Below, one piece after another: positions 1-64,000 of a stretch of 64,000 bases of DNA. How positions within the stretch are numbered: the stretch's first letter is position 1; every line of letters begins with the position of its first letter. The stretch is from Synechococcus sp. CBW1107 (GTDB lineage: Bacteria; Cyanobacteriota; Cyanobacteriia; PCC-6307; Cyanobiaceae), in assembly GCF_015841355.1 (NCBI RefSeq), contig NZ_CP064908.1, positions 1,860,001 to 1,924,000 of the forward strand, read 5' to 3'. Below the pieces are notes generated by a model. The model ran no database searches. It was not told the origin of the DNA and saw nothing but the letters and a program-made list of their open reading frames with translations. The position numbers and the translations under genes are program-made.

Positions 1-1
1 C

Positions 2-655
2 AAGTCCACTCTTCTCGACATGGTCTCCGGCTTCCGCAAGCCCACCACCGGCCAGGTGCGGCTGGAATCCAAGCCGATCGAGGAGCCCGGCCCCGATCGC
101 ATGGTGGTGTTCCAGAACTACTGCCTGCTGCCCTGGCTGTCGGCCTACGACAACATCGCCCTGGCGGTCAACAACGTGTTCCCCGAGCTCAAGCGCAACG
201 GCCAGTCCCGGGCCCTGGTGGACAAACACCTGGCCATGGTGGGCCTCACCGAGGCTGCTGCCAAGAAACCCGGCAGCCTCTCCGGCGGCATGAAGCAGCG
301 GGTGTCGATCGCCAGGGCTCTGGCCCTGCAACCCAAGGTGCTGGTGCTCGATGAACCTTTCGGGGCTCTTGATCCGATCACCCGGGAAGAGCTCCAGGAG
401 GAGCTGCTCAAGATCTGGTCGGAGCACAGGATCACGGTGCTGATGATCACCCACGACATCGATGAGGCTCTGTTTCTTGCCGACCGGGTGGTGATGATGA
501 CCAACGGACCGGCGGCGAAGATCGGCGAAATCCTTGACCTCCCCTTCCCGCAGCCCCGCGATCGCGCCCGGCTGATGGAGCTTCCCGAATATTTCGACTA
601 CCGCAACAGAGCCCTCGATTTTCTCTACCGCCGTTTCGCCCACGACGACACGTGA
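2..655 (+). CDS. nrtD: nitrate ABC transporter ATP-binding protein (NrtD-type), 5' truncated
   Basis: This is the C-terminal 217 residues of an ABC ATPase that powers nitrate (or nitrite/cyanate-like) uptake at the inner membrane. The window starts inside Walker A: the reading frame opens with KSTLLDMVSG, so the true start lies upstream. The Q-loop, the signature LSGGMKQRVSIARAL, Walker B VLVLDEPFGALD and the switch histidine in MITHDIDEAL are all visible. The tail with PFPQPRDRARLMELPEYFDYR is typical of the NrtC/NrtD/TauB-SsuB branch. The next gene starts at a GTG overlapping this stop by 4 bp, and narB follows, which favours NrtD over CmpD (bicarbonate). Substrate is inferred from the neighbourhood, not from the ATPase itself. 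Confidence 0.85.
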   Translation, partial: KSTLLDMVSGFRKPTTGQVRLESKPIEEPGPDRMVVFQNYCLLPWLSAYDNIALAVNNVFPELKRNGQSRALVDKHLAMVGLTEAAAKKPGSLSGGMKQRVSIARALALQPKVLVLDEPFGALDPITREELQEELLKIWSEHRITVLMITHDIDEALFLADRVVMMTNGPAAKIGEILDLPFPQPRDRARLMELPEYFDYRNRALDFLYRRFAHDDT

Positions 656-1254
656 GGACCGCACTTCCCGTCCAGCAGTCCTTCTGTCAGCTGTCGATGG
701 CCGTTGGCCAGACCCTCCTGCTGGATGGCGGTCATGCTGCCGCCACCTCCCCGATGCGCATCCTCTCCGGCATCCTGAGGGTGTTTCTGCTGGCCTCCGC
801 GGGCCAGGAGATCACGATCGGTTTCCTGCAGCCGGGTGATGTCTGTGATGCCCTGGCCCTTCGCCGTGACTGGGTGGGCCTCGAAGCCCTCACCCAGGTG
901 CAGGTCGAGCGGGTGGAGCGCACTGAAGCCGTGGGCGATCTCACCGATCTCAGCACCTGGACCCTGGAGCTGCTGATGATCCGTCACCACCCGGACACCG
1001 AAAGGCGACTGAGGGCGCTGCTGGCCCTGCTGGTGGAGCGGCTGGGACGGCGCAATGGCCTCTGGTACGAGCTGCCGATCCGGATCACCCATGAGCGGCT
1101 GGCCGAGTTGATCGGCAACACGCGCGTCACAGTCACCAAGATGTTCTCGCGCCTGCGCCAGTCGGGCTTGGTCGAAGACCCTCCCGGCGGCAGTGGCCCC
1201 CTGGTGCTGCGGCTCTCCCCCGAACTGGTGGAGGCGATGCTGCCGATCGGCTGA
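652..1254 (+). CDS. CRP/FNR-family regulator, NtcA-like
   Basis: A 200-residue transcription factor with an N-terminal cupin-like effector domain (about 1-110, including GQEITIGFLQPGDV, reminiscent of NtcA) and a C-terminal winged helix (about 140-175, ITHERLAELIGNTRVTVTKM). The recognition helix region NTRVTVTKMFSRLRQ resembles NtcA/CRP. The GTG start overlaps the stop of nrtD (GTGA), so the two are co-transcribed. It diverges from canonical NtcA in the effector half, so I call it an NtcA-like paralogue, probably tuned to nitrate or nitrogen status. The regulatory target is inferred from position between nrtD and narB. Confidence 0.8.
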   Translation: MRTALPVQQSFCQLSMAVGQTLLLDGGHAAATSPMRILSGILRVFLLASAGQEITIGFLQPGDVCDALALRRDWVGLEALTQVQVERVERTEAVGDLTDLSTWTLELLMIRHHPDTERRLRALLALLVERLGRRNGLWYELPIRITHERLAELIGNTRVTVTKMFSRLRQSGLVEDPPGGSGPLVLRLSPELVEAMLPIG

Positions 1255-1266
1255 GTGCTGGGGGGC

Positions 1267-3417
1267 CTAGGCCCGCTCCACGCGCACGGCGGCTGCCTTG
1301 AGTTCCGGTTGCTTCGAAACCGGGCAGCCCAGGGCATGCATCAGCCGGTTGGCTTCACAGGCCTGCTCCTGGGCGGCCCCCCAGTGCATCGGCAGAAACA
1401 CCGTGCCCGGACGGATCCGATCGGTGATCTGCACCTTCACACTGACGGCGCCCCGGCGGGAGCTCACCCGGGCCAGAGCACCCTCATCGAGGTTGCAGCG
1501 TTCGGCGTCCGCTGGGTGGATCTCCAGCAGGGGCTCCGGGTGGCTGCGGCGCACCCGCTCCACATGGATGGTGCGGGTCATGGTGTGCCAGTGGCCGAGG
1601 TACCGCCCCACCGTCAGCACCAGAGGGAAGTTGGCATCCGGTGGCTCCCCCAGCCCCAGGGGTTGCTGGGCCACCAGGCGGGCCTTGCCGTTGGCGGTGG
1701 GGTAGATGGCCTGAGTGTGGAGCCGTGGCTGGCCGTGCCCCGCAGCCGTGCCGGAGGGGAAGGGCCATTGCTGGGGTCCGTGCTCGGCCAGCAGGCCGTG
1801 GCTGAGCCCGCTGTGGTCGCAGATCCGCCCGGAGGTGATTGCCGCGAACTCGGCATAGACCTCAGCTGGGGAGCCGTAGCTGAACTGCTCGACAAAGCCC
1901 AGCCGCCGGCCCACCTCCGCGAAGATGGACCAGTCGGGGCGGGCCTCACCGGGGGGCTGGCGGAAGGCCTGCGACAAGGTGACCCGGCGCTCCGAGTTGG
2001 TCATCACCCCCTCCTTTTCGCTCCATTGGGCGGCCGGCAGCACGAGGTGGGCCACCGCTTCGGTTTCGGTTCCTGCATAGGCCTCGTTCAGCACCACCAG
2101 GGGGCAGCTGGCCACCGCCTGGCGCACGCGGTCCAGCCAGGGGAGGCTCACCAGCGGGTTGGTGGCCGCCACCCACCAAAGGCCCAGCTCGCCGCGTTCC
2201 ATCGCCTCGATCTGCTCCCACACCGAGAGGCCATCGCGCTCGGAGATCGCGCCGGGGGGAAATCCCCAGTGCCGCTCGATCGTGGCGCGGTGGCTGGCCT
2301 CGTGGATCGAGCGGTATCCGGGCAGCAGCGCGGCCAGGCCTCCGGCTTCCCGTCCGCCCATGGCATTGGGTTGACCAGTGAGGGAGAAGGGGCCGGCGCC
2401 GGGTTTGCCGATCTGGCCGCTGGCCAGATGGAGGTTGATGATCCCAGCCACGGTGGCCGTGCCCTCCACGCTCTGGTTCACCCCCATCGACCAGAGGCTG
2501 AGCACCCCGGAGCTGGCGGCCCACACTGCGGCCAGACGCCGCAGCGCCTCCTCCTCGATCCCGCAGAGGGCGCAGACCCGCTCGGGAGTCCAGCCTTGCC
2601 AGAGGGCCGCCAGCTCGGGGAAGCCGTCGGCGGTGGCGGCCACCCGCCCTGGATCCACTGCCCCCAGTTCCAGCAGCAGATGGCCCACGCCATGGAGCAG
2701 CACCAGATCCGTGCCCGGGCGGATGGCCAGGTGCAGGTCAGCCGCATCACTGGTGGCGGTGGCGCGGGGGTCGACCACGATCAGCTGCAGCGCCTCCTTC
2801 TGACGGCGTTTGCGCTTGAGCAGCCGCTGAAAGAGCACGGGGTGACAGTCGGCGGTGTTGGTGCCGATCAGCACCACCGTGTCGGCAAGGTCGAGGTCGT
2901 CGTAGCAGCAGGGGGGGCCGTCGGAGCCCAGGCTGAGCTTGTAGCCAGACACCGCTGAGCTCATGCACAGCCGTGAATTGGCATCGAAATTGTTGGTCCC
3001 CAGGGCCCCTTTGATCAGTTTGTTGGCGACGTAATAATCCTCGGTGAGGAACTGGCCGGAGCCGTACATCGCGATGGCGCCTGCTCCACGCTCCGCCTGA
3101 ATGGCCCGGATCCGTTCCACCAGGATCGTCAGGGCCCGCTCCCAGCTGATCGCCTCAAAGGGCTGGTCGCGCTGCTCGCGCCACAGGGGTGTGCTCAGAC
3201 GGTTGCAGTCGAGGGTCTCGGCCACCGTGGCTCCCTTCACGCACACCTGGCCGAGGGAGGAGGGATGCTGCCGGTCACCCCGGACCGACCAGAAGCCATG
3301 GCCGCCGCCCGCCGCCGGGGGTTTGAGCTCCAGGCCACAGCCAACCCCGCAGTAGGGGCATTGAGCCTTGGCTTGAGCGGGCACTGGGCAGGTGGTGCAA
3401 GGGGAGTCGCGCTCCAT
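1267..3417 (-). CDS. narB: assimilatory nitrate reductase, molybdopterin-dependent
   Basis: This gene encodes the ferredoxin-dependent cytoplasmic enzyme reducing nitrate to nitrite. The N-terminus carries the 4Fe-4S motif CPYCGVGC followed by the later Cys in GQVCVKG. The molybdopterin oxidoreductase body contains YGSGQFLTEDYYVANK, NSRLCMSSAVSGYK and NTADCHPVLF, and the C-terminal molydopterin-binding domain ends with CPVSKQPELK. From the ATG at 3417 the protein is 716 residues, normal for cyanobacterial NarB; an in-frame TTG at 3489 would add 24 residues that look non-native. It converges with the upstream nrtD/CRP-like pair and supplies the reason for the mobA and moaA genes nearby. Confidence 0.93.
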   Translation of the reverse strand: MERDSPCTTCPVPAQAKAQCPYCGVGCGLELKPPAAGGGHGFWSVRGDRQHPSSLGQVCVKGATVAETLDCNRLSTPLWREQRDQPFEAISWERALTILVERIRAIQAERGAGAIAMYGSGQFLTEDYYVANKLIKGALGTNNFDANSRLCMSSAVSGYKLSLGSDGPPCCYDDLDLADTVVLIGTNTADCHPVLFQRLLKRKRRQKEALQLIVVDPRATATSDAADLHLAIRPGTDLVLLHGVGHLLLELGAVDPGRVAATADGFPELAALWQGWTPERVCALCGIEEEALRRLAAVWAASSGVLSLWSMGVNQSVEGTATVAGIINLHLASGQIGKPGAGPFSLTGQPNAMGGREAGGLAALLPGYRSIHEASHRATIERHWGFPPGAISERDGLSVWEQIEAMERGELGLWWVAATNPLVSLPWLDRVRQAVASCPLVVLNEAYAGTETEAVAHLVLPAAQWSEKEGVMTNSERRVTLSQAFRQPPGEARPDWSIFAEVGRRLGFVEQFSYGSPAEVYAEFAAITSGRICDHSGLSHGLLAEHGPQQWPFPSGTAAGHGQPRLHTQAIYPTANGKARLVAQQPLGLGEPPDANFPLVLTVGRYLGHWHTMTRTIHVERVRRSHPEPLLEIHPADAERCNLDEGALARVSSRRGAVSVKVQITDRIRPGTVFLPMHWGAAQEQACEANRLMHALGCPVSKQPELKAAAVRVERA

Positions 3418-3573
3418 GCTCGCCCATGGGCTGCGACGGCGACGGGCCGTGGCGGAGTGAGCACCGGGGCCTATGGCGCCAATCAACAAACCTCATCAAA
3501 CAGTGGTTGACCCATAAGAAAAGTGCCGCCTAAGGTTCGCGCACCGACCCCCAACCGAGGAGCCTGATACGCC

Positions 3574-4155
3574 GTGAATCCAGCCATCCCCGCCACCATC
3601 GAGCCGATCAGCGCCGATCGGCCGCCGTCCCAGGCCGCGCCGTTGCCGGTCCCCCCAGGCTCGAGTGCCCCTCCCCCCGGGGATGTGCGCTGGTATCAGC
3701 AGTTCCGCCGCGTCCAGATCGTTCAGTCGCTCGAGGCGATTCAGGATCTGATCGCGGTGTCGCTCTGCGTGGGTCTGTTCTGCGTGATGGTGCTGCAGAT
3801 GCGCATCCTTTTCTCCACGCTGCTCTCGGCACCGCAGTTCCACGCGATCACCGCCGATATCCTCTTCATCCTGATCCTGGTGGAACTGTTCCGCCTCCTG
3901 ATCATTTATCTGCAGGAGCAGCGGGTGTCGATCGGTGTGTCCGTGGAGATCGCAATCGTTTCGGTCCTGAGGGAGGTGATCGTGAACGGCGTCCTTGAGA
4001 CCGACTGGCACCAGATCCTGGCGGTCTGCATGTTCCTGATCACCATGGCCGTGCTGATGGTGGTGAGGGTCTGGCTGCCGCCCACCTTCGCCGGGGTGGA
4101 TCCGGAGGCCAAGGTCTCGGCACGCATGAAATCCGGGCCCTTCACGCAGCAGTGA
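3574..4155 (+). CDS. PsiE-like small integral membrane protein
   Basis: A 193-residue membrane protein with a Pro-rich cytoplasmic N-terminus (about 1-45) and four hydrophobic helices (for example ISVSLCVGLFCVMVLQ-like, ILFILILVELFRLLIIYL, and AVCMFLITMAVLMVV). The second helix with ELFRLLIIYLQEQRVSIGVSVE matches the phosphate-starvation-inducible PsiE family pattern, whose biochemical role is unknown. The GTG start follows a GAGGAG ribosome-binding site at about 3556. It is divergent from narB (about 155 bp between start codons) and overlaps the next gene by 4 bp. Confidence 0.75.
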   Translation: MNPAIPATIEPISADRPPSQAAPLPVPPGSSAPPPGDVRWYQQFRRVQIVQSLEAIQDLIAVSLCVGLFCVMVLQMRILFSTLLSAPQFHAITADILFILILVELFRLLIIYLQEQRVSIGVSVEIAIVSVLREVIVNGVLETDWHQILAVCMFLITMAVLMVVRVWLPPTFAGVDPEAKVSARMKSGPFTQQ

Positions 4156-4925
4156 GTTCCGACCACCACCAGGGACCTCTGGGCCTGCTGCTGCTGCACG
4201 GCTTCAGTGGCAGCACGGCCACCTTCGCTGACCTGGAACCTGAGCTGGTTCAGGCTGGAGTCGTGGTGAAGGCACCGCTGCTGCGCGGCCATGGGCACGA
4301 CTCCCCCCAGGCCCTGGCCGGGGTCACCTGGTCGGACTGGCTGGACGATGCCAGCATCGCCCTGGCCGAGCTCCGGGCCCTCGCCGGGCCGGTGATCGTC
4401 CTGGGTCACAGCATGGGTGCCCTGATCGCGGCACTTCTGGCCGTCGAGCAGCCAGAGGCGATCGACAGCCTCGTTCTGGCGGCGGCCCCGCTCCGGCTGG
4501 CCTCCCCCCTGGCGCCTGGACGCCCTCTCGAGGTCCTGACGCCACTGCTGGGGCGACTGCTGCGCAGCTGGCCCCTGCCAGGGGATTACGCCGACCCGGC
4601 CCTGGCCGCCAGCGACACCAGCTATCCCTGGGTGCCGATGGACGCCCTGCTCTCCTTCCTGCAGCTGAGCGTGGTGGTCCGCCGCCGCCTGGCTGAAGTG
4701 CATCAGCCGGTCCTGATTCTCCACAGCCGCGCCGACCGCGTTGTGGCCCCCGCCTCCGCGGATCTGCTCGCCTCCGGGCTGGGAACGCCCTTGGAGCAGC
4801 TGCGTGTGGTCTGGTTCGAGCGCAGCGGTCATGAGCTCTTCCGGGATTGCGAGGCAGGAGCCGTGATTACCAGCGTGCTTCAGTTCGTGGATGAGCGGAT
4901 CAACCGGCGGCCCGTCGCTCCTTGA
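4152..4925 (+). CDS. alpha/beta hydrolase (esterase/lipase-like)
   Basis: A 257-residue single-domain alpha/beta hydrolase. The oxyanion-loop region LLLHGFSGSTATF, nucleophile elbow GHSMG (Ser near residue 97), acid residue in ILHSRADRVV and His in ERSGHELFRD give a complete catalytic triad. The pattern resembles carboxylesterase Est30/YvaK-like enzymes; the substrate is unknown. The GTG start overlaps the PsiE-like gene (GTGA). The 3' end overlaps the mobA start by 35 bp, so it sits in a four-gene operon ending in moaA. Confidence 0.85.
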   Translation: MSSDHHQGPLGLLLLHGFSGSTATFADLEPELVQAGVVVKAPLLRGHGHDSPQALAGVTWSDWLDDASIALAELRALAGPVIVLGHSMGALIAALLAVEQPEAIDSLVLAAAPLRLASPLAPGRPLEVLTPLLGRLLRSWPLPGDYADPALAASDTSYPWVPMDALLSFLQLSVVVRRRLAEVHQPVLILHSRADRVVAPASADLLASGLGTPLEQLRVVWFERSGHELFRDCEAGAVITSVLQFVDERINRRPVAP

Positions 4926-5571
4926 CCCCAGACCGAAGCCGGCCTCCCTCAGGGCCTGCCTGCTCAGCGGTGGTGACAGCCGGCGCATGGGCACCGACAA
5001 GGCCATGCTGCCCCACCCCAGCGGCGGCACCTGGCTGGAGCAGGCCCTGCAGCTGCTGGCCGGTCTCGGGGTGCCGCTCACCCTGGTGAGTCGCCATCGC
5101 GCCCATGCCCGTCTGGCCCGCCAGTTGAACGAGCGGCTCGGGCTGGAGATCGAGGTGCTGCTCGAGCCGCCTCCCCAGGAGGGGCCTCTGCTGGCGCTCA
5201 CCCGCCTGATGGCGCTCTACCCCGGCCAGCGGCTGCTGCTCGCCCCTGTCGACATGCCCCGGTTAAGGCTGGAGAGCCTGCGGGCCCTGCTCAATGCCGC
5301 CGAGGCCGGCTTCGATCCCGACACCATTCATCTGGCCCATGACGGCCGCCGGCTGCAGCCTCTGCTGGGCCTCTATCCGGCCACGCCCTCCAACCGGGCG
5401 GCGGCGGAGACCTTCACCGGCCGGGGGGGGCGCAGCCTGCTGCGCTGGCTCGAGCAGACCCGCTGCGTCAGTGCCGTGGAGCTCGATTCCACCCAGCTGC
5501 TCAATGCCAACACCCCGGGCGATTGCGGTCCTGGGCCGGGCAACGGTTTCAGCGGGTCTGCGCCAGGCTGA
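4891..5571 (+). CDS. mobA: molybdenum cofactor guanylyltransferase
   Basis: A 226-residue nucleotidyltransferase-fold protein that attaches GMP to molybdopterin to form the bis-MGD or MGD cofactor needed by NarB. The hallmark N-terminal loop LSGGDSRRMGTDKAML matches the LxGGxSxRMGxDKA motif. The metal-binding aspartate appears in LLAPVDMPRL, and the C-terminus carries the LLNANTPGD element (N-T-P-x-D/E) common in MobA. The product is slightly longer at the C-terminus than usual. It sits directly before moaA, which supports the Moco role. Confidence 0.88.
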   Translation: MSGSTGGPSLLDPRPKPASLRACLLSGGDSRRMGTDKAMLPHPSGGTWLEQALQLLAGLGVPLTLVSRHRAHARLARQLNERLGLEIEVLLEPPPQEGPLLALTRLMALYPGQRLLLAPVDMPRLRLESLRALLNAAEAGFDPDTIHLAHDGRRLQPLLGLYPATPSNRAAAETFTGRGGRSLLRWLEQTRCVSAVELDSTQLLNANTPGDCGPGPGNGFSGSAPG

Positions 5572-5605
5572 GCTTCCGGCAGCCGGCCGCCCAGGCCGGG
5601 CAGAT

Positions 5606-6691
5606 GTGGCAGCTCAGTCCCCTCTCCTCGATCAACTGGGCCGCCCGGGGGGAGTGCTGCGTCTCTCCCTCACCGCCCGCTGCAACCTCGCCTGCCCGTA
5701 CTGCTGCCCTGACAGCCATGACCCTCCGGGGCTGCTCACCCTGGCGGAGCGGGTCCGGCTGGTGAGCACGGCGGCGGAGCTGGGATTCCGCCGGTTGCGG
5801 CTCACCGGTGGGGAGCCCCTGCTGCACCGGGGCCTGGAGGAGCTGGTGGCCGCCCTGCAGCCCCTGCGTGCCCCGCACCCGCAGGGCGGCGGCCCAGGGT
5901 CGCGGGGGCTGAGCGAGATCGCTCTCACCACCAATGGGGTGCTGCTCAGCGCCCAGCGGGCCCAGGATCTGCGGGCGGCCGGCCTGGATCGGATCACGGT
6001 GAGCCTCGACGGCACCGACGGCGAGAGCGTGGCGCGCATGGCGGGACTGGCCGGTGGTGCGGCGGCCGGAGAGGCCGTGCTCGAGAAGGTGCTCGCTGCC
6101 CTTGACCATGCATGCGCCGCCGGTTTCGATCCCGCCAACGGGGGCCTCAAGCTCAATGCCGTGATCGCCAGGGGCCGCAACGAACATCAGCTGCTGCCCC
6201 TGGCGCAGCTGGCCCGGCAACGGGGGATCGAGCTGCGGTTGATCGAGTTCATGGATGTGGGCAACCGCAATGGCTGGCAGCCGGATCTGGTGCTGCCTGC
6301 GGCCGAGATGGTGCGCCGGATCGGTGCCCACTGGCCCCTGGTGCCCCTGGGGCGCGAGGTCCATGGCACCGCCAGCCGCTGGCGCTACGGCGATGGGGCC
6401 GGCCATCTGGCTGTGGTGGCCTCGATTTCCGCCCCGTTCTGCGGCGACTGCGACCGGCTGCGCGTCACCGCCGATGGGGTGGCCTACACGTGTCTGTTCG
6501 CCTCCAGCGGGCTTGACCTCAGGCCCTGGCTGCGCGCGCCCTCAACCGTCGGGGAGACCCTGAGCGGGGCCATGCGCAGCCTCTGGAGCCAACGCCACGA
6601 CCGGTACAGCGAGGAGCGCGCCGAAGAGCAATCTTCAGGGACTGTCACAACTCAGCGCTCCCATGCCGAGATGGCATATCTGGGGGGGTGA
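5606..6691 (+). CDS. moaA: GTP 3',8-cyclase (radical SAM, Moco step 1)
   Basis: This enzyme converts GTP to 3',8-cyclo-dihydro-GTP in molybdopterin synthesis. The radical SAM cluster motif is CNLACPYC, followed by RRLRLTGGEPLL. The C-terminal second 4Fe-4S region CGDCDRLRVTADG and CLFASSGLDL is specific to MoaA, and the end AEMAYLGG matches the usual MoaA tail (normally GG). The open frame runs back to 5294 inside mobA, but the upstream 104 residues are a shadow of mobA. The GTG at 5606 gives 361 residues, close to family length. Start codon choice is therefore inferred. Confidence 0.9.
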   Translation: MAAQSPLLDQLGRPGGVLRLSLTARCNLACPYCCPDSHDPPGLLTLAERVRLVSTAAELGFRRLRLTGGEPLLHRGLEELVAALQPLRAPHPQGGGPGSRGLSEIALTTNGVLLSAQRAQDLRAAGLDRITVSLDGTDGESVARMAGLAGGAAAGEAVLEKVLAALDHACAAGFDPANGGLKLNAVIARGRNEHQLLPLAQLARQRGIELRLIEFMDVGNRNGWQPDLVLPAAEMVRRIGAHWPLVPLGREVHGTASRWRYGDGAGHLAVVASISAPFCGDCDRLRVTADGVAYTCLFASSGLDLRPWLRAPSTVGETLSGAMRSLWSQRHDRYSEERAEEQSSGTVTTQRSHAEMAYLGG

Positions 6692-6739
6692 TGATTGAGC
6701 TGACGCCCAGGTGCTCAGCCTTCACTCGCATCCCTGTCC

Positions 6740-7141
6740 ATGCGCCACACGTTTCAGGTCGCGCTCGCCATCACGGTGATCAGTGCGCCTCTGGCCGCGA
6801 TGGCCCTTCCCTTCAAGCCAGATCCCACCTCCTTTGCCATCTATCTCGGCAGGAAATCGATCGAGGATGGATCGCGTGTGACGTTCTCCGAGCTGGTGGG
6901 GTGTGCCGCCAGCGGGAAGGGAATGACGGAGAGCTACAGCTGCCAGACCGGCGATGCCCTGCTGATCACCCCGACCGGCGTTCAGCGGTCGTGTCGGGCG
7001 ATGGTGCGTGACGGCCGCCCTGGAGTCATCTGGACGGCCCAGGCGAATGGAGTGGGTTCATGGCGGGCCAATCTCGTCTGCCCCGCCCTTCCCGAGACGA
7101 CCTCGCCAGCTGGGGAAGGTGAGGCGCTCACCCCCCGCTGA
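6740..7141 (+). CDS. hypothetical exported protein
   Basis: A 133-residue protein with a clear signal peptide (MRHTFQVALAITVISAPLAAMA, likely cleavage after residue 22). The mature part has four cysteines (GCAASGKG, YSCQTGD, SCRAMV, LVCPALP), consistent with two disulfides in the periplasm. No family was recognised. It lies 48 bp after moaA on the same strand. It converges with the isochorismatase-like gene, overlapping it by 14 bp at the 3' ends. Confidence 0.65.
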   Translation: MRHTFQVALAITVISAPLAAMALPFKPDPTSFAIYLGRKSIEDGSRVTFSELVGCAASGKGMTESYSCQTGDALLITPTGVQRSCRAMVRDGRPGVIWTAQANGVGSWRANLVCPALPETTSPAGEGEALTPR

Positions 7142-7754
7142 TGGACGGTTGGGCTGCGGCGAGCGAGGCGGTGAACGCGGCCACGCTCATTTGCCGGCAG
7201 TAGCCCCGGAAGCAGCGCAGGGCCGCCCGGTGGCGCTCGGCTGATTCAGCCATGCAGGCATCGCTCAGGCAGGTCACGAGGTAGCCGCGGTCGGCGGCGT
7301 CCTTGACGGTGTGATCGATGCACTGATCGGTCAGCAGGCCTGCCACCACCAGCTCGGTGATGCCGATGTTGCGCAGCAGGTAATCGAGGCTGGTGGAGTT
7401 GAAGGGGGAGGAGGAACTCTTCGGCAGCACCAGTTCATCGGGCCAGGGAGTGAGGGGCTCGATCACCCGGGCTTCCCAGCTGCCTGGTGCAAAGCCCAGG
7501 CCGGAGCGTTTGTAGTCGAGGCTGCGGTCGCGGCCATCGGCGGTGAGGTTGGCGATCACTGTGTGGATCACCTCCAGCCGGGCCTGGCGGGCGTGCTCCA
7601 GCGCCCGTTGCAGCCGGGGCAGGACGGCCGCCTGAAAGTGCTGATCGAAGCCGGGCGGGCGTGTTGAAAGCGTGGCCGCGGCGTGGCCTGGGGGGGCGGC
7701 GGGGCCGCAGGTGCCGTTCTGGACATCGATCAGGAGCAGGGCCGCGTGAGCCAA
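7128..7754 (-). CDS. isochorismatase-family cysteine hydrolase
   Basis: A 208-residue cysteine hydrolase of the isochorismatase superfamily, which cleaves amides such as nicotinamide, N-carbamoyl compounds or ureidoacrylate. The triad is visible: Asp in LLIDVQNG (residue 10), Lys in LVLPKSSSSPF, and Cys in GLLTDQCIDHTVKDAADRGY. The substrate cannot be told from sequence. The start codon is a TTG at 7754, and no better start is seen. It is divergent from the glutamine synthetase-like gene with almost no space between them. Confidence 0.82.
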   Translation of the reverse strand: MAHAALLLIDVQNGTCGPAAPPGHAAATLSTRPPGFDQHFQAAVLPRLQRALEHARQARLEVIHTVIANLTADGRDRSLDYKRSGLGFAPGSWEARVIEPLTPWPDELVLPKSSSSPFNSTSLDYLLRNIGITELVVAGLLTDQCIDHTVKDAADRGYLVTCLSDACMAESAERHRAALRCFRGYCRQMSVAAFTASLAAAQPSISGG

Positions 7755-7780
7755 GGAGAGAGGTGGCGGCGGCCACCACG

Positions 7781-9184
7781 ATGGCCGGCGGCCGAGGAAC
7801 GGGCAATGATTTCGGAGTGAGTGCCTGCTTCCCCGTGCCGGACCTGACCACCGCCACCGCCCTGACGGCCGACTTCCTGGACCGCGGCCTGCGCCGGGTG
7901 GCGGTCACGTTCGTGAACCACGCCGGGGCGGTGCTGGTGAAGGGGGTGCCGCTGGCGCGCCTGCCGCTGGTGGCGCGCCACGGGGTGGGGTATTCACCGG
8001 TGGCCGATGCGTTCGGGGCCACGGGCCTGATCGATCCGCAGCAGTCGCTGGCGCGGCCCGATGGAGACCTGCGCCTGAAGCCCGATCTCCGGGCCCTGCG
8101 CCCCCTTGACCCCGGCACCGGCTGGGCCTGGGCTCCCGGCCTGCGCTTCGAGCGCGACGGTGAGGGCTATGCCCTCGATCAACGGGGCTTCTGCGCCCGG
8201 CAGCAGGCGGCCCTGGCGGCAGCCGGTCTGAGCGCTCAGTTGGGCTTCGAGATCGAGTGGATGCTGGGCCTGCCGGAACCGGCTGGGGGATGGATCCCGG
8301 CCGTGGCGGGTGGCCCCTACGGCGCCGATCGCCTGGTGGAGGGGCTCGATTACCTCACGGCCGTGGCCGAGGCCCTCGATGCCGCCGAACTGCCCTGGCT
8401 GCAGCTGCATCCTGAATATGGCGCCGGTCAGTTCGAGCTGTCGCTGGCCGCCGCCGAGCCCCTCGAAGCCGCCGATCGCCTGGTGGCGGCACGCCTGGTG
8501 ATCCAGCGGGTGAGCCGCCGCTTCGGCTGGACCTGCAGTTTCGCTCCGGTGGTGACGGCCGAGCTGGTGGGCAACGGCGGCCACCTTCATCTCAGCGTGG
8601 CGGAGCATGGGGTGCCGCTGCTGGGCGGCGGCCCGGGCCCGGCCGGATTGACAGCGCGGGGGGAGGCGCTGCTGGCGGGGCTGCTGGAGCAGCTGCCGGC
8701 CCTGATGCCCCTGGCCTGCGCCCTGGCGGTGTCGTACAGGCGGCTGGCGCCGGGGCGCTGGGCGGCCCCCTTCCGGGTCTGGGGGGTTGAGAACCGTGAG
8801 GCGGCGCTGCGCCTGGTCCCTGCCGGCGGGGGTGAGCCGGCTCACCTCGAGCTCAAGGTGGCCGACCTGAGCGCCAACCCCTACCTGCTGGTGGGCGCGG
8901 TGCTGGCGGTGGTGCGGGAGGGGCTGGGCTGCCACCGCGACCTGCCGCCACCGCTGAGCGGGGATCCCGCCGCCGCACCACCCGCCGAGGCCCCGAGGCT
9001 GCCTCGGACCCTCGGCGAGGCGGTGCGGGCGTTCGAGGCCAGCCCTGTGCTGCGGGAGGCCATGGGGGAGGCCCTCCAGCGCACCGTGGCGGAGGCGCGC
9101 CAGGCGGAGGTGCGTCGCAGTGACGCCCTCGCCGATGAAGCCCTGATCACCTCCACCCGCTCCTGGCCTCTCACCGGACTGTGA
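7781..9184 (+). CDS. glutamine synthetase-like amide ligase
   Basis: A 467-residue GlnA-superfamily protein that probably couples ATP hydrolysis to gamma-glutamylation of an amine rather than housekeeping ammonia assimilation. Features of the catalytic domain include GFEIEWML (metal Glu), LHPEYGAGQFELSLA, NGGHLHLSV, and NREAALRLVP. The N-terminal beta-grasp part includes VAVTFVNHAGAVLVKGVPL. The frame is open back to 7661, but that overlaps the divergent gene; the ATG at 7781 is preferred (a GTG at 7763 is possible). The downstream transglutaminase-like gene overlaps by 4 bp, and the pair may act on the same glutamyl compound (inference). Confidence 0.78.
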   Translation: MAGGRGTGNDFGVSACFPVPDLTTATALTADFLDRGLRRVAVTFVNHAGAVLVKGVPLARLPLVARHGVGYSPVADAFGATGLIDPQQSLARPDGDLRLKPDLRALRPLDPGTGWAWAPGLRFERDGEGYALDQRGFCARQQAALAAAGLSAQLGFEIEWMLGLPEPAGGWIPAVAGGPYGADRLVEGLDYLTAVAEALDAAELPWLQLHPEYGAGQFELSLAAAEPLEAADRLVAARLVIQRVSRRFGWTCSFAPVVTAELVGNGGHLHLSVAEHGVPLLGGGPGPAGLTARGEALLAGLLEQLPALMPLACALAVSYRRLAPGRWAAPFRVWGVENREAALRLVPAGGGEPAHLELKVADLSANPYLLVGAVLAVVREGLGCHRDLPPPLSGDPAAAPPAEAPRLPRTLGEAVRAFEASPVLREAMGEALQRTVAEARQAEVRRSDALADEALITSTRSWPLTGL

Positions 9185-9828
9185 GCGTGAACCTGTCCAG
9201 CGGCATCACCAGCAGCGCGGTCGTCGACTGGCACGCCCCCGCCGTGCGGGACCTGGCGCGGCACCTGGGCGACGGCAGCCAGCGGCAGGTGGCCGAGCGC
9301 TGCTTTCTCTGGGTCCGGGACCGCGTGAGCCACAGTTTCGATGCCGCCGCTGCAGGCCCCATCCCCACGGACTCCTGGGCTGACGCCACGGCCATCGCCG
9401 CCGACACCACCTCCGCCACCTGGCCGGTGACCTGCGCCGCCTCGGAGGTGCTGGAGCGGCGCACGGGGATCTGCTTCGCCAAGTCCCATCTGCTGGCGGC
9501 CCTGTTGCGGGCGAACGGCATCCCGGCCGCTTTCGGCTACCAGCGCCTCTCGCTGAACGACGACGGCCCCCCCTTCGTGCTGCACGGCTTCGTGTGGCTG
9601 CGGCTGGCCGGACGTCGCTGGCATCCCCTCGATCCCCGGGGCAACCGGCCGGGAGTCACCACCCGCTTCGATCTGGAGGCCGCCTCGCTGGCCTACACGC
9701 CGCGGCTGCCGGGGGAGCGCACCGATCCGGCGGTGTACCCCGAACCCCTGCCGGCGGTGGTGGCGGTGCTGCGAAGGTGCCGCACACTGCCCGAGCTGCG
9801 CTCAACTCTTCCGGACGTGGAGCCATAA
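9181..9828 (+). CDS. transglutaminase-like domain protein
   Basis: A 215-residue protein with the transglutaminase-like Cys-His-Asp triad: Cys in RTGICFAKSHLLAALLRANGI, His in VLHGFVWLRL, Asp in HPLDPRGN. The arrangement is that of the bacterial transglutaminase-like/peptidase superfamily (FAKSHLLAALLRANGIPA is a strong match). No signal peptide is seen, so a cytoplasmic protease or amide-transfer role is likely. The GTG start overlaps the glutamine synthetase-like gene (GTGA), suggesting coupled translation. Confidence 0.8.
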   Translation: MSVNLSSGITSSAVVDWHAPAVRDLARHLGDGSQRQVAERCFLWVRDRVSHSFDAAAAGPIPTDSWADATAIAADTTSATWPVTCAASEVLERRTGICFAKSHLLAALLRANGIPAAFGYQRLSLNDDGPPFVLHGFVWLRLAGRRWHPLDPRGNRPGVTTRFDLEAASLAYTPRLPGERTDPAVYPEPLPAVVAVLRRCRTLPELRSTLPDVEP

Positions 9829-9876
9829 CAGATCGATCTGTCTAGGTGGCTAGGGTGCTGCTGCCGAGCATCGCCC

Positions 9877-10488
9877 ATGGCCCGACCTGCCGCCACCGGT
9901 CCTGCGCCCAGCAAGCGCGAGCTGCTGATCGATGCCGCTCTGACACTCTTCGGCTGCGAGGGCTACCGCGCCGTGGGCATCGACGCCCTGCTGCAGCGGG
10001 CCGGGGTCGCCAAGATGACCCTCTACAAGCACTTCCGCTCCAAGGAAGATCTGATCGCCGCGGCCCTGGAGCAGCAGGCCGCAGCGATCACGACCGCGAT
10101 CAGCGCCCGGATCGACGCCGTACCTCCCGAGGGAGCCGATCAGCCCCGCGCCCGGCTGCTGGCGGTGTTCGCCTGGCTCGAGGACTGGCTGCAGGATCCG
10201 ACCTTTCACGGCTGCCTCTTCGCCAAGGCCGCCGGCGAGTATCCCCACCCCGGTGATCTGCCGCGGCAGGCCGCCGTGGCGTTCAAGGCCTCCTGCCGCA
10301 CGCTGCTGGAGCGTCTCTGCACCGAGCTGCCGTGCCGGCACCCCATCGCGCTGGCGGCTCAGCTGGAGCTGCTGATCGAAGGGGCCGCCTCGCTGGCTTT
10401 CCTGCGCCGTGATCCCGGAGCCGGCCCTGCCGCCCGGCAGGCCGCCGCCGTGCTGATCGATGCGGCGCGTCGCGGCGATCCGGCATGA
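9877..10488 (+). CDS. TetR/AcrR-family transcriptional regulator
   Basis: A 203-residue repressor with the N-terminal TetR helix-turn-helix (about 15-60): LLIDAALTLFGCEGYRAVGIDALLQ is followed by AGVAKMTLYKHFRSKEDLI, the canonical recognition helix block. The C-terminal ligand domain resembles the TetR_C_16-like group (LEDWLQDPTFHGCLFAKA). It overlaps the GNAT gene by 4 bp (ATGA), so it likely controls itself and that neighbour. Confidence 0.88.
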   Translation: MARPAATGPAPSKRELLIDAALTLFGCEGYRAVGIDALLQRAGVAKMTLYKHFRSKEDLIAAALEQQAAAITTAISARIDAVPPEGADQPRARLLAVFAWLEDWLQDPTFHGCLFAKAAGEYPHPGDLPRQAAVAFKASCRTLLERLCTELPCRHPIALAAQLELLIEGAASLAFLRRDPGAGPAARQAAAVLIDAARRGDPA

Positions 10489-10988
10489 CCGCCGCCCGGC
10501 CACCCGGGGATCTGCGCATCGATCGCTCCACCCACGACGACGTGGAGCCGATCGTGGACCTGGTGGTCGCGCTCCTGGAGGAGATCAGTGCCGGTCTCGG
10601 CGAGCGGGTCTTCAGTGCCGACCCCGACACCACCCGGACCCGGTTGCGGCGGTTCCTGGATCTGCCGGGCTACGCGTCCTTCCTGGCCCGCCTCGGGAAC
10701 GAGCCCGTCGGGGTGCTCACCCTCTACGAGTCGCTGGCGCTCTATGCGGAGGGTGCCTTCGGCACGATCGCCGAATTCTCCGTGGTGCCGGCCTGGCGCG
10801 GGCGCGGTATCGGCCGGACACTGCTGCAGGCGGCCCGGGCCTTCGGGGTCTCCCGCGGCTGGACGCGGCTGGAGGTGACCACGCCGCCGTTGCCGGCCTT
10901 CGCCCGCACCCTGGCGTTCTACAAGCGTGAGGGCTTCGCGGTGAGTGGCGGACGCAAGCTGCGCTGCCTTCTGGAGCCCCCGCGCTGA
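10485..10988 (+). CDS. GNAT-family N-acetyltransferase
   Basis: A 167-residue GNAT enzyme. The acetyl-CoA motif A is IAEFSVVPAWRGRGIGRTLL (V-x-x-x-x-R-G-x-G-I/G-x-L), followed by ARAFGVSRGWTRLEVTTPP and the motif B FYKREGFAVSGGRK. The acceptor substrate is unknown. It is translationally coupled to the upstream TetR gene. Confidence 0.86.
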   Translation: MTAARPPGDLRIDRSTHDDVEPIVDLVVALLEEISAGLGERVFSADPDTTRTRLRRFLDLPGYASFLARLGNEPVGVLTLYESLALYAEGAFGTIAEFSVVPAWRGRGIGRTLLQAARAFGVSRGWTRLEVTTPPLPAFARTLAFYKREGFAVSGGRKLRCLLEPPR

Positions 10989-11042
10989 CGCTCCAGCCTG
11001 CTGTTGCCCCGCCTTAGGCTCACGCCTCCTGCTGCGCCGGCC

Positions 11043-12425
11043 GTGGATCCCGACACGACGGCATCCGGGGCGCCCCAGGGCGGCCTGCTCCACATCCTGG
11101 GGGTGAGCTTCGGGATCGCCGGCGCGGTGGGAGGCACCATCGGCGCCGGCATTCTGCGCACGCCGGGGCTTGTGGCCGCGCAACTGGGCAGCGCGCCCCT
11201 GATCGTGGCCGCCTGGGTGGCCGGGGCGCTCTACGCCCTGCTCGGTGCCCTGGCCGTGGCGGAACTGGGCACCAGTCTGCCCCGTGCGGGTGGCTGGACC
11301 GTCTATGCCCGCCGGGCCCTTGGTGATCAGGCGGGCTTCTCCGTGGGCTGGATCGACTGGGTGGGCCACTGCGCCGGCCTTGCCTGGGTGGCGGTGACCA
11401 TCGGCGACTACACCATCGGCCTGCTGCCGGCCCTGCCCGTGGGTGGCAAGGTGGTGGCCCTGATCGTGCTGCTGGGGTTCGCGCTGATCCAGCGGCTGGG
11501 CGTCGAGGCCGGCAGCCTCAGCCAGAAGATTCTCAGCCTGGGCAAGGCCCTGGCGTTCCTCGGCCTGATCGTGGCCTGTTTCCTGCATGCCCCGGTGAGG
11601 GAGCTGGCGGGGTTGGCCGAACCGCTGCTGGAGTCCGCCACCGCCACCGCCCCTGGCGCGGCCGCCGCCGGGGGGATCAGCCTCGGCATCGGTGTGGTGT
11701 TCGCCATGCAGGCGGTGATCACCACCTACGACGGCTGGCACAGCCCGATCTACTTCGCCGAGGAGTTCGCCGAACCGTCGAGGGATCTGCCCCGCTCCCT
11801 GGTGGGCGGGGTGCTCAGCGTGGCCGGCCTCTATCTGCTGGTGAATCTGGCCCTGCTGCGGCTCCTGCCGGTCCCGCGGATCGCAGGGTCGGTGCTGCCC
11901 CTGGCCGATGCCGCCGAGGTGCTCTTCGGGGCCTGGAGTTCCCAGCTGATCGTGCTGCTGGCCCTGATCTCCTCCTTCGGCCTGGTGAATGCCGTGGTGA
12001 TGGGCGCGCCGCGCATCCTCTACGGCCTCAGCCGGGATGGCCTGTTCCTGCCGCAGTTCGCCACGGTGAGCGCCAGCGGCACCCCCGTGCTCGGCCTGGC
12101 GCTCACCACCGTGGGCGCGGGGCTGCTGGTGAGCTTCGGCGACTTCACGATCCTGCTGGGCATCGCCTCCTTTCTCTACGTGCTGCTGTACCTGAGCGGC
12201 ATCACCGCGCTGTTCCTGCTGCGCTGGCGTGAGCCCGCTCTGGAGCGGCCCTTCCGTGACCCTGGCTATCCGCTCAGCGCCGCGATCGTGTGGCTGGGGT
12301 CGCTGGCCTTCCTGATCGCCGCGATCCGCAACGACACGGCCAACAGCGCCTGGGCCCTGGGCCTGATCCTGCTCAGCCTGCCTCTGCACCAGCTGACACG
12401 GCAGAAGGTGCCGCCTCCGGCCTGA
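11043..12425 (+). CDS. APC-superfamily amino acid permease
   Basis: An integral inner-membrane protein of about 460 residues with roughly 12 hydrophobic helices. The substrate-binding helix 1 motif is GGTIGAGILRTPG, typical of amino acid-polyamine-organocation permeases. The helix 6 region around ITTYDGWHSPIYFAEEF matches the L-type/amino acid exchanger group. The GTG at 11043 gives MDPDTTASG..., while a TTG at 11004 would add 13 residues. It converges with the molybdopterin oxidoreductase gene, overlapping 53 bp at the 3' ends. Confidence 0.85.
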   Translation: MDPDTTASGAPQGGLLHILGVSFGIAGAVGGTIGAGILRTPGLVAAQLGSAPLIVAAWVAGALYALLGALAVAELGTSLPRAGGWTVYARRALGDQAGFSVGWIDWVGHCAGLAWVAVTIGDYTIGLLPALPVGGKVVALIVLLGFALIQRLGVEAGSLSQKILSLGKALAFLGLIVACFLHAPVRELAGLAEPLLESATATAPGAAAAGGISLGIGVVFAMQAVITTYDGWHSPIYFAEEFAEPSRDLPRSLVGGVLSVAGLYLLVNLALLRLLPVPRIAGSVLPLADAAEVLFGAWSSQLIVLLALISSFGLVNAVVMGAPRILYGLSRDGLFLPQFATVSASGTPVLGLALTTVGAGLLVSFGDFTILLGIASFLYVLLYLSGITALFLLRWREPALERPFRDPGYPLSAAIVWLGSLAFLIAAIRNDTANSAWALGLILLSLPLHQLTRQKVPPPA

Positions 12426-14685
12426 GCCCGGAGCGCACCAGCACCGGCGCGCGCTTGAACGCCGGCGTTCCCGAGCGCGGGTCCACCGGGACCCGGATGA
12501 TGGCGTTCACCTCCGGGTAGAACATCAGCGCGGCGCCTTCGCGGATCTCACCCGGGATGATCTCCACACCCTCCAGGGCGCCGGCTTCCCCCTGCACCGT
12601 CACCGTCTGGTGGGGCGCCAGGCCTGAGCGGGCCAGATCGGCCCGGTTCATCAGGATCGTGTGGCGGTGGGGCATGCCCCGGTAGGCGTCACCCGGCTTG
12701 TACACCACGGTGTTGTGCTGGGAGTAGCTGCGGGCGGTGATCAGGGTGAGCGCCAGGCCGGCCTCCCCCGGCGCCAGGCCGCCGAAGTGGGCCGGCTCCG
12801 GTTGCACCAGCGCCGGCAGGGGTGTGGGCTCCATCCGTGCTCTGCCTGACGGCGTGGGGAAGCTGGGCTGCTCGAACACCCGCCCCTCCACACTGAACTC
12901 CCGTTTCGTGGCATCGATGGCGGCGATCGGGCCGTAGCCGGGCACGGTGCGGGCGATCAGCTGGCGCACGTAGACGGGATCGTGGAGCTGGCCCCAGTCC
13001 ACGGGCTCCCTGCCCAGCAGCCGCGTCGCCAGCCCGGCGAGGAATTCCACCTCGCTGATCAGATCGGCGTGCTTGAGGTGGGTGTGGCCGGGTTCGTTGA
13101 GCCTCACGAAGTTGTTGCCCGATTCGGTGGTGGTGCGGTGGGGCGTCTCGAAGCGGTTGAACACCGGCAGCACCAGGGTCCGGCGGGCACCGAGACCGTG
13201 GAAATGCCCCTGATTGGGCTTGGTGGCCAGGTAGATCACGGTGTCGATGCGGCCGAGGGCATGGCGGGCCTGGGTCGAGTCCGGATTGGCGCCCCAGAGG
13301 TTGCCCCCCAGGCAGAGCAGGGTGTCGACCGTGCCGGCCTCGGCGGCCTCGATCAGGGCGCGGGTGTCGTAGCCGGGCACGCGGCTGAGGGGCCGGCCCA
13401 GCAGCGCCTCGAGGGCCTGCTGCATGTCGGCGCGCAGCTTCACGGTCACGCCCATCGAACCGAAGCCCTGCACGTTGGAGTGGCCGCGGATCGGCATCGT
13501 GCCCGCACCAGGGCGGCCGGCGTTGCCGCTGACCAGGGCGGTGTTGGCGATGGCCTGCACGTTGGTGGTGCCGTTGGCGTGGTGGGTGATCCCCATCGCC
13601 CAGGCGAAGACCACGCCGCGGGAGCGGGCGATCACGGCGGCGGCGTGCTCGAGCTCCTCGCGGCTGAGGCCGCAGCAGGCGGTGATCGCCTCCCAGGGGG
13701 TGGCGCGTGCCTGCTCCAGCACCGCGTCGGCTCCCTCGGTGTGGGCGTTCAGGAAGTCCCAGCGAATCTGACCGGCCTCCAGCAGGGCCTTCTGAAAGCC
13801 CAGGAACACAGCCGTGTCGCTGCCCGGCACCGGTTGCAGGAACAGCGAGGCAATCTCCGAGCCCCGCAGCATCGACTTGATCGGGAAAGCCGGCGAGCCG
13901 AACTTCAGGAGCCCCACCTCCAGCACCGGGTTGATCACGATCACGCTGCCGCCGCGCTCGCGCAGGCGGATCAGCTCGTTCATCAGCCTCGGGTGGTTGG
14001 CCGGCGCGTTCGAGCCCACCAGCACCACGCAGTCGGCCTGCTGCAGGCTCTCCAGGCTCACCATCGAGGTGCCCGAGCCGAACACCGCGTTCAGCCCCAC
14101 GGTGGAGGGGGCATGGCAGAGGTCGGAGCAGTCGGCAAGGTTGTTGGAGCCCAGCGCCCGCAGCAGCAGTTGCAGCAGGTAGGCGGCCTCGTTGGAGGAT
14201 CGTCCGGAGCTGTAGGAGGCCAGCCGTTGCGGCGGCACCCGGAAGGCGGCTTCGGTGATGGCGAAGACGTCGTCCCAGGCGAGGCGTTCGTAGTGGCTGC
14301 GGCCCTCGCGCAGGATCAGGGGATGGCTGAGCCGGCCGAGGCGATCCGCCTCCAGGGAACTCAGGCGCTGGAGCGCGCTGACGCTGCGGCCCGAGAACAC
14401 CTCGTGAGGCACCGCGGGCTGCAGTTCGGCGCTGATCGCCTCCACGCTCTTGAGGCAGCGCTGCAGCGGTTCCCCCAGCTCATCGCTGAAGCCGCCGTTC
14501 TGGCCGCCCGTGCCCCAGGCGCAGGAGAGGCAGGCGCTCTTGTGCAGCAGCGTCTGCCAGAGCAGGGGGCCCTTCGGGGAGAGGGTGGCTCTGGCCCAGC
14601 CCTCGATCACGGGCCAGCCGCCGCCCACGCTGGGGGTGCCTGGATCGGGCGGTTCTGCCTTCACGACGCTCGCTCCTACGGCCAC
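12373..14685 (-). CDS. FdhF/YdeP-type molybdopterin oxidoreductase
   Basis: A 770-residue molybdopterin-dependent oxidoreductase of the FdhF/YdeP family. The N-terminal Cys pair sits in SACLSCAWGTGGQNGGF. Body motifs include YSSGRSSNEAAYLLQLLLR, LCHAPSTVGL, NAPANHPRLM, GHSNVQGFGSMGV and TTESGNNFVRLNEPGH; the C-terminal domain has ARSYSQHNTVVY and MNRADLA. E. coli YdeP is linked to acid resistance, but the reaction is unknown. The cofactor would be supplied by the mobA/moaA/moaB genes in this window. Confidence 0.88.
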   Translation of the reverse strand: MAVGASVVKAEPPDPGTPSVGGGWPVIEGWARATLSPKGPLLWQTLLHKSACLSCAWGTGGQNGGFSDELGEPLQRCLKSVEAISAELQPAVPHEVFSGRSVSALQRLSSLEADRLGRLSHPLILREGRSHYERLAWDDVFAITEAAFRVPPQRLASYSSGRSSNEAAYLLQLLLRALGSNNLADCSDLCHAPSTVGLNAVFGSGTSMVSLESLQQADCVVLVGSNAPANHPRLMNELIRLRERGGSVIVINPVLEVGLLKFGSPAFPIKSMLRGSEIASLFLQPVPGSDTAVFLGFQKALLEAGQIRWDFLNAHTEGADAVLEQARATPWEAITACCGLSREELEHAAAVIARSRGVVFAWAMGITHHANGTTNVQAIANTALVSGNAGRPGAGTMPIRGHSNVQGFGSMGVTVKLRADMQQALEALLGRPLSRVPGYDTRALIEAAEAGTVDTLLCLGGNLWGANPDSTQARHALGRIDTVIYLATKPNQGHFHGLGARRTLVLPVFNRFETPHRTTTESGNNFVRLNEPGHTHLKHADLISEVEFLAGLATRLLGREPVDWGQLHDPVYVRQLIARTVPGYGPIAAIDATKREFSVEGRVFEQPSFPTPSGRARMEPTPLPALVQPEPAHFGGLAPGEAGLALTLITARSYSQHNTVVYKPGDAYRGMPHRHTILMNRADLARSGLAPHQTVTVQGEAGALEGVEIIPGEIREGAALMFYPEVNAIIRVPVDPRSGTPAFKRAPVLVRSGLRPEAAPSAVSAGAEAG

Positions 14686-15985
14686 CCGTTCAGGATGGCG
14701 TGCCCCACCGCCCGCGGGGCCCGGTCGCAGGGTTACGGCTTGTTGCCGCCGATACGATCAGGTCTCAACTCCAGGATCCGGCATCCCCCCAGTCGCCGCG
14801 CACCGAAGTCAGGTCTTTTACGGCTGCGCGGGGATTTTCCTTGGCCAGGCTGGGCTTCTCATCGATCTGCCTTCCCTGCCGCTCCTGGCGCGGGACTTTG
14901 AGGTGAGCGCCGCCGCCAGCCAGGCGTCGATCACCGCCTATGCGTTGGGCTATGGCCTCTCGCAGTTGGTGTGGGGCCCGCTCTCCGATCGCTGGGGCCG
15001 TCGGCCCACGGCCCTCACGGGGCTGGCTCTGTTCAGCCTGGCCAGTCTGCTGCTGGTTGCAGTCTCGGGATTTGCTCCATTCCTGACCATGCGCTTGATC
15101 CAGGGCATCGGCGCCGGCTGCGGCACCTCGGTGTCACGGGCCTGCCTGCGCGATGTCTTCAGCGACCGGCTGCTGACCCGGGCCATGTCGTTCGTGGCCA
15201 TGAGCTATGCCCTGGCTCTCGGCCTCGCGCCCTTTCTGGGCGGATTGATCGCCCGGGTGGCCCCGTGGCGCGTTGATTTCCTGCTGCTGTCGCTGTTGGG
15301 GGCCGCCACGGCCGGGGTGCTCTCCCGGGGGCTCAGGGAACCCCGCAGACCGGCCCCGACTGAGCGGAGAGCAGGGTGGGGCGTGGGCGAGATCGCCCTG
15401 GGCTATGGCCGCCTGGCCCGTGATTCCCGCTTCCTGGTGCCCGCCTTGATCGCCACCTTCGGCACCGGACTGATGGTGGTCTACAGCGCGGTCAGTCCAT
15501 TTGATTTCGAGAAGGGATTGGGCTTCAGCCCGTCTCAGTTCGGTGCCATCTCCCTCAGCCTGAGCATTCCTTATCTGGTGGGCGCCGCCGTGCTGAGCCG
15601 CTGGGTGATGGGCCTGGGCCAGGAGCGGTTGCTGCGCGGCGGGCTCGGCGCCGTGCTGGCCGGTGCGGCACTGATGCTGGCGCTGGGGGTGACGGGACGC
15701 TTCGATGCCGACTCCCTGCTGGTGCCGATGCTTGTGGTCACGCTGGGGGCGGGCCTCATGGTGCCGATCGGCCTGGCCATGCCGATGCAGGCCTTCCCCG
15801 ACCAGGCCGGGCAGGCCTCGGCCCTCACGGGTTTCCTGCAGCAGGAAGGATCCGGTCTGCTGGTGGCCCTGGCGGTTGGGATCCCCGACACCACCCAGGT
15901 CCCTCTGGCAGGGGCCTTGCTCGCCCTCGGCGTGGTCCTGGCCCTGCTGGTGCGTGCCTACGGGCGCCTGGCCCCCTCCCCGTGA
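14636..15985 (+). CDS. MFS drug exporter, Bcr/CflA type
   Basis: A major facilitator with about 12 membrane helices, beginning FYGCAGIFLGQAGLLIDLP. The loop 2-3 signature GPLSDRWGRRPTALTG and the helix 4-5 block LIQGIGAGCGTSVSRACLRD are diagnostic of Bcr/CflA-type exporters. The start is unclear: no in-frame ATG, GTG or TTG was seen between 14638 and the first helix, so either the GTG at 14636 (overlapping the divergent gene's start) or a rare start near 14760-14815 is used. The stop overlaps the next GTG start by 4 bp. Confidence 0.82.
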   Translation: MPGSGGSAFTTLAPTATRSGWRAPPPAGPGRRVTACCRRYDQVSTPGSGIPPVAAHRSQVFYGCAGIFLGQAGLLIDLPSLPLLARDFEVSAAASQASITAYALGYGLSQLVWGPLSDRWGRRPTALTGLALFSLASLLLVAVSGFAPFLTMRLIQGIGAGCGTSVSRACLRDVFSDRLLTRAMSFVAMSYALALGLAPFLGGLIARVAPWRVDFLLLSLLGAATAGVLSRGLREPRRPAPTERRAGWGVGEIALGYGRLARDSRFLVPALIATFGTGLMVVYSAVSPFDFEKGLGFSPSQFGAISLSLSIPYLVGAAVLSRWVMGLGQERLLRGGLGAVLAGAALMLALGVTGRFDADSLLVPMLVVTLGAGLMVPIGLAMPMQAFPDQAGQASALTGFLQQEGSGLLVALAVGIPDTTQVPLAGALLALGVVLALLVRAYGRLAPSP

Positions 15986-17274
15986 CTGGCCCACGTCCAT
16001 CCCCTGCTCCGGGCCTGCGCGCGGCTCTGGCCTGGTCGCAGACGCTGCTGGTGGCGGGGGGCGCCATCGGGCTGGTGGAGCTTCCCTATCAGTGGCTCTC
16101 GGAGCTGGGGTTCCGCCTTCAGGCGCTCTGGACTCCGGGCGGGCCGGCGGAGCGCCCCTGGCTGCTGCTGCCCCTGGTGCTGGGCACGGCCCTGTTCCTG
16201 GTGCTCGCCTGGGGGCCGCTGGCGGCCGGCCGGGGCGGCGGCATCACCGGGGTGCTGGTGCTGCAGAACGCCAGCGGCGACGCCGAGCGAACCAGGGCCG
16301 GCGCCAGCCTCGAGCTGAGGCGCCAGCTGGTACGCCTGCCGCTGGTGGCCCTCACCCATCTGGCCGGCCTGAGTGTCGGCACCGAGTCCCCGTCCGCGGC
16401 CCTGGGCGCCTCCATGCTGCTGGCGCTGCGCCGCCGCTTCCTTGTGCTGCAGCAGCTGCCTGTGGCCCTGGTGGCCGCCATCGGGGGTGGCGCCGGCCTT
16501 GGGGCGGCCTTCCGCTCTCCCCTGCTGGGAGCCGCCTATGCCCTGGAGGAACTCAGCGCCGTCCATGGCTTGCCGCTGATGGTGCCGACCCTGATCCTTG
16601 GGGGGCTCGGCGGGGCACTCAACTCGCGGCTGGGTCAGCCGGCCCGCCTGGCGGAGGGCATGGGCGCGGCTCTGGAGCTGCGGTTGCTGCCGCTGGCGTT
16701 GCTGATCACCCTGGTCACGGCTCTGCTGGGAGTCCTGCTGGTGCGCCTGCTCATCCCCCTCTCCGGCTGGCTGGCCCAGCGACTGCGCGACCGCTTCCGC
16801 TGGCTCACCGCTGTGGGGATCACCCTGAGCCTCGCGCTGCTGGCCGTGCTAAGCGGAGGGCTCAGTCTCAACGACGGCTCCCTCGCCCTGGGACCGGCCC
16901 TGGCCGGCGCACCCGCAACTGGGTGGTGGGCGGCTGTGCCGCGCCTGCTGGGACCCCTGCTCAGCATTGCGATCGGGGCCCCCGGAGGACTGATGCATGA
17001 CTCGATGACCCTCGGGGCTGTGCTGGTGACCCCATGGCTCGGCGCCTTGCCCGAGCAGCAGCAGGCGGCTCTGGCGGGAGTGGCCGCGGCTGCCCTCTTC
17101 AGCGGGGCCTGCCGTACGCCGCTGTTCTGCGCCCTGTTCGTGTTCACCCTCCAGGGCAATGCCGTTCTGCTGCCGTGGCTGCTCACGGCTTCGGCCATCG
17201 CGGCGGCCATGGGCCGCTGGCTGGGCGGCCCCAGCTGGAACGAGGTGCAGGTGGAGGCTTTCCGGACTCGATAG
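15982..17274 (+). CDS. ClC-family chloride channel or H+/Cl- antiporter
   Basis: A 430-residue protein with 10 or more hydrophobic helices. Selectivity-filter elements are GRGGGITGVLVLQN, GTESPSAALGAS (aligned with GxEGP, with Glu kept but Gly replaced by Ser) and GGGAGLGAAFRSPLLGAAYALEEL, the family's most conserved segment. The C-terminal filter region is GAPGGLMHDSMTLGAVL. The gating Glu supports antiporter-type function. The GTG start overlaps the MFS gene (GTGA). Confidence 0.85.
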   Translation: MTGPRPSPAPGLRAALAWSQTLLVAGGAIGLVELPYQWLSELGFRLQALWTPGGPAERPWLLLPLVLGTALFLVLAWGPLAAGRGGGITGVLVLQNASGDAERTRAGASLELRRQLVRLPLVALTHLAGLSVGTESPSAALGASMLLALRRRFLVLQQLPVALVAAIGGGAGLGAAFRSPLLGAAYALEELSAVHGLPLMVPTLILGGLGGALNSRLGQPARLAEGMGAALELRLLPLALLITLVTALLGVLLVRLLIPLSGWLAQRLRDRFRWLTAVGITLSLALLAVLSGGLSLNDGSLALGPALAGAPATGWWAAVPRLLGPLLSIAIGAPGGLMHDSMTLGAVLVTPWLGALPEQQQAALAGVAAAALFSGACRTPLFCALFVFTLQGNAVLLPWLLTASAIAAAMGRWLGGPSWNEVQVEAFRTR

Positions 17275-17296
17275 CCTCGAGACTGGTGTCCGGGAG

Positions 17297-18211
17297 GTGG
17301 ATCTGACTCTCGATGCAGCGGCCCCGGCGGTGGCCGGAAACCAGGAGGCCAGCGCCACCTGTCACCGGCTGGCGGGGATCAGCTTCCCCTGGGACATGAC
17401 CCGCTCCCTGGAGCTGGCCCTGCTCAAGACCTTCTGTCTGCCCTCGATCTCCGGCCTGCTGCAACGCAGCGGTGAGTTCGAGGCCCGCCCCCGCAAGCGC
17501 TATGACGACACCGGATTGATGGTGGCGGAGCTGCTCAGGCATGGGCCCGACAGCACCGCGGGGGCGGCGGTGATCGAGCGGATGAACCGCATCCACGCTC
17601 ACTTCGCCATCAGCAACGACGACTCTCTCTATGTGCTCTCCACCTTCGTGGCGGAACCGATCCGCTGGATGGCCCGTTATGGCTGGAGACCGCTCACCCG
17701 GCTGGAGCAGGACCACCTGTTCCGCTTCTGGGCGGTGGTGGGCACCCGGATGGGCATCGCGGGGATCCCGCCCAGCCTGACGGAGCTGCTGGAGTGGAAC
17801 CGCCGCGTGGAGGTCCAGCACTTCCGCTACACCGCCAGCAACCAGCGCATTGCCGACGCCACCCTGGCGATGTTGCTCGAGGACTGGCCGGCTCCCCTGC
17901 GGCCGCTCGCGCGCCGCCTGCTGATGGGTCTGCTCACGGCCCCGGTGACCGACAGCCTGGGCTGGAGCGAGGCGCCCAGCTGGGTTCAGAGACTGGTGCT
18001 GATGGCCCTGAAACTGCGCAGCGTCCTGGCTGCAGCGCTTGCGCGCTGGAGGCCCCCAGGCGAGGCCCGCTTCTATTCCGATCGTCCCACACCCAGTTAT
18101 GGCCCTCGGTTTTCCCTCGAGCAGCTGGGTCCACCGGCCTTGCTGGCTCGCCTCAACACGCCCCCGTCCAGCGCGCCCGGGGATGGGCGGGACCCCTCTG
18201 CCGGCGACTGA
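17297..18211 (+). CDS. DUF2236 (MpaB/latex-clearing-type) putative oxygenase
   Basis: About 304 residues of the DUF2236/ER-bound oxygenase MpaB-like family. Seen: LALLKTFCLPSISGLLQRSGEF, ERMNRIHAHFAISNDDSLYVLSTF and the basic region GWRPLTRLEQDHLFRFW. The His in the RMNRIHAHF segment is a candidate haem ligand by comparison with the family. The GTG at 17297 gives a length near family average; starts at 17330 or the internal ATG near 17396 are possible. Substrate unknown. Confidence 0.72.
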   Translation: MDLTLDAAAPAVAGNQEASATCHRLAGISFPWDMTRSLELALLKTFCLPSISGLLQRSGEFEARPRKRYDDTGLMVAELLRHGPDSTAGAAVIERMNRIHAHFAISNDDSLYVLSTFVAEPIRWMARYGWRPLTRLEQDHLFRFWAVVGTRMGIAGIPPSLTELLEWNRRVEVQHFRYTASNQRIADATLAMLLEDWPAPLRPLARRLLMGLLTAPVTDSLGWSEAPSWVQRLVLMALKLRSVLAAALARWRPPGEARFYSDRPTPSYGPRFSLEQLGPPALLARLNTPPSSAPGDGRDPSAGD

Positions 18212-18510
18212 CACGCCGGGGCGTTCGCACTCCTGCTGGTTTGCTATCTCTGAATGAAAGTTCCCATGATGCGATAAAGACTTGACGGAATGCCCGGAAA
18301 TATGTATTATCAATTCATGGATTGATCAATGGGAAGTTGCTTTTGCACGCTTCTCTGCATGGTTTCGTTTCCCGTGCTTTCCGCATGCTTCCCTCTCTGA
18401 GTTTTGATTTTTGCATCAGTGTTCATGGTGATTGACAAGGGCGGTTTCTGCCATGCAGTCCTTGTCGGTCGGTTGACAAGCTTATTTGAATCACTTTCTT
18501 CCGGGCAATC
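18212..18510. other. leader region between DUF2236 gene and sps
   Basis: About 300 bp without a convincing gene. It holds the promoter at 18282-18310 and a long AT-richer leader before the sps start. An antisense frame crosses it but shows no protein-like features. No RNA gene was recognised. Confidence 0.5.
18282..18310 (+). promoter_or_regulatory. sigma70-type promoter for the sucrose block
   Basis: TTGACG at 18282-18287 and TATTAT at 18305-18310 are separated by exactly 17 bp. This is a near-consensus vegetative promoter, upstream of the sucrose-phosphate synthase gene. It implies an untranslated leader of about 190-200 nt. Confidence 0.6.
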
Positions 18511-20649
18511 ATGGTAGATACGGCCAGTACCAGTGGTCTCTATATTCTGCTCATCAGTGTGCATGGATTGATTCGAGGGCAGGATCTCGAGCTCGGTCGA
18601 GATGCCGATACGGGGGGACAAACAAAATACGTTGTGGAGCTCGCCAAGGCTCTGTCCAGGCAGGAGGGGGTCGAGCGGGTTGATCTGGTGACACGGCTGG
18701 TCGTCGATGAGGCCATCAGCCCTGATTACAAAGCTCCCGTTGAGAAGCTCTCCGAGAATCTTCAGATCGTCCGGATCAAGGCCGGACCAGATGAGTACAT
18801 ACCGAAGGAGCAGCTCTGGCCACACATGGACAGCTTCGCTGACCATCTCTACACCTGGCTGAGTGAGCAGTCGCGCCTTCCGGACGTCATCCATACCCAC
18901 TATGCCGATGCCGGATATGTAGGAGTCCGTCTGGCGAATCTCACAGGACTGCCACTGGTGCATACAGGCCACTCCCTTGGTCGCGATAAGTACCGTCGCC
19001 TTCTTGCCGTGGGTATGGGCATTGAGCAGATCGAGCAGCGCTATCACATGCAGGCGCGAATCAGCGCTGAGGAAGATACATTGAGTTGTGCTGAATTGGT
19101 GATCACCAGCACCCGCAATGAGATCGAAAGTCAATATGAGCTTTATGATTATTACACTCCTGAGAAGATGGCGGTGATTCCGCCGGGGACTGATCTCGAG
19201 CAGTTCCATCCCCCCATCGAGGGCCAGCCTGCTGAATCGCGGGCGTTTCAGAACACGCTCAACCTGTTTCTGCGTGATCCGGCCAAGCCGATGATCCTGG
19301 CGCTGTCACGGCCGGACGAGCGCAAGAACATTGTTTCGTTGCTTGAGGCCTATGGCCAGACCAAGAGCTTGCAGGAGCTGGCCAATCTTGTGATCGTGGC
19401 CGGCAACCGCGATGACATCCGCGAGCTCAATGATGGGGCTCAGTCGGTGTTGACTGAATTGCTCTGGGTGATTGATGTCTATGAGCTTTACGGAAAAGTA
19501 GCCCTCCCCAAGCATCACTCTGCTGAGAACGTTCCTGAGATCTACCGCCTGGCGGCGGCCTCCAGGGGAGTTTTCGTGAATCCCGCCCTGACCGAGCCTT
19601 TCGGACTCACCCTCCTGGAGGCCGCCGCCAGCGGACTGCCCCTGGTGGCCACCGAGAACGGCGGTCCTGTCGACATCATCGGCAACTGCCGCAACGGCCT
19701 GCTGGTGGATCCGCTCAGCCGTGAGGCCATCGCTGATGCGTTGCTCTCCATTCTTCAGAAGCCGGCGCGTTGGCAGGAGTTCTCTAGCAATGGTCTGCGC
19801 AACATTGCCCGCTTCTACTCCTGGGAGGCTCACGCCAAGGCCTACCTGGCCATGGTGCAGCCGCTGGTCTCCAAGCGAAAGCCGCTGACACAGGTTCCGT
19901 CGACCCACCAATTCAGCAGCTACCGGAATCGGGCGCTGTTCACCGCCCTCGACAACACCCTTCTTGGCGATGCGGAAGCGTTGGAGCAGTTCGCCAAGGT
20001 GGTGCGAACCCATCGCCGCCAGTTCCTCTTCGGCATCGCCACGGGCCGGCGCCTGGATTCCGTGCTGACCATCCTCAAACGCAACAGTATCCCCACGCCC
20101 GATGTGCTGATCACCAGCCTGGGGACGGAGATCTATTACACCTCGGAGTTGTTTGCCGACATCGCCTGGAGCTACCACATTGATCACTCCTGGACACCCC
20201 AGGTGCTGCGTCGAGCCCTGGAATCCCTGCCAGGGCTTTCACCACAGCCCAAGAATGAACAGAGCCGCTTCAAGGTGTCGTATTTTTATGATGCCCAAAT
20301 CGCTCCGCCGCTGGACGAGATTCTGGGTTTGCTCAGGCAACAGGAGCTTTCAGTGAATGCGACGTTGTCGTTCGGCCAGTATCTCGATATCGTTCCTGCG
20401 CGAGCCTCGAAAGGTCAGGCTTTACGTTATGTCGCCAGTCAATACAATATTCCTCTTGACCGCACCTTGGTGACGGGTGGATCGGGAGGAGATGCTGACA
20501 TGCTACGTGGTAATACGCTCGGTGTTGTTGTAGCCAACCGCCACCAGGAAGAGCTCTCCAACCTCAGTGAGAATGAACAGGTTTACTTTGCCAATGGCGC
20601 CCATGCCTGGGGAATTCTTGAAGCGATCCGCCACTATGGTTTTTTCTGA
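18511..20649 (+). CDS. sps: sucrose-phosphate synthase with inactive phosphatase-like domain
   Basis: A 712-residue enzyme making sucrose-6-phosphate from UDP- or ADP-glucose and fructose-6-phosphate. Residues 1 to about 455 are a GT-B glycosyltransferase (ISVHGLIRGQDLELGRDADTG-type N-terminus, THYADAGYVGVRLA, NPALTEPFGLTLLEAAASG). Residues about 470-712 are a sucrose-phosphatase-like HAD domain, but motif I reads FTALDNT: the nucleophile Asp is replaced by Ala479 while Asp481 remains. Motif IV is degenerate (GGSGGDADML). The real phosphatase follows 69 bp downstream. Sucrose serves osmoprotection and as a carbon sink. G+C content is visibly lower than in flanking genes. Confidence 0.94.
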   Translation: MVDTASTSGLYILLISVHGLIRGQDLELGRDADTGGQTKYVVELAKALSRQEGVERVDLVTRLVVDEAISPDYKAPVEKLSENLQIVRIKAGPDEYIPKEQLWPHMDSFADHLYTWLSEQSRLPDVIHTHYADAGYVGVRLANLTGLPLVHTGHSLGRDKYRRLLAVGMGIEQIEQRYHMQARISAEEDTLSCAELVITSTRNEIESQYELYDYYTPEKMAVIPPGTDLEQFHPPIEGQPAESRAFQNTLNLFLRDPAKPMILALSRPDERKNIVSLLEAYGQTKSLQELANLVIVAGNRDDIRELNDGAQSVLTELLWVIDVYELYGKVALPKHHSAENVPEIYRLAAASRGVFVNPALTEPFGLTLLEAAASGLPLVATENGGPVDIIGNCRNGLLVDPLSREAIADALLSILQKPARWQEFSSNGLRNIARFYSWEAHAKAYLAMVQPLVSKRKPLTQVPSTHQFSSYRNRALFTALDNTLLGDAEALEQFAKVVRTHRRQFLFGIATGRRLDSVLTILKRNSIPTPDVLITSLGTEIYYTSELFADIAWSYHIDHSWTPQVLRRALESLPGLSPQPKNEQSRFKVSYFYDAQIAPPLDEILGLLRQQELSVNATLSFGQYLDIVPARASKGQALRYVASQYNIPLDRTLVTGGSGGDADMLRGNTLGVVVANRHQEELSNLSENEQVYFANGAHAWGILEAIRHYGFF

Positions 20650-20718
20650 CCAGCCATGAGTCGTTTGGCTGTCCCCTGATCAATCACGAGTGTTCCAGTC
20701 CATGCTTCAGCTTTTTTC

Positions 20719-21594
20719 ATGACCCAGCTCCTGATCTGTACCGACCTTGATCGCACCCTTTTGCCCAACGGTGATCTTGAGGAGTCGCCGCACGCCCGTG
20801 AGCGGTTTGCTGCGGTGGCCTCCCGCCCGGAGGTCACGCTGGCCTACGTGTCGGGCCGGGATCTGGCCCTGGTTGAGCAGGCCATCACGGACTTCGGCAT
20901 TCCCAGGCCTGACTGGGTGATCGGCGATGTGGGCAGCAAGCTCTATCAGTTGAACGAGGCGGGTGAAGGGAATGATCAGGGACAAAACAAGGACCCAACC
21001 ACCTGGATCCAGTCCAGTGCCTGGGAGGAGGACATCGCCCTGGACTGGCCTCGACTCGTCAACGAGCAGATCGCTGAGGCCCTCACCTCGATCCATGGCC
21101 TTGTGCTTCAGGAGCCTGCTCGGCAGAGCCGTTACAAGGTGAGTTACTACCTTCCACTCGGTTTCGATCTTGATACGCTTCGGCAGGACATGGGAGCCAG
21201 GCTCCAGGAGTTGGGGGCTCATTCAAGTCTGATCTACAGCGTGGATGAGCAGGCGCAAGTGGGTCTGCTCGATGTCCTGCCTCAGCGGGCCACCAAGCTT
21301 CATGCGGTGGAATTCCTGATGCAGAGCCTGGGCGTGACGACCACCAACACTGTATTTGCGGGTGACAGCGGCAATGACCTGCCGGTTCTGGTGAGTTCAG
21401 TTCCTTCCGTGTTGGTGGCCAATGCCCATCCGGATGTGATTCGAGAGGCTGAAGCCAGTTCACGGGATCGCAGTACAGCAGACTTCTTGTATCTGGCCAA
21501 GGGTAACTTCCTGGGCATGAATGGAAACTACAGCGCTGGGATTCTGGAAGGTCTGGTTCACTATCATCCCGAAACGAAGGACTGGATCACCTGA
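20719..21594 (+). CDS. spp: sucrose-6-phosphate phosphatase
   Basis: A 291-residue HAD-superfamily (Cof-type) phosphatase completing sucrose synthesis. Motif I LLICTDLDRTLLPNG has nucleophile Asp9 and acid/base Asp11. Further motifs are YVSGRDLALV (motif II region), ARQSRYKVSYYLP (Lys motif) and GDSGNDLPVL with Asp216 and Asp220. The complete active site contrasts with the dead domain on the preceding sps. The gene order sps-spp-amylosucrase forms one sucrose block. Confidence 0.94.
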   Translation: MTQLLICTDLDRTLLPNGDLEESPHARERFAAVASRPEVTLAYVSGRDLALVEQAITDFGIPRPDWVIGDVGSKLYQLNEAGEGNDQGQNKDPTTWIQSSAWEEDIALDWPRLVNEQIAEALTSIHGLVLQEPARQSRYKVSYYLPLGFDLDTLRQDMGARLQELGAHSSLIYSVDEQAQVGLLDVLPQRATKLHAVEFLMQSLGVTTTNTVFAGDSGNDLPVLVSSVPSVLVANAHPDVIREAEASSRDRSTADFLYLAKGNFLGMNGNYSAGILEGLVHYHPETKDWIT

Positions 21595-21937
21595 CCCTTC
21601 ATAGGCATGGGGCCCTCGTCGAGGCGTGCGCCAACACCTCTGAAGGATTCTTTCCCCGACCCACGTCCCTGATCTTCGCCCCCATGGTCATCGGTTGGGG
21701 CTTGTCCGACTGTCGGCCTCGGCCTCCTGCTCCACCCGCTTCCTCTGCCCGCTCAGTAACACCTGTTCGGAACTTAGACGCACGAACTGTTGGTGCTTCT
21801 TTCTATCCTTTTCGGAGGATGCTTCTCGGTTCTGAACTCGCTGCCGGTCACGCCAGGCGGCCAAGTCACCTCCGACCGGCGCGGGTTGGGTTCCAGCCCT
21901 CCCTCCAGATTCTTTTTGTTCAACTGTTGATTCTCTG
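21595..21937. other. 343-bp gap before amylosucrase
   Basis: No gene, tRNA or clear terminator is visible. The last 40 bp are T-rich before the ATG of amylosucrase, with no strong Shine-Dalgarno. It may contain an independent promoter for amylosucrase. Confidence 0.4.
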
Positions 21938-23890
21938 ATGTACGAACAGATCTCTCATTCACTGTTGAACTCGATTCTGGACGAACTCAGACCGGAAATC
22001 AAGCGACAGAACCTCCGTCATTTCTACACAAGACTGGGCGCGAACTTTTATGCTATTCATTCGCTGTTCTCCACTCTTTATGGCGACCGCGACGATTTTC
22101 AGGCCCAGATGGTGCGCCTGGTTGAAACTATGGCCGAAGGCTATATCTACCGATCAGAGGAGTCCGAGCGGCTGGACATGAGTCGCGAGCAGGACCACAA
22201 CTGGTTCCTGTCGCAGAAATGGGTGGGCATGGCCCTGTACACCAACGGCTTTGCTGAAAACCTGGCTGATCTAGCCAATAAAATTGGCTATTTTCAGGAG
22301 CTGGGTGTGAACATGGTTCACATCATGCCCATTTTGAAGTGTCCAATCGGCAAGAGCGATGGCGGTTATGCCATCAGTAATTTCCGGGAAATTGATGGCA
22401 GGGTGGGTGATCTCAACGATTTTCAGAAAATATCGGAGCAATTCCGGAAAAACGACATCCTGTTGGTGCTTGATATCGTGCTCAACCATACCTCGGATGA
22501 GCACGAATGGGCGCTCAAGGCCAAGGCCGGTGACCCTCACTATCAGAACTACTATCTCACCTTTGAAGACCGCTCGGTCCCCGACGTCTTCGAGCAGGGA
22601 ATGCCAGAGGTTTTCCCTGAAACGGATCCTGGAAATTTCACCTGGAATGAGGAGATGGGGCGTTGGGTGATGACCGTTTTCCACGACTACCAGTGGGATC
22701 TGGACTATCGCAACCCGGACGTCTTCATCGAGATCCTCGCGATCGTTCTGTTCTGGGCCAATCAAGGCGTGGATGTTCTGCGCCTTGACGCCGTTGCATT
22801 CCTCTGGAAAAAGATGGGATCAACCTGTCAGAACGAGAGAAAGGCACATCTGATCCTGCAGCTCCTGAAGGACTGTTGCCAGGTCACGGCTCCTGGCGTT
22901 CTCTTCATTGCGGAAGCCATTGTCGCTCCTGGTGAACTGGCAAAATATTTTGGAGAAGATGCGATTGTTGCCAAAGAATGTGAAATTGCCTACAATGCCA
23001 CGTTGATGGCCCTCCTCTGGGACGGCATCGCAACCAAGAACACGAAGTTGTTGCGTGAGGGCATCAAGAGCCTTCCTTCCAAGCTGGATCGTGCCACCTG
23101 GCTGACCTATGTGCGCTGTCATGACGATATTGGCTTTGGCTTTGATGATCGAGATATTTCGGCTGTGGGTTATGAGCCTCATTCCCATCGAATGTTCCTG
23201 ATCGATTATTTCAGTGGAAAGTATGACGATACATCCAGGGGGCTGGTGTTCATGCGCAATGAGTTCACCGGAGATGCGCGTATCTGTGGGTCCCTGGCGT
23301 CCCTGGCCGGGCTTGAGTCTGCCCTCGAGAGTGGAGATCAGGCCAGGATCGACCGTGCCATCAGCAAGATCCTGCTGCTCAACAGTGTGATCATGTCGTT
23401 CGGCGGGATCCCTCTCCTCTACAACGGTGATGCTCTGGGCCTGCTCAACGACTACAGCTACAGCGGTGACCCGAGCAAGGCCAATGACAGTCGCTGGGTG
23501 CATCGCTCCAAGATCGACTGGGAGAAGGCAGCGCTTCGGCATCAGCGTGGCTCCGTGGAATGCAGGATCTTCACGGCCATGAAGCGGATGATCTCCATTC
23601 GAAAGGAGATCTCGGCTTTTGCAGACTTCAACAACCGTGAGCTGCTGCACTCGGACAACGAGCATCTCCTCTGTTATCTCCGCTTCAACCCGCTGAGGAC
23701 CTCAGACAAGGTCTTCGTGGTGGCGAACTTCGATGATCATCCCCAGCGCCTGGAGCTGGAGAGCTACAGCCGTTATGGCATCAACCCCCGCGGAAATTAT
23801 GTGGACCTTTTCAGTGGTGTGCGGCCCTCCCAGTACGAGGGTTGCATTGCCTTGCAGGGTGGACAGTTCTATTGGCTGAGCGAGAATTGA
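21938..23890 (+). CDS. ams: amylosucrase (GH13)
   Basis: A 650-residue glycoside hydrolase family 13 enzyme that uses sucrose to build alpha-1,4-glucan and release fructose (or cleaves sucrose). The catalytic trio is in place: nucleophile Asp284 in VLRLDAVAF, acid/base Glu326 in LFIAEAIVAPGELAKYFG, and Asp396 in VRCHDDIGFGF, at nearly the same numbers as characterised Neisseria amylosucrase (286/328/393). The helical N-terminus (about 1-90) and the KSDGGYAISNFREID segment fit amylosucrase rather than trehalose synthase. Placement after sps-spp suggests a loop linking sucrose to glycogen. Confidence 0.9.
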   Translation: MYEQISHSLLNSILDELRPEIKRQNLRHFYTRLGANFYAIHSLFSTLYGDRDDFQAQMVRLVETMAEGYIYRSEESERLDMSREQDHNWFLSQKWVGMALYTNGFAENLADLANKIGYFQELGVNMVHIMPILKCPIGKSDGGYAISNFREIDGRVGDLNDFQKISEQFRKNDILLVLDIVLNHTSDEHEWALKAKAGDPHYQNYYLTFEDRSVPDVFEQGMPEVFPETDPGNFTWNEEMGRWVMTVFHDYQWDLDYRNPDVFIEILAIVLFWANQGVDVLRLDAVAFLWKKMGSTCQNERKAHLILQLLKDCCQVTAPGVLFIAEAIVAPGELAKYFGEDAIVAKECEIAYNATLMALLWDGIATKNTKLLREGIKSLPSKLDRATWLTYVRCHDDIGFGFDDRDISAVGYEPHSHRMFLIDYFSGKYDDTSRGLVFMRNEFTGDARICGSLASLAGLESALESGDQARIDRAISKILLLNSVIMSFGGIPLLYNGDALGLLNDYSYSGDPSKANDSRWVHRSKIDWEKAALRHQRGSVECRIFTAMKRMISIRKEISAFADFNNRELLHSDNEHLLCYLRFNPLRTSDKVFVVANFDDHPQRLELESYSRYGINPRGNYVDLFSGVRPSQYEGCIALQGGQFYWLSEN

Positions 23891-23933
23891 TTCAGAGAGA
23901 ATTGATCAGAGCCTGAACCAAGCCGAGGCTGGC

Positions 23934-24809
23934 TCAGGTCTCACTCTCCAGCACCACAGGATCACCCACCTGGACCTCACCAGGTGTGACCACGCTCAGG
24001 CGGATGCCGGCTACCACCTTGTTGTGACGTGCCGTGGCCCGCAGGATCTCCAGGTCTTCTGGAAGATCACCCTGGCTGAGGGTGGTGACCACGCAGCGCG
24101 GACAGCCGTCATCGACCCGCAGGCGCAGCTCCCGGCCGAGGCGAAGGGTGCAGCCGATCCAGGCTTCCTCGAGGAAGCCGCTGTCGCCGCTCTCCGGCTG
24201 GATCAGCAGGTTCGGGCGGAACCGCTCCACAGCGAAATCGAGCTCGGGCTCCAGCGTCCGAAGCCGTTCCAGAGTGGCGGTGGTGATGGCGTGCAGGGGG
24301 CAGGAATCGAAGAAGGTGCCGCTGGGCAGCACCAGTTCATTCACCACATCCTGAAAGGCCCTCTGAGGTACCGGAGGCCAGTACTGATCCAGGCTGGCGC
24401 CCTCCGGCGGCTGATCCAGCAGGCTGACCGGGCGCTCCAGCCAGTCGGAAAGCCTCGCGCTCACCTCGGGATCACTGCTGAGCATGGTGTCTGCGGGGGT
24501 CGTGATCGCCACCGCCGGCGGCGCCTTCCCAGAGAGCGGGGGTTCCACGTAGCGGGCGCTGCAGCTCAGCAGGTCCTTCCAGAGCCGCGGATTCTTGGCG
24601 CTGGCCACGCGGCCGGTGTCGTGGTCCCAGAGGGCATAGGCCCGGTCGCCGCAGAGGCCTGACCTGCCGATGCTGGCGGTGGGCAGCCGCTCCCCCAGCA
24701 TCGATTTCACCGGGTAGCGCCAGATGGCCTCCACCTGCCCCACCCGTTCGCCCACGGGCGGCTTCTCGATCTGCGGCACTGCTCGTCGCTCCGCCATCTC
24801 AGCGCCCAC
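23934..24809 (-). CDS. MOSC domain protein
   Basis: A 291-residue protein with the MOSC N-terminal beta-barrel (about 20-100, WRYPVKSMLGERL, GLCGDRAYALWD) followed by the MOSC domain. The conserved Cys lies in DDGCPRCVVTTLSQGDLPED. MOSC proteins bind a molybdenum cofactor sulfide or act as amidoxime-reducing component-like enzymes. The next gene upstream on this strand is moaB, again tying this region to molybdenum. Confidence 0.85.
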   Translation of the reverse strand: MGAEMAERRAVPQIEKPPVGERVGQVEAIWRYPVKSMLGERLPTASIGRSGLCGDRAYALWDHDTGRVASAKNPRLWKDLLSCSARYVEPPLSGKAPPAVAITTPADTMLSSDPEVSARLSDWLERPVSLLDQPPEGASLDQYWPPVPQRAFQDVVNELVLPSGTFFDSCPLHAITTATLERLRTLEPELDFAVERFRPNLLIQPESGDSGFLEEAWIGCTLRLGRELRLRVDDGCPRCVVTTLSQGDLPEDLEILRATARHNKVVAGIRLSVVTPGEVQVGDPVVLESET

Positions 24810-24854
24810 TTTCAGTGACGGCTCATTCCAGCCGCCGCATCGCCCTGACGAGGT

Positions 24855-25409
24855 TCAGCCCACACCTTTCGGCGCCGTGGCCGGACGCAGCGGGTCCTCA
24901 CCCAGGCGTGGCAGCAGCTGCACCAGGTTGCAGGGCTGGGTGCTGCTCTCGAGCTGGGCACCGATCAGGCGGTCCCAGGCGGTGCTCACAGCATCGAGGG
25001 AGCCGGGCAGCACGAAGAGGATCGTGGCGTTGGCCACCCCCGCCAGGCACCGGCTCTGCAGTGTGCTCGTGCCGATCGCCTCGAACGAGAGCACCCGGAA
25101 CAGTTCCCCGAAGCCATCGATCGTCTTGTCGAGCAGGGGTGCCACCGCTTCCGGTGTGCCGTCCCGGCCCGTGAGACCGGTGCCGCCGCTGCTGATCACC
25201 ACCTGCACGCGGGGATCGGCGATCCAGCCGCTGACGACGGCGCGGATGACGTAGCGGTTGTCGGGGACGAGCTTCCGCTCGGCGAGGCGATGGCCCGCGG
25301 CTTCCAGCCGCTGCAGCAGGGCATCACCGGAGGGATCACCGCTGCCCGGATCGGCGCTGCGTCGATCCGAGACCGTGAGCAGGGCGATGGCGAGGGACAC
25401 CGAGGGCAT
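24855..25409 (-). CDS. moaB: MogA/MoaB-family Moco biosynthesis protein
   Basis: A 184-residue molybdopterin adenylyltransferase-like protein. The ligand-binding segment ISSGGTGLTGRDGTPEAV is the MogA/MoaB signature, preceded by DNRYVIRAVVSGWI. The C-terminal extension with NATILFVLPGSLDAVSTAWDRLI and LVQLLPRLGEDPLRP is typical of cyanobacterial MoaB. It probably activates molybdopterin by adenylylation before metal insertion. It follows the metallophosphoesterase gene by 21 bp on the minus strand. Confidence 0.9.
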   Translation of the reverse strand: MPSVSLAIALLTVSDRRSADPGSGDPSGDALLQRLEAAGHRLAERKLVPDNRYVIRAVVSGWIADPRVQVVISSGGTGLTGRDGTPEAVAPLLDKTIDGFGELFRVLSFEAIGTSTLQSRCLAGVANATILFVLPGSLDAVSTAWDRLIGAQLESSTQPCNLVQLLPRLGEDPLRPATAPKGVG

Positions 25410-25430
25410 CGGACGGCGGACCTCTCTTCT

Positions 25431-26795
25431 CTAGAGGGTGATCGGCTCCATGGGGCCGCTGCGCCAGCGCCCCGACACCTGTTCCGCCAGCAGCGGCGTG
25501 AGCGTGAGCCGCAGCGGTGACCCGGCCGCCACGTCGACCCGAAGGGCGGAAAAGCGGCGCCGGAGCTTGCTGCCATGGCCCGAGCGCCCCACGAACAGCT
25601 CGGAGTGGGCCACGATCCGCTCCTCACCCGGTGGGCCTTCCAGCAGCGTGCTCCCCTGGGCCCGCTGGCGGCGCAGGCTGTAGCCACCGCCGCCGCAGAT
25701 CAGCCAGGGAATGTGGCTGTCGCCATGGCCGGTGGAGCCGCTGCGCAGGAGTTCCAGGCAGTGGGCATGGCCGGTGAGCACCAGATTCAGCAGAGGCCGC
25801 CGGGCCGTGGCCGGGCCGACCCGGGCGGCCACCTGATCCAGCACGGCGCGCAGATGCCGGCGCACCGCCAGGGTCTGCGGTTCCTGCCACTTGCTGGCCT
25901 CGGTGGCGTAGGGGGGATGGTGCAGAACGAGAATCCGGCCCCGAACCCGTGGATTCAGCCACGACGCCACCAGGGTCTCCCGCAGCCAGGCCAGTTGCGC
26001 GCCGTCCGCGGCGTCCTCGCCGGAGTCCTCCCGGGCCCGGGGTGGAGGCCGATCGAAGGTGTTCGAGTCGAGGGCGAGCACATCGACGCCCGCCCAGCGG
26101 AACGTGTAGTAGCGGTTGGGCAGGCGCGTGAACTGGCCTGGGCGGTAGTCCAGGCAGCGATGGCCGTCGTGGGTGGCGGTGTAATGCCGGTCCAGGTGGC
26201 CCCCGAGCCGCTCCTCCGGAAGCGCGGCCAGCCCGTCGAGGAAGGCGCGGGCATAGGCCTCGCCCACGCGCGATCCATGGAGCCCCACATCGAAGTCGAT
26301 CCTCGGCAGGAGCCGGCGCACAGGGCTCGAGATCCCGGCCAGGAGGAGAAGCGGCACCGACAGGTCGTAGTAATCGTGGTTGCCGGGCACCGGCAGGAAC
26401 GGCAGGCGAAAGGTGAGCCGGTCGAAGCGAAGGCTGCGCCAGTCGTCCCCGCCCACCAGCCATTCCCTGTAGGGCTGGATGAAGTTGCGCGGATACTGCT
26501 CGCTGGAGCCCACCAGGTACACCACATCGCCGGTGTGGAGCACAAACCCCACACCATCACGCTGGGCCTGGAGCAGCTCGGCCACCTGCCGCTGCGGGCT
26601 GCCGGGTCCGCAGCGGCCGGAGCCGCTGTCGCCCAGGGCCAGGAAGCTGAAGGCCTCGTCGCCGTCGGGTGCCGACGCGATGGCCAGCCGCGTCTGGTCG
26701 ATGCCGCGACGCCTCAGGGCGGGGTGGCCCCGCCGCACCCTGGCATCCATGCGCTCGATCTTGGCGGCAATGCTCGCCTCGGACGCCAGGGTCAT
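25431..26795 (-). CDS. calcineurin-like metallophosphoesterase
   Basis: A 454-residue protein with the complete metallophosphatase motif set: FLALGDSGSG (D-x-G region), LHTGDVVYLVGS (GDxxY), PVPGNHDYYD (GNHD), and TGHAHCLELL (GHxH). A dimetal centre is therefore expected. No signal peptide is evident. Substrate unknown: phosphoesters or cyclic nucleotides are possible. It runs in a minus-strand series with the lipid kinase fusion upstream and moaB downstream. Confidence 0.85.
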   Translation of the reverse strand: MTLASEASIAAKIERMDARVRRGHPALRRRGIDQTRLAIASAPDGDEAFSFLALGDSGSGRCGPGSPQRQVAELLQAQRDGVGFVLHTGDVVYLVGSSEQYPRNFIQPYREWLVGGDDWRSLRFDRLTFRLPFLPVPGNHDYYDLSVPLLLLAGISSPVRRLLPRIDFDVGLHGSRVGEAYARAFLDGLAALPEERLGGHLDRHYTATHDGHRCLDYRPGQFTRLPNRYYTFRWAGVDVLALDSNTFDRPPPRAREDSGEDAADGAQLAWLRETLVASWLNPRVRGRILVLHHPPYATEASKWQEPQTLAVRRHLRAVLDQVAARVGPATARRPLLNLVLTGHAHCLELLRSGSTGHGDSHIPWLICGGGGYSLRRQRAQGSTLLEGPPGEERIVAHSELFVGRSGHGSKLRRRFSALRVDVAAGSPLRLTLTPLLAEQVSGRWRSGPMEPITL

Positions 26796-26803
26796 CGCGG
26801 GTC

Positions 26804-28108
26804 TCAGCTCACGGGCAGGGGGGCGAACACGGTGAGGGCCCCGCTCAGGCAGGTGATGCTGATCGGATTGGCCTCCAGCAGTTCGCCGTCAATCACCAGT
26901 TTCTGGGGGGGATCGGTGCTGATCGTGATCGACCGTGCGCGCAGACAGAGCAGATCGGGCCGGTTGGTGGGGGAGCGCACCACCGCCGACGCCACCAGCG
27001 AGGCGAAGGTGTTCAGGCCCTGCAGCCGGTTCGTGGGGGAGGCGATGGTGATCTCGAGCAGGCCGTCGTCGGGGATCACCCGGCCGAAGCCCTGGGCCAG
27101 CACCGAGGTGGCCGGCGCCACGTTCGCCACGGTGATGGCGCCCGTCTGGAGCTCCGTCACCTGGCCATCGATCTCGAGCCTGGCCTGGAAGGGTTCCTGG
27201 CTGGCCAGCTGCTGCGCGCCGGCCAGCACGTAGGCCAGGGGACCGAGCATGGTCTTGAGGTCGCGGGTGGCCCGGTCCACCATCCCCGCTTCGAAGCCGA
27301 CTCCCGCCAGCAGCACCATCGGAGTGCCGTTGCAGCGGGCTGCGTCCACCACCCGGGTCTGCCCGGCCAGGATCGTCAGGCAGGCGGCCTCCAGGTCGAT
27401 GGGGATGTTCAGGGCCGTGGCGAAGGCGTTGGCGGTGCCGCGGGGGATCACCCCCAGGGGAATACCGGCCTCCATCACCGCACCCGCCACGGCCGAGACG
27501 GTGCCATCCCCGCCTGAGGCCAGGATCATGACCTCGCCGATCTCGGTGGCAGGCCGGGCCTGAACGATGTCCACCAGTTCCCGGGTCTGGTCGGCGGGGT
27601 CGCGGTCCGGCCTGGTCAGCACCACCTGCAGCAGGATCTGAGGCTCGAGGATGGTGCGGATCAGGGCCAGATCCTGGTTGGGATCCCCCTGACCGGCCAC
27701 CGGGTTGAAGATCAGATAGGCCAGGCGGCTGCGGGCCAGCCCGCGCAGGGCCAGCTCCGCGGTGGCCGCGTTCAGGGCCAGGGCCGTGTCGGTGAGGCTG
27801 CAGGCCCGCAGCAGCAGGTTCAGATCCGGCGTGCGGCCCGGGGGAGCCGCCGGGTCCACGAAGAACAGCACAGCGCTCACCTCGCCGGAGAGAACCCTCT
27901 CCGCGAGCTGGATGTCGCCGCCGGCCGCCAGCGCTGCCAGGGGGCTGACCGCCAGGGAGGTGGTGCGACCATCCCGTGCCAGCACATCGGCCAGCTCCGC
28001 CGGCGCCAGCAGGGGGAACCCCGCCAGGGAGGCCTGGTGCCTGGCCAGGAAGCTGATCAGGGTGTTGAGCTGGTCTTCGCCGGCCAGCAGGGCCAGGGCG
28101 TTGGGCAT
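26804..28108 (-). CDS. methylglyoxal synthase-like/diacylglycerol kinase-like fusion
   Basis: About 434 residues from the ATG at 28108 (a longer frame to 28165 looks non-native). Residues 1-135 resemble methylglyoxal synthase: GGDIQLAERVLSGEV, AVLFFVDP, TPDLNLLLRA and ALNAATAELAL. However, the His of the family's HDPD segment is replaced (RTPD here), so activity is doubtful. Residues about 140-434 are a YegS/DagK-type lipid kinase with ILASGGDGTVSAVAGA, GVIPRGTANAFATAL and a late VIDGELLEA. The fusion recurs in cyanobacteria and is often labelled methylglyoxal synthase; lipid phosphorylation is the better supported role. Confidence 0.82.
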   Translation of the reverse strand: MPNALALLAGEDQLNTLISFLARHQASLAGFPLLAPAELADVLARDGRTTSLAVSPLAALAAGGDIQLAERVLSGEVSAVLFFVDPAAPPGRTPDLNLLLRACSLTDTALALNAATAELALRGLARSRLAYLIFNPVAGQGDPNQDLALIRTILEPQILLQVVLTRPDRDPADQTRELVDIVQARPATEIGEVMILASGGDGTVSAVAGAVMEAGIPLGVIPRGTANAFATALNIPIDLEAACLTILAGQTRVVDAARCNGTPMVLLAGVGFEAGMVDRATRDLKTMLGPLAYVLAGAQQLASQEPFQARLEIDGQVTELQTGAITVANVAPATSVLAQGFGRVIPDDGLLEITIASPTNRLQGLNTFASLVASAVVRSPTNRPDLLCLRARSITISTDPPQKLVIDGELLEANPISITCLSGALTVFAPLPVS

Positions 28109-28115
28109 GGCCGGA

Positions 28116-31100
28116 TCACTCCTCCAGGGCCACCAGGTCGCGCAGCTGACCGGGGTCGAGGCCACCCAGCCACTCCTCGCCGCTGCCGACGATGTCCTCG
28201 GCCAGGCGGGCCTTTTCGCGGATCATCCGGTCGATCTTCTCCTCCACCGAGCCGCTGGTGATGAACTTGTGCACCATCACGCGGTTGGTCTGGCCGATGC
28301 GGTACGCGCGGTCGGTGGCCTGGTTCTCCACCGCCGGGTTCCACCAGCGGTCGATGTGGAACACATGGCTGGCTCGGGTGAGATTGAGACCCACGCCGCC
28401 TGCCTTGAGCGAGAGCAGGAACAGCTGCGGACCGCGCGGATCCTCCTGGAAGCGATCCACCATGGCCTGACGTTCCGCCTTGCTGGTGCTGCCATACAGA
28501 AAGGGCACCTCCTGGTGGAAGCGCTTCTGCAGGTGGACCCGCAGCAGGTGACCCCACTCGGCGAACTGGGTGAACAGCAGAGCCCGGTCGCCCGCGTCGA
28601 TCACTTCCTCCACGATTTCCTCGAGGCGCTGCACCTTGGCCGAGCGGGCGCTGAAGCCATCGCCCACCTCGGTTTCCTTGAGCATCAGGGCCGGATGGTT
28701 GCACACCTGCTTGAGTTTGGTGAGCAGGCCCAGCACCTGGCCGTGCTTCTGGCCCAGCGGTGCCCGTGCAATCGCATCGAGGGTCTCATCCACGGTGCGG
28801 CGGTAGAGCTTCGCCTGTTCGGTGGAGAGCCCCACCCACTCGCTCAGTTCCACCTTCTCCGGCAGATCGGAGATGATCGAGCGGTCGGTCTTGAGCCGGC
28901 GCAGGATGAACGGCCCGACCCGCGCCTTGAGGTCGCGCACCGAGGCCATGTCGCCGTAACGCTCGATCGGCAGGCGGTAGCGCTGGCGGAAGAACTCCTC
29001 TTCCCCGAGCACCTTCGGGTTGAGAAAATCCATCAGGGCCCAGAGTTCGCTCACCCGGTTCTCCACCGGCGTTCCGGTGAGGGCGATGCGGAAGCGGCTC
29101 TGCTTGAGGGGCCGGGCCAGCTCGCGGGCTGCCTGTGATTGCCGGGCCAAGGAATTCTTGATGGCCTGGGCCTCATCAATCACCACCCCCTGCCAGTCGA
29201 GGCTGCAGAGCACTTCGCTGTCGCGCTGCAGCAGTCCGTAGCTGGTGAGCACCAGATCCACCCCTTCCAGCTTTTTTTTCAGGGCGGCGGGTGTGGAGGG
29301 CCGCCGGGGGCCGTAGTGCTCCACGACGCTCAGCTCCGGGGTGAAGGCCTTCGCTTCGCGCAGCCAGTTGGTGAGCACCGAGGTGGGGGCCACCAGCAGC
29401 ACGGGCCGCTTCAGTTCCTGCTCCGCCTTGAGGTGCTGAAGGAAGGCCAGCAGCTGGATCGTCTTGCCCAGACCCATGTCGTCGGCCAGGCAGGCCCCCT
29501 GATCGAAGCGGTGCAGGAAGGCCAGCCAGCCCAGGCCGCGCTCCTGGTAGGGCCGCAGCTGACCAGCGAAGCCCTCGGGGGCCGGCAGGGGATCGGGGGC
29601 CTTCTGCTGGTGGTACTGCTCCAGCACCGCCTTCAGCCTCGGGCCGGCCGTGAAGCGGTGCACCGGCAGCCTCTGAAGGGTCTCCCCCTCGTTGCCGGTC
29701 AGGCGCAGGGCGTCATCGAGGCTGAGGACCGGATCGAGGCCGCAGAACTTCTCGGCGTTGCGCAGATCACCCGGACGCAGCTCGATCCAGGCCCCCTTGT
29801 GCTGCACCAGCGGGCTGCGCTTGCCAGCCAGTCGCTCCAGGTCACGCAGGGTGAGCGTGACGCCGCCGATCATCAGCTCCCAGCTCCACTGCAGACTTTC
29901 GCCGAGGCTGAAGCCCCGGGAGCGCTCGGGCAGGTCGGCCTCGATCGCCAGGCCGAGCCGGCTGGCCAGACCGCCGCTGAGGCTGGGGGGCAGGACCACG
30001 CCGACGCCCACATCGCGCAGTTTGAGCGCGGCGGTGCGCACCAGCACGAAGGCTTCGGCCGGGGTGAGGGCCATTCGCTCCGGTGTGGCGGTGTCGAGCC
30101 CCCGCTCGATCGGTTCGAACACCTGCAGGGCCCGGCCGAGGCCCTCCAGCAGCAGTTCACCGGGCTGCTGGAGTTCGGTCTCACCCAGCTGCAAGCACCC
30201 AGCCCCGGCGGCCCAGACCCCGGCTGCGGGCAGAAGCAGGCTGGGATCGGCCTCGGCCTGGAGGCTGAAGCGCAGGGGCCAGAGATCCTCACCCTCGTCG
30301 GGGGTGTCGAGCTCAAGACAGGCCCGGGCCGGCTCGACCCGGCCAGCCACCGCTTCGCGCCAGTGGTGAGTGGCCACCTGCAGGCGTTCGCAGTCGTCGT
30401 CCCCGAGATCGAGGCGGCCGTCACCGGGGCCGAGGGCCCTCTGCCAGGCCGCCAGCAGCGGATCCAGACCGTCCTGGCTGGGGGTGAAGCCCGCACGCAT
30501 GCGCGCATCCACCAGATGCGTGAGGATCGAGGCCAGCCGCCGCCGCCCGGACCCCGGATGCCAGCACGCCATCGCCACACCGGCCTCCCCCTGTCCGGGT
30601 TCCAGGGCCGCCACCGCCACCTGGGGCAGACGCGAGGCCAGATCCTCCAGGCGGCGCCGGTCGTCTTCACGGTTGATCAAGGGCAGCCAGCGGGCGCGGC
30701 CTCCCTCCACCTGGGGCAGCAGCCGGCCCCGGGCCAGCAGGCTCAGCGACCAGCGCTGCAGGTGGCTCCACCAGCGCAGGTCATCGGCCAGATCGGGATG
30801 GTCTCCCGACAGGGGCAGTCGTCCCAGCCAGACGGTGGCAGCGCCCGGCTCGAGCCACCAGCCCTCTACCCGCCAGGGCCACCACTCCACCGATTTCGGG
30901 ATCGGTTCGCCCGCCTGCAGGGGCAGGCCGCTCCAGCTGCTGCTGTCGGCTTTCCTTTTCCCCCTGGCCCCCTGGCGGCGGCTGGGCAGGCAGAGGGTGG
31001 CGCCCGCCGGGCGGAAATCCTCCGTCCACAGGTCCGTCTCCTCCAACCAGGCGCCCAGGTCGTCCTGGTCGAGGCTGAGGGGGTGCCCGGGCGGCTCGCT

Positions 31101-31229
31101 GGCCGGTGTCCGGGGTTCCGCCACACGCCAGGTGTCGGCCCAGAGCAGAAGCCCCGGCCGGTAGCCGCCCCCCAGGGCGGGCACGGCGGACGTTTCGGCC
31201 GACAGCCAGGTGGCGTGCAGCAGGGTCAT
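28116..31229 (-). CDS. SNF2/Rad54-family helicase
   Basis: A 1037-residue ATP-dependent DNA translocase. The first about 520 residues are a low-similarity N-terminal part of the bacterial SNF2_N type; the helicase core is at about 540-1010. Motifs: Ia/Walker A LADDMGLGKTIQLLAFLQ, Walker B VVIDEAQAIKN, motif III LTGTPVENRVSELWALMDF, and motifs V-VI LKAGGVGLNLTRASHVF and DRWWNPAVENQATDRAYRIGQ. Its role is probably DNA repair or chromatin-like remodelling. It lies 7 bp upstream of the lipid kinase fusion on the minus strand. Confidence 0.92.
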   Translation of the reverse strand: MTLLHATWLSAETSAVPALGGGYRPGLLLWADTWRVAEPRTPASEPPGHPLSLDQDDLGAWLEETDLWTEDFRPAGATLCLPSRRQGARGKRKADSSSWSGLPLQAGEPIPKSVEWWPWRVEGWWLEPGAATVWLGRLPLSGDHPDLADDLRWWSHLQRWSLSLLARGRLLPQVEGGRARWLPLINREDDRRRLEDLASRLPQVAVAALEPGQGEAGVAMACWHPGSGRRRLASILTHLVDARMRAGFTPSQDGLDPLLAAWQRALGPGDGRLDLGDDDCERLQVATHHWREAVAGRVEPARACLELDTPDEGEDLWPLRFSLQAEADPSLLLPAAGVWAAGAGCLQLGETELQQPGELLLEGLGRALQVFEPIERGLDTATPERMALTPAEAFVLVRTAALKLRDVGVGVVLPPSLSGGLASRLGLAIEADLPERSRGFSLGESLQWSWELMIGGVTLTLRDLERLAGKRSPLVQHKGAWIELRPGDLRNAEKFCGLDPVLSLDDALRLTGNEGETLQRLPVHRFTAGPRLKAVLEQYHQQKAPDPLPAPEGFAGQLRPYQERGLGWLAFLHRFDQGACLADDMGLGKTIQLLAFLQHLKAEQELKRPVLLVAPTSVLTNWLREAKAFTPELSVVEHYGPRRPSTPAALKKKLEGVDLVLTSYGLLQRDSEVLCSLDWQGVVIDEAQAIKNSLARQSQAARELARPLKQSRFRIALTGTPVENRVSELWALMDFLNPKVLGEEEFFRQRYRLPIERYGDMASVRDLKARVGPFILRRLKTDRSIISDLPEKVELSEWVGLSTEQAKLYRRTVDETLDAIARAPLGQKHGQVLGLLTKLKQVCNHPALMLKETEVGDGFSARSAKVQRLEEIVEEVIDAGDRALLFTQFAEWGHLLRVHLQKRFHQEVPFLYGSTSKAERQAMVDRFQEDPRGPQLFLLSLKAGGVGLNLTRASHVFHIDRWWNPAVENQATDRAYRIGQTNRVMVHKFITSGSVEEKIDRMIREKARLAEDIVGSGEEWLGGLDPGQLRDLVALEE

Positions 31230-31376
31230 GGCCTCTGAGCCCGCTCAGACCAGGTGTGGCGTCGCATCGTGAACACCGGCAGCAACCACGGACATCGACC
31301 ACGGACATCGCCTCGGCTCGCATGAGCGGAGCGACTCCCAGGGCACTCTGCCGGATGGTGCGCCCCGAGGCTGCAG

Positions 31377-31841
31377 CTAAGGCCGCAAAGGCGGCAGCCA
31401 GCGCTGCAGGGCCTGAAGCACGAGGGCACTGCCCGCCAGGGGCAGCCAGAGCGGCAGCCAGACCAGCAGCAGCTCCAGAGCCAGCCCCGGCAGCAGGCGC
31501 AGCCCCCCCTCGCCCAGAAGCTCCCCGACGGACGGCAGCTCGGGACTGGTGCCAAGGCTGCGGATGCCGCAGACCGCCCCCACCAGCCCCGCCTGCAAAT
31601 GGCTGTCGTCTGGATCGACCCGCTGCAGGTGGAAGGCCAGCAGGCCGTAGAAGAAGCCACAACCCCCCGCCCGCAGGGCCGGTCTCAGTCCCAGCACCAG
31701 GGCCAGGGCCAGGGCGGTGGCGCCCGCCAGCAAAGCCCAGGCGATCGACTGCAGCCGCAGCTGGGCGCGATGGTCGGTTGGGGCCGTCAGGGCGGGCACG
31801 GGGACAGCGCGAATCGGTAAGGGCCTGTGCTGGGCGATCAT
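31377..31841 (-). CDS. small hydrophobic membrane protein of unknown function
   Basis: A 154-residue protein from the ATG at 31841 with about three hydrophobic segments (IAWALLAGATALALALVLGL, a central amphipathic part with FFYGLLAFHLQ, and LALELLLVWLPLWLPLAGSALVL). No family was recognised. It is divergent from alaS with 33 bp between starts, so the two may share a promoter region. A longer frame upstream to 31976 overlaps alaS and is rejected. Confidence 0.6.
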   Translation of the reverse strand: MIAQHRPLPIRAVPVPALTAPTDHRAQLRLQSIAWALLAGATALALALVLGLRPALRAGGCGFFYGLLAFHLQRVDPDDSHLQAGLVGAVCGIRSLGTSPELPSVGELLGEGGLRLLPGLALELLLVWLPLWLPLAGSALVLQALQRWLPPLRP

Positions 31842-31874
31842 GCCCTCTTCAGGGTTGATCTGCCTCGTCCGGCC

Positions 31875-34565
31875 ATGGCTGCCACCACCTCCAGCCGCTC
31901 CGGGCGGCGCTCCCGCCCCCACAGCGGTGCCGAGATCCGCGAGGCCTTTCTGGCCTTCTACGAGGCCAGGGGGCACCGGCGCATGGCCAGCGCCTCACTG
32001 GTGCCCGACGACCCCACGGTGTTGCTCACCATCGCCGGGATGCTGCCGTTCAAGCCGGTGTTCCTGGGGCAGACGCAACCCCCGGCGCCGCGAGCCACCA
32101 GCAGCCAGAAGTGCATCCGCACCAATGACATCGAGAACGTGGGCCGCACGGCCAGGCATCACACGTTCTTCGAGATGCTGGGCAACTTTTCCTTCGGCGA
32201 CTACTTCAAGACCGAAGCGATGACCTGGGCCTGGGAGCTGGCGACCACGGTGTACGGCCTGGAACCGGGGCATCTGGTGGTGAGCGTCTTTCGCGACGAC
32301 GACGAAGCCGAGGCGATCTGGCGTGATGTGGTGGGGGTCGATCCCCGGCGGATCGTGCGCCTGGGGGAGGCCGACAACTTCTGGGTGTCGGGCCCGACAG
32401 GACCCTGCGGCCCCTGTTCCGAGATCTACTACGACTTCAAGCCCGAGCTTGGCGTCGACCATCTCGATCTGGAGGATGACAACCGGTTCATCGAGTTCTA
32501 CAACCTGGTTTTCATGCAGTTCAACCGCGACGCTGAGGGCAACCTCACGCCGCTGGAGAACAGGAACATCGATACCGGCCTGGGCCTGGAACGCATGGCC
32601 CAGATCCTGCAGGGGGTGCCGAACAACTATGAAACCGACCTCATCTATCCCCTGATCGAAACCGCCGCCACCCTGGCGGGAGTGAACTACAGCCAGCTCG
32701 ACGCCCGCGGACAGACCTCCCTGAAGGTGATCGGGGACCACAGCCGCGCCATCACTCAGCTGATCGCCGACGGGGTGACCGCCTCCAATCTGGGTCGGGG
32801 ATACATCCTGCGCCGTCTGCTGAGGCGGGTGGTGCGCCATGGACGCCTGCTGGGCATCACCACCCCCTTCCTCACGGCGATGGGGGAGGCGGCCATTGCC
32901 CTGATGGTGGATGCCTATCCCCAGCTGGTGGAGCGTCGCGACGCGATCATGGCCGAGCTGGCCCGGGAGGAGGCCAGGTTCCTGGAAACCCTCGAGCGCG
33001 GCGAGAAACTGCTCGCGGAGGTGCTCTCCTCGGGGCCAAGCCAGATCAGCGGTGAACAGGCCTTCGAGCTCTACGACACCTACGGCTTCCCCCTGGAGCT
33101 CACTGAAGAGATCGCCGAGGAGCACGGGCTGGCAGTGGATCTGGCGGGATTCGAGGCGGCGATGGAGGCCCAGCGCCAGCGTGCCAAGGCCGCGTCGGTC
33201 CGCCTCGATCTCACCCTGCAGGGGGCGATCGAGGCCATGGCCGAGCAGTTGCCGGCCACCGACTTCCGCGGTTACGAGGCCCTGGAGCACCCCAGCCAGG
33301 TGATGGCCCTGGTGGTGAACGGGCAGGCGTCCCAGAAGGCCCTGGCGGGAGATGAGGTGCAGATCGTGCTGGATTCCACTCCGTTCTATGGCGAATCGGG
33401 CGGCCAGATCGGTGATCGCGGTGTGCTGGCGGGTGGGGCGCCTGGGCAGGGCCCCGAGACCGGCGTGATCGTGCGCATCGAGGCTGTCAGTCACCAGCGC
33501 AAGCTGATCGTCCACCACGGCAGGATCGAGCGTGGCGAGCTGGCCCTGGGTGACACCGTGACCGCCCTGGTGGACCGCTCCTGCCGCCGCCGGGTCCAGG
33601 CCCACCACACCGCCACCCATCTGCTGCAGGCGGCCCTGAAGCAACTGGTGGATCCCTCGATCGCCCAGGCCGGCTCCCTGGTGGATTTCGAGCGGCTGCG
33701 CTTCGATTTCCACTGCCCCCACGCCATCAGCCCGGAGGATCTGGAGCGGATCGAGGAGCGGATCAACGGCTGGATCGCCGATGCCCATGCCCTGGAGGTG
33801 CGCGAGATGGAGCTGGAGCGAGCCCGCTCGGCGGGGGCTGTGGCCATGTTCGGTGAAAAGTATGCCGACACCGTTCGAGTCGTCGATGTGCCAGGGGTGT
33901 CGATGGAGCTCTGTGGCGGGACCCACGTGGCCAACACCGCGGAAATCGGACTGTTCCGCATCGTCAGCGAGAGCGGTGTGGCCGCCGGCATCCGTCGCAT
34001 CGAGGCCGTGGCCGGTCCTGCGGTGCTCGACTATCTCAAGGAACGGGACACGGTGGTGCGGGCCCTGGGGGATCGCTTCAAGGTGCAGCCCGGTGAGATC
34101 CTCGAGCGGGTCAGCAGTCTCCAGGACGAGCTGAGGGCCGCGTCCAGGGCGCTGGCTGAGGCCCGCTCCGAACTGGCCCTCGCCAGGGCATCGGCCCTGG
34201 CCGCCGACGCCCTCGAGATGGGGACCTTCCGGGTGCTGGTGGCACGGCTGGATGGGGTGGAGGGAGCCGCCCTGCAGACGGCCGCCCAGCAACTCCAGGA
34301 GAGACTGGGATCAGCCGGGGCAGTGGTGCTGGGCGGCCTGCCCGCTCCTGAAGATCCAGCCAAGCTGGTGCTGGTGGCGGCCTTTGGCGCCGAGGTGATC
34401 ACTGCAGGGCCGAAGGCCGGCAGCTTCATCGCCGTGGTGGCGAAGCGTTGCGGCGGCGGTGGCGGCGGTCGCCCCCAGCTGGCCCAGGCGGGCGGGCGCG
34501 ATGCCGCCGCCCTCGACCCGGCCCTGGACCAGGCCCGCACCGACCTGATCAGCCAGCTGTCGTGA
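31875..34565 (+). CDS. alaS: alanyl-tRNA synthetase
   Basis: An 896-residue class II synthetase charging tRNA-Ala. The ATG at 31875 gives MAATTSSRSG, followed by the family N-terminus EIREAFLAFYEARGH. Seen: class II motif 2 region RTARHHTFFEMLGNFSFGDY, motif 3 GLGLERMAQILQG, the editing-domain zinc residues HHTATHLLQAAL and ELCGGTHVANTAEIG, and the C-Ala domain ending with GGGGGGRPQLAQAGG. The frame runs back to 31827 but those codons overlap the divergent gene. Confidence 0.97.
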   Translation: MAATTSSRSGRRSRPHSGAEIREAFLAFYEARGHRRMASASLVPDDPTVLLTIAGMLPFKPVFLGQTQPPAPRATSSQKCIRTNDIENVGRTARHHTFFEMLGNFSFGDYFKTEAMTWAWELATTVYGLEPGHLVVSVFRDDDEAEAIWRDVVGVDPRRIVRLGEADNFWVSGPTGPCGPCSEIYYDFKPELGVDHLDLEDDNRFIEFYNLVFMQFNRDAEGNLTPLENRNIDTGLGLERMAQILQGVPNNYETDLIYPLIETAATLAGVNYSQLDARGQTSLKVIGDHSRAITQLIADGVTASNLGRGYILRRLLRRVVRHGRLLGITTPFLTAMGEAAIALMVDAYPQLVERRDAIMAELAREEARFLETLERGEKLLAEVLSSGPSQISGEQAFELYDTYGFPLELTEEIAEEHGLAVDLAGFEAAMEAQRQRAKAASVRLDLTLQGAIEAMAEQLPATDFRGYEALEHPSQVMALVVNGQASQKALAGDEVQIVLDSTPFYGESGGQIGDRGVLAGGAPGQGPETGVIVRIEAVSHQRKLIVHHGRIERGELALGDTVTALVDRSCRRRVQAHHTATHLLQAALKQLVDPSIAQAGSLVDFERLRFDFHCPHAISPEDLERIEERINGWIADAHALEVREMELERARSAGAVAMFGEKYADTVRVVDVPGVSMELCGGTHVANTAEIGLFRIVSESGVAAGIRRIEAVAGPAVLDYLKERDTVVRALGDRFKVQPGEILERVSSLQDELRAASRALAEARSELALARASALAADALEMGTFRVLVARLDGVEGAALQTAAQQLQERLGSAGAVVLGGLPAPEDPAKLVLVAAFGAEVITAGPKAGSFIAVVAKRCGGGGGGRPQLAQAGGRDAAALDPALDQARTDLISQLS

Positions 34566-34660
34566 TCGGCTTCATGTAGCGCCCGCTACAGACCGACGAC
34601 CTGGCTGGGGATTGGTATCACTGCTGTCCAGCTTTTCATGCCCCGCTGGATCCTGACCGC

Positions 34661-36523
34661 ATGATGGATACTCCCAGCAGCACCGCCGATGTGATTCAGG
34701 GGCTGCTTGCGGACCTCCATCGCCGTTATTCCCTGCTGGAGGAAGGGGCTCCGGCCGACTACATCCCGGAGCTGGCCAAAGCGAATCCCTCGGATTTCGG
34801 TATCTGCATCACCACGGTGGATGGACGCATCTATGAGGTGGGCGACACCCGCAAGCCATTCACGATCCAGTCGATCTCCAAGCCGTTTGCTTATGGTCTC
34901 GCCCTGAAGTTGTTCTCGGACGACTACCTGGCCACGAAGGTGGGGGTGGAGCCATCTGGAGATGCCTTCAACGCCATCAGCCTCGATCAGAAGACGGGCC
35001 GTCCCCGCAATCCGATGATCAACGCCGGGGCCATCGCCACCACGGCGCAGATCTGGAATCATGATCCGCATCAGGCCGAAGCCCTGATGCTCGACTTCTT
35101 CAGTGAGCTGGCCGGGCGTCGCCTCAGCATCGACCAGGCGGTGTTCCAGTCCGAGCGTGCCACTGGTCACCGCAACCGGGCGATCGGTCACCTGCTGCGT
35201 AATTTCGGAATCATCGAGGATGATCCGGAAAACGCTCTCGACCTCTATTTCAAGCAGTGCTCGATCACGGTCACCTGCCATGATCTCGCGGTGATGGCCG
35301 CCACCCTGGCCTGTCAGGGTCACAATCCCTTCACCGGATCCAGGCCACTCACGCCAGAGATCACCGTTCGCATGCTGGCCCTGATGGCCACCTGCGGCAC
35401 CTACGACTTTGCCGGTCAGTGGCTCTATGACGTCGGCATGCCGGCCAAGAGTGGCGTGGGTGGTGGTGTGCTCGCGGTGGTGCCCGGCCGGCTCGGGATC
35501 GCCACCTATTCCCCGTCGCTCGATGCGCTCGGCAACAGTGTGCGCGGCATTGCGGTCTGCAATGAGCTCTCCGACAGCCTCGGCCTCAGTCTCTTCAACC
35601 AATATCCCCAGACCAGTTCCACCATCCGGCGCTCTTATAAAGGCTCCCAGCGCCAGTCGCGGCGCTGGCGCGCGGCGGATCAGGCGAAGTTGCTGCAGGA
35701 GCGGCGAGACGCAGTCCGCATCGTGCATACCCAGGGTGTGCTCGATTTCGCCGCGATCGAGAGGCTGCTCTCCGAGCTCAGCGAGATCATGGCTGATGCC
35801 TGGATCCTCGTGCTGGATGTGGCCCATGTCACGGAACTTCCAGAGGAGTCCAGGGGGCTGTTCCTGCATGAACTCACCTCCCTGCGGCGCCGGGGAGTGA
35901 TCGTGCTGATGGCCAGGGCCCGCCATCTCAACCTTCCCCGATCACTCAGCGTGGCCGGGGGAGTCGAGGAGATGCCCCAGTTCGAGCAGCTGGATCAGGC
36001 CCTGGAATGTGCCGAAGACCTGCTGCTGGACTCCACCAAAGACGAGAATCCGAATCCTCCCTTCAGTACGGAGATCGATCAGACGCTCGGCTTTCTGGGC
36101 ATGTTGCAACCCACCCACCGTCAGACCCTGGCCGATCTGATGCAATGCCGCAACTTCGCCAAGGGGGAGTACGTGGTCAGGAAGGGTGATTCCGGCCATG
36201 AGCTTTTTCTGGTTCGGGAGGGGCGTTTCACCATCACCGTCGAACTGCGCGGCAATGACGGGCAGTCCTATGCATCCCGATTGGCCACCTTCGAGCCGGG
36301 GATGTGCTTTGGGGAGATTGCCTTCCTCTCCGGCACACCCCGTACAGCCAATGTCACAGCGGATCTCGACGGCAGCTGCTGGGTGCTCGATCGCCACGAT
36401 TTCGATAACCTGCGCCAGTGGGAGCCCGATGCCGTCACGGAGCTGTTGCTGGCGCTCACCCGTGATCTGGGCACCAAGCTTGCTCTCACCAGCTACCAGC
36501 TCACCTTGATGGAACATCTGTGA
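34661..36523 (+). CDS. glsA: glutaminase-STAS-cNMP-binding fusion
   Basis: A 620-residue three-part protein. Residues about 1-315 are a serine-dependent beta-lactamase-fold glutaminase: the nucleophile Ser71 and Lys74 lie in QSISKPFAYGLALK, and PRNPMINAGAIATTAQI and SGVGGGVLAVVPGRLGIATYSP are present. Residues about 350-445 look like a STAS domain (VHTQGVLDFAAIERLL, WILVLDVAHVTELP). Residues about 475-615 form a cNMP-binding domain with phosphate cassette CFGEIAFLSGTPRTANV, in which the phosphate-contacting Arg is kept. It hydrolyses glutamine to glutamate and ammonia, plausibly under cyclic-nucleotide control. A cyclase gene follows after 13 bp. Confidence 0.9.
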   Translation: MMDTPSSTADVIQGLLADLHRRYSLLEEGAPADYIPELAKANPSDFGICITTVDGRIYEVGDTRKPFTIQSISKPFAYGLALKLFSDDYLATKVGVEPSGDAFNAISLDQKTGRPRNPMINAGAIATTAQIWNHDPHQAEALMLDFFSELAGRRLSIDQAVFQSERATGHRNRAIGHLLRNFGIIEDDPENALDLYFKQCSITVTCHDLAVMAATLACQGHNPFTGSRPLTPEITVRMLALMATCGTYDFAGQWLYDVGMPAKSGVGGGVLAVVPGRLGIATYSPSLDALGNSVRGIAVCNELSDSLGLSLFNQYPQTSSTIRRSYKGSQRQSRRWRAADQAKLLQERRDAVRIVHTQGVLDFAAIERLLSELSEIMADAWILVLDVAHVTELPEESRGLFLHELTSLRRRGVIVLMARARHLNLPRSLSVAGGVEEMPQFEQLDQALECAEDLLLDSTKDENPNPPFSTEIDQTLGFLGMLQPTHRQTLADLMQCRNFAKGEYVVRKGDSGHELFLVREGRFTITVELRGNDGQSYASRLATFEPGMCFGEIAFLSGTPRTANVTADLDGSCWVLDRHDFDNLRQWEPDAVTELLLALTRDLGTKLALTSYQLTLMEHL

Positions 36524-36536
36524 AGCCGTTGCGTCC

Positions 36537-38441
36537 ATGACCCCCCGAGCGATCACCTGGCTGCGGCGCTATGGAGTGTTCGTGGTCTGGGCCGGCGCCT
36601 GTGCCCTCGGCTATGGACTGTTCCCGGACATCTACGAGCATTGGCAGCTGGATCTCTCCTCCCGCACCCAGGAACTGCGCGGACCACGCAAGCCACCCTC
36701 CGGGGTGGTGATCGTCGGCATCGACGACTACAGCCTTGTGCAGGGTCAGAACGCCGACCTCAGCCAGGACAAGGACCTGCGCCGCCTTGCTGACTGGCCC
36801 TGGCCCCGCGCGATCTACGACCGAGTGCTGGATCGTCTCTTCTCAGCCGGTGCCCGGGTGGTGGGCTTCGACCTTCTCTTCGATGCTCCCAGCAGCCACG
36901 GCCCGGAGGATGACGCGGCCCTGGCCGCCGCCCTGCGCCGCCACAGCGGCAAGGTGGTGCTCGGGGCCCAGGTGTTCGAGAGCCGCGGCCGGGTGGGCGG
37001 CCTCACCCTCAGTGCCGCCATGCCCTTCCTCAGCGAGGCTGCCGGTCCCCGCAGCTCGGGGCTGCTCAATGGCCTCCAGGATCCCGATGGCTACATCCGC
37101 CTGCGACCCAGCACCTATGCCGAGCAGCTGCGGCAGTCGGGGATGCTGGATGTGCCGGTGGGCCTCTCCAGCCAGCTGATCGCCAAGGGCCGCGTGGCCG
37201 AGATTCCGCCACCGCCGATCCTCGCCAGCTGGCGGCCTCTGGTGGACCCCTACGGCCCGCCTCGCACCATCCCCACGATCCCGATCTGGGAGGTGCTCGA
37301 GTCGGGCAGCTTCGCCCGTCTCAAGCAACAGGGCACCTTCCGCAACCAGGTGGTGCTGATCGGTCCCACCGCCAGCGTGCTCCAGGACATCCACCGAACG
37401 GCCTTCGCCGGCGCCGAGGGCATGCCCGGCGTCGAGATCCACGCCGCCGAGATCGCCAACCGTCTGGAGGGACGTGCCCTTTACATCCCCCCCAACGCCT
37501 GGTACCTGGCTCCCTTGCTGGGGTTCCTGGTGCTGGCTCTCGGCCTGGCCAGCGCCCGGGCGGAGAAGCCGCAGGTGCGGCTTGGAGCCCTGGCGCTGCT
37601 GGCCGGAGCGATGGTGCTTCTGGGGCTGATCCTGCTGAGCAGCACCGGCGCCGGCATCGGTCTGCTGGGGATCTCCGCTCTCATCCTTGCCACCGGCCTG
37701 GTGAGTGCCGGTGATGCCACGGTGAGGCTGCAATGGAACCGGTTGCGACTGCGCCGGATGCTGGAGCGCTACCTCTCACCGGCGGTGGCGGCCCAGATCG
37801 CCAGCCAGCCTGAGGAGGCCGATGAACTGCTGGGGGGCAAGGTGTCGGAGGTGGTGGTGTTCATCTGCGACGTGCGTGGCTTCACCCAGCGCACCACCAA
37901 GATGAGCAAGGAGGGTAAGGCCACTCAACTGGTGCAACAACTTAATGAATATTTTGCCGTGGTTGTTGATACCCTCCAGCGCAAGGGAGCGATCATCGAT
38001 AAATATATGGGCGATGCTGTGCTCGCTGTCTTCGGGGTGCCCCTGAACCGGGGGATGGAGGTGGAGGTTCAGTCGGCTCTGGAGGCGATTCTGGAACTTC
38101 AGGACCAGATGGAGGCCCTCAACCAGCGCTGGGCCGCCCAGGGAAAGGACCCCTGGGAGCAGGTGATGATCCTGAGCGGCGGGCCTGTGATCAGCGGGAA
38201 CATCGGCTGCGCCTCTCGGATGGATTACACCGTGATCGGTGACACCGTCAACATGGCCAGTCGCCTGGAGGGGGTGGCCAAGCAGTCGGGACGCGACATC
38301 ATCCTCAGCCGTGTGGTGGCTGAGCATGCTTCTCGCGAATGGGACTTGGAGCGGGTGGGTGAGTTCGAGATCCGCGGCCAGGAAGCCCAGGAGGTCTTCA
38401 CGATGAAACCGAGGGAACATTATGAGCGGAGTCAGGGCTAG
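36537..38441 (+). CDS. CHASE2-domain class III adenylate/guanylate cyclase
   Basis: A 634-residue transmembrane cyclase. An N-terminal hydrophobic segment is followed by an extracytoplasmic CHASE2 sensor (about 50-315, including VVIVGIDDYSLVQGQ, DWPWPRAIYDRVLDRLF and FRNQVVLIGPTASVLQDIHRTAF). Three helices (about 320-395) lead to the cyclase domain (about 430-625). Metal-binding residues Asp445 (FICDVRGFT) and Asp493, and base-reading Lys489 (DKYMGDAV), are present, as is the MDYTVIGDTVNMASRLEG block, so it should be active. The Lys plus following features favour adenylate cyclase. It lies 13 bp after the cNMP-binding glutaminase and 30 bp before a FecR gene. Confidence 0.93.
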   Translation: MTPRAITWLRRYGVFVVWAGACALGYGLFPDIYEHWQLDLSSRTQELRGPRKPPSGVVIVGIDDYSLVQGQNADLSQDKDLRRLADWPWPRAIYDRVLDRLFSAGARVVGFDLLFDAPSSHGPEDDAALAAALRRHSGKVVLGAQVFESRGRVGGLTLSAAMPFLSEAAGPRSSGLLNGLQDPDGYIRLRPSTYAEQLRQSGMLDVPVGLSSQLIAKGRVAEIPPPPILASWRPLVDPYGPPRTIPTIPIWEVLESGSFARLKQQGTFRNQVVLIGPTASVLQDIHRTAFAGAEGMPGVEIHAAEIANRLEGRALYIPPNAWYLAPLLGFLVLALGLASARAEKPQVRLGALALLAGAMVLLGLILLSSTGAGIGLLGISALILATGLVSAGDATVRLQWNRLRLRRMLERYLSPAVAAQIASQPEEADELLGGKVSEVVVFICDVRGFTQRTTKMSKEGKATQLVQQLNEYFAVVVDTLQRKGAIIDKYMGDAVLAVFGVPLNRGMEVEVQSALEAILELQDQMEALNQRWAAQGKDPWEQVMILSGGPVISGNIGCASRMDYTVIGDTVNMASRLEGVAKQSGRDIILSRVVAEHASREWDLERVGEFEIRGQEAQEVFTMKPREHYERSQG

Positions 38442-38471
38442 CCTGACCTTGATGGCTCATCTTCAAGCTCC

Positions 38472-39185
38472 ATGAACCACCGCCTGGTTGCAACGTTTGG
38501 CGGACTGCTTCAGGTTGGCCTTCTCCAGGCCGTGTTGATGGTGCCAGCCGCCCCGAGTCATGCGGCGGCCTTCGAGCAGGCCACCATCAAGCGGCTTGTC
38601 GATGGTCGTGAGGTCTACATCGACGGCAAGGCCGCCCGGGTGAATGAAGTGGCCCGTTCCGGCCAGCAGGTGCGCACCGGCAAGAGTCGCGCTGAGCTTC
38701 TGTTTGATGCCCGCGCCACGGGCTTCCTGGGTCGCTCGAGCGTGATCACCCTTGGCAATGCCTGCTTCCGCCTCAGCAAGGGCGCGGTGCTGGTGAGTGG
38801 ACCCCAGAAGGCCTGTCTCGGCACCAAAGTGCTGGGGGTGAAAGGCACCACCTATGTCCTCACCCGCGCCGATGACGGACTGTTCGACTTCGTGGTGCTG
38901 GAGGGGCAGGGGTATGTGGGCCCTGAAGATGGTTACGAGGAGAAGCAGGACTCCACCACCTCCGGTTCAGCAGCGGGTGCGGCCGGGGATCCCTCGGGCA
39001 ACACCACCTATGTCTGCCGCTGTGAAGTGGCCCGCTTCACCGCCGACGGCGAATTCGTCAGCCAGGGCAAGCTCAGCCGCAGCCAGTACCAGGCTCTGCT
39101 GAGCCTGCACACCTCCGGTCAGAGTCAGCTGGGCAAGAGCGCCGAGATCAAGGACGCCTTCTCGGAGTGCTACAGCGGCAGCTGA
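38472..39185 (+). CDS. FecR-domain exported protein, operon partner of cyclase
   Basis: A 237-residue protein with a signal peptide (about 1-33, ending VPAAPSHAAA) and a FecR-like domain (about 40-140): IKRLVDGREVYIDGKAARVNEV, GKSRAELLFDARATGFLGRS, CFRLSKGAVLVSG and LGVKGTTYVLTR. The C-terminus has several Cys (CRCEVARF, ECYSGS). It is exported, so it could sense or modulate the extracytoplasmic CHASE2 part of the cyclase directly upstream. It is a clear paralogue of the FecR protein starting at 62788. Confidence 0.85.
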   Translation: MNHRLVATFGGLLQVGLLQAVLMVPAAPSHAAAFEQATIKRLVDGREVYIDGKAARVNEVARSGQQVRTGKSRAELLFDARATGFLGRSSVITLGNACFRLSKGAVLVSGPQKACLGTKVLGVKGTTYVLTRADDGLFDFVVLEGQGYVGPEDGYEEKQDSTTSGSAAGAAGDPSGNTTYVCRCEVARFTADGEFVSQGKLSRSQYQALLSLHTSGQSQLGKSAEIKDAFSECYSGS

Positions 39186-39199
39186 GCCTTCTCCAGGCC

Positions 39200-40678
39200 T
39201 CAAAGAGTCAGGGTCTCGAACAACTGCTTCATGCGCTTGAGCAGCTGATTCTCATGCTGCTTCACCTTCTCCCTCTCCATCCCTTCCAGCTCGCCGCGGC
39301 GTTTGCTCACCAGGTGGGCCATCCGGTCCATCAGCGGCGGGTTCTCAATCAGCAAGGGACCCAGGCTGGTGCGTGAGACCTCCAGCAGAAGGCATTCCTC
39401 CAGTGCCCGGACGGTGGCACTGCGCCGGTTGCCGGCGAGCATCGACATCTCACCGAAGACATCGCCGGGTTTCAGGCAGGCCACCCGGAAGGGCTCCTCC
39501 TCCTCCTGGTCCTTCAGCACCTCGACCATGCCCTGAACAACCTGGAACAGGGAATCACCTCGGTTGCCCTCGCGCACCACAACTTCCCCCGGCGCAAACC
39601 GCAGGCAGCGGGTGGTCCTGGCCAGCTGGATCATTTCCTCCTCGCTGAGGTCCCCGAAGAGCGGGTTGCGGCTGAGCAGAGCGCGCCGTTGGTCAAGGCC
39701 GCGCTGGTCGGGATGCCCTGCATCAAGGACGGTCCGTTTCTCCCGGAGTTCACGCACCGGATAGGGGACGCTCTGGCCGGTCCGCTCCAGGCTGAACCAG
39801 ATCTGCTCCAGCAGTTCACTGCGCAGGTCGAGCATGTCACCGAGATTGCCCGGGGGCTGGAAAGCGATGATGTCGTAGGTGATGGCACTGTCGGCGAAGG
39901 CCTGCACCCGCACGGCAGGAGAGGGATTCTCCAGCACACGAGGATGTTTATGGAGCACCTCCAGCAGCAAGTGCCGGGCCCTGGAGGGGGGCAGGGTGTA
40001 ATCGAGGCCGATGCTGAAGCGGTTGCCCATCGCACCAAAGGCCACGTAGTTGCGCACCACAACTTCGGTGACCTTGGTGTTCGGCACCACCACCAGTGCA
40101 CCGGTGACATCCTTCAGGCAGGTGTCACGCCAGTTGATCGACACCACCACGCCCAGGGTGCCATCTCCCAGATCGAGGAAATCTCCCACGGAAAAGACAT
40201 CATCGAACTGGAGTTCCAGGCCCGCAAAGAGGTCTTTGAGCGGCTCCTGGGCGGCCAGACCCAGCATGGCGGTGAGCACGGCCGAGGTGGTGACCAGGCT
40301 GACCAGATTGAAGCGGGCCTGCTCCTGCACCACGATCACCGTGGCCACGATGCCTCCACCCAGCATCAACAACTGCAGCAGAATCTGGGCAGGTTCTTTC
40401 CTCAGACGCAGGGCTGCCGGAAGTTCGAGAAACCCCCAGAGAGCGAGGCGGATGCCCAGGTAACTGAACATCAACTCGTCGATGGTGGAGATCCAGGCCC
40501 GGTAGTGAGCGGGCAGGAGGATCAGCGGCAGGGTGCGCACCACCGCCCAGCTCAGAATCGCCAGGGCCGCCAGCTGAATCGGCAGCTTCGGCAGGCGCAG
40601 GCGCCGGATCAGGAGCTGCAGGGGCAGCAGCAGGACCATCGTCACGATGGCTGTGAGCCACACCTCCAGCAACAGCAT
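39200..40678 (-). CDS. MscS-type channel with cNMP-binding domain
   Basis: A 492-residue inner-membrane channel. Four to five hydrophobic helices are followed by the MscS pore and beta domain (about 150-330: TAMLGLAAQEPLKDLFAGL, FSVGDFLDLGDGTLGVVVSINWRDT-type, VVVPNTKVTEVVVRNY). Residues about 345-465 are a cNMP-binding domain with cassette VFGEMSMLAGNRRSATVRAL, retaining Glu and Arg. It is therefore a candidate cyclic-nucleotide-gated mechanosensitive channel, a class known in cyanobacteria. It converges on the FecR gene with 14 bp between. Confidence 0.9.
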   Translation of the reverse strand: MLLLEVWLTAIVTMVLLLPLQLLIRRLRLPKLPIQLAALAILSWAVVRTLPLILLPAHYRAWISTIDELMFSYLGIRLALWGFLELPAALRLRKEPAQILLQLLMLGGGIVATVIVVQEQARFNLVSLVTTSAVLTAMLGLAAQEPLKDLFAGLELQFDDVFSVGDFLDLGDGTLGVVVSINWRDTCLKDVTGALVVVPNTKVTEVVVRNYVAFGAMGNRFSIGLDYTLPPSRARHLLLEVLHKHPRVLENPSPAVRVQAFADSAITYDIIAFQPPGNLGDMLDLRSELLEQIWFSLERTGQSVPYPVRELREKRTVLDAGHPDQRGLDQRRALLSRNPLFGDLSEEEMIQLARTTRCLRFAPGEVVVREGNRGDSLFQVVQGMVEVLKDQEEEEPFRVACLKPGDVFGEMSMLAGNRRSATVRALEECLLLEVSRTSLGPLLIENPPLMDRMAHLVSKRRGELEGMEREKVKQHENQLLKRMKQLFETLTL

Positions 40679-40753
40679 CCTGAAGTTCAGCGCTCAATGG
40701 GACGCAGAGCATCCGGGCATGGCCGGGAGAGCCCGCACAGCAGGATAGAGGCG

Positions 40754-41506
40754 ATGGCCGTTCGCCCTGCCGTCACTGCCGTTCTTCGCCTCCGTCAGCC
40801 CATGGTTCACCCTGGTCGCGCCGCAGGGGTATGGCCCCTGGCCTTGCTCCTGCTCCAGATGACCCCGCCGGTGAAGGCTCAGCAGGTGCAGTTGCGCTGT
40901 GATGGCACTCTGCTCGAAGCCCGGGGCAGTGCCGAGCAGAAGCGCACGATCAACGTTCTCCGGGTGTCCCTGGCGCTCTCAGCGGAGGCGGCCACGGCGG
41001 ATGGAGCCCTGGGCGAGCTGCAGCGGCGGCTGGCACTGGTGCGCCAGGCTCTGCAGCGCCTTCAGGTGAGGGAGCTGGTGGTGAGTTCACCGTCCAGCTG
41101 GGAGCGGCCCGCAAGCCCGAAGCGCCCGGCGGCCGTGGAGGCCAATCTTCAGGTGAGCGGTGAACTCGCCCCGGCCCGGCTGCAGGCTCTGGTACGGGAG
41201 GTGGGGGCGCTGCCCGGCGTCCGCCTCAATCCGGTATCACCCAGGGCCGACCAGGCCGGAGATGCCGCCGTGCGCCGCCAGTTGCTGCGGCTGGCTTATC
41301 AGGATGCGCTGCTTCAGGCCAGGCAGCTGGCCGAGGCCATCGGCCTGGGCATGCCAACACCCCTGGAGGTGCAGATCGACGGCGGATTCCGGCCGATGCT
41401 GGCCAAAGGCATGGTGGCCGATGCCGCTCCCCCACCCTTCGAGGCGGGCGAGTTGCCTCCTCCGATGGATCGGCTCGACATGCAGGTGCGCTTCTGTGCC
41501 CGTTGA
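40754..41506 (+). CDS. SIMPL-domain (DUF541) exported protein
   Basis: A 250-residue protein from the ATG at 40754. A signal peptide (about 1-45, ending LLLQMTPPVKAQQ) precedes a SIMPL/DUF541-like domain. Typical pieces are LEARGSAEQKRTINVLRVSLALSAEA, LQVSGELAPARLQALVREV and AYQDALLQARQLAEAIGLGM. Family members are periplasmic or outer-membrane proteins of unknown activity. It is divergent from the MscS-cNBD gene across 75 bp. Confidence 0.78.
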   Translation: MAVRPAVTAVLRLRQPMVHPGRAAGVWPLALLLLQMTPPVKAQQVQLRCDGTLLEARGSAEQKRTINVLRVSLALSAEAATADGALGELQRRLALVRQALQRLQVRELVVSSPSSWERPASPKRPAAVEANLQVSGELAPARLQALVREVGALPGVRLNPVSPRADQAGDAAVRRQLLRLAYQDALLQARQLAEAIGLGMPTPLEVQIDGGFRPMLAKGMVADAAPPPFEAGELPPPMDRLDMQVRFCAR

Positions 41507-41597
41507 ACCGGGACCCTGTCTCCAGGTTCCATGGTGACCGATCACTCCGCAGGGCGGGACCCTGAGGCGGCAAGCTGGTACTGAGCTGATCTTTCCC

Positions 41598-41987
41598 ATG
41601 GCATCGGATGGCGCCCAGGCCATGTCTGGTCTCGGGCTTTTCGCCTTGCTGGCCATGGGCCACTTCGTTGCCGACTTCGGCCTCCAGAGTGATCGGATGG
41701 CCGTGGAGAAATGTCCGGGGAAGGATCACACCCTTTCCTGGCCCTGGTGGCTGCTCGCCCATTCCGGCATTCATGCCTTCATCGTCACCTGGCTCACGGG
41801 AGTGGTCTGGCTCGGTCTGGCCGAGTGGGGGATTCACGCCCTGATCGATTACGGCAAGTGCCGCCACCGCTATGGGCTTGGGGTGGATCAATTGCTGCAC
41901 ATGGCCTGCAAGCTGATCTGGGTGCTGATTCTGGTGATCCTCGCGCCTGTGGGCTCCGGTGGGTTGCTGCAGGCTTTCCCCCGCTGA
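41598..41987 (+). CDS. DUF3307-type small membrane protein
   Basis: A 129-residue membrane protein. The segment LLAMGHFVADFGLQSDRMAVEKC with the following HTLSWPWWLLAHSGIHAFIV matches the DUF3307 pattern, which has conserved H-x-x-x-D and D-x-x-K residues in membrane helices. A later element has GIHALIDYGKCRHRYGLGVDQLLHM. Function unknown. It converges with the cNMP-binding-fold gene, 7 bp away. Confidence 0.75.
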   Translation: MASDGAQAMSGLGLFALLAMGHFVADFGLQSDRMAVEKCPGKDHTLSWPWWLLAHSGIHAFIVTWLTGVVWLGLAEWGIHALIDYGKCRHRYGLGVDQLLHMACKLIWVLILVILAPVGSGGLLQAFPR

Positions 41988-41994
41988 GCGGGGA

Positions 41995-42585
41995 TCAGCC
42001 TGTGGAGTCCGGTGTTGGGCCTGAGCGTCCCTGGCCGATCACCAGCAACCGATCCATCGCCTTGCTCAGGCAGTAATTGAGGGGTTTGAACTCCGACTCC
42101 AGCCGGTTCAGTTGATCGGTGTCGCCCCGCTCGCTGGCGGCGATGCCATCGAGCAGCAGGCCGATCACCTCATTGCTGCGCATGCAGCGCTGGCTCACCA
42201 GCGCCAGCATCTCCATGGCCAGGTCGATATCGAAAAGCAGGGTCTTGAGGAAGTTGTCAACGCTCACCTCCACCAGCTCGGCGGGGCCCTCCACAACCCG
42301 CACATCCGCGGAGTGCTGGCCTGAGCCGAACAGACCCATCTCCCCCAGCAATTCCTCGGCCTCGATCACCGCGAGGGTGTGGGGTTCGGGCTCGGTGAGG
42401 CGGATCTGAATCGCCACCTTCCCTTTGGTGAGCAGCATCAGGCTGTCGGCCGGAGCTCCCTGGCTCATCACCAGATCGCCGCTGGCGGCCTGGCGGATCA
42501 CCGGTGCCAGTTCGTCGTGGTGGATGTCCAGCAGCAGTTTCATCCGCTCCCTCACCACCTTCAACTGCGGTTCGTCGCCCCACAT
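41995..42585 (-). CDS. stand-alone cNMP-binding-fold protein
   Basis: A 196-residue protein with a cyclic-nucleotide-binding fold at about 25-140: VIRQAASGDLVMSQGAPADSLMLLTKGKV and the cassette LLGEMGLFGSGQHSADVRVV. The Glu of the cassette is kept but the Arg position reads His, so ligand binding may be altered. No helix-turn-helix is visible, so it is not a CRP-type factor. A good ribosome-binding site (GAGAGGAG) precedes the ATG. It lies 12 bp downstream of speA on the same strand and is likely co-transcribed with it. Confidence 0.8.
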   Translation of the reverse strand: MWGDEPQLKVVRERMKLLLDIHHDELAPVIRQAASGDLVMSQGAPADSLMLLTKGKVAIQIRLTEPEPHTLAVIEAEELLGEMGLFGSGQHSADVRVVEGPAELVEVSVDNFLKTLLFDIDLAMEMLALVSQRCMRSNEVIGLLLDGIAASERGDTDQLNRLESEFKPLNYCLSKAMDRLLVIGQGRSGPTPDSTG

Positions 42586-42597
42586 GGATCGCTCCTC

Positions 42598-44583
42598 TCA
42601 GGTCTGCAGGTAGGTGCTCTGGCGGAGGCTGTTCTGCAGATGGGCCATCAGCCGGCCGGCGTCGGGCACCGTGAGGGTGCCGCGGTGAATGGCAGCCTCG
42701 CTGGCCACCCGCAGGCGCTCGAGCAGGGTCTCGGGGTCGTGTTCCATCGCTTTGAGCACCTCCGCGTTGCTGTTGCCCCGCACCACATGGTCGACCCGGT
42801 AGCGGCCATTGGCACCCAGACGGATATGGACTGCATTGGTGCTGCCGAACAGGTTGTGCAGGTTGCCCATCACTTCCTGGTAGGCGCCGCCGAGAAACAG
42901 GCCGATCCAGTAGGGCTCACCCTCCCGCAGCTCATGGAGTTCCAGCAGCGGTTTGGCCTGGCCGGGGCCGATGAAGCGGGCCAGCTTGCCGTCGGAATCG
43001 CAGGTGAGATCAGCGAAGCTGCCCAGACGGCTGGGGCGCTCATCGAGCCGGTGGATGGGCATCACCGGGAAGAGCTGATCGATGGCCCAGGTGTCGGGAG
43101 CGGAGCGGAAGATCGAGAGGTTGGCGTAGTAAGTGCCCGCCAGGGAGGCCTGCAGCGCCTTGAGGTCGTCGGGGATGGGGGTGGCCGCGCTCCAGCTCTC
43201 CAGCTGCGTGGCGATCGCCTGGCAGCAGGCCCAGTAGAGCTGCTCGGCCGCTCCCCGCTCGGTGAGGCTGAGGTAGCCCAGCCGGAAGGCGGAGAGGGCG
43301 TCCTGCTTGAACTTGATCGCGTCGTTCCAGCTCTCCTGCAGGTGGTCGACCTGGCCAGGTGCATCGAGGGCGGTGGCCTGGATCGTCGCCAGGGTGTCGC
43401 GCAGGTTGCGCACGATCAGCGGCTCCTCCGCCTGGAGCGCCGGCTCCTCCCCCTGCACCCCACCGGTGCCGAGCACATCAAAGACCAGCACGCTGAAGTG
43501 GCTGGCGATCGCCCGACCGCTCTCGCTCACCAGGGTGGGCAGCGGCACCGAGCGGGGCTCGCAGCATTCCCGCACCGTGGCCACCACGTCGTTGGCGTAG
43601 TTCTGCAGGGAGTAGTTGGTGGAGGCGGCGCTGGCGGTGCGGCTGCCGTCGTAGTCGATCCCCAGGCCACCGCCCACATCGAGATAGCCCATCGGTGCCC
43701 CCAGTTCGGCCAGTTGCACGTAGATCTGACCCGCCTCCTGCAGGGCGTCCTTGAGCACGGCGATGTCGTTGATCTGGCTGCCCACGTGGAAGTGCAGCAG
43801 GCGCAGCTCGCTGAGCAGATCGGCCTGGCGCAGGGCCTCCACCGTGGCCAGCAGATCCGGCACCGACAGCCCGAACTTGGCGCGCTCCCCCACCGAGCTG
43901 CCCCAGCGGCCACTGCTGCGGCTCGAAAGCTTGGCGCGCACACCGATCAGCGGCGCCGCCCCCAGCTCGCGGCTGGCGCTGATGATCCGCCCCACCTCGT
44001 CGGCTTGCTCGATCACCACCACGGGTTGGCGGCCCAGCCGGCGGGCCAGGATCGCCGTTTCGATGTAGCGCTGGTCCTTGTAGCCGTTGCAGATCAGCAG
44101 GGCTTCGGGATCGTCCACCAGGGAGAGGGCGATCAGCAGCTCGGCCTTGCTGCCGGCCTCCAGGCCGAAATGCCACTGGCGGCCGCTCTCCACCAGCTGC
44201 TCCACCACGTGGCGCTGCTGGTTGCATTTCACCGGAAAGACGCCCTGATAGCGGCCGGCGTAGCCGTACTGGGCGATGGCCCGCTCAAAGGCGGCATGGA
44301 GCCGCTCCAGCCGGTCTTCGAGGATGTCGTCGAAGCGGATCAGCAACGGCAGGCTCAGATCCCGCCCCTGCAGGCCCTGCACCAGCTCCACCAGATCCAG
44401 GCAGCCGCCCCGCTCCCCCCGCGGCTGCACCATCACGTGGCCGCGGGCGTTCAGGGTGAAATAGGGATCCCCCCAGCCATCGAGGCCGTAGAGCCGGCTG
44501 CTGTCGGCCAAGCTCCAGGCCGAGGGCGGTGGAGCGCTGGTGCCATCGGCCCGTTCAGGCTTGGGGGGATTGGCGACCACCAT
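42598..44583 (-). CDS. speA: biosynthetic arginine decarboxylase
   Basis: A PLP enzyme of about 661 residues making agmatine from arginine for polyamine synthesis. The PLP Lys lies in QGVFPVKCNQQRHVVEQL, and later blocks are LLHFHVGSQINDI, YLDVGGGLGIDYDGS and LVSESGRAIASHFSVLVFDV. The C-terminal catalytic Cys region is within LGGAYQEVMGNLHNLFGSTNA. The ATG at 44583 is chosen; an in-frame TTG at 44604 would add 7 residues. It appears to head a two-gene operon with the cNMP-binding-fold protein. Confidence 0.95.
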   Translation of the reverse strand: MVVANPPKPERADGTSAPPPSAWSLADSSRLYGLDGWGDPYFTLNARGHVMVQPRGERGGCLDLVELVQGLQGRDLSLPLLIRFDDILEDRLERLHAAFERAIAQYGYAGRYQGVFPVKCNQQRHVVEQLVESGRQWHFGLEAGSKAELLIALSLVDDPEALLICNGYKDQRYIETAILARRLGRQPVVVIEQADEVGRIISASRELGAAPLIGVRAKLSSRSSGRWGSSVGERAKFGLSVPDLLATVEALRQADLLSELRLLHFHVGSQINDIAVLKDALQEAGQIYVQLAELGAPMGYLDVGGGLGIDYDGSRTASAASTNYSLQNYANDVVATVRECCEPRSVPLPTLVSESGRAIASHFSVLVFDVLGTGGVQGEEPALQAEEPLIVRNLRDTLATIQATALDAPGQVDHLQESWNDAIKFKQDALSAFRLGYLSLTERGAAEQLYWACCQAIATQLESWSAATPIPDDLKALQASLAGTYYANLSIFRSAPDTWAIDQLFPVMPIHRLDERPSRLGSFADLTCDSDGKLARFIGPGQAKPLLELHELREGEPYWIGLFLGGAYQEVMGNLHNLFGSTNAVHIRLGANGRYRVDHVVRGNSNAEVLKAMEHDPETLLERLRVASEAAIHRGTLTVPDAGRLMAHLQNSLRQSTYLQT

Positions 44584-44659
44584 CGGAGCCGAATGCGGCG
44601 ACAAGGCTGACGTAGAAATCTAGTGGTTTCGCTTGAGGGGTCCAGCTGGCAACCATGGC

Positions 44660-44674
44660 ACCCTATCGATGGGT
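44660..44674. promoter_or_regulatory. near-palindromic operator candidate
   Basis: The sequence ACCCTATCGATGGGT followed by GA lies about 80 bp upstream of the first exported-protein gene. It matches the perfect 16-bp palindrome at 54296-54311 except for one missing A. Both lie upstream of genes encoding related proteins, so a shared repressor or activator site is likely. Confidence 0.5.
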
Positions 44675-44752
44675 GAAATTCCGTGTTGCGGGCCCTGATC
44701 GTGATTCAACTATGGAATGGCTTCATATGATCTGACAGTATGCTGAGTTCTT

Positions 44753-45403
44753 GTGGGAAAGCAGATTTTTGATTGGTCAGCTTCAGGCACGGTATCACCT
44801 CGAACGTTTGCTTGGCTGAGCTGTCTTGCGCTTGCCGGATGGATGTTCAGTGGCTTTACGGCTGTGGCCCAATCGCTGCAAACCACCCAGACGTCCACCA
44901 TTGGCTCGGTCGTGAACTACGACAACAACTGGGCTCAGACCTTCTCTGTAACGGGTGGGGAGCTCACCACAACCAATGGTTCTGCACAGATCCAGCCCTT
45001 CGCCAAAGTGGAAGGCTCGGATCACCTGAGATTTCCGAACTCGGGTACAGCCGAGTTCAAGGCGTCGGTGACGAACCTCAGCGACGAGGGAGGCTACACC
45101 AGTGGCAATGCCCAAATTAGCGGACTATCCATTAACAGTGTGGTATTGAATCCTTCGAGCCAAAACGGCGTTCCTGCGATCGTGATTCTCACAAGCAGCC
45201 CAAACGTGGGGGCTGGCTTGCAATCACCCTGCATCGAAGGCACGATAGCTGACAGCAGTTGTCCCACCGCCACCAGCCCCACGCCTTTGGCTGAAAGTGT
45301 GCCCACAGGCGCCAGCATCATCGGCGACAACATCGGCACTGAGAGCATTCAGGTTACCGGCACGCAGAGCACTTCCATCACTAATTCACTCACCGTGTTC
45401 TGA
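44753..45403 (+). CDS. exported protein A of a four-gene unknown operon
   Basis: A 216-residue protein with a signal peptide (hydrophobic about 20-40, ending SGFTAVAQS). The mature part is Ser/Thr/Asn-rich with many predicted beta strands and one Cys pair (SPCIEGT, DSSCPT). The C-terminal segment TGASIIGDNIG through ITNSLTVF ends in Phe. The same layout, GASI..EN.G....TG....NSLT.F, and an earlier VVLN.SS..G element recur in the minus-strand protein at 53580-54197, so the two are paralogues. The start is a GTG; no stronger start is seen. No known family was recognised. The next gene overlaps its stop (TGATG). Confidence 0.72.
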   Translation: MGKQIFDWSASGTVSPRTFAWLSCLALAGWMFSGFTAVAQSLQTTQTSTIGSVVNYDNNWAQTFSVTGGELTTTNGSAQIQPFAKVEGSDHLRFPNSGTAEFKASVTNLSDEGGYTSGNAQISGLSINSVVLNPSSQNGVPAIVILTSSPNVGAGLQSPCIEGTIADSSCPTATSPTPLAESVPTGASIIGDNIGTESIQVTGTQSTSITNSLTVF

Positions 45404-45954
45404 TGAGACGCCGCAGGCTCCAGCTACACAAATCCCAGGCACGCGTCCTGTTTCAGAGAATGGGCCTCTGCCTGATGGGGCTGCTTCCGCTGGCCTGCCT
45501 GCCTGCCGCCTTCGCTCAGAGTGCCACAGTCACGGACGTGCGGGTCACCGGCGTGAATGCCAGCTTCGCCAATGGGGGGGGCTTCACGATTGTCAGTGAT
45601 GGCAGCCTCTCCTATGGCGGCCCCCTCAACGCGATCCGTTCATCCGATCCCCCCAGCCTGCGCATCGTGCTGAACGGAGAGGAGCTGCTCAATGGCGTGC
45701 CTGCTCCCGTGGCCGAAGCGCTTCCCCTGGGCACCGTGCGCTCGAATGTACTGAGCCCCGAACTGCAGGATGCGAAGCTGAATCTGGATCAATCACCGGC
45801 GGCGGTGGTGCTCGGCATCGGCGGCACGGTAGCCACCTACACGGCGGCTGGGGCTACGGTCCAGACGCAACGAATTGAATCAGTGGGGGGTCAAGCATTG
45901 AGCATCTTCCCCGATCTGCTGCCTAGTGTGTTCAACCGTGGGGTGCTGCGATGA
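45403..45954 (+). CDS. exported protein B of the unknown operon
   Basis: A 183-residue protein with a twin-basic N-terminus (MRRRRLQLHK) and a signal sequence ending LPAAFAQS (about residue 40). The mature region is Gly/Ser/Ala-rich with likely beta strands (TVTDVRVTGVNASFANGGGF, AAVVLGIGGTVATYTAAG). No cysteines and no known domain were found. It is coupled by overlap to genes on both sides (TGATG before, ATGA after). Confidence 0.68.
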   Translation: MRRRRLQLHKSQARVLFQRMGLCLMGLLPLACLPAAFAQSATVTDVRVTGVNASFANGGGFTIVSDGSLSYGGPLNAIRSSDPPSLRIVLNGEELLNGVPAPVAEALPLGTVRSNVLSPELQDAKLNLDQSPAAVVLGIGGTVATYTAAGATVQTQRIESVGGQALSIFPDLLPSVFNRGVLR

Positions 45955-46430
45955 CCCAGGTTAAACGTTCGTTTCAGCTGGCCGGCAGCCTGCTTTTGCT
46001 GGCTGTCTCCTGCTGGCCGAGCAATGCCGCTGCCCAGATCACCGTGGGGTATCGCAATCCGATCTTCGTGAATCAGAGCCGCACGCGCGAACAGCGCCAA
46101 GGTGTACGGACCACTCGGCGCTTTGAGGTGTCTGGCATCAATGTCAAGCCGCTGGACGGCAGTTTGATCTACGACGAAGACACCATCTGGACGATCTCGG
46201 AACCTGGTAAGCCGTTCTCGCTCACCGTGCTGGATCAGAATCCACTGGTAGAAACCCGTCAGACCTCGATTCAGGCGGAAACCTCCCAGGCCGCTCGCAC
46301 GGAGCGGGTTTTTGTGCAGGTCACCGGCCCGGCGGCGGAAGCGCTGCGATCGCCCTTTGAGAATCAGCAGCGCCAAGAGGATCTGCTGCTTGGAGTTCCT
46401 CCCAGCCTGACCAGCGTCTTCGGCCCATGA
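45951..46430 (+). CDS. exported protein C of the unknown operon
   Basis: A 159-residue protein with a clear signal peptide (AGSLLLLAVSCWPSNAAAQ, cleavage near residue 28). The mature part begins ITVGYRNPIF and contains charged and Thr-rich stretches (SRTREQRQGVRTTRRFEVSG, VETRQTSIQAETSQAARTERVF). The C-terminus is PPSLTSVFGP. No known family. It overlaps the preceding and following genes by 4 bp. Confidence 0.68.
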   Translation: MTQVKRSFQLAGSLLLLAVSCWPSNAAAQITVGYRNPIFVNQSRTREQRQGVRTTRRFEVSGINVKPLDGSLIYDEDTIWTISEPGKPFSLTVLDQNPLVETRQTSIQAETSQAARTERVFVQVTGPAAEALRSPFENQQRQEDLLLGVPPSLTSVFGP

Positions 46431-46843
46431 TCCACTCCACGTTTTGCCGCCGGCTGCCGCCACAAGACCGGCCTCGCCTTCGCGGTTCTCTGCTGCTGTC
46501 TGGCCTGCTGGCCCTTCTGCCTGCGCTGTTGATCTTGCCAGCGTGGGGGCAGCGGGTTCCCAATATCACCGGCTGGAGTTTCAACTTTTCCTCCGGTCGT
46601 GGCGGCCAGAACCGCAGTACGGCCGGAGCACTGAGTAGCAGCGATGGTGTGCAGGTGGTGGTGGAGCCGGGCAACACCGAACTGATCCAACGTCCTGATG
46701 GCACGTTCGCCTATCGCATTCTGGATCCCAATCAAAAGTTCGGCTCTGCCTTGCAATCCCGAACCAGCAGTGAACAATCTCGAAGCAACACTTTTGGCAT
46801 TAGTGAATTCAGAGATTTTGGCTATTCGGTGTTCATTCCTTAA
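46427..46843 (+). CDS. exported protein D of the unknown operon
   Basis: A 138-residue protein with an N-terminal signal segment (LLLSGLLALLPALLILPAWGQ). The mature part is rich in Ser, Gly, Asn and Arg (WSFNFSSGRGGQNRSTAG) and ends DFGYSVFIP. No cysteine in the mature part and no recognised family. It is the last gene of the four. The downstream 98 bp lead to the convergent frameshifted methyltransferase. Confidence 0.65.
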   Translation: MIHSTFCRRLPPQDRPRLRGSLLLSGLLALLPALLILPAWGQRVPNITGWSFNFSSGRGGQNRSTAGALSSSDGVQVVVEPGNTELIQRPDGTFAYRILDPNQKFGSALQSRTSSEQSRSNTFGISEFRDFGYSVFIP

Positions 46844-46941
46844 GTCTAGAGGAGTTGTCTCAGGGATTAAGCCAATCCCAGCAGGCCGCTGAGCAGGGCT
46901 CCGAAAAGCCACAGGATCGCATATCGCAAGCCTGCAGATCG

Positions 46942-47833
46942 TTATCTCGTGGCATTCTCAACAAAGTCAGGAGCGAGCGTTGTTCCGTTTTTCATATCAT
47001 GGTGAGCCAGGCAGTAATAGGAAAGATCTGGACTGCCATAAACAGCAGCAAGCACGCTTAGCTTGAGTAGTTGCTGAGCACCTAGATTCTGGATAGCCTG
47101 GATATGGCGGATGAACACTGCGTCTGACCAGATATGTTGAGAAGGCAGATTGGGATCATTGTTGATTACTATGGGCTTGAGCGCCCTGCCTGCGAGGCCA
47201 AGAAACTTATGGAACATCAATTGATGCTGATCCAGGAATGTGCAGACATCACCAAAAAGAGGCTGCCCCACATAATGTGAAATGAACTCCACCTCACAGA
47301 CGAGTGCCAAAACGCTTTTCAGCGCTTCTATTCCACCTTTAAACACGTCTAGCTCTGCACCTTGAATATCAATCTTGATAAAGTCGGTTTCGGATATGCC
47401 ATTCTCGCGAGCAAAATAATCCATGCTGACTGTATCGATCACGCCCTTGCGCTTGAGATAGGCAACCTCAAAGTTATTGTAGAGGCTGATTAAGGCTTGG
47501 TTCGGCTCGTACAAGCTGCAGCACATAGGGTGATTGGTTATATAGAAGTCGCGACGCTCGTTCCTTTCGCCAAGTGCGTTCGGATAATACCTCACACCGG
47601 CCTTCGCTTTTGCATTCATCTGGTTGCAGAGATCTTCATCGACTTCAAAGCCGATAATCTGAGAGCCTGGGAAAAGATCTAGCAGTGGGTAGAATGGCTC
47701 AGGGTTTCCTTCGATCTGTAAGGCTCCGAAAGGCTCCGATTTCCATTATCGTGAACTTTAGCTCAGGGCTTTCGGCAAGAATGATGGACGCCAGTTGCGC
47801 AAGCATGGTTTTGAATTTCTTTCCTGTCGTCAT
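46942..47833 (-). pseudogene. FkbM-family methyltransferase broken by a 10-bp duplication
   Basis: On the minus strand an ATG at 47833 opens a frame beginning MTTGKKFKTMLAQLASIILA and running to MEIGAF before going out of frame and stopping. The rest of the gene continues in another frame (PEPFYPLLDLFPGSQIIGFE, then the 225-codon frame ending at 46942 with SMDYFARENGISETDFIKID and QGAELDVFKGGIEAL). At 47721-47740 the 10-mer AGGCTCCGAA/AGGCTCCGAT is repeated in tandem. Deleting one copy joins the frames as MEIGALQIEGNPEPFYPLLD. FkbM enzymes methylate sugar hydroxyls. It may be a recent mutation or an assembly error. Confidence 0.78.
47721..47740. repeat. 10-bp tandem duplication causing the frameshift
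   Basis: AGGCTCCGAA is followed directly by AGGCTCCGAT. Ten bases shift the frame by one. The length difference exactly explains the broken methyltransferase frame. Confidence 0.7.
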
Positions 47834-48234
47834 TTTACTGGGGTGCTGACTATGTGGGGTCCAAACGTACCGACGAGTTGGCGCCGCTCTGGAAGGCCAA
47901 CAGAATCGTTCCCTCCGGGCTCAGAGGCCGAGATGGATCAATGCGTGCTTCGTCCATTCTTTGCAACAGATTGAATCTGGCTTGCAGCCTTAGAGCACGA
48001 CCAGATCAGCCCTCACTGCCACAGCGGTGAGCGTTCATTGGTCAACGCTGGCAGGCTGCGCTGCTGCGATACAGCCCCTGAGCGGGTAAAGTTGGTTTCG
48101 TGAGGTGGCTGTACCAGCCAGCCAGTGGATCAATTGAAATTCTTGTTTGATCACTGGGCGTGTTCAGCGCTCCGCCACCAAGCTTTACCTTTCGCCGGGT
48201 TGACAACCAGTCTCATGAGCACAGCGGCTACGCC
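47834..48234. other. 400-bp gap without a gene
   Basis: Only short open frames of about 40 codons are seen, with no motif. Base composition is mixed, and no RNA gene or complete mobile element was recognised. Confidence 0.4.
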
Positions 48235-49146
48235 ATGAACACCATCCTTTTTGCTGGATATCCTGGATCGGGGAACAGCCAGCTCAGCGCCGCCCTTTGC
48301 TTGGCGGCAGAATTGCATGGCGGTGGTCAGCCTGATTCTGGTTCTGCCAGGCTGCATGAGATTTACAGGCTCAAAAGCGACCTACAGGCTCCAGCGCAGA
48401 AGATACCTGAGCCCAATCCATGCCTGCCTGGTGAATGTGTCAATATCATGACGCAAGAACCATTGCGATACAAGCAACTGGATCAGATCTATTTCGGATC
48501 TGTATCCAGGATTGTGCTCACACTCAGCGATCCTTTTGATGCGCTGTTGTGTGCACTTCTGTTTGTGCGCTATTCAGCAAGTATCGCCACAACTGATCAG
48601 CTGCCGCCAGCGATTACGGGATCCCTGGAAAGCCTGCTACCAGGCTATGCCTATGCGCAGGATCGGCAGGCTTTCCTGGAGCAGTTCACATTGGAATCAC
48701 TGCGCGATGCCGGCATTCTCGATCGCTGCCTGCTCTCATTTTCTAATTCAGGCACCGTGATTCCCTTCTTTCATGCCATGGCTGGCCCCTGGGCCTTCTA
48801 TGGCTCCAGTTATGATGTGAGTGGTAGGCCGGTGTTGAAGCTGCGCCAAGATCATTTGGTGAAAGCCGCCAGCGACGGCTTTGCGGCCATCGCCAGCCCC
48901 TTAAGCGAGTTTCTAGGCTGCGATCAGGCTCTGCTGCTCGATGCATTGCGCCTGCAGAAGCAGCAGCAAGGGCAGGCCAGCGAGGCTCAGGCCCAGGTTT
49001 CTGCCTATCAGCCGGGAACTCAGGCATTTGCCCGCTATTTCTCCAGGCCTGCTTTGCACAGCTTCGCCAATCAATACTATTCCTGCCTGATCAGCCTTGG
49101 CTATGAGGATCTGGTGGATGCAATCTTTAGCCCTTACAAGCTATGA
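48235..49146 (+). CDS. P-loop/sulfotransferase-like protein of unknown function
   Basis: A protein of 303 residues from the ATG at 48235 (a longer frame to 48160 exists). The N-terminus ILFAGYPGSGNSQLSAALCLAAEL resembles the 5'-phosphosulfate loop of sulfotransferases (usually YPKSGTTW/L), but with Ser for Lys. Later, RIVLTLSDPFDALLCALLFVRY resembles the IVRDPRDxxxS element in a degenerate form. A sulfotransferase fold is plausible and activity is uncertain. It lies next to FkbM and glycosyltransferase genes, suggesting surface sugar or protein modification. Confidence 0.55.
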   Translation: MNTILFAGYPGSGNSQLSAALCLAAELHGGGQPDSGSARLHEIYRLKSDLQAPAQKIPEPNPCLPGECVNIMTQEPLRYKQLDQIYFGSVSRIVLTLSDPFDALLCALLFVRYSASIATTDQLPPAITGSLESLLPGYAYAQDRQAFLEQFTLESLRDAGILDRCLLSFSNSGTVIPFFHAMAGPWAFYGSSYDVSGRPVLKLRQDHLVKAASDGFAAIASPLSEFLGCDQALLLDALRLQKQQQGQASEAQAQVSAYQPGTQAFARYFSRPALHSFANQYYSCLISLGYEDLVDAIFSPYKL

Positions 49147-49538
49147 ACCGGTAATCAGGATGCAGAATACTTATTATCGCCGATCTTCATCACGATAACC
49201 TCATTTACGATTTGATTCCAACGCAGGATCACTCAGTAATTTCGCCCAGGTAGTGGGCATCATGGTTCCCGAATCCGATTCATTGATTTCTAGATTGTTG
49301 CAGCGGTCAATGCCAGCCGACATGCTTTGAAGAAAGCGGTGGACGCATTAGCTAGTTGTCAATTTGCCCGCGCCGCCTATCGCTGTACATCCCCTGTGAG
49401 CAATGAGTGTGACGTCCGGCTACGACAACCAGACCAATTGCAAAATTTGCTCTGCAGGGCTGCTCATGCAATGCATTTTCTGCCGAATACATAATCAGAA
49501 TTCAAGCTGAGGAAGTCAAGGGTTCAGCAAAGCAGTCG
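49147..49538. other. 390-bp AT-richer gap with a possible IS66-end relic
   Basis: No supported gene. At about 49503-49540 the sequence TCAAGCTG, then GTCAAGGGTTCAGCA, then CGATGTT recurs in the same order just outside the IS66-type transposase at about 56283-56318. This may be an IS remnant. A 20-codon antisense frame near 49205-49270 is not supportable. Confidence 0.4.
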
Positions 49539-52500
49539 ATGTTGCAGCGCCCCCCGCCGCCTCTGAGACTTTTTGGGCCAAATCCACTGATAGAATCGTC
49601 TGAAGCCAAAGCAGTTCGAGTCATGCCAAGCCAGATGTCAACCATCGCAGTTGAGCTGGTAGATGGCATCAAGGTCGTCGTGCCTAATTCGCTCGAGCAC
49701 ATCACATCTTATGTGCTTCAGGAGCAGGGAGACTGGTTTGAAGATGAAATCAAGTTTCTTCGTGGCCTTATTGAGCCTGGCGATACCGTCGTGGATGTCG
49801 GAGCCAACTATGGAGTCTACGCCCTCTCTTTGGCAAAGAAAGTAGGTCCATCTGGGCAGGTGTGGGCCTTTGAGCCGGCCGCAAATACAGCAGGGTTGCT
49901 CGCAGAAAGTGCATCAGCCAATGCCTTGAATTGGCTTAAGGTGGTGCAAAAGGCGCTATCAAATCGCGAAGGTATTGCCTGGCTGCAGACGCCAGGGCAG
50001 TCTGAACTGAATAGTCTGGCCAGCCTGGATTCCCAAAGCGCTGCCTCGGTGGTAGGGCCTGGAGAGGATGTTCAAGTGTCCACACTTGACGCCTGCCTGC
50101 AGCGATTTAAATGGGCTAATGTGGATCTGCTCAAGATTGACGCTGAAGGAGAGGAGGAACGCATCCTGCTCGGAGGAGTGCGCTTCTTTCAGGTCCTTTC
50201 CCCGTTGGTGATGTTCGAGGTGAAGGCGGGAATAGAGCTGCATTTGGACCTAGTCGCCAGATTTGAAGAGATTGGCTACCAGTGTTTTTATCTTGTTCCT
50301 GGACTAGATGTTCTGCTTCCCTTTGATCCCGCTGATGGCGTGGATGGTTATCTGCTGAATTTATTCGCAGCCAAACCGGAGCGGATCAAGCGTCTGGCTG
50401 CCGCGGGAAAACTTCTAGAACATGCAGAGAGAGTCCAAGTCTATGAAAAACCTGATTATGAATCGTGGATTTGTGATGTAAAAAATCAACCTTATGTTCG
50501 TAGCCTTTCACTTCAATGGGATGGAACAGCTGCACAGCCAGAACAAAGCGCCATTCGTCAAGCATTAGCTTTCTGGAGAGCCTCTCAGGATTGCAGTTCG
50601 CCGATTGCTAGGCGTTATGTAGCCCTTGCGGAAAGCTTTGCTTTGCTGAAGAAAGAGTGCCAACCAGAATGCCCTAGTACCCGCTGGGCAAGCCTTGCAA
50701 GAGTGGCGATGGCTCTTGGCATGCGCCAAGTCGCAATGCAGGCGGTGAACATGCTGCTCCATGAGGTTCAGTTTGGCGGGGATGTTCTTCACGATGAACC
50801 TTTCCTCTGCCCCGACCCACATTTTGACACTGTGGATACCGAAAATAGGATTGATGACTGGCTTGAAGCTGCTTCGTTGTCGGCAGCCGAAAGATTTGGC
50901 AGTTACTCAGGATTTTTTTCTGGTGCATCAGCAGTCCCGAGACTTGAGAGACTGGCTTTTCTCGGTTTTGGCAAGGAGGTTATACAAAGGCGCATCGATC
51001 TAGTAAGCAAACGTTTTGGCACTGGACTGATGTCTGCTGCTGCTGCTGCTGCTACTGCTGCTGATCGGCTGCCTTCACGGCAGGCCACGCAACCAAACAC
51101 TGCTTCAGCCACGCTGCAACAGAACAAGCAGCAGGCCATGGAGCTGATCGGGGCCGAGCGCTACGGCGAAGCCCAGCAGATCTATGAGCAGCTGCTGGCC
51201 TCCGGCCAGGCCGATGCCCAGGTGTGCACCAACCTGGCCGCCCTGCACCAGATCGCTGGCCGCTCGGCTGAATCGATTCCGCTGCTGGAGCGAGCGATCG
51301 CCCTGCAGCCCGCCTATCCCGAGGCCCTGCTCAACCTCGGCAATGCGCTGCAGTCAGGCGGCCGCTCCGAGGAGGCGATCACCGCCTTCCGCCAGGCAAT
51401 CGCCCTCAATGCCGCCCTGCCCGAAGCCCACACCGGCCTGGGCGTGGCCCTACAAGACCGCGGCCAGCTGCAGGAGGCGATCGACCACCACCGTGAGGCG
51501 CTGCGGCTCAGGCCGGCCTACGCCGCCGCCTGGTCGAACCTGGGTGTGGCCCTGCGCAGCCGCGGTGATTGCCGCCAGGAGGCGATCGCCGCCTTCCGCG
51601 AGGCGCTGCGCCTCAAGCCGGCCTATCCCGAAGCCCTCTCCAACCTCGGCATCGCCCTGCTGGCCGATGGCCAGAGCGAGGCGGGGCTCGCCAGCCAGCG
51701 CCAGGCGATCGCGCTCAACCCCAGCCTGCCGCAACCCCATCTGCATCTGGGCGATGGGCTGCGCGAGCTCCATCGCCTGCCGGAGGCGATCACGGCATAC
51801 CGCACGGCTATTCAGTGCAAGCCCGATGAGGCCGGCGCCTACGCCGGCCTGGCTCTGGCCCTGCAGGAGCTCGGTGATCTGGAGCAGGGCCTGCTGGTGG
51901 CGGAGCAGGGGCTGGCGATCCGGCCCGACTGGCTGCCGATCCACTGGAGCAGGATCAAGATTCTCGACGAGCTGCGCCGGCCAGAAGAGGCGCTTGAGGC
52001 GAGCGAGGACCTGCTGCATCTGCAGCCCGACAATGCCCGGGGCCACCTTGCCCAGGCCGCTGTGCTCGAGACCCTGAAGCGCTACGCGGAAGCCCATGCG
52101 GCCCTTGATCAAGCGCTGCAGCTTGATCCCAGCTTGTCTGAAGCCCATTACTGCCGCGGCTGGATGCGGGCGGGGGAGGGTGAGACCCAGGCCGCGATCG
52201 ACGCCTACAGGCAGGCGCTGGAGCTGAAGCCTGGTTCCTATGAGGCCGGCTGTGCGCTGTTTTTCACCGAATTGTTTCTCCGCGGCGAGCAGGGCGAGCG
52301 CATCCGCGCCGATGCGGAACAGTTCTGGGCCCGCTTCCCAGCCGCTGCCGTGGCCCCCTTCCCGCCACGGGCGGCGCTGGCCGCCCAGGCCCTGGCCGCT
52401 GCCGCACCGATTCGGCTGCTGCTGCTCTCGGGCGACATCGGCGACCATGCCGTGAGCTGCTTCCTTGAGCCGTTGTTGCGTGGCCTCGATCGCCGTCGTT

Positions 52501-53498
52501 TTCAGCTGGTGCTGGCCCTCAGCCACCGCCGCCGCGAAGCCCGCGCCCGAGACCTGGAGCAGCTGGCGGATGAGGTGGTGGATCTCACTGGCCTGGGGGA
52601 GGCGGAAGCGGTGGCGCTGCTGCGCCGCCAGGGCTGTGCCGTGCTGATGGAGACCAGCAGCTGGACAGCCCACAACCGGCTGCCGGTGCTGCGCCACCGG
52701 GTGGCGCCGGTGCAGTGCCACTACGTGGGTTTCTGCGGCAGCACCGGCCTGGCCAGCATGGATTACATGATCGGTGATGCGGTGCTGACGCCGCCCCAGC
52801 TGCAGAACCAGTTCACGGAACGGCTCTGGAGCCTGCCCCGCTGCTGGTCCACCTATGCCCCCACCTTCACGCCGCCACCCCTGACTGACCGCCTGGAAGG
52901 CGCGCCGCTCACCTTCGGATCCTTCAACAATCTGCTCAAACTCACCGACCGCTGCGCCGACTTCTGGGCGGCGGCCCTGCAGGCGGTGCCGGCGGCCCAG
53001 ATGCTGATCAAAGACGGCAAAGCCCTTGAGCCCTCCGTGCAGAGCCGTGTGCGGCGGCAGTTGCAGAGCCGTGGCGTGGCGCCCGAGCGGCTCAGTTTCA
53101 TCGGCCATGTGGCCGACTGGCATGCCCACATGGACCTTTACAACCGGGTGGACATCGCCTTCGACACCACACCGATGACCAGTGCCACCACCGGCTTCGA
53201 GGCGCTCTGCATGGGTGTGCCGCTCCTGGCGATCCAGAGCGACTGGATGGGCGGCCGCATGAGCTCCTCCGCCCTCACCGCCCTGGGCTGCGCAGACTGG
53301 ATCAGCCGTGAGCCTGCGGCCTTTGCGGCCCAGGCCGCTGAGCTGGCCGCCAGCAGCGAGCGTGTGCCCAACCAGCTCAAGCGGCAGTTGCATCGGCAGG
53401 TGCGCGCCTCTGAACTCTGGGATGGCGCCTCCCTCTGCCGTGCCCTGGAGCAGGCCTTCGAGCAGATGCTTCAGCAGTGCGCCAGCGGCGGCAGCTGA
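49539..53498 (+). CDS. FkbM methyltransferase-TPR-O-GlcNAc transferase (GT41) fusion
   Basis: A 1319-residue three-part protein. Residues about 50-265 are an FkbM-type SAM methyltransferase (DVGANYGVYALSLAKKVG, VWAFEPAANTAGLL, VDLLKIDAEGEEERILLGG). Residues about 270-495 show no known domain. An Ala-rich linker coded by CTG/GCT repeats (about 500-508) precedes TPR repeats (about 525-910) and a GT41 catalytic domain (about 930-1319: HRVAPVQCHYVGFCGSTGL, FGSFNNLLKLTDRCADFWA, AFDTTPMTSATTGFEALCMGVPLL). GT41 enzymes add sugars to Ser/Thr of proteins. The start could be the ATG at 49623. The first part is AT-richer than the TPR-GT41 part, as if two genes had fused. Confidence 0.88.
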   Translation: MLQRPPPPLRLFGPNPLIESSEAKAVRVMPSQMSTIAVELVDGIKVVVPNSLEHITSYVLQEQGDWFEDEIKFLRGLIEPGDTVVDVGANYGVYALSLAKKVGPSGQVWAFEPAANTAGLLAESASANALNWLKVVQKALSNREGIAWLQTPGQSELNSLASLDSQSAASVVGPGEDVQVSTLDACLQRFKWANVDLLKIDAEGEEERILLGGVRFFQVLSPLVMFEVKAGIELHLDLVARFEEIGYQCFYLVPGLDVLLPFDPADGVDGYLLNLFAAKPERIKRLAAAGKLLEHAERVQVYEKPDYESWICDVKNQPYVRSLSLQWDGTAAQPEQSAIRQALAFWRASQDCSSPIARRYVALAESFALLKKECQPECPSTRWASLARVAMALGMRQVAMQAVNMLLHEVQFGGDVLHDEPFLCPDPHFDTVDTENRIDDWLEAASLSAAERFGSYSGFFSGASAVPRLERLAFLGFGKEVIQRRIDLVSKRFGTGLMSAAAAAATAADRLPSRQATQPNTASATLQQNKQQAMELIGAERYGEAQQIYEQLLASGQADAQVCTNLAALHQIAGRSAESIPLLERAIALQPAYPEALLNLGNALQSGGRSEEAITAFRQAIALNAALPEAHTGLGVALQDRGQLQEAIDHHREALRLRPAYAAAWSNLGVALRSRGDCRQEAIAAFREALRLKPAYPEALSNLGIALLADGQSEAGLASQRQAIALNPSLPQPHLHLGDGLRELHRLPEAITAYRTAIQCKPDEAGAYAGLALALQELGDLEQGLLVAEQGLAIRPDWLPIHWSRIKILDELRRPEEALEASEDLLHLQPDNARGHLAQAAVLETLKRYAEAHAALDQALQLDPSLSEAHYCRGWMRAGEGETQAAIDAYRQALELKPGSYEAGCALFFTELFLRGEQGERIRADAEQFWARFPAAAVAPFPPRAALAAQALAAAAPIRLLLLSGDIGDHAVSCFLEPLLRGLDRRRFQLVLALSHRRREARARDLEQLADEVVDLTGLGEAEAVALLRRQGCAVLMETSSWTAHNRLPVLRHRVAPVQCHYVGFCGSTGLASMDYMIGDAVLTPPQLQNQFTERLWSLPRCWSTYAPTFTPPPLTDRLEGAPLTFGSFNNLLKLTDRCADFWAAALQAVPAAQMLIKDGKALEPSVQSRVRRQLQSRGVAPERLSFIGHVADWHAHMDLYNRVDIAFDTTPMTSATTGFEALCMGVPLLAIQSDWMGGRMSSSALTALGCADWISREPAAFAAQAAELAASSERVPNQLKRQLHRQVRASELWDGASLCRALEQAFEQMLQQCASGGS
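51034..51063. repeat. CTG trinucleotide repeat coding an Ala linker
   Basis: Six CTG units, one CTA, then three CTG units lie in a row. They are read as GCT/GCA codons giving a poly-Ala linker between the methyltransferase half and the TPR-glycosyltransferase half. Such repeats can change length by slippage without breaking the frame. Confidence 0.75.
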
Positions 53499-53524
53499 AC
53501 CCGCGGGCTCCGCCCGGCAAAGCC

Positions 53525-53550
53525 AAAAAAAAGCACGGCTTTCGCCGTGC
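53525..53550 (-). terminator. rho-independent terminator
   Basis: The stem GCACGGC/GCCGTGC with a 4-nt loop (53533-53550) is flanked by eight A on the plus strand (53525-53532), giving a T tract after the hairpin for minus-strand transcription. It ends the exported-protein gene at 53580-54197. It may also stop read-through from the fusion gene. Confidence 0.85.
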
Positions 53551-53579
53551 CCTGAAACAAGTTGAAGCAAGCGCTTCGA

Positions 53580-54197
53580 TCAGAAGGCCGTGAGAGAGTT
53601 GATCACGGTCAGGCTGTCGGTGAAGCTGCCTGTGACGCCGCTGGCGCCTTGATTCTCTGCTGTGATGCTGGCACCAACGACGCCGGTATCGGTACCAGCA
53701 CCGATGACGGTGATGCCCGCAGCCGAGGATTGGTTCAGCACCACAGCCGTAGGGGTGGCGAAGATAATGGACGAGGTAGCGGTGGTGATGCCACCGGTGC
53801 CACCCTGGCCTCCCAAGGGAACGATCGCCGCCTGCACCGCGAACGAAGGGGTTGCCAGTGTGCTACCGGTGTTAGTGGTGGCGCCGAATCCGTTGCGGTC
53901 GAAAGAAGCCGTCAGGGTGGAGGTGCCGGCATTGCCTTCAAGAACCCCAACACCCGTGGCAGACAGGGCGGTGTTAACGGCCGTGACCTGGAAGGGATTG
54001 AGCGAGCTCGGGGTATTGCCGAGCACTTCGATCGACTGGCCGTACTGAAGGTTGTAATCAGCACCAGCCTCGAAAGTCTGGGTGCTGTTGCCGGTGAGGC
54101 TGGGGCCAGCCAGCGCTTCGGACATCATGGAGCCTTGGCCAATGGCGGCAAGGCCTGCGCCGGCAACGGTGAGGCTGAGCTTGAGCTTGGGATTCAT
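53580..54197 (-). CDS. exported Ser/Thr/Gly-rich protein, paralogue of protein A
   Basis: A 205-residue protein from the ATG at 54197 (a longer frame starts at 54227). A signal peptide KLKLSLTVAGAGLAAIGQG precedes a cysteine-free mature chain rich in Ser, Thr, Gly and Ala, predicted all-beta (for example GTSTLTASFDRNGFGATTNT). The C-terminal VGASITAENQGASGVTG to INSLTAF matches the end of the protein at 44753-45403, as does VVLNQSSAAGI. A terminator follows its stop. Many Ser/Thr residues would suit O-glycosylation by the adjacent GT41 enzyme (inference). Confidence 0.75.
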   Translation of the reverse strand: MNPKLKLSLTVAGAGLAAIGQGSMMSEALAGPSLTGNSTQTFEAGADYNLQYGQSIEVLGNTPSSLNPFQVTAVNTALSATGVGVLEGNAGTSTLTASFDRNGFGATTNTGSTLATPSFAVQAAIVPLGGQGGTGGITTATSSIIFATPTAVVLNQSSAAGITVIGAGTDTGVVGASITAENQGASGVTGSFTDSLTVINSLTAF

Positions 54198-54295
54198 TGG
54201 AGTGAACGGCGTGAGAACATGGGCCAAGTGTGGGCCTTAGTGCCGGGTGCAGTTCTAAGCGGAAAAAGGCCCAACCATTGACAGTTTTTGAAGCT

Positions 54296-54311
54296 ACCCT
54301 ATCGATAGGGT
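54296..54311. promoter_or_regulatory. 16-bp perfect palindrome, operator candidate
   Basis: ACCCTATCGATAGGGT is a perfect dyad. It lies about 100 bp upstream of the minus-strand exported-protein gene and 40 bp upstream of the plus-strand regulator remnant, i.e. in a divergent promoter region. A 15-bp near copy lies upstream of the paralogous operon at 44753. Confidence 0.55.
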
Positions 54312-54350
54312 GATCCGAATTGATCAGCCCCAGCTTCCTCTCAGTGATGA

Positions 54351-54690
54351 ATGCCCCCCCCCCCCCCCGTGAATTCAACAAACAGCCAGATCCTCGATCT
54401 CTCCTCACTGGAGAAATCCTGTCTACGTTGGCTATTTGTCTCTATCGGATCGGTGTTGCGGGGGAAGGAGCAGCGGCTGGTGGTATTTCGCAGCCGCATG
54501 ATGCTTGCTGGGATCTACAGCCTGCTCCCCTTCTCGGATCGGCACCGGGTGATGACCACTAGCGGGACATGCGCGCTAGCGCATCTGCGCACGAGCGTTC
54601 CCTGCCACATCATGATCCTTGAGGATGGCCTCGATGACATCCACGGCTTTGACCTGGTGTATGCGTTCAGGGGTCGGGACGCCCCACCGC
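54351..54690 (+). pseudogene. N-terminal remnant of a LuxR-type response regulator
   Basis: The frame from the ATG at 54351 reads, after the poly-Pro start, a receiver-like sequence: LRWLFVSIGSVLRGKEQRLVV, SRMMLAGIYSLLPFSDRHRV, and PCHIMILEDGLDDIHGFDLV. This resembles pseudo-receiver domains of cyanobacterial NarL/LuxR-type regulators. Similarity stops near YAFRGRD, and the frame then runs on without similarity into the transposase region. The DNA-binding half is absent here; a C-terminal half lies on the other side of the transposase. Confidence 0.6.
54354..54368. repeat. homopolymeric C15 tract at start of regulator remnant
   Basis: Fifteen C in a row follow an ATG at 54351 and code for five Pro in the present frame. 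Tracts of this length are prone to slippage, and a one- or two-base change would close the frame. Confidence 0.75.
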
Positions 54691-54705
54691 ACGAATGCAA
54701 GCCTG

Positions 54706-54729
54706 ATCGCTCACCGCTGAGCGATCAGA
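54706..54729. terminator. hairpin downstream of the IS66-type transposase
   Basis: TGATCGCTCA-CCGC-TGAGCGATCA is a perfect 10-bp stem with a 4-nt loop. It follows the transposase stop on the minus strand. There is no T tract, so it may be a terminator or an IS-end structure. Confidence 0.4.
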
Positions 54730-54756
54730 GACTCTTCCTTGTCCTTTCTTCTGCCT

Positions 54757-56250
54757 TCAGGGATCGCTCAGCAGTGACGGCATCACCCCATCGCGGTGAT
54801 GGGCGATCCAGGCCTGCTCCAGGAACTCCCAGACATCCCGCCCCTGTTGCCTGAGGGTAGTGGTGACCGTGAGCAGGCGGCTCCGGCAGATCGCACCTTG
54901 GCGGGATTGGACTCCTTGACTGATCTTGCGCTGAATCACCGATTGGCGCAGGGCACGTTCTGCGGCGTTGTTGGTGGGCTCTATTCCCTCGTTCTCCAGG
55001 AAGGTCCACAACCCACCTGTCACCTTCTGGAGCTGCTGGCACGTGCGCACTGTGCTGGCCCAAGGCGTTCGCTCGCCGCGCTGGTAGCCGAGCTCTACTA
55101 CCCGCTGCAGCGTGGTCTCAAAGGTCTGGCGGATCGGCCGGCAGCTTTGCTGCAAGGCGGGCCAGTCAATCTTTCCCTCCTTGTAGCGGTGCCAGTGGCC
55201 AAACAGCTGCTGCTGCAGGCCCAGCAGCTGGGCTCCGAATTCAGCGCTGGCGCCCGGGCGTTCGGCGATGGCCGTCAGGTCGCGGATCAGGTGCGCCCAG
55301 CACAGCTGGCGCTGCTTGGTGGGCAGGTGGTTGTAGGCCGAGAAGCGATCGCTCACCACAATCCCGCCAAAGGCGTTCCCCAGCAGCTCGATGGCAGCGG
55401 TCGTCGATCGACTCAGCCCTTGCACAAATACCGTCACCACGGCGGTGACCATGACCCACTGCCAGCCCCGCTTTCCAGTGGGATTGTTGCCGTCGGCATT
55501 GCCGGTGGGGGCGCCAGTTTCATCTACGTAGGCCACCGGCTGCACGCGGGCAAAAGCAAGGGCCTCCTGCATGGGCTGCTCCAGTGCTGCACTCAAGCGC
55601 TGGCGGACCCGTCCAATCGCGCCGCGGCTCATCTCCACTCCTACCAGCTGCTGGAGCAGGGCCTGGGTCTTGCTGAAACTCAACGGAAAGGCACTGCCCA
55701 GCAGGCCCACCAGTGCACTGAGCCTTGGGCCGTAGTGACTGGCCTCCACATCCGCCGGCAACGAGGCGCAGGTGCTGGTGGAACAGCAGGGGCAGACCAG
55801 GCGATGCAGCCGGTGCTCGATCACCAGCGGGGTAATCGGCGGGATCTCGATCACCTGATGGCGCAGGGGATCGAGATCCTCTCCCTGGAGCAAGGTGCCA
55901 CAGCGGCGGCAGGCATCAGGGTGGTGATCCACCACCTGATCCACCCGCTCGATCGACAGCAGCTCTGGTCCGGATCCGGGATGGCCCTGCTGGCCGCCCC
56001 GCTTGCGGCCACTGCCCTTGCGCCGTTCTGGCGGCTTAAAACCCAGACCATCACTGGAGGGAGGTTTGGATGAGTTGCGAGAGCTGCGTCCGATCCGCTC
56101 ACGCAGGTTTGCCAACTCGGTGGCCAAGGAGGTGAGTTGGCCGCGCAACAGCTCGATCTCCTGCTGCTGGGCGTTGATCAGCGCTCTGACGCTGGCGGGA
56201 GTTTCCAGCCAGTCGGCTTCTGGAATTCCAGCCGGATGTGCGGTCATCAT
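54757..56250 (-). CDS. IS66-family transposase (TnpC)
   Basis: A DDE transposase of about 497 residues. The N-terminus has the leucine-zipper-like segment RALINAQQQEIELLRGQL and the Pro/Arg region RSSRNSSKPPSSDG. A zinc finger is present (CRRCG, CPCCSTSTC). Catalytic residues appear in VAYVDETGAPTGN, IVVSDRFSAYNHLP and EGIEPTNNAAERALRQSV. TnpA and TnpB partners are missing, as in solo-TnpC IS66 members. Terminal inverted repeats could not be identified. The ATG at 56250 is preferred over the TTG at 56286. Confidence 0.88.
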   Translation of the reverse strand: MMTAHPAGIPEADWLETPASVRALINAQQQEIELLRGQLTSLATELANLRERIGRSSRNSSKPPSSDGLGFKPPERRKGSGRKRGGQQGHPGSGPELLSIERVDQVVDHHPDACRRCGTLLQGEDLDPLRHQVIEIPPITPLVIEHRLHRLVCPCCSTSTCASLPADVEASHYGPRLSALVGLLGSAFPLSFSKTQALLQQLVGVEMSRGAIGRVRQRLSAALEQPMQEALAFARVQPVAYVDETGAPTGNADGNNPTGKRGWQWVMVTAVVTVFVQGLSRSTTAAIELLGNAFGGIVVSDRFSAYNHLPTKQRQLCWAHLIRDLTAIAERPGASAEFGAQLLGLQQQLFGHWHRYKEGKIDWPALQQSCRPIRQTFETTLQRVVELGYQRGERTPWASTVRTCQQLQKVTGGLWTFLENEGIEPTNNAAERALRQSVIQRKISQGVQSRQGAICRSRLLTVTTTLRQQGRDVWEFLEQAWIAHHRDGVMPSLLSDP

Positions 56251-56309
56251 AGGCGGGTCTCTACCTGAGATGCAACCGGAAATCAAGCTGTCGTCAAGGG
56301 TTCAGCAGG

Positions 56310-56855
56310 GCCGATGTTCGCCGCGAGCTGTCACGCCCCCTGAACGGATACGACCTGGTGGAGCAGGCGCACAAGCTCAGGCCCGATCTGTTGATTGGCC
56401 TGTTTTTGCTGGATCCCGCCAGCCTGGCCTCCCCTCAGCTGCTGCAGTGCAGCGCCAACTGGATCATTGCTGATCGCGACATGCTCACGCCGGACCGCCC
56501 CTTGGTTCGGGCGATCAAAGCGGCGTATGGCGGTGAGACCTACCGCAGCCCTGCCGTATGCCTGGCCATGCAGGCCCTCATGACTGAGGGACCCCACGAC
56601 GCCAGCGCCGCCACCCTGCCGCGCCAGCACTGGTCGGAGCGGGAGGAACGGCTGCTGCTCCACCTCTGCGCCGGCCGCAGCAACCGGGAGATCGCCGACG
56701 CTCTGCACTACTCCTTGGCCACGGTGCGCTCCTATGTGCGCGATCTGATGCGCAAGCTGGGCTACTCCAACCGCATCAGCTTTGTACTCCATGCCACCAG
56801 CCTCGGTTTCCCGCCGCCGCCTGGCGCGGGCCCCACGCCAATCCCTGATCCTTGA
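56310..56855 (+). pseudogene. C-terminal remnant of a LuxR-type regulator
   Basis: The frame reads ADVRRELSRPLNGYDLVEQA, then HKLRPDLLIGLFLLDPASL, and a LuxR/NarL helix-turn-helix at the end: WSEREERLLLHLCAGRSNRE, IADALHYSLATVRSYVRDLM and RKLGYSNRIS. The only usable start in the fragment is a GTG at 56358, which would give a 165-residue protein with a partial receiver. It could still make a DNA-binding protein. The GYDLV part partly repeats the GFDLV part of the left remnant, so the two halves may come from different paralogues. Confidence 0.6.
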
Positions 56856-56858
56856 GGG

Positions 56859-56892
56859 GCCTGAGGGAGTGGATCAATGCACTCCCTCAGGC
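56859..56892 (+). terminator. strong hairpin after the regulator remnant
   Basis: GCCTGAGGGAGTG and CACTCCCTCAGGC form a 13-bp perfect stem with an 8-nt loop, right after the stop of the regulator remnant. A T tract is lacking, but stem strength and place support a terminator. Confidence 0.65.
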
Positions 56893-56923
56893 TGTTATGG
56901 GCTAAATTTCAGCCGACCTGAGC

Positions 56924-56944
56924 GCCGTTAAAATTCTTAACGGC
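56924..56944. promoter_or_regulatory. small palindrome upstream of the split exported-protein gene
   Basis: GCCGTTAA-AATTC-TTAACGGC is a perfect 8-bp inverted repeat about 20 bp before the first start codon of the next gene. It may be an operator or an attenuating hairpin. Confidence 0.45.
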
Positions 56945-57183
56945 TGCCACTTAAAATCTTCATTATTGTTGTTTTTCAAAATTATGCTTTTAAATTACCG
57001 CCTCCTGACTTGTAATTATCGTCAGTTAACGCCCAAGCTGCTCCTGTGCCTGCTGGCTGCTGTGGGTCTGTTCGGATTGTCTTGGCTGACTCCCCGAGCC
57101 AGCCAGGCTCAGAGCGCCAGTGCCAATTCGGCTGCCAATTCCGCCGGTACCACGGTCAACAACCAGAACAATTCCCAGATTAA

Positions 57184-57189
57184 CACCAG
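57184..57189. repeat. target-site duplication, left copy
   Basis: CACCAG directly before the left IS end, matched by the same bases at 58436-58441 after the right end. Confidence 0.75.
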
Positions 57190-58435
57190 GGCACCTCGAA
57201 AAATCGTAAGACCGCTTGATAACGTCCGGATTTAGATTATACTAGGCCATACCGATTACATACTTTCTATGGGCCAGCGAGGTTTCTGGGACGAACAACA
57301 AAGAGTTGCAAAGCTCCAAGAGAAGAAGCCGGTTCTGATCCGTCTCGCAGAATCGATTCCCTGGGAATCTTTCCGCCCTTTGCTTGACAAGGGCTATAGC
57401 CAGGAGCGCAAAAGCAATGCTGGACGCAAGAGAATCGACCCACTGATTCTTTTCAAGATGCTGGTGCTCCAGCAGCTATTTAATTTAAGTGATGAAGAGA
57501 TCGAATTCCAAGTAAATGACCGTCGCTCCTTCGAGGGGTTTGTTGGTCTTGGGGTGATGAATGACATACCAGATGCCACCACAGTCGCCTTCTTCAGAGA
57601 GCGACTGCGCAAGGCGGGAGTTATCGAGGAACTCTTTGAGATGTTTGAGGAATACCTGCGCTCTCAGGGTCTCCAAGCCCGGGGTGGTCAGATCATTGAC
57701 GCGACTCTCGTCCCTGTTCCCAAGCAACGCAATACCCGCGAGGAGAACAAGGAAATCAAAGCCGGAAGGCTGCCAGAGGGCTGGGATGAAAACCTAGACC
57801 GCTTGCAGCAAAAGGATTTAGACGCTCGCTGGACACAAAAGAACGGCCTCAGTTACTACGGTTACAAGAACAGTATTTGCATCGATGTCGACCATGGATT
57901 CATACGCCGATATGCTGTCACTCCTGCCAATATCCACGACAGCCAGATGCTTCCACTTCTGCTTGATCCAGAAAACGAGCATGACTATGTCTGGGCAGAC
58001 TCAGCATATTCCGGCGAATGCTTTGATGCTCTTCTGAGTCTCGGTGGCTTCGAAAGCCTGATCCACGAAAAAGGCGCTCGCAATCATCCGCTTAGCGACG
58101 CAGCCAAGGAATTAAATCGTCTTAAGTCGTCGATCAGAGCTTGTGTCGAGCATGTCTTTGGCTGCATGACCATGTCCATGGGTGGAAAGCTGACAAGAAA
58201 GATTGGGCTAGAAAGGAACGAGGCTTGGTGGGGTCTCAAGAACCTAACATTTAATTTACTGCGCTATCTCCAGCGCTCTGCCCACGTAGTAGTGGTTGCA
58301 TGAGTCACTCATAGAAGTGATACGGTTCAGTGAAACTCGTCAATAGTTGATATAATGCTTTCTTGCGTAGCCGCCTCCATGGCGGCATTTTTATGTCCGC
58401 AAGATTTCCTATTTGTGCTGATTATTCGAGGTGCC
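57190..58435 (+). mobile_element. IS5-family insertion sequence, complete
   Basis: A 1246-bp element with terminal inverted repeats: left end GGCACCTCGAAAAATC, right end (reverse complement) GGCACCTCGAATAATC, 15 of 16 identical. It is flanked by direct repeats CACCAG at 57184-57189 and 58436-58441. Because the base next to each end is G/C, the border could be one base further out with a 4-bp repeat ACCA. It carries one transposase gene and looks intact. Confidence 0.88.
57269..58303 (+). CDS. IS5-family DDE transposase
   Basis: A 344-residue transposase. DDE residues are Asp144 (QIIDATLVPVPK), Asp244 (VWADSAYSGE) and Glu294 (ACVEHVFGCM). The N-terminal domain has RKRIDPLILFKMLVLQQLF and the helix GLGVMNDIPDATTVAFFRER, both typical of IS5. 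The C-terminus has GLERNEAWWGLKNLTFNLLR. No stop or frameshift is seen, so it should be functional. It lies inside the complete element at 57190-58435. Confidence 0.93.
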   Translation: MGQRGFWDEQQRVAKLQEKKPVLIRLAESIPWESFRPLLDKGYSQERKSNAGRKRIDPLILFKMLVLQQLFNLSDEEIEFQVNDRRSFEGFVGLGVMNDIPDATTVAFFRERLRKAGVIEELFEMFEEYLRSQGLQARGGQIIDATLVPVPKQRNTREENKEIKAGRLPEGWDENLDRLQQKDLDARWTQKNGLSYYGYKNSICIDVDHGFIRRYAVTPANIHDSQMLPLLLDPENEHDYVWADSAYSGECFDALLSLGGFESLIHEKGARNHPLSDAAKELNRLKSSIRACVEHVFGCMTMSMGGKLTRKIGLERNEAWWGLKNLTFNLLRYLQRSAHVVVVA

Positions 58436-58441
58436 CACCAG
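58436..58441. repeat. target-site duplication, right copy
   Basis: CACCAG directly after the right IS end. Restoring a single copy restores the host reading frame. Confidence 0.75.
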
Positions 58442-58957
58442 CACATTCTATGGCTTTGGCCCCGGCATCAACTGCCCCACGCCCACCCTCGCCGTTGCCG
58501 GCTTCAGCGGCAACGGCGAGGGCTCCAGTGATGGCGATGTGCTCGGCGCCACAGTCAACAGCAACAACTATGGCGGCATCGTGACGTTCACTTTGCCCAT
58601 CGGCGGTGCGAACGCAGAAATCTGCAAGGAGATCGGCAAGGCTCAGGTTCAGGCCTTGATGGCGAACGTGGCGCGTGCCACCATCGAGGCCAACAAAGTC
58701 CAAGCCGACATCAATCTCGTCACAGCCATCAAGTGCGTGGAACTGATGCGGGTGGCCACCCTCTCTGGTGTCTACGCCGAGATCTGCCGGGGTGTCACAC
58801 CCATCGGCCAGAAACCCCTTCCCCCGACGGCGAGCCAGGCGGCTCCCCTGCCAGGGCAGGCTGGATTGATCAGGCCGATGCCTCCCCGGGCTTCCCCCAC
58901 TCCACTCTCAGCCATCCCCCCTAACCAAACGCTTTCCTCAGCCTCAGAAGGTGCCTG

Positions 58958-59455
58958 ATGAGTCTTGCTTGGTTCAGGAGTCTTCTGCATAGAGAGCGCC
59001 TGTTGCTTCGTTGGCTAGGCCCCAGGCTGCTGCTCCCTGTTTTGCTGTCCACCCCTGCCGTCACCCCTGCCGCCCACGCTTCAACGTTCGAGATCTATTG
59101 CGTCAACAATTCCGATGGCACCTCCAGTTGTGAAGGCTGGGATGGCGGTGAAACTCTGGTCTGCACCCCCAGCAGTGGCGGAACCACCAGCTGCAGCTCC
59201 TCCAGCGGCAGCAGTTTCACCTGCGTGCGAGGGCGTGATGGCACCACCACCTGTGACACCGCCAGTGGCGGGGGACAGCAGCGTGTTGGCACCCGTTGCA
59301 TCCGCACAGGCCAAGGATCAATCAGCTGTGACGCCGATGACCCCCCAGCTCCGGATCTACTTCCTGGGCCCCGGCTGCCCAGCACCGGGCCTGATCTGGA
59401 TCTGCTGATCCCTCGCCTGAACGGAAGTCTGGAGATCCCCAGCCTGTTCCCTTGA
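58958..59455 (+). CDS. exported Cys-rich repeat protein
   Basis: A 165-residue protein with a signal sequence (LLLPVLLSTPAVTPAAHAS, cleavage near residue 41). The mature part has a degenerate repeat of two Cys per about 20 residues with DGT(S/T)SC or GTTSC motifs (CVNNSDGTSSC, CTPSSGGTTSC, CVRGRDGTTTC, CIRTGQGSISC), about four copies. The tail is Pro/Leu-rich and ends SLFP. Disulfide-linked repeats are likely. It overlaps the stop of the IS-split gene and so belonged to the same operon. Confidence 0.72.
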   Translation: MSLAWFRSLLHRERLLLRWLGPRLLLPVLLSTPAVTPAAHASTFEIYCVNNSDGTSSCEGWDGGETLVCTPSSGGTTSCSSSSGSSFTCVRGRDGTTTCDTASGGGQQRVGTRCIRTGQGSISCDADDPPAPDLLPGPRLPSTGPDLDLLIPRLNGSLEIPSLFP

Positions 59456-59624
59456 AGCTGAAATCGGGCTCCACAAAGCCTTCCATCGATGCAGTCACGC
59501 GATTGAGCTTGTTGGTTGAGCCGCTCAGAGGCACATGGCAAGCGTTCACTTGTTGATACCCCCCCGCGCTTGCCAAGCGGCAGGCTCAGCACAGACGATG
59601 GCTTCGCCCTCCAGCGCCCCTGCC

Positions 59625-60083
59625 ATGGCCACCGAACGCACTTTTCTCGCCATCAAACCCGATGGGGTGCAGCGCGGCTTGGTGGGCGAGATCCTCGGCC
59701 GCTTCGAGCGCAAGGGCTTCAAGCTGGTGGGTCTCAAGCAGCTGGTGCCCAGCCGTGAGCTGGCCGAAAGCCATTACGGCGTGCACAGCGAGCGCCCCTT
59801 CTTCGCCGGCCTGGTCGAGTTCATCACCAGCGGCCCGGTGGTGGCGATGGTCTGGGAAGGGGAGGGGGTGATCGCCAGTGCCCGCAAGCTGATCGGCGCC
59901 ACCAAGCCCCTCGAGGCCGAGCCGGGCACGATCCGCGGCGATCTGGCGGTGAACATCGGCCGCAACGTGATCCATGGCTCCGATGCGCCCGAAACCGCCG
60001 TGTTCGAGATCGGTCTGTGGTTCCAGCCCTCCGAACTCAGTGACTGGACTCCCGCCGATCAGGTGTGGCGCTGCGAGGACTGA
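59625..60083 (+). CDS. ndk: nucleoside diphosphate kinase
   Basis: A 152-residue NDK transferring the gamma phosphate between nucleoside triphosphates and diphosphates. The start is the ATG at 59625 ([19 protein letters not shown]), fitting family length; earlier in-frame starts are not native. The phospho-His lies in [14 protein letters not shown], and the Lys/Tyr binding region is [17 protein letters not shown] FecR-cyclase pair follows after 41 bp on the same strand. Confidence 0.97.
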
Positions 60084-60124
60084 GTGTGCAGGCTGGGGCC
60101 TGGCGCAACCTCCAACCTGCAATC

Positions 60125-60814
60125 ATGGCCCGCCTCACTCCCCTCGTCCCCCTGGTGCTGAGAGGCACCCTGGCACTCAGCTGTGTTGCTCAGCTGGCGG
60201 AGGGCCTTCCGGCCGGGGCCCGCGGCGGGATGCCTGTCCTGCCCCAGGTGGTGGAGGTGCCCTCCAGGCCCGCTTACGTGACTCCGCCCAGGGGAACCGA
60301 GGCCGCCGCCCGCAGCGGGCAGCTCCTGGAGCCCGCCACCCTGCTGCGCACCCGCACGCCAGGGAGGCTGCAGGTGGCCTTTCCGGATGGACGCCGCTTC
60401 CGCCTGGGGGGAGACGCCCTCGCCCTGATCGGCCGCCGCGAGGTGGAACTCAGCCGCGGCCAGATCATCGGCTGGCTGACCCCGGGGCGGAACGCAGGTC
60501 CGCCCCTGAGGATCAGGACCCGGGTGGGCACCGCCTCGATCTCGGGCACCACGGTGTTCATCGAGGCCAGCCCGGCGCTTCTGCGGATCTTCAGCTGGGA
60601 AGGTCCGGTTGAGGTGGAGGCCCGCAATGGTCAGCGCTTCACCCTCAACACCGGTGAGGAAGTGGTGCATTCCGCCGGTGGCTGGAGTTCACCGCGTCGA
60701 CTGAGCCGTGCGGAGGCGGCTCGCCGACGCCGTGCCAGCTCCCTGCTCAACGGGTTCTCCACACCGATGGAGACCCTGCCCGAACTGGAGCGGCAACTCG
60801 ACCGCCTGCCGTGA
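60125..60814 (+). CDS. FecR-domain exported protein, partner of second cyclase
   Basis: A 229-residue protein from the ATG at 60125 with a signal segment (LVPLVLRGTLALSCVAQLAEG). A FecR-like domain follows (about 70-190): LRTRTPGRLQVAFPDGRRFRLG, VELSRGQIIGWL, IRTRVGTASISGTTVFIEA and FSWEGPVEVEA with RFTLNTGEEVV. This is closer to classical FecR than the other two FecR proteins here. It overlaps the following CHASE2 cyclase by 4 bp (GTGA). Confidence 0.85.
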   Translation: MARLTPLVPLVLRGTLALSCVAQLAEGLPAGARGGMPVLPQVVEVPSRPAYVTPPRGTEAAARSGQLLEPATLLRTRTPGRLQVAFPDGRRFRLGGDALALIGRREVELSRGQIIGWLTPGRNAGPPLRIRTRVGTASISGTTVFIEASPALLRIFSWEGPVEVEARNGQRFTLNTGEEVVHSAGGWSSPRRLSRAEAARRRRASSLLNGFSTPMETLPELERQLDRLP

Positions 60815-62661
60815 CGAGGCCACGAGTCTGGTGGCTGGCGCTGGCTGTGCCCCTGGTGGTGGCTCTGCCTGCCTTTCGCTTCACCCCGCCGGGTGCAGCC
60901 CTGGCACGGCTCGATGGTCAGGCGCGAGGGCAGTTCTTCCGCTGGCGAGGTCCGCGGACGGCCCCTGCAGATCCCCTGATCCTGGCCATCGACGGCGAGT
61001 CCCTGCGCCTGGCGGATCTGCTCGGGACCGACGAACGTCAGGCCTCACCGTTGTGGCGCCGCATGGGGCCCTGGCCGTGGCCCAGGGCCCTTCAGGCGGA
61101 ACTGGCCGCCACGGCCCTGCGGGGTGGTGCCCGGCGGGTGATGATCAACATCGAGTACAGCCAGCCCAGCCGATACGGCCCCGCCGATGACGCGGCGGCC
61201 CAGGCCCTGCTGACCCCCTGGCGGCAGCGGGTGCATCTCGCCACCGGTTATGCCCTGGAGCGGCGGCAGGGTCTGGAGCAGATCAAGCTGCGGCGTCCGT
61301 TGCTGGCTCTTGGGCCCTCCGGTCTGACCACTCTGTTGCAGAGCGAGGCGGGCGTGGCCGAGGCGGTGCCGGGCCGACGCTGGTGGCGGGAGCAGCTGGC
61401 TGGCTTCGCCCTCCCCCATCCGCTGCCGATGGCGTTCCTGGCGCGGCCGGATGCTCTGGAGGAGGAGCCGCTCGGCCTCAACTACCGCGGTCCTGCCGGG
61501 ACCCTGCCCTCGCTGTCGGCCTGGCGGATCCAGCAGGCACCGACAGGGATCTGGAAGAACCGCACGGTGGTGATCGGGGCCACGGCACCGGAGCTGGGAG
61601 ACCAGCTGGAAACGCCCTTCGGCGCCATGAGTGGCAGTGAGGTGCTGGCCACCGCTGTGGGCAATGTGCTGGCGGAGGATGGACTGCGCTCAGCGTCGGG
61701 ACCCGCGACGGGACTGTTGCTCCTCCTCTGGGGAGGCGGTGCGCTGACCCTGCTGGCGCGCCCATCGTCGGCCCTGGGCACGGTCGCCGTGGCTGTGGCT
61801 CTGATGGCCGCTGGCCTTGGCCTCACCTATGGACTCTGGCTCTGGGCCCAGCTCGATCTGCCCCTCGCGGCGCTGCTGCTGGCTCCCCTGCTGGGGGGCG
61901 GCCTGCGCGCGGCCGGGCAGGCCCGGCAGGAGCTGCGGGAGCGGGCCTATCTGCATCAGGTGCTCTCCCACCGCATCTCCCCGACCCTGCTCCACGACAT
62001 CCTGCGCAACCCCGCGCCGATCTGGAACCAGGCCGCGGGTGTGCGCTGCCGCTGTGTGTTGCTGTTCAGCGATCTGGTCGACTTCACCCCCCTGAGTGCC
62101 AGCCTGGAGCCGGCGGAGCTCTTCGATCTGCTCAACCGCTACTTCGAGGTGATGGCGGCGGCGGTGCTGTCTGAGCAGGGGCTGCTGGACAAGTTCATCG
62201 GCGATGCGGTGATGGCGGAGTTCGGGGTGCCACGCAGCCGCGGCGACCAGATCGAGGCCCGCGCGGCGGTGCGTGCGGCTCTGGCGATGCAGCGAGGTCT
62301 GCAGACGCTCAATCGAGCGTTGGCCGAGAAGAACCGTCCGCCCCTGCGCCATGGCATCGGTCTGCATGTGGGGGAGGTGATCGCCGGCAACCTCGGCTCC
62401 AGCCAGCGGCTCGAGTTCACCGTGGTGGGCGCCAGCGTGAACGTGGCCAGCCGGCTGGAGGGGCTGACCCGTCGTTATCCCCAGCATCCGATCCTGATCA
62501 GCGGCGATCTGCTGGCGCTGCTGCCGGGGGAGCTGGTGGTGGAGCCTCTTGGCCCACATCCGCTCAAGGGCTGGCCCGATCCCCTGAGGGTGTTCGCCCT
62601 GCAGGGTCTTGAGCCGGAGGCACCGGTGGCGGATGAATCCGGAGCCGGCGCGCCGCTGTGA
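60811..62661 (+). CDS. CHASE2-domain class III nucleotide cyclase
   Basis: A 616-residue membrane cyclase. The N-terminal helix is followed by a CHASE2 region (about 30-290; DPLILAIDGESLRLADLLG, PWPWPRALQAEL, KNRTVVIGATAPELGDQLE), three hydrophobic helices (about 295-365), and the catalytic domain (about 405-600). Key residues: Asp421 (LLFSDLVDFT), Lys461 and Asp465 (DKFIGDAVMAEFG). The later segment EFTVVGASVNVASRLEG has Ala where the first cyclase has Asp (IGDTVN). It should be active. The GTG start overlaps the FecR gene. Confidence 0.9.
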   Translation: MTRPRVWWLALAVPLVVALPAFRFTPPGAALARLDGQARGQFFRWRGPRTAPADPLILAIDGESLRLADLLGTDERQASPLWRRMGPWPWPRALQAELAATALRGGARRVMINIEYSQPSRYGPADDAAAQALLTPWRQRVHLATGYALERRQGLEQIKLRRPLLALGPSGLTTLLQSEAGVAEAVPGRRWWREQLAGFALPHPLPMAFLARPDALEEEPLGLNYRGPAGTLPSLSAWRIQQAPTGIWKNRTVVIGATAPELGDQLETPFGAMSGSEVLATAVGNVLAEDGLRSASGPATGLLLLLWGGGALTLLARPSSALGTVAVAVALMAAGLGLTYGLWLWAQLDLPLAALLLAPLLGGGLRAAGQARQELRERAYLHQVLSHRISPTLLHDILRNPAPIWNQAAGVRCRCVLLFSDLVDFTPLSASLEPAELFDLLNRYFEVMAAAVLSEQGLLDKFIGDAVMAEFGVPRSRGDQIEARAAVRAALAMQRGLQTLNRALAEKNRPPLRHGIGLHVGEVIAGNLGSSQRLEFTVVGASVNVASRLEGLTRRYPQHPILISGDLLALLPGELVVEPLGPHPLKGWPDPLRVFALQGLEPEAPVADESGAGAPL

Positions 62662-62787
62662 CGAGCAGGGCAGACGCCGCCACAATGAGGAATCTGCGGG
62701 GCAACCTCCGGCTCACGGCCGCTGGGCTCTGAGCCATCACGCCACCTGTCACGGTTCACGTCGTCAACACTCACGTCGTCAGCACCC

Positions 62788-63555
62788 ATGTCGCCGCTCC
62801 CCCGCCCGGCTGTGGTTGGCTCCCTGCCAGTCCGCCCACAGGCAGCACACCTCCGCCTGCTGCTTCCCGCTGCGCTGCTGGCCTGCCTGGCGATCCCCTT
62901 CCGGCCGGCGCCACTGCGGGCCGCCGAGGCGGCCACGGTGCGGGAGATCCTCGACGGCAAGGAGCTGTTCATCGATGAGCGCCAGGCCAGGGTGAACGAC
63001 AAGGCGGTCACCCCCCAGGAGGTGAGCACCAGGAACAGTCGCGCCCAGCTGGGTTTTCCCTCAGGGGCCGCCGGACGTCTCAACCGCTTTTCCCTGCTCC
63101 GCCTCGGTCAGGATTGCTTCCTGCTCAGCAAGGGTCAGGTGCTGGTCTCCGGGAAACAGGCGGGATGCACCCGCTCGTCGCGGTTGAGTGTGCGCGGCAC
63201 CAACTACCTGCTCGCGGTCGATGAGAGCGGCGGCACCGAGTTGTCCGTCCTCGAAGGCTCGGTTGAGGTGGAGCCTCTCAACGGAGGACAACCTGCCCCC
63301 GGGGGGGCCACCACCGTGAATGCCGGAGAGAAACTGCAGCTCTCACCGGCCGGAGTGGTGCTCACCCTGCTCAAGCTCAGCAATGGCGACTACAACGCGA
63401 TTCTCGGTGGGCCTCTGTTCCAGGGCTTCACCACACCGCTGCCGGCCTTCGGATCCCTCGAGAGCTACCTGCGCTCCACCATGCCCTCGGTGTCGATCCC
63501 CTCGGCGCCGTCAACCCCTTCGATTCCGTCGTTCGCGCTGCCGCGCTTCTTCTGA
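62788..63555 (+). CDS. FecR-domain exported protein, partner of third CHASE2 protein
   Basis: A 255-residue protein with a signal peptide (LLLPAALLACLAIPFRPAPLRAAEA). The FecR-like domain contains VREILDGKELFIDERQARVND, STRNSRAQLGF, CFLLSKGQVLVSG and LSVRGTNYLLAVD, matching the protein at 38472-39185 block by block. The C-terminal 60 residues are Pro/Ser-rich and end in FALPRFF. It lies 77 bp before a CHASE2 gene. Confidence 0.85.
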   Translation: MSPLPRPAVVGSLPVRPQAAHLRLLLPAALLACLAIPFRPAPLRAAEAATVREILDGKELFIDERQARVNDKAVTPQEVSTRNSRAQLGFPSGAAGRLNRFSLLRLGQDCFLLSKGQVLVSGKQAGCTRSSRLSVRGTNYLLAVDESGGTELSVLEGSVEVEPLNGGQPAPGGATTVNAGEKLQLSPAGVVLTLLKLSNGDYNAILGGPLFQGFTTPLPAFGSLESYLRSTMPSVSIPSAPSTPSIPSFALPRFF

Positions 63556-63632
63556 TGGGGCAACCAACCCGATGAGGGCCAGGGTGATGCGCGTGCTGCG
63601 GTGACCACCATGCTCAGGGAGCCCCTCCAGCC

Positions 63633-64000
63633 ATGAGCCGACCCCGCGCCCTGGTGGCGGCCTCCCTTGGTGTGGCCCTGCTGGCGGGGGCGATCAGCGG
63701 CTGGCCCATCGGCCGCTGGCGCGCCTGGGAACGGGGCCTGGAAGACCAGCTGCTGGTGCTGCGCGGCCGCCGCCCGCCGCCGGGGCAGGTGGTGCTGGTG
63801 CCGATCGATGATGCCACCCTTCAGCAGGGGGACTGGTACCAGAGCCAGCCGCAGGAGCGTCCGCCCGACTGGGCGGTGGGCACCGGCACCTTGCCCTGGC
63901 CCCGGGCCGCCTATGGGCTGCTGGCCTCCCGGCTGATCGAGGCCGGAGCCAGGGTGGTGGCCATCAATGTGGTCTTCGCGGGCCCCAGCAGCCTGGGCCC
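63633..64000 (+). CDS. CHASE2-domain protein, 3' truncated by window end
   Basis: The first 122 residues of a protein starting MSRPRALVAASLGVALLAGA, an N-terminal membrane anchor followed by CHASE2 sequence (GQVVLVPIDDATLQQGDWY, LPWPRAAYGLLASRLIEAG). The pattern matches the N-termini of the two cyclases in this window. A cyclase domain beyond the edge is likely by analogy but cannot be seen; a kinase output is the alternative. Confidence 0.75.
   Translation, partial: MSRPRALVAASLGVALLAGAISGWPIGRWRAWERGLEDQLLVLRGRRPPPGQVVLVPIDDATLQQGDWYQSQPQERPPDWAVGTGTLPWPRAAYGLLASRLIEAGARVVAINVVFAGPSSLG

Follow-up and report, generated by a model that had tools for sequence, protein, structure and literature searches.

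Does the enzyme predicted to make a cyclic nucleotide control the glutaminase encoded beside it? The question is raised by three co-directional genes in the 3.2-Mb genome of a picocyanobacterium, Synechococcus sp. CBW1107. They lie within a stretch of 64,000 nucleotides that was analysed as a whole and is called the window below. GLS (34661-36523, plus strand) encodes a protein of 620 aa with a glutaminase, a STAS and a cyclic nucleotide-binding domain (cNBD). CYA (36537-38441, plus strand) encodes a protein of 634 aa in which a CHASE2 domain is followed by a transmembrane part and a class III cyclase, and FECR (38472-39185, plus strand) a FecR-like protein of 237 aa with a signal peptide. We propose, with a probability of about 0.64, that the three form a signalling unit in which the CHASE2 sensor acts, through a cyclic nucleotide and the cNBD, on glutaminase activity.

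Organization of the GLS-CYA-FECR locus

A direct check on the window sequence showed the coordinates and reading frames to be exact, and the gaps of 13 bp (GLS-CYA) and 30 bp (CYA-FECR) given by the first-pass annotation were confirmed. Both gap lengths are identical in the remaining intact genomes of the genus. Among its named members are the Synechococcus strains CS-1329, BSA11S and RedBA-s. Within the genus, dN/dS was 0.075-0.11 across the three genes (GLS 0.075-0.108; CYA 0.08-0.11), indicating purifying selection. Together with the unchanged gap lengths, these values argue that the trio is not a product of chance. A promoter/terminator scan detected no promoter-like site, and no terminator-like site in the two gaps. 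The same scan placed one weak terminator-like site inside GLS, which did not rise above shuffled sequence, and the scan is therefore uninformative for this organism.

Convergent to FECR, Pfam identified an MscS-type channel with a C-terminal cNBD (39200-40678, minus strand). This channel adjoins GLS or CYA-FECR in many related genomes. Nearby is the gene of a cNBD-only protein (41995-42585, minus strand; Pfam and sequence), which probably lies outside the operon. Its pocket Arg is replaced by His (GQHSADV), and the domain may no longer bind cyclic nucleotides. In other genera (L066, L067, L070-L072) a gene of this kind adjoins the CYA-FECR orthologues.

GLS is a glutaminase with an intact nucleotide pocket

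GLS was analysed by Pfam, PDB sequence comparison, a family alignment, AlphaFold, Foldseek and dN/dS. Its glutaminase domain (residues 29-312) scored 393 bits against PF04960 (cut-off 27), and GLS reached 360 bits against TIGR03814 (cut-off 255). Ser71 and Lys74, named as catalytic residues in the first-pass annotation, are invariant in the 19 members of the family alignment, and glutaminases of solved structure have their catalytic Ser/Lys at the same aligned positions. Profiles above curated cut-offs and this pair identify GLS as a glutaminase. Residues Y34, N121, E165, N172, Y196, Y248 and V266 align with the residues that we take to form the glutamine site known from human GLS, and are likewise invariant in the 19 relatives.

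The STAS profile (residues 347-420, domain about 325-455) scored 21.4 bits, just below its cut-off of 22.6. The AlphaFold model of GLS (pLDDT 82) gave as best Foldseek match Mglu, the salt-tolerant glutaminase of Micrococcus luteus K-3 (3iha), over about 400-450 columns and thus past the glutaminase domain. In the model, the second domain is accordingly of STAS type and the protein Mglu-like. Mglu (PDB 3if5, 3iha, 3agd) is the closest solved structure, best in sequence as well as in fold, and like GLS it consists of a glutaminase domain and a further C-terminal domain. However, Mglu (456 aa) stops where GLS goes on into the cNBD. Human and mouse glutaminase C (GLS/GAC), which is under allosteric control, shares the catalytic fold and the Ser/Lys pair with about 40% identity over about 310 residues, but has neither STAS nor cNBD.

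The cNBD (PF00027, cNMP_binding, residues 497-585; domain about 480-620) scored 64 bits against a cut-off of 27.5. Its phosphate-binding cassette FGEIAFLSGTPRTANV, residues 550-565 by sequence and numbering (36308-36355, plus strand), contains Glu552, Arg561 and Thr562. The Glu and Arg of the Gly-Glu...Arg signature are therefore present, and the cassette is intact as first described. Thr562 does not discriminate between cAMP and cGMP. All pocket residues are intact within the genus, where the domain is under strong purifying selection (dN/dS 0.06-0.13). The best named match to this part of GLS was NCBIfam NF058543, mycobacterial Pat (E 2e-10). Pat is a cAMP-regulated acetyltransferase with a fused cNBD and a model for direct control by a cyclic nucleotide, although it is a different enzyme and its cNBD is N-terminal. 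In the RedBA-s GLS (L051:9833-11695 / L086) the reading frame of the glutaminase domain is interrupted by one TAG, which is either a nonsense mutation or an artefact of sequencing.

The cyclase and the exported protein

CYA was compared with Pfam profiles and solved cyclases, with a residue check and dN/dS. The CHASE2 (147 bits) and Guanylate_cyc (59.6 bits) profiles were both above cut-off. The metal-binding and base-reading residues reported by the first-pass annotation were all found (Asp445 and Asp493; Lys489 and Thr565; Asn572 and Arg576). The profiles, the two metal Asp and the Asn/Arg pair make CYA a CHASE2 class III nucleotide cyclase. Lys489 and Thr565 align with the same residues of Pseudomonas aeruginosa CyaB, and this pair suggests cAMP as the product.

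The genome encodes four class III cyclases, three of them of CHASE2 type, and three of the four fall within about 30 kb. Genome and profile searches revealed a second CHASE2 cyclase (60811-62661) that is accompanied by a FecR paralogue of its own (62788-63555), both on the plus strand. This pair (60811-63555) would be an alternative source of messenger, and the other CHASE2 cyclases of the genome could feed GLS too. Two CHASE2 cyclases lie about 25 kb downstream of the operon with the FecR paralogue between them, the last past the window end (G000:C1:1923714-1925489).

For FECR, Pfam returned no match of its own even at E 10. Its assignment was transitive, through the paralogue at 62788-63555, which matched FecR at 8e-5 with 23.4 bits (cut-off 24), and through a G-V-[RK]-G-T motif. 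A FecR profile from which cyanobacterial members had been left out reached FECR at E 0.5 only, and the structure model (pLDDT 48) was too poor for use. Membership of the FecR family (PF04773) thus failed by Pfam, by the independent profile and by structure. Of the exported FecR protein of the first-pass annotation, the signal peptide was retained, as judged by eye, and the FecR identity was reduced to a sequence-based likeness. FECR adjoins the orthologous cyclase on its 3' side at every locus where that cyclase was found. In other genera (L066, L067, L068, L070-L072) the FECR orthologue downstream of CYA is longer (600-740 aa); its extra C-terminal part, about 400 aa in length, gave no convincing match to Pfam.

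Distribution within cyanobacteria

Conservation of the locus was surveyed in 201 genomes of the family, and 40 loci were examined in detail. In these loci the interval between alaS and speA is a syntenic backbone whose cargo varies: GLS, CYA-FECR, the MscS-cNBD channel and cNBD genes come and go separately. Seven of nine genomes of the window's genus have the exact order GLS-CYA-FECR with the same spacing, and within cyanobacteria it occurs only there. The three-gene adjacency of the first-pass annotation therefore held in the genus and not outside it; conservation of the order across cyanobacteria was rejected. In the other two genomes GLS was kept and the cyclase-FecR pair lost, with cyclase fragments only in one (G035, L048) and none in the other (G142, L045). 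Genus g31 has CYA-FECR beside the MscS-cNBD channel without GLS (L064, L065), and at one of its loci (L059) alaS stands between CYA-FECR and GLS. In g10 and g48, GLS lies beside the channel without CYA (L052-L055), and in other cyanobacterial genera it stands alone. Since GLS and the cyclase are also found apart, the operon is not an obligate unit. Their separate inheritance marks it as two mobile parts brought together in one lineage. The losses in G035 and G142, together with the four genomic cyclases, rule out an exclusive pairing of one cyclase with one glutaminase, and the description of CYA as the glutaminase's own cyclase was too strong in this respect.

The same survey gives weight to a different account, namely that cyclic nucleotide genes merely pool between alaS and speA. 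GLS would then answer to the general cAMP level, the neighbouring cyclase would have no special role and co-transcription would be a by-product of gene shuffling. Besides the separately moving cargo and the survival of GLS in two relatives after cyclase loss, the three other cyclases of the genome fit this account, as does the clustering of cyclic nucleotide genes, with four in 8 kb and six in 30 kb (P ≤5e-5). We nevertheless consider it unlikely, because it leaves unexplained the pairing in unrelated contexts (Verrucomicrobiota, Pseudomonadota, Myxococcota) and the absence of cyclases around the sampled glutaminases that lack the cNBD.

Recurrent linkage beyond cyanobacteria

The strongest part of the case for the proposed signalling unit is its recurrence across phyla. 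Relatives with the GLS-STAS-cNBD architecture are encoded in at least 584 candidate stretches. The best 80 of these, which are not a random draw, come from Cyanobacteriota, Verrucomicrobiota, Planctomycetota, Pseudomonadota, Myxococcota and Actinomycetota. Of 50 non-cyanobacterial genomes, 12 have a cyclase or CHASE2 gene no more than 5 kb from GLS, compared with 0.50 expected from the cyclase number and genome size of each (P~3e-14, assuming random gene placement and independent species). At 1 kb, 8 of the same genomes are linked (0.11 expected). Contig ends conceal some neighbouring genes, and in L113 and L150 the contig breaks off within CHASE2 or just past it, which leaves the output domain out of view. 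Three of 18 further loci from separate searches were also linked (L165, L168, L174). A FecR gene was found within 5 kb of GLS in 10 of the 50 genomes (0.32 expected), and above the Pfam cut-off in L113, L121, L148 and L154. Thus the module of glutaminase, cyclase and FecR recurs in unrelated genomes above chance, although its exact order is not kept outside the genus. FecR genes also lie within 3.5 kb of 22 of 150 listed cyclases independently of GLS, and so the CHASE2 cyclase and FecR constitute a broader unit.

Outside cyanobacteria the linked cyclases are mostly of CHASE2 type and belong to Verrucomicrobiota, Pseudomonadota and Myxococcota. At least six gene arrangements occur, including cyclase-GLS, GLS-cyclase, convergent, divergent and FecR-cyclase-GLS. 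With GLS pointing rightward, L101 reads FecR (reverse), cyclase, GLS and L165 FecR, cyclase, GLS; L154 and L168 read GLS, FecR, cyclase; L174 reads GLS, cyclase and L102 GLS followed by two cyclases. A convergent cyclase follows GLS in L116, L120, L148 and L060, and in L130 the two are divergent. L121 and L122 read OmpA (reverse), FecR (reverse), cyclase, GLS, FecR (reverse), SpoIIE-cNBD-HATPase (reverse). The GLS tree requires the linked state to have changed at least 17 times on its starred branches.

Linkage follows the cNBD. In similar windows, none of 40 cNBD-less glutaminases had a cyclase nearby, compared with 26 of the 120 that carry the domain (Fisher P 0.0004, with species again treated as independent). 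In cyanobacteria alone the counts were 0 of 31 and 11 of 29 (P 0.0001), and outside them, where the control is small, 0 of 9 and 15 of 91 (P 0.35). The remaining 94 of the 120 have no cyclase within 5 kb in the DNA at hand. The idea that the producer of a messenger and its effector go together is therefore supported in its core, by the recurrent pairing in other phyla and its absence beside the cNBD-less glutaminases sampled; the operon in its exact form occurs in one genus only. Because GLS relatives in several distant phyla stand beside cyclase sensors far above chance, a second messenger probably controls the breakdown of glutamine directly. Another cyanobacterial glutaminase of about 580 aa (L218:5431-7155; similar in L217 and L219-L221) has no cNBD and no cyclase nearby; by eye, its extra N- and C-terminal regions are EF-hand-like and TerB-like.

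The pocket Arg is present in 101 of the 120 family members. All 26 cyclase-linked members keep it and 19 of the 94 unlinked ones lack it (Fisher P 0.012, confounded by ancestry, as one Nocardia/Rhodococcus clade dominates). Too few independent pairs on the tree were informative for the co-variation of linkage and Arg. Phe replaces Arg in 13 of the 19, mainly in Nocardia and Rhodococcus (L123, L124, L128, L132, L136, L139, L142, L143, L147, L151, L158, L162, L163), and in this clade the nucleotide pocket appears to be lost. Several members without the Arg retain the domain, so that the fold alone is of some use. This would suit a cNBD that serves assembly only, through dimer or tetramer contacts and with no nucleotide bound, in a constitutive glutaminase whose operon is metabolic housekeeping. 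Such a role is highly improbable for GLS, given the intact pocket here and in every cyclase-linked member, and the recurrent cyclase linkage.

The STAS domain could instead be the main input, through a partner-switching HATPase/SpoIIE kinase/phosphatase system or a small molecule, with the cNBD secondary or degenerate. In four loci (L121:11369-13009, L122:10796-12580, L131:7193-8824, L178:2325-7166), SpoIIE genes, mostly with HATPase and some with cNBD or STAS, stand no farther than about 2.6 kb from GLS, which suggests the STAS of the glutaminase as a target of partner switching. Moreover, the pocket was lost and STAS kept in the Nocardia/Rhodococcus clade and in some cyanobacteria. However, no SpoIIE/HATPase gene was found beside GLS in the window's genus or at most loci, and in the genus the cNBD is strongly constrained and its pocket intact. 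We regard this explanation as quite improbable here.

The base-reading residues of the linked cyclases vary (K/T, K/S, R/R, E/S, K/A), which makes a single messenger for all of them doubtful; the messenger may differ between lineages.

A model for cyclic nucleotide control of glutaminase

In the model that we favour, the CHASE2 membrane sensor would read a condition of the envelope or periplasm, probably helped by the secreted FecR-like protein. CYA would then make a cyclic nucleotide, probably cAMP, which would bind the C-terminal cNBD of GLS, and the STAS-cNBD tail would set glutaminase activity and hence how much glutamate and ammonia is released. The nucleotide may either activate or inhibit the enzyme, and the stimulus may be osmotic stress or acid, as the first-pass annotation supposed, or envelope damage. 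The MscS-cNBD channel may be a second effector of the same messenger, and its convergent position is at most suggestive of an osmotic theme. The link between GLS and the cyclase would be non-exclusive, and the pairing has formed or been retained many times in other phyla. More tentatively, there may be a widespread and so far undescribed bacterial class of second-messenger-gated glutaminases, in which envelope-sensing CHASE2-FecR cyclases act directly on the cNBD, STAS offers a possible SpoIIE/HATPase input, and MscS channels are co-targets in cyanobacteria.

Glutamine synthetase remakes glutamine continuously, and an unregulated glutaminase would waste ATP; a gate on the enzyme therefore makes physiological sense. 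If the model is right, it provides a rapid switch, acting after translation, between glutamine on one side and glutamate plus ammonia on the other, at the main node of nitrogen metabolism, and explains how a futile cycle is avoided in cells with very active glutamine synthesis. To our knowledge, few bacterial enzymes are directly switched by cAMP or cGMP, most known effectors being transcription factors, and the signal and output of CHASE2-FecR sensors are mostly unknown; such sensors would gain a measurable enzymatic read-out. In the open-access literature we found no paper on a cyclic nucleotide-regulated glutaminase or on a glutaminase with a cyclic nucleotide-binding domain. The pairing of CHASE2 with an exported FecR protein is shared with the Burkholderia BiofilmReg operon, which has no glutaminase; there the CHASE2 output is a histidine kinase and the FecR-domain protein carries LysM (PMC5192318). 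The architecture of bCNG channels (MscS fold and cNBD) is matched by the gene at 39200-40678, which encodes a putative channel and is only a neighbour here.

Other genes of the window

The window also encodes a glutamine-synthetase-like enzyme (7661-9184) that is nearest to gamma-glutamylputrescine synthetase, a sucrose-phosphate synthase (18511-20649), a sucrose-phosphatase-like protein (20719-21594) and an arginine decarboxylase (42598-44604). Transposase genes of IS66 type and DDE_Tnp_1/DUF772 type (54757-56286, minus strand, and 57269-58303, plus strand) separate the operon from the cyclase pair downstream.

Follow-up and report, generated by a model that had tools for sequence, protein, structure and literature searches.

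We see an even chance that the gene quartet ORF1-ORF4 is the principal remnant of a cyanobacterial gene cluster for surface assembly, in which the assembly would be based on a protein here designated E, and of which phages would carry a reduced version. The quartet lies in the window, as we call the whole 64,000-nucleotide stretch analyzed (G000:C1:1860001-1924000), which comes from the complete 3.2-Mb chromosome of a freshwater-type cyanobacterium. The four genes are intact, overlap, and are all found on the forward strand. The preliminary description treated them as a four-gene unit bounded at 44753-46843. These limits are too narrow: the unit runs on to 59455 and has at least seven genes, three of which (D, E and F) sit 7-13 kb downstream (Table 1). 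From sequence comparisons, the full set appears to consist of ORF1-ORF4, D, E and F, and E is, among the sequences compared, the one component present in every version of the set.

Table 1. Genes of the cluster and of the elements interrupting it, in window coordinates.
Feature	Position	Strand	Description
ORF1	44753..45403	+	GTG start; predicted exported, 216 aa; tail NSLTVF; paralogue of D by profile comparison
ORF2	45403..45954	+	predicted exported, 183 aa; ...LLPSVFNRGVLR; weak tie to phage T4-GC 237 family
ORF3	45951..46430	+	predicted exported, 159 aa; tail SLTSVFGP; assigned to phage T4-GC 236 family
ORF4	46427..46843	+	predicted exported, 138 aa; tail YSVFIP
FkbM-TPR-GT41 gene	49539..53498	+	FkbM methyltransferase + TPR + GT41 (OGT-like) glycosyltransferase, 1319 aa
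D	53580..54227	-	predicted exported, 215 aa; tail NSLTAF; paralogue of ORF1 by profile comparison
IS66-family transposase	54757..56286	-	PF03050; inserted in the unit
E, 5' piece	56984..57189	+	signal peptide + ...AGTTVNNQNNSQINT (N/Q-rich head); stops at transposon
DDE transposon	57190..58435		inside E; transposase 57269-58303 on + strand, PF01609
E, 3' piece	about 58437..58958	+	FYGFGPGINCPTPTL...; assigned to family of phage T4-GC 235 (phrog_1755)
F	58958..59455	+	predicted exported, Cys-rich, 165 aa; ends IPSLFP

Re-reading of the sequence confirmed the overlaps at the three junctions of the quartet (TGATG, ATGA and ATGA). We consider the four to be real genes because three further genomes (G101, G194 and G199) have all of them in unchanged order, with homologues that are 27-50% identical to the window proteins; the one exception is the ORF4 homologue of G101, found at the far end of its cluster. 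As had been proposed, the four proteins belong to no recognised family, with no Pfam or NCBIfam match at a useful E-value, and their description as Ser/Thr-rich exported proteins was upheld. A signal peptide had been claimed for each. By a crude rule of our own (a hydrophobic core plus A-x-A), three of the four pass, while ORF4 fails although it has an evident hydrophobic stretch; across the window and G101 sets this crude rule was passed by 12 of 14 cluster proteins, versus 9 of 45 other window genes. Within the set, profile comparison identifies ORF1 and D as paralogues (probability 98.8, E-value 6e-17), and ORF4 is probably a member of the ORF3 superfamily (probability 25, E-value 7.6e-4).

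The claim that at least two of the proteins end in a VF-type tail turned out to be an understatement, as all four carry [ST][VIA]F near the C-terminus (SLTVF, PSVFNRGVLR, TSVFGP and YSVFIP). We counted the tail motif in 28 of the 65 cluster proteins at 11 loci, which include homologues and so are not independent, and in none of 134 other genes at the same loci. E and many of the marine-type members lacked it in this count. Since the tail recurs across families that otherwise do not align, it suggests a shared recognition signal.

Among the 22 E loci examined, all seven components were present in the window, in L009 (genome G101) and in L033 (G194); L034 (G199) had six of the seven, lacking D, with weak matches to ORF1 and ORF4. 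The G101 cluster is compact: homologues of ORF1-ORF3, then D, E, F and ORF4, all within 4.7 kb. F adjoins E in most relatives, and an F-like match was found at 14 of the 22 loci. In an alignment of 12 sequences from hosts and phages, and again in one of 35 rows, the four cysteines of E are invariant. With an E profile, we found the protein in 21 of 400 genomes of the family, that of the window included, in none of the 8 congeneric genomes listed, and in 15 of 388 genomes of the class, spread over several cyanobacterial families. Single-protein searches reached less far: ORF1 matched in 5 of 151 genomes at E-value <= 0.01, three of them marginally and convincingly only in the window genome and G101, and ORF3 in 2 of 151.

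In Synechococcus sp. HJ21-Hayes (G217, L055), an intact E and F stand in a row with several more exported genes, tailed ones included. Marine-type E clusters encode exported proteins of 340-410 aa (L043 10866-13419, in tandem; L044 11850-13088; L038 12089-13114; L042 8691-9890) with no Pfam match, which are possible major subunits. In other cyanobacterial families, E lies beside exported proteins ending in HETSAGVR or HETAAGNR (L164 6707-7597, L165 5581-6024, L166 4974-6061), apparently a different partner set. A near-identical tandem pair of exported proteins (MKKLIGLLGAAGLLIPSAAMAGNIGNQTG...) also precedes the G101 cluster by 7 kb, in a partly masked stretch (L009 786-2377).

Two transposons and an FkbM/GT41 block interrupt the unit in the window. 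The interval from ORF4 to D contains a small FkbM gene, a sulfotransferase-like ORF that has no match in Pfam, and the FkbM-TPR-GT41 gene. These had been named alongside the quartet in the preliminary description. The small FkbM and sulfotransferase-like genes had no counterpart in the cluster stretches read in G101, G194 and G199; the FkbM-TPR-GT41 gene is found between ORF4 and D in G194 too. Given its recurrence at the same spot, glycosylation may belong to the system. The small FkbM gene (46942-47800) matches the C-terminal half of FkbM only, with the upstream sequence continuing in another frame, and may be decayed. An identical copy of the IS66 transposase lies at G000:C1:1845166 (L061, from base 3167). 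Between both transposons, just upstream of E, is a gene for a LuxR-type regulator (56358-56855), which may have lost its 5' end to the IS66 insertion. The DDE transposon has inverted ends (GGCACCTCGA/TCGAGGTGCC) and is flanked by a 6-bp duplication, CACCAG, at 57184-57189 and 58436-58441. Since it cuts E, the system is probably broken in this genome, and an intact E is probably not made. The GC3 of the cluster genes is 0.62-0.75 versus 0.89 for a gene we take to be speA, which fits acquired DNA and is no proof of it.

Components of the set have relatives in cyanophages. The accessible part of a 2010 report (Sullivan et al. 2010; PMC3037559) lists T4-GCs 218, 219, 234, 235 and 237 as clustered, apparently mobile hypothetical proteins, present in all but one of 16 cyanophages; this “mobile hypothetical” cassette of nearly all cyanomyophages has been on record since then, without explanation in that part. 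The E protein of G101 (P0010) matches phrog_1755 at 8.5e-9, and E was the only component with a solid match in the Pfam, NCBIfam, PHROGs, PADLOC and PDB sequence searches. The cassette genes of phages S-SM2, P-SSM7 and S-ShM2 are annotated as T4-LIKE GC 237, 236, 235 and 234. In phage DSL-LC02, two small exported ORFs precede the E homologue, next to psbA/psbD. Of 50,697 phage records, 462 matched phage E, 380 its ORF3-like neighbour and 184 the first gene; these tallies include many near-duplicates and come nearly all from cyanophages, both myo- and podoviruses.

We ran HMMs built from phage sequences only on the 3,899 ORFs of the 22 host loci. The E HMM generally matched the host E proteins, the 3' piece of the window included (3.0e-10 with the seed, 2.8e-6 iterated), and the GC236 HMM matched window ORF3 at 3.7e-4 / 1.8e-4; these E-values, like those below, are local, as the sequence sets are small and the HMMER filters were off. 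Compared to 300 shuffles each, window E scored 37.8 bits (best shuffle 5.6) and ORF3 19.5 and 28.6 bits (5.8 and 7.2). The scores of ORF2 and ORF1 were barely above those of shuffles (ORF2 alone 9.8 bits, shuffle maximum 7.9), and ORF4 alone stayed under 5 bits. Direct profile comparison (hhalign) was weak for ORF3 with GC236 (probability 8.9) and negative for ORF2 and ORF1 with GC237 and for ORF4 with GC236. Further matches involve a distant cyanobacterial family, f12 (L167 and L168), with four tailed exported genes followed by E. The HMM of f12 gene 4 matches window ORF3 at 2.8e-7, and phage GC237 matches the first two f12 genes (1e-20 to 6e-18). Genes 3 and 4 are matched by the ORF4-family HMM (2.4e-5 and 8e-6) and gene 2 by that of the ORF2 family (1.6e-4); the ORF1 family reaches only 0.0025 with the f12 set. 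By these comparisons, the assignment of E to the T4-GC 235 family and of ORF3 to the T4-GC 236 family is well supported; the phage-family membership of ORF2 and ORF4 is weaker, and that of ORF1 and D poor.

Phage-type gene sets are also found on host chromosomes: three chromosomes of the genus g6 (G347, G261 and G279) carry GC237-, GC236- and E-type genes, two of them with a GC234-like gene, beside what we take to be respiratory-chain genes. An HMM of GC234, a Pro-rich protein with a membrane segment, matched only at L039 and L051 among the 22 host loci, and not in the window. A search with host E retrieved no relative from the viral contigs and no plasmid match; a scan of the viral contigs with phage GC236 yielded at least 569 relatives, of which 80 were kept. 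In the Vibrio jumbo phage vB_VpaM_sm033 (L060 3866-5405), an E-like protein (E-value 3e-4 against E of a marine host) lies next to an exported protein rich in Ser/Thr; the module may reach beyond cyanophages.

The families in common with cyanophages, the patchy spread of E (absent from the 8 other genomes of its genus) and a GC3 below that of speA could also be explained if the cluster were itself phage DNA, in the form of a cyanophage cassette either domesticated or in decay. We consider this unlikely: neither the stretch of the window that was read nor the surroundings of the clusters in G101, G194 and G199 contained phage genes for structure or replication; the hosts carry components beyond those of the phages (ORF1/D and F); E occurs in several cyanobacterial families; and host E was not found in viral contigs. 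Just as doubtful, in our view, is that the genes encode no structural assembly but secreted competition or phage-exclusion factors that resemble bacteriocins or mask receptors. Small, exported and rapidly diverging proteins are compatible with such a role, and copies in phages would suit superinfection exclusion; yet PADLOC gave no hit, the relatives' clusters read contained no immunity, protease or ABC-exporter gene, and the conservation of a multi-component set suggests an assembly instead.

A somewhat smaller probability goes to the idea that the cluster encodes a known type of surface fibre in diverged form: curli (type VIII secretion), a chaperone-usher pilus or a type IV pilus. The cluster proteins are small, exported and beta-rich, the interrupted cluster has a LuxR-type regulator as neighbour, the window genome has one CsgG-family gene, and pelagiphages carry curli genes with unidentified neighbours, according to the accessible parts of two reports (PMC7029224, PMC9599517). 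Against this, none of the cluster proteins had a curlin, CsgE, CsgF, pilin, chaperone or usher domain in Pfam and NCBIfam searches. The CsgG-family gene stands alone, with no curli genes beside it, 11 kb before the window start (L061 6255-7271; G000:C1 about 1848254-1849270). We rejected it as a link to the cluster: it is about 56 kb off in the window genome, elsewhere in G101, and absent by search from G194 and G199. The window also has repeated pairs of genes for a FecR-like exported protein and a CHASE2 adenylate cyclase (36537-39185 and 60065-63555; Pfam confirmed FecR and CHASE2/cyclase for 60065-62661). The downstream genes were tried as a module like that of pelagiphage curli and treated as chance neighbours, because a gene we take to be ndk intervenes and the relatives' clusters read lack them.

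Predicted structures gave no support to a known fibre either. Of the structure predictions proposed earlier for all four quartet proteins, we ran the monomer model of ORF3, and added that of E; both AlphaFold models are low-confidence. E (mean pLDDT 60.2, pTM 0.37) shows strands and one long helix, and ORF3 (mean pLDDT 53.1, pTM 0.30) only a short beta core, at residues about 28-70. Foldseek searches with the two models returned no PDB fold match at E-value <= 0.001. Matches of the E profile to CFA/I fimbrial proteins were discarded, as they involved an artificial or low-complexity stretch. A structural match to a pilus, usher or secretion system had been named as a finding that would count against a new system; none emerged from the PDB sequence and fold searches, nor from Pfam, NCBIfam and PADLOC, and the proposal of an undescribed exported system stands. 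Finally, the 7-13 kb separation in the window could mean that ORF1-ORF4 are an independent operon with D, E and F as chance neighbours, which is highly improbable given the seven genes within 4.7 kb in G101, the seven together in G194 and six of them in G199.

Returning to a surface assembly based on E, we envisage the following. The small proteins would leave the cytoplasm through Sec and stay mostly unfolded save for a short beta core, and the tailed ones would be recognised by their common C-terminal phi-S-V-F signal. E, with its four invariant cysteines, N/Q/S-rich head, beta strands and long helix, could be the outer-membrane base or anchor, on which the tailed proteins would polymerise or pack into an extracellular coat or fibre. 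The neighbouring GT41 may O-glycosylate them before export, a step suggested by its position adjoining Ser/Thr-rich exported proteins. Cyanophages with the reduced set (237-236-235-234) would alter the surface of the infected cell. With E cut, the assembly is probably not made in the window genome.

More tentatively, and with clearly less confidence than in the reading above, this undescribed system, with its four-cysteine E and its phi-S-V-F export/assembly tail, could be the cellular counterpart of the cassette of most cyanophages, from which an infecting phage would build a reduced version on its host to exclude rivals or gather cells. The bacterial version may reveal the purpose of the phage genes: as cyanobacteria that can be cultured, Synechococcus sp. 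HJ21-Hayes among them, have a fuller counterpart, the function of the cassette can be tested by gene removal. It would suggest that abundant marine viruses reshape the outside of the cells they infect. Our literature search, whose coverage left out subscription papers and preprints, found no publication joining the bacterial set with the phage cassette. Neither has a described function or family, and in this sense the system is new; its phage part was already known as hypothetical genes.

The phage cassette is the closest of the systems compared. Both sets comprise small exported SVF-tailed proteins encoded in one gene neighbourhood, with function undescribed in both, and they have in common E (GC 235 family), ORF3 (GC 236 family) and possibly ORF2 (GC 237). 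The bacterial set, in contrast, is chromosomal, has ORF1/D and F in addition, and in the window lacks GC 234 and is interrupted. The phage-borne curli modules of pelagiphages, whose proposed roles in the accessible parts of the reports include aggregation and superinfection defence (PMC7029224, PMC9599517, PMC9004378), are likewise a surface-fibre gene set on phages of marine bacteria. As described there, however, they are based on CsgG, CsgF and CsgA, families that are neither in the present cluster nor needed by its carriers. Lastly, the cluster proteins can be likened, by description, to the hypothetical proteins of the marine Synechococcus exoproteome, which the accessible text of their report (PMC4949707) presents as abundant, small (150-240 aa), exported and strain-variable.

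Follow-up and report, generated by a model that had tools for sequence, protein, structure and literature searches.

The window analysed here, a stretch of 64,000 nucleotides from the genome of Synechococcus sp. CBW1107, includes an open reading frame of 1319 codons (49539..53498, + strand) in which a predicted methyltransferase of the FkbM type is joined to a predicted glycosyltransferase of family GT41, with a change in base composition in between. An earlier, sequence-only reading had taken this change as the mark of a foreign methyltransferase gene fused to a resident glycosyltransferase gene. This raises the question of whether the break records the birth of the fusion or a later event, and of what the fused product would do.

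Architecture of the fusion ORF

The order of domains in the product is FkbM, a helical middle domain (MID), tetratricopeptide repeats (TPRs) and GT41. The FkbM domain (49794..50282, +; aa 86-248) matches Pfam Methyltransf_21 (PF05050; 3.6e-15, 56.9 bits versus a curated cut-off of 22.7) and NCBIfam TIGR01444 (89 bits, cut-off 37.7), and the stretches DxGANxG, FEP and KxDAEG form invariant alignment columns. An AF2 model of this part (pLDDT 82.7) matches SAM methyltransferases over residues 32-281 in a VIA-align comparison that covered the methyltransferase part alone (Z up to 14.9), and the solved FkbM structure 2py6 is among its Foldseek matches. MID (50319..51020, +; aa 261-494) is all-helical, with 12 helices in the model (pLDDT 87.2). 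It matched no Pfam family, and its fold gave no Foldseek match at E 0.001, the best ones being in part TPR proteins at E of about 0.1.

MID is followed by an alanine-rich linker encoded by a CTG repeat (51034..51063, +; 10 copies, 92% match), which is absent from the corresponding gene of a related genome, G194. The TPR region then extends over 51111..52283 (+; aa 525-915), with many TPRs found by Pfam at about aa 573-900, and the GT41 catalytic region over 52284..53495 (+; aa 916-1319), with a match to Pfam Glyco_transf_41 (1.2e-27, 96.9 bits, cut-off 25). As in GT41 enzymes of the OGT/SPINDLY type, the TPR array precedes the catalytic region. In the HMMER output for human OGT chains, D966, H970 and K1134 stand opposite conserved residues, which we take to be the catalytic D554, H558 and K842 of the human enzyme. 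As judged by these matches, the ORF encodes a real multidomain enzyme, FkbM-MID-TPR-GT41, with predicted catalytic activities. A single full-length copy is present in its own genome (G000). Relatives of the ORF begin ~28 codons later, which makes the ATG at 49623 a possible true start.

The composition break and the AT-rich patch

Within the ORF, GC3 jumps from 0.47 to 0.85 and overall G+C from ~0.51 before the linker to ~0.69 after it, which confirms that the FkbM half is the AT-richer and the TPR-GT41 half the G+C-rich one. The GC3 change point falls after codon 523 (51108), with a 2-unit support interval of 51105-51126 (+), where close similarity to the C-terminal half of the G194 fusion also sets in. 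The log-likelihood gain was 106.8, as compared with at most 10.4 in 300 codon shuffles, so a lack of any composition change at the linker, which the sequence-only reading had named as evidence against itself, was not observed. Among the other 21 long ORFs of the window the next largest gain was 16.0 (the control set comprised 22 non-overlapping ORFs of at least 300 aa within the window, the fusion ORF included). That reading had also put the change at the CTG linker itself. The seam does lie at the linker, but the exact break comes some 42-63 bp past the repeat and not in it.

As a repeat adjoins the break, an assembly chimera was considered. However, the frame is open, the architecture matches that of G194 from end to end, and the genome is a single contig, which makes a chimera extremely improbable; given the outcome of the change-point tests, the comparison with control ORFs and the G194 architecture, neither assembly nor chance is a likely origin of the break. 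It is also highly improbable that no recombination took place and that the halves differ in composition merely by codon or amino-acid constraints. TPR sequence rich in alanine and leucine would be expected to raise G+C somewhat, but the jump is in GC3 itself, and the trees of the two halves (see below) disagree. Codon constraint as the cause of the break is contradicted by the fusions of G124 and G211, and by that of G194, in which the GC3 change is not significant.

The AT-rich side extends upstream beyond the FkbM half, forming a patch of 4.3 kb (46841..51105) with a G+C of 0.515, as compared with 0.663 in the rest of the window, and with its right edge at the linker. Up to 49.5 kb, the patch has no counterpart at the same place in G194. 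When the DNA of this insert (46.8-49.5 kb) was compared with the fetched loci, a single short match was found, to locus L094 and inside an FkbM gene. Further AT-rich patches occur in the window, 22 of 253 1-kb intervals being below 0.53, in three areas.

Distribution of the fusion and ancestry of its halves

The whole FkbM-MID module was found in 12 of the 300 family genomes searched, and in five of the 12 (G000, G194, G124, G211 and G192) it is fused in one frame to TPR-GT41. The count leaves out G229, where a stop splits the same order into two adjacent ORFs. No significant break was detected in the fusions of G194, G124 and G211, while that of G192 shows the opposite composition change at another place. 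Thus, a widespread fusion of uniform composition, which had been named as an argument against a foreign half, was found in part, in that three of the four other family genomes with the fusion lack a significant break. The G194 fusion lies within the same cluster of exported-protein genes as that of G000. This suggests that the fusion predates the composition break, which is probably not a trace of the original joining.

These data bear directly on the proposal that, in the lineage of the window, an FkbM gene of foreign origin became joined to a TPR-GT41 gene already resident there. The sharp break at the linker and the AT-rich FkbM half speak for it, and the FkbM half does look compositionally foreign. 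Nevertheless, the same fusion occupies the same place in G194 and the architecture is shared by three more genomes, so the break probably does not record the fusion event. Nor was the GT41 half found to be resident. At an E value of 1e-40, its relatives among eight other sampled congeners were confined to G035 (28% identity) and G124 (39-41%), the C half having no close relative in any of the eight, and a 71% relative belongs to another genus. This proposal is consequently rated as improbable, although the part of it by which the two halves differ in history stands.

In the tree of the N half, the G000 copy groups with G113 and G148 (support 100/98), and G194 lies outside. The partner in these relatives is a second FkbM, in FkbM-MID-FkbM proteins of family members (the ORF of G148 lies at a contig end). 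A clade of G000 and G194 was rejected weakly for the N half (p-AU 0.033). In the GT41 tree, by contrast, G000 and G194 form a clade with 100/100 support, apart from the other fusions, and a single clade of both fusion classes was rejected (p-AU 0.0083). One clade of all FkbM-first fusions was rejected for the N half as well (AU p 2.7e-5), this grouping having been named after the tree was seen. A single origin for all FkbM-first fusions is hence rejected by the AU tests on the N half and on GT41.

Four-fold degenerate sites of G000 and G194 are identical at 48/146 positions in the N half and at 181/314 in the C half (Fisher 8.1e-7). Set against the value for seven neighbour genes (146/333), identity is clearly higher in the C half (p 5.3e-4) and only slightly lower in the N half (p 0.026, a comparison in which the expectations are unequal). 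The control pair G211-G192, with no documented exchange, also differs between halves (p 1.8e-5). Taken together, the trees and the site identities show that the window copy combines halves of different history, which indicates a mosaic in which one half of an existing fusion was exchanged. An existing FkbM-MID-TPR-GT41 fusion would have had one half replaced by recombination at the linker, and the AT-rich FkbM half would share its ancestry with the FkbM-MID-FkbM proteins of other family members.

The newcomer could instead be the glycosyltransferase half, the cluster having kept the FkbM half it was inherited with and its TPR-GT41 part having given way to a relative of the one in G194. The order of the four-fold identities (C half above neighbours above N half) agrees with this, since against the seven neighbours the clear outlier is the GT41 half rather than the FkbM half. 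On the other hand, the C half resembles most of the window in its composition, unlike the N half. Furthermore, G000 (about 0.9) and G194 (0.5-0.9 by block) are far apart in the four-fold G+C of the C half, so the ancestry they share is not recent. We regard a replaced GT41 half as rather unlikely, if still to be reckoned with.

More widely, MID was found together with FkbM across several phyla. A GT41 model built from 15 family sequences detected GT41 at 33 of 80 module loci (the best 80 of 438 relatives), in eight of which the two are fused, in either order; L070 and L071 were taken as the same contigs as G124:C6 and G211:C128. As a control for density, the Pfam GT41 model gave 131 matches in 20 of the 80 host genomes (summed rounded sizes about 95.7 Mb), which corresponds to GT41 in at most about 1.5% per 11-kb stretch, and GT41 was present at 8 of the 20 module loci of these genomes. 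The fusions or neighbours at L088, L093, L097, L129, L138, L140 and G521 join the same module to GT41, but with GT41 first, the reverse of the order in the window. Joins of a probable sugar-methylating enzyme with a protein-glycosylating enzyme thus also occur in other bacteria. Since the module occurs fused in both orders and, in several phyla, next to genes for GT41, it connects FkbM enzymes and a helical domain that lacks annotation with protein O-glycosylation.

A broader reading, which we put forward tentatively, is that FkbM-MID travels as a cassette in picocyanobacteria and other bacteria and exchanges its C-terminal partner at the linker (for either of two unrelated TPR-GT41 classes, another FkbM, or no partner), which would change a methylated surface-protein glycan combinatorially. 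The window copy would then keep the seam of one swap. The visible seam also serves as a dated example of partner change in modular enzymes. The 71 relatives on viral contigs mostly cover the FkbM part, none of the listed matches extending into MID past residue 281, and plasmids gave no match at 1e-10; hence, no phage or plasmid carrier was found.

Exported-protein cluster, predicted function and known systems

Four genes for exported proteins (starting at 44753, 45403, 45951 and 46427; 44753..46843, +) lie upstream of the fusion, and their products are candidate acceptors. A relative of the 44753 product is encoded downstream on the opposite strand (53580..54227, -), and two more genes of the cluster (58431 and 58958) span 58431..59455 (+). 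All seven are kept in G194, where they flank the fusion on both sides. The exported proteins had no NCBIfam match, and their Pfam matches were below threshold.

In the predicted pathway, the TPR array would bind a substrate protein in the cytoplasm, most likely a neighbouring exported protein, and the GT41 domain would attach a sugar, donated by a nucleotide sugar, to Ser/Thr. FkbM would O-methylate that sugar before or after transfer, with the substrate still held, and the modified product would then be exported. MID may position both catalytic units or aid substrate binding. That one chain could glycosylate proteins as well as methylate sugars had been suggested in the sequence-only reading, and this is plausible. 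If both activities reside in one chain, a single enzyme would write and cap the glycan on a surface protein.

Possibly, though we doubt it, the enzyme has another target, be it a different cytoplasmic or secreted protein or else a glycan, with FkbM methylating a sugar nucleotide, a polysaccharide or the protein itself. In genomes with the other fusion class (G124, G211 and G192), the fetched stretches contain no gene related to the exported ones, and in G101 the exported genes are present and the fusion absent, hence they do not need it. Against this stands G194, with its fusion inside the cluster and conserved genes on both sides. Overall, we lean somewhat towards the combined interpretation of a real FkbM-MID-TPR-GT41 enzyme, derived from an existing fusion by exchange of one half, that glycosylates exported proteins and methylates the sugar.

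Among the matches listed from full-text literature (open-licence PMC papers), no FkbM-GT41 fusion in cyanobacteria was found. The 2py6 protein, FkbM of Methylobacillus flagellatus, shares the SAM methyltransferase fold and the family name, but is 16% identical and has no match to MID. Human OGT, plant SPINDLY and XcOGT (PDB 7yea, 7y4i and 2vsn) likewise have TPRs followed by GT41 and keep the D, H and K residues, but lack a methyltransferase. GT41 proteins with methyltransferase domains have been published from enterobacterial flagellin glycosylation islands (De Maayer and Cowan 2016, PMC4875605). According to the excerpts of that report, GT41 and an AdoMet methyltransferase are combined in one protein beside genes for exported structural proteins, sometimes with FkbM genes nearby; the acceptor there is flagellin, and the same excerpts do not describe an FkbM and helical-MID module or a mosaic seam. 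The proposed cytoplasmic glycosylation of exported proteins with sugar methylation is inferred by analogy with FlmG of Caulobacter crescentus, in which, according to the sections of PMC7591256 drawn on here, the TPR part binds flagellins, to which the C-terminal part adds the sugar while they are still in the cytoplasm, ahead of export. As described there, FlmG is a protein of 596 aa without a methyltransferase, its acceptor is flagellin and its sugar is pseudaminic acid, whereas the window protein would act alike with a methyltransferase in the same chain.

Architecture and composition of the fusion protein

The genome of the window (positions 1,860,001-1,924,000) is a single contig of 3.2 Mb, and its named same-genus and same-family relatives are picocyanobacteria of the Synechococcus/Cyanobium group. 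Along the fusion ORF (49539-53498), an FkbM domain (aa 86-248) and a middle domain (MID, at about aa 261-494) are followed by an Ala-rich linker, where CTG is repeated in 10 copies, and then by TPRs and a GT41 part; relatives of the ORF start ~28 codons downstream of its first ATG. The FkbM part retains the SAM-binding and DAEG stretches, invariant in 11 relatives, and its structural model is a SAM methyltransferase fold. Human OGT aligns with the GT41 part (2e-85) across TPR and catalytic pieces, and the D, H and K of the OGT active site are retained. No Pfam family was found for MID, and its predicted helical model (pLDDT 87.2) matched no solved fold at E 0.001; weak sub-threshold matches include TPR proteins.

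As the sequence-only reading had claimed, the composition breaks within this ORF: GC3 rises from 0.47 to 0.85 after codon 523 (change point at 51105-51126), with a log-likelihood gain of 106.8 against a maximum of 10.4 in 300 shuffles and a second-largest gain of 16.0 among the 22 long ORFs of the window. The supported interval starts 42 bp downstream of the CTG repeat. The AT-rich stretch begins at 46841 and, up to the break, covers two further genes besides the FkbM half. A minus-strand FkbM gene (46942-47820; 46942-47619 and upstream) shares about 34% identity with the second FkbM of genome G113 and is apparently broken, as its start lies in another frame. The other gene (48160-49146) encodes a protein of 328 aa, which has a P-loop-like stretch (GYPGSGNS), has no match in Pfam or NCBIfam and may be sulfotransferase-like.

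Distribution of the fusion and the FkbM-MID module

At 1e-20, the N-terminal half was found in 14 of 300 family genomes, with nearly the whole module covered in 12. FkbM-MID-TPR-GT41 occurs in one frame in five of the 12 (G000, the window genome, G194, G124, G211 and G192), so the fusion is not peculiar to the window genome. In G229 the same order is split over two adjacent ORFs, three genomes (G113, G148 and G226) encode FkbM-MID-FkbM, and three (G175, G249 and G205) have no fused partner. GT41 is fused or within the fetched stretch in 11 of the 12; in G148 the contig ends first. GC3 change-point tests were not significant for the fusions of G194 (8.5, with shuffles reaching 9.5), G124 and G211. 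In the G192 fusion (locus L056, 14786-18157) GC3 instead falls from 0.81 to 0.58 after aa 293, near the FkbM/middle-domain border (gain 26.5). GT41 has further fusion partners in the family, as long TPR-GT41 proteins (L065 7551-11909, G285; L066 4628-8044, G148) carry an additional 400-700 residues of other origin at the N terminus.

Across 84,980 species genomes, at least 438 module relatives were found; those listed come from Accumulibacter and further proteobacteria, from planctomycetes, myxococci and other groups. At the best 80 loci, GT41 is fused to the module in eight and a separate gene in 25, and a second FkbM is fused in four and separate in six. FkbM comes first in two of the GT41 fusions (L070, L071) and GT41 in six (L088, L093, L097, L129, L138, L140), as it does in the cyanobacterium G521. 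As background, 20 host genomes (about 95.7 Mb) contain 131 GT41 matches, which corresponds to no more than about 0.015 for each 11.2-kb locus. Fusion in both orders, together with adjacency, is strong evidence that the module and GT41 belong to a shared pathway.

Separate histories of the two halves

In the N-module tree (23 rows), G113 and G148 form a group with the window copy (100/98), which G194 and G226 join next (100/99); a G000-G194 clade, predicted by synteny, was rejected (p-AU 0.033). In the GT41 tree (57 rows), G000 and G194 are sisters (100/100), and G124, G211, G192 and G229 fall together (100/99) apart from them, with unfused GT41s between; a single clade of both fusion groups was rejected at 0.0083. 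Agreement of G000 and G194 at four-fold sites is 48/146 for the N half, where chance gives 0.25, and 181/314 for the C half, where it gives 0.33 (Fisher 8.1e-7); between G000 and G148, the N half agrees at 0.42-0.61 by block (chance 0.24-0.28). The halves therefore do not share one common history. The observation of the sequence-only reading is confirmed, and its interpretation is supported in part.

Against seven neighbour genes (146/333 agreement between G000 and G194), it is the C half that stands out more clearly (p 5.3e-4), the N half being just slightly more distant (p 0.026), so that trees and four-fold sites do not settle which half would have moved. By composition, it is the N half that looks intrusive; in G113 and G226, too, the equivalent of this half has a lower G+C (0.53-0.59) than the sequence around it (0.636, 0.677). 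Among six other fusion pairs, five showed no significant difference between halves. The sixth, G211-G192, did (p 1.8e-5), and its members differ in position between the two trees, with weak support. Exchange of halves may be recurrent, although this pair is hard to read owing to composition differences in G192.

Genomic neighbourhood and proposed function

The fusion lies among genes for exported proteins without family assignment (44753-46843, 53580-54227, 58431-59455). The 44753 product is related to that of 53583, with which it shares the C-terminal tail NSLT(A/V)F. G194 keeps this arrangement, with four exported genes upstream of the fusion (36-53% identity), one exported gene on the opposite strand (50%) and a further two (71% and 44%). 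The 46.9-49.5 kb segment has no counterpart at that place in G194. The cluster is rare and patchy, since G101 has the exported genes and lacks the fusion, some of these genes occur in G199, and relatives of the 45403 and 48160 products occur in 4/300 and 2/201 family genomes, own genome included. In gene 58431 the part for the first 65 residues present in its relatives is missing, and 57146-57187 encodes an exact match to residues 55-68 of the G194 protein; the gene is thus split by a transposase ORF (57269-58303), presumably IS5-type. A second transposase-like ORF inside the cluster (54757-56286) we take to be IS66-type.

For this observed architecture and neighbourhood, we infer activities, sugar and acceptor by analogy. 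PMC7591256 describes FlmG, which binds flagellins through its TPR part and glycosylates them in the cytoplasm through its C-terminal part, and PMC4875605 describes methylated flagellin glycans and GT41-methyltransferase proteins. By this analogy, the TPRs of the fusion would hold an exported protein, the GT41 part would add a sugar to it, and the FkbM part would methylate that sugar. The fusion is moderately notable because its seam is visible and its module recurs, and it is a variant of an already known kind of protein.
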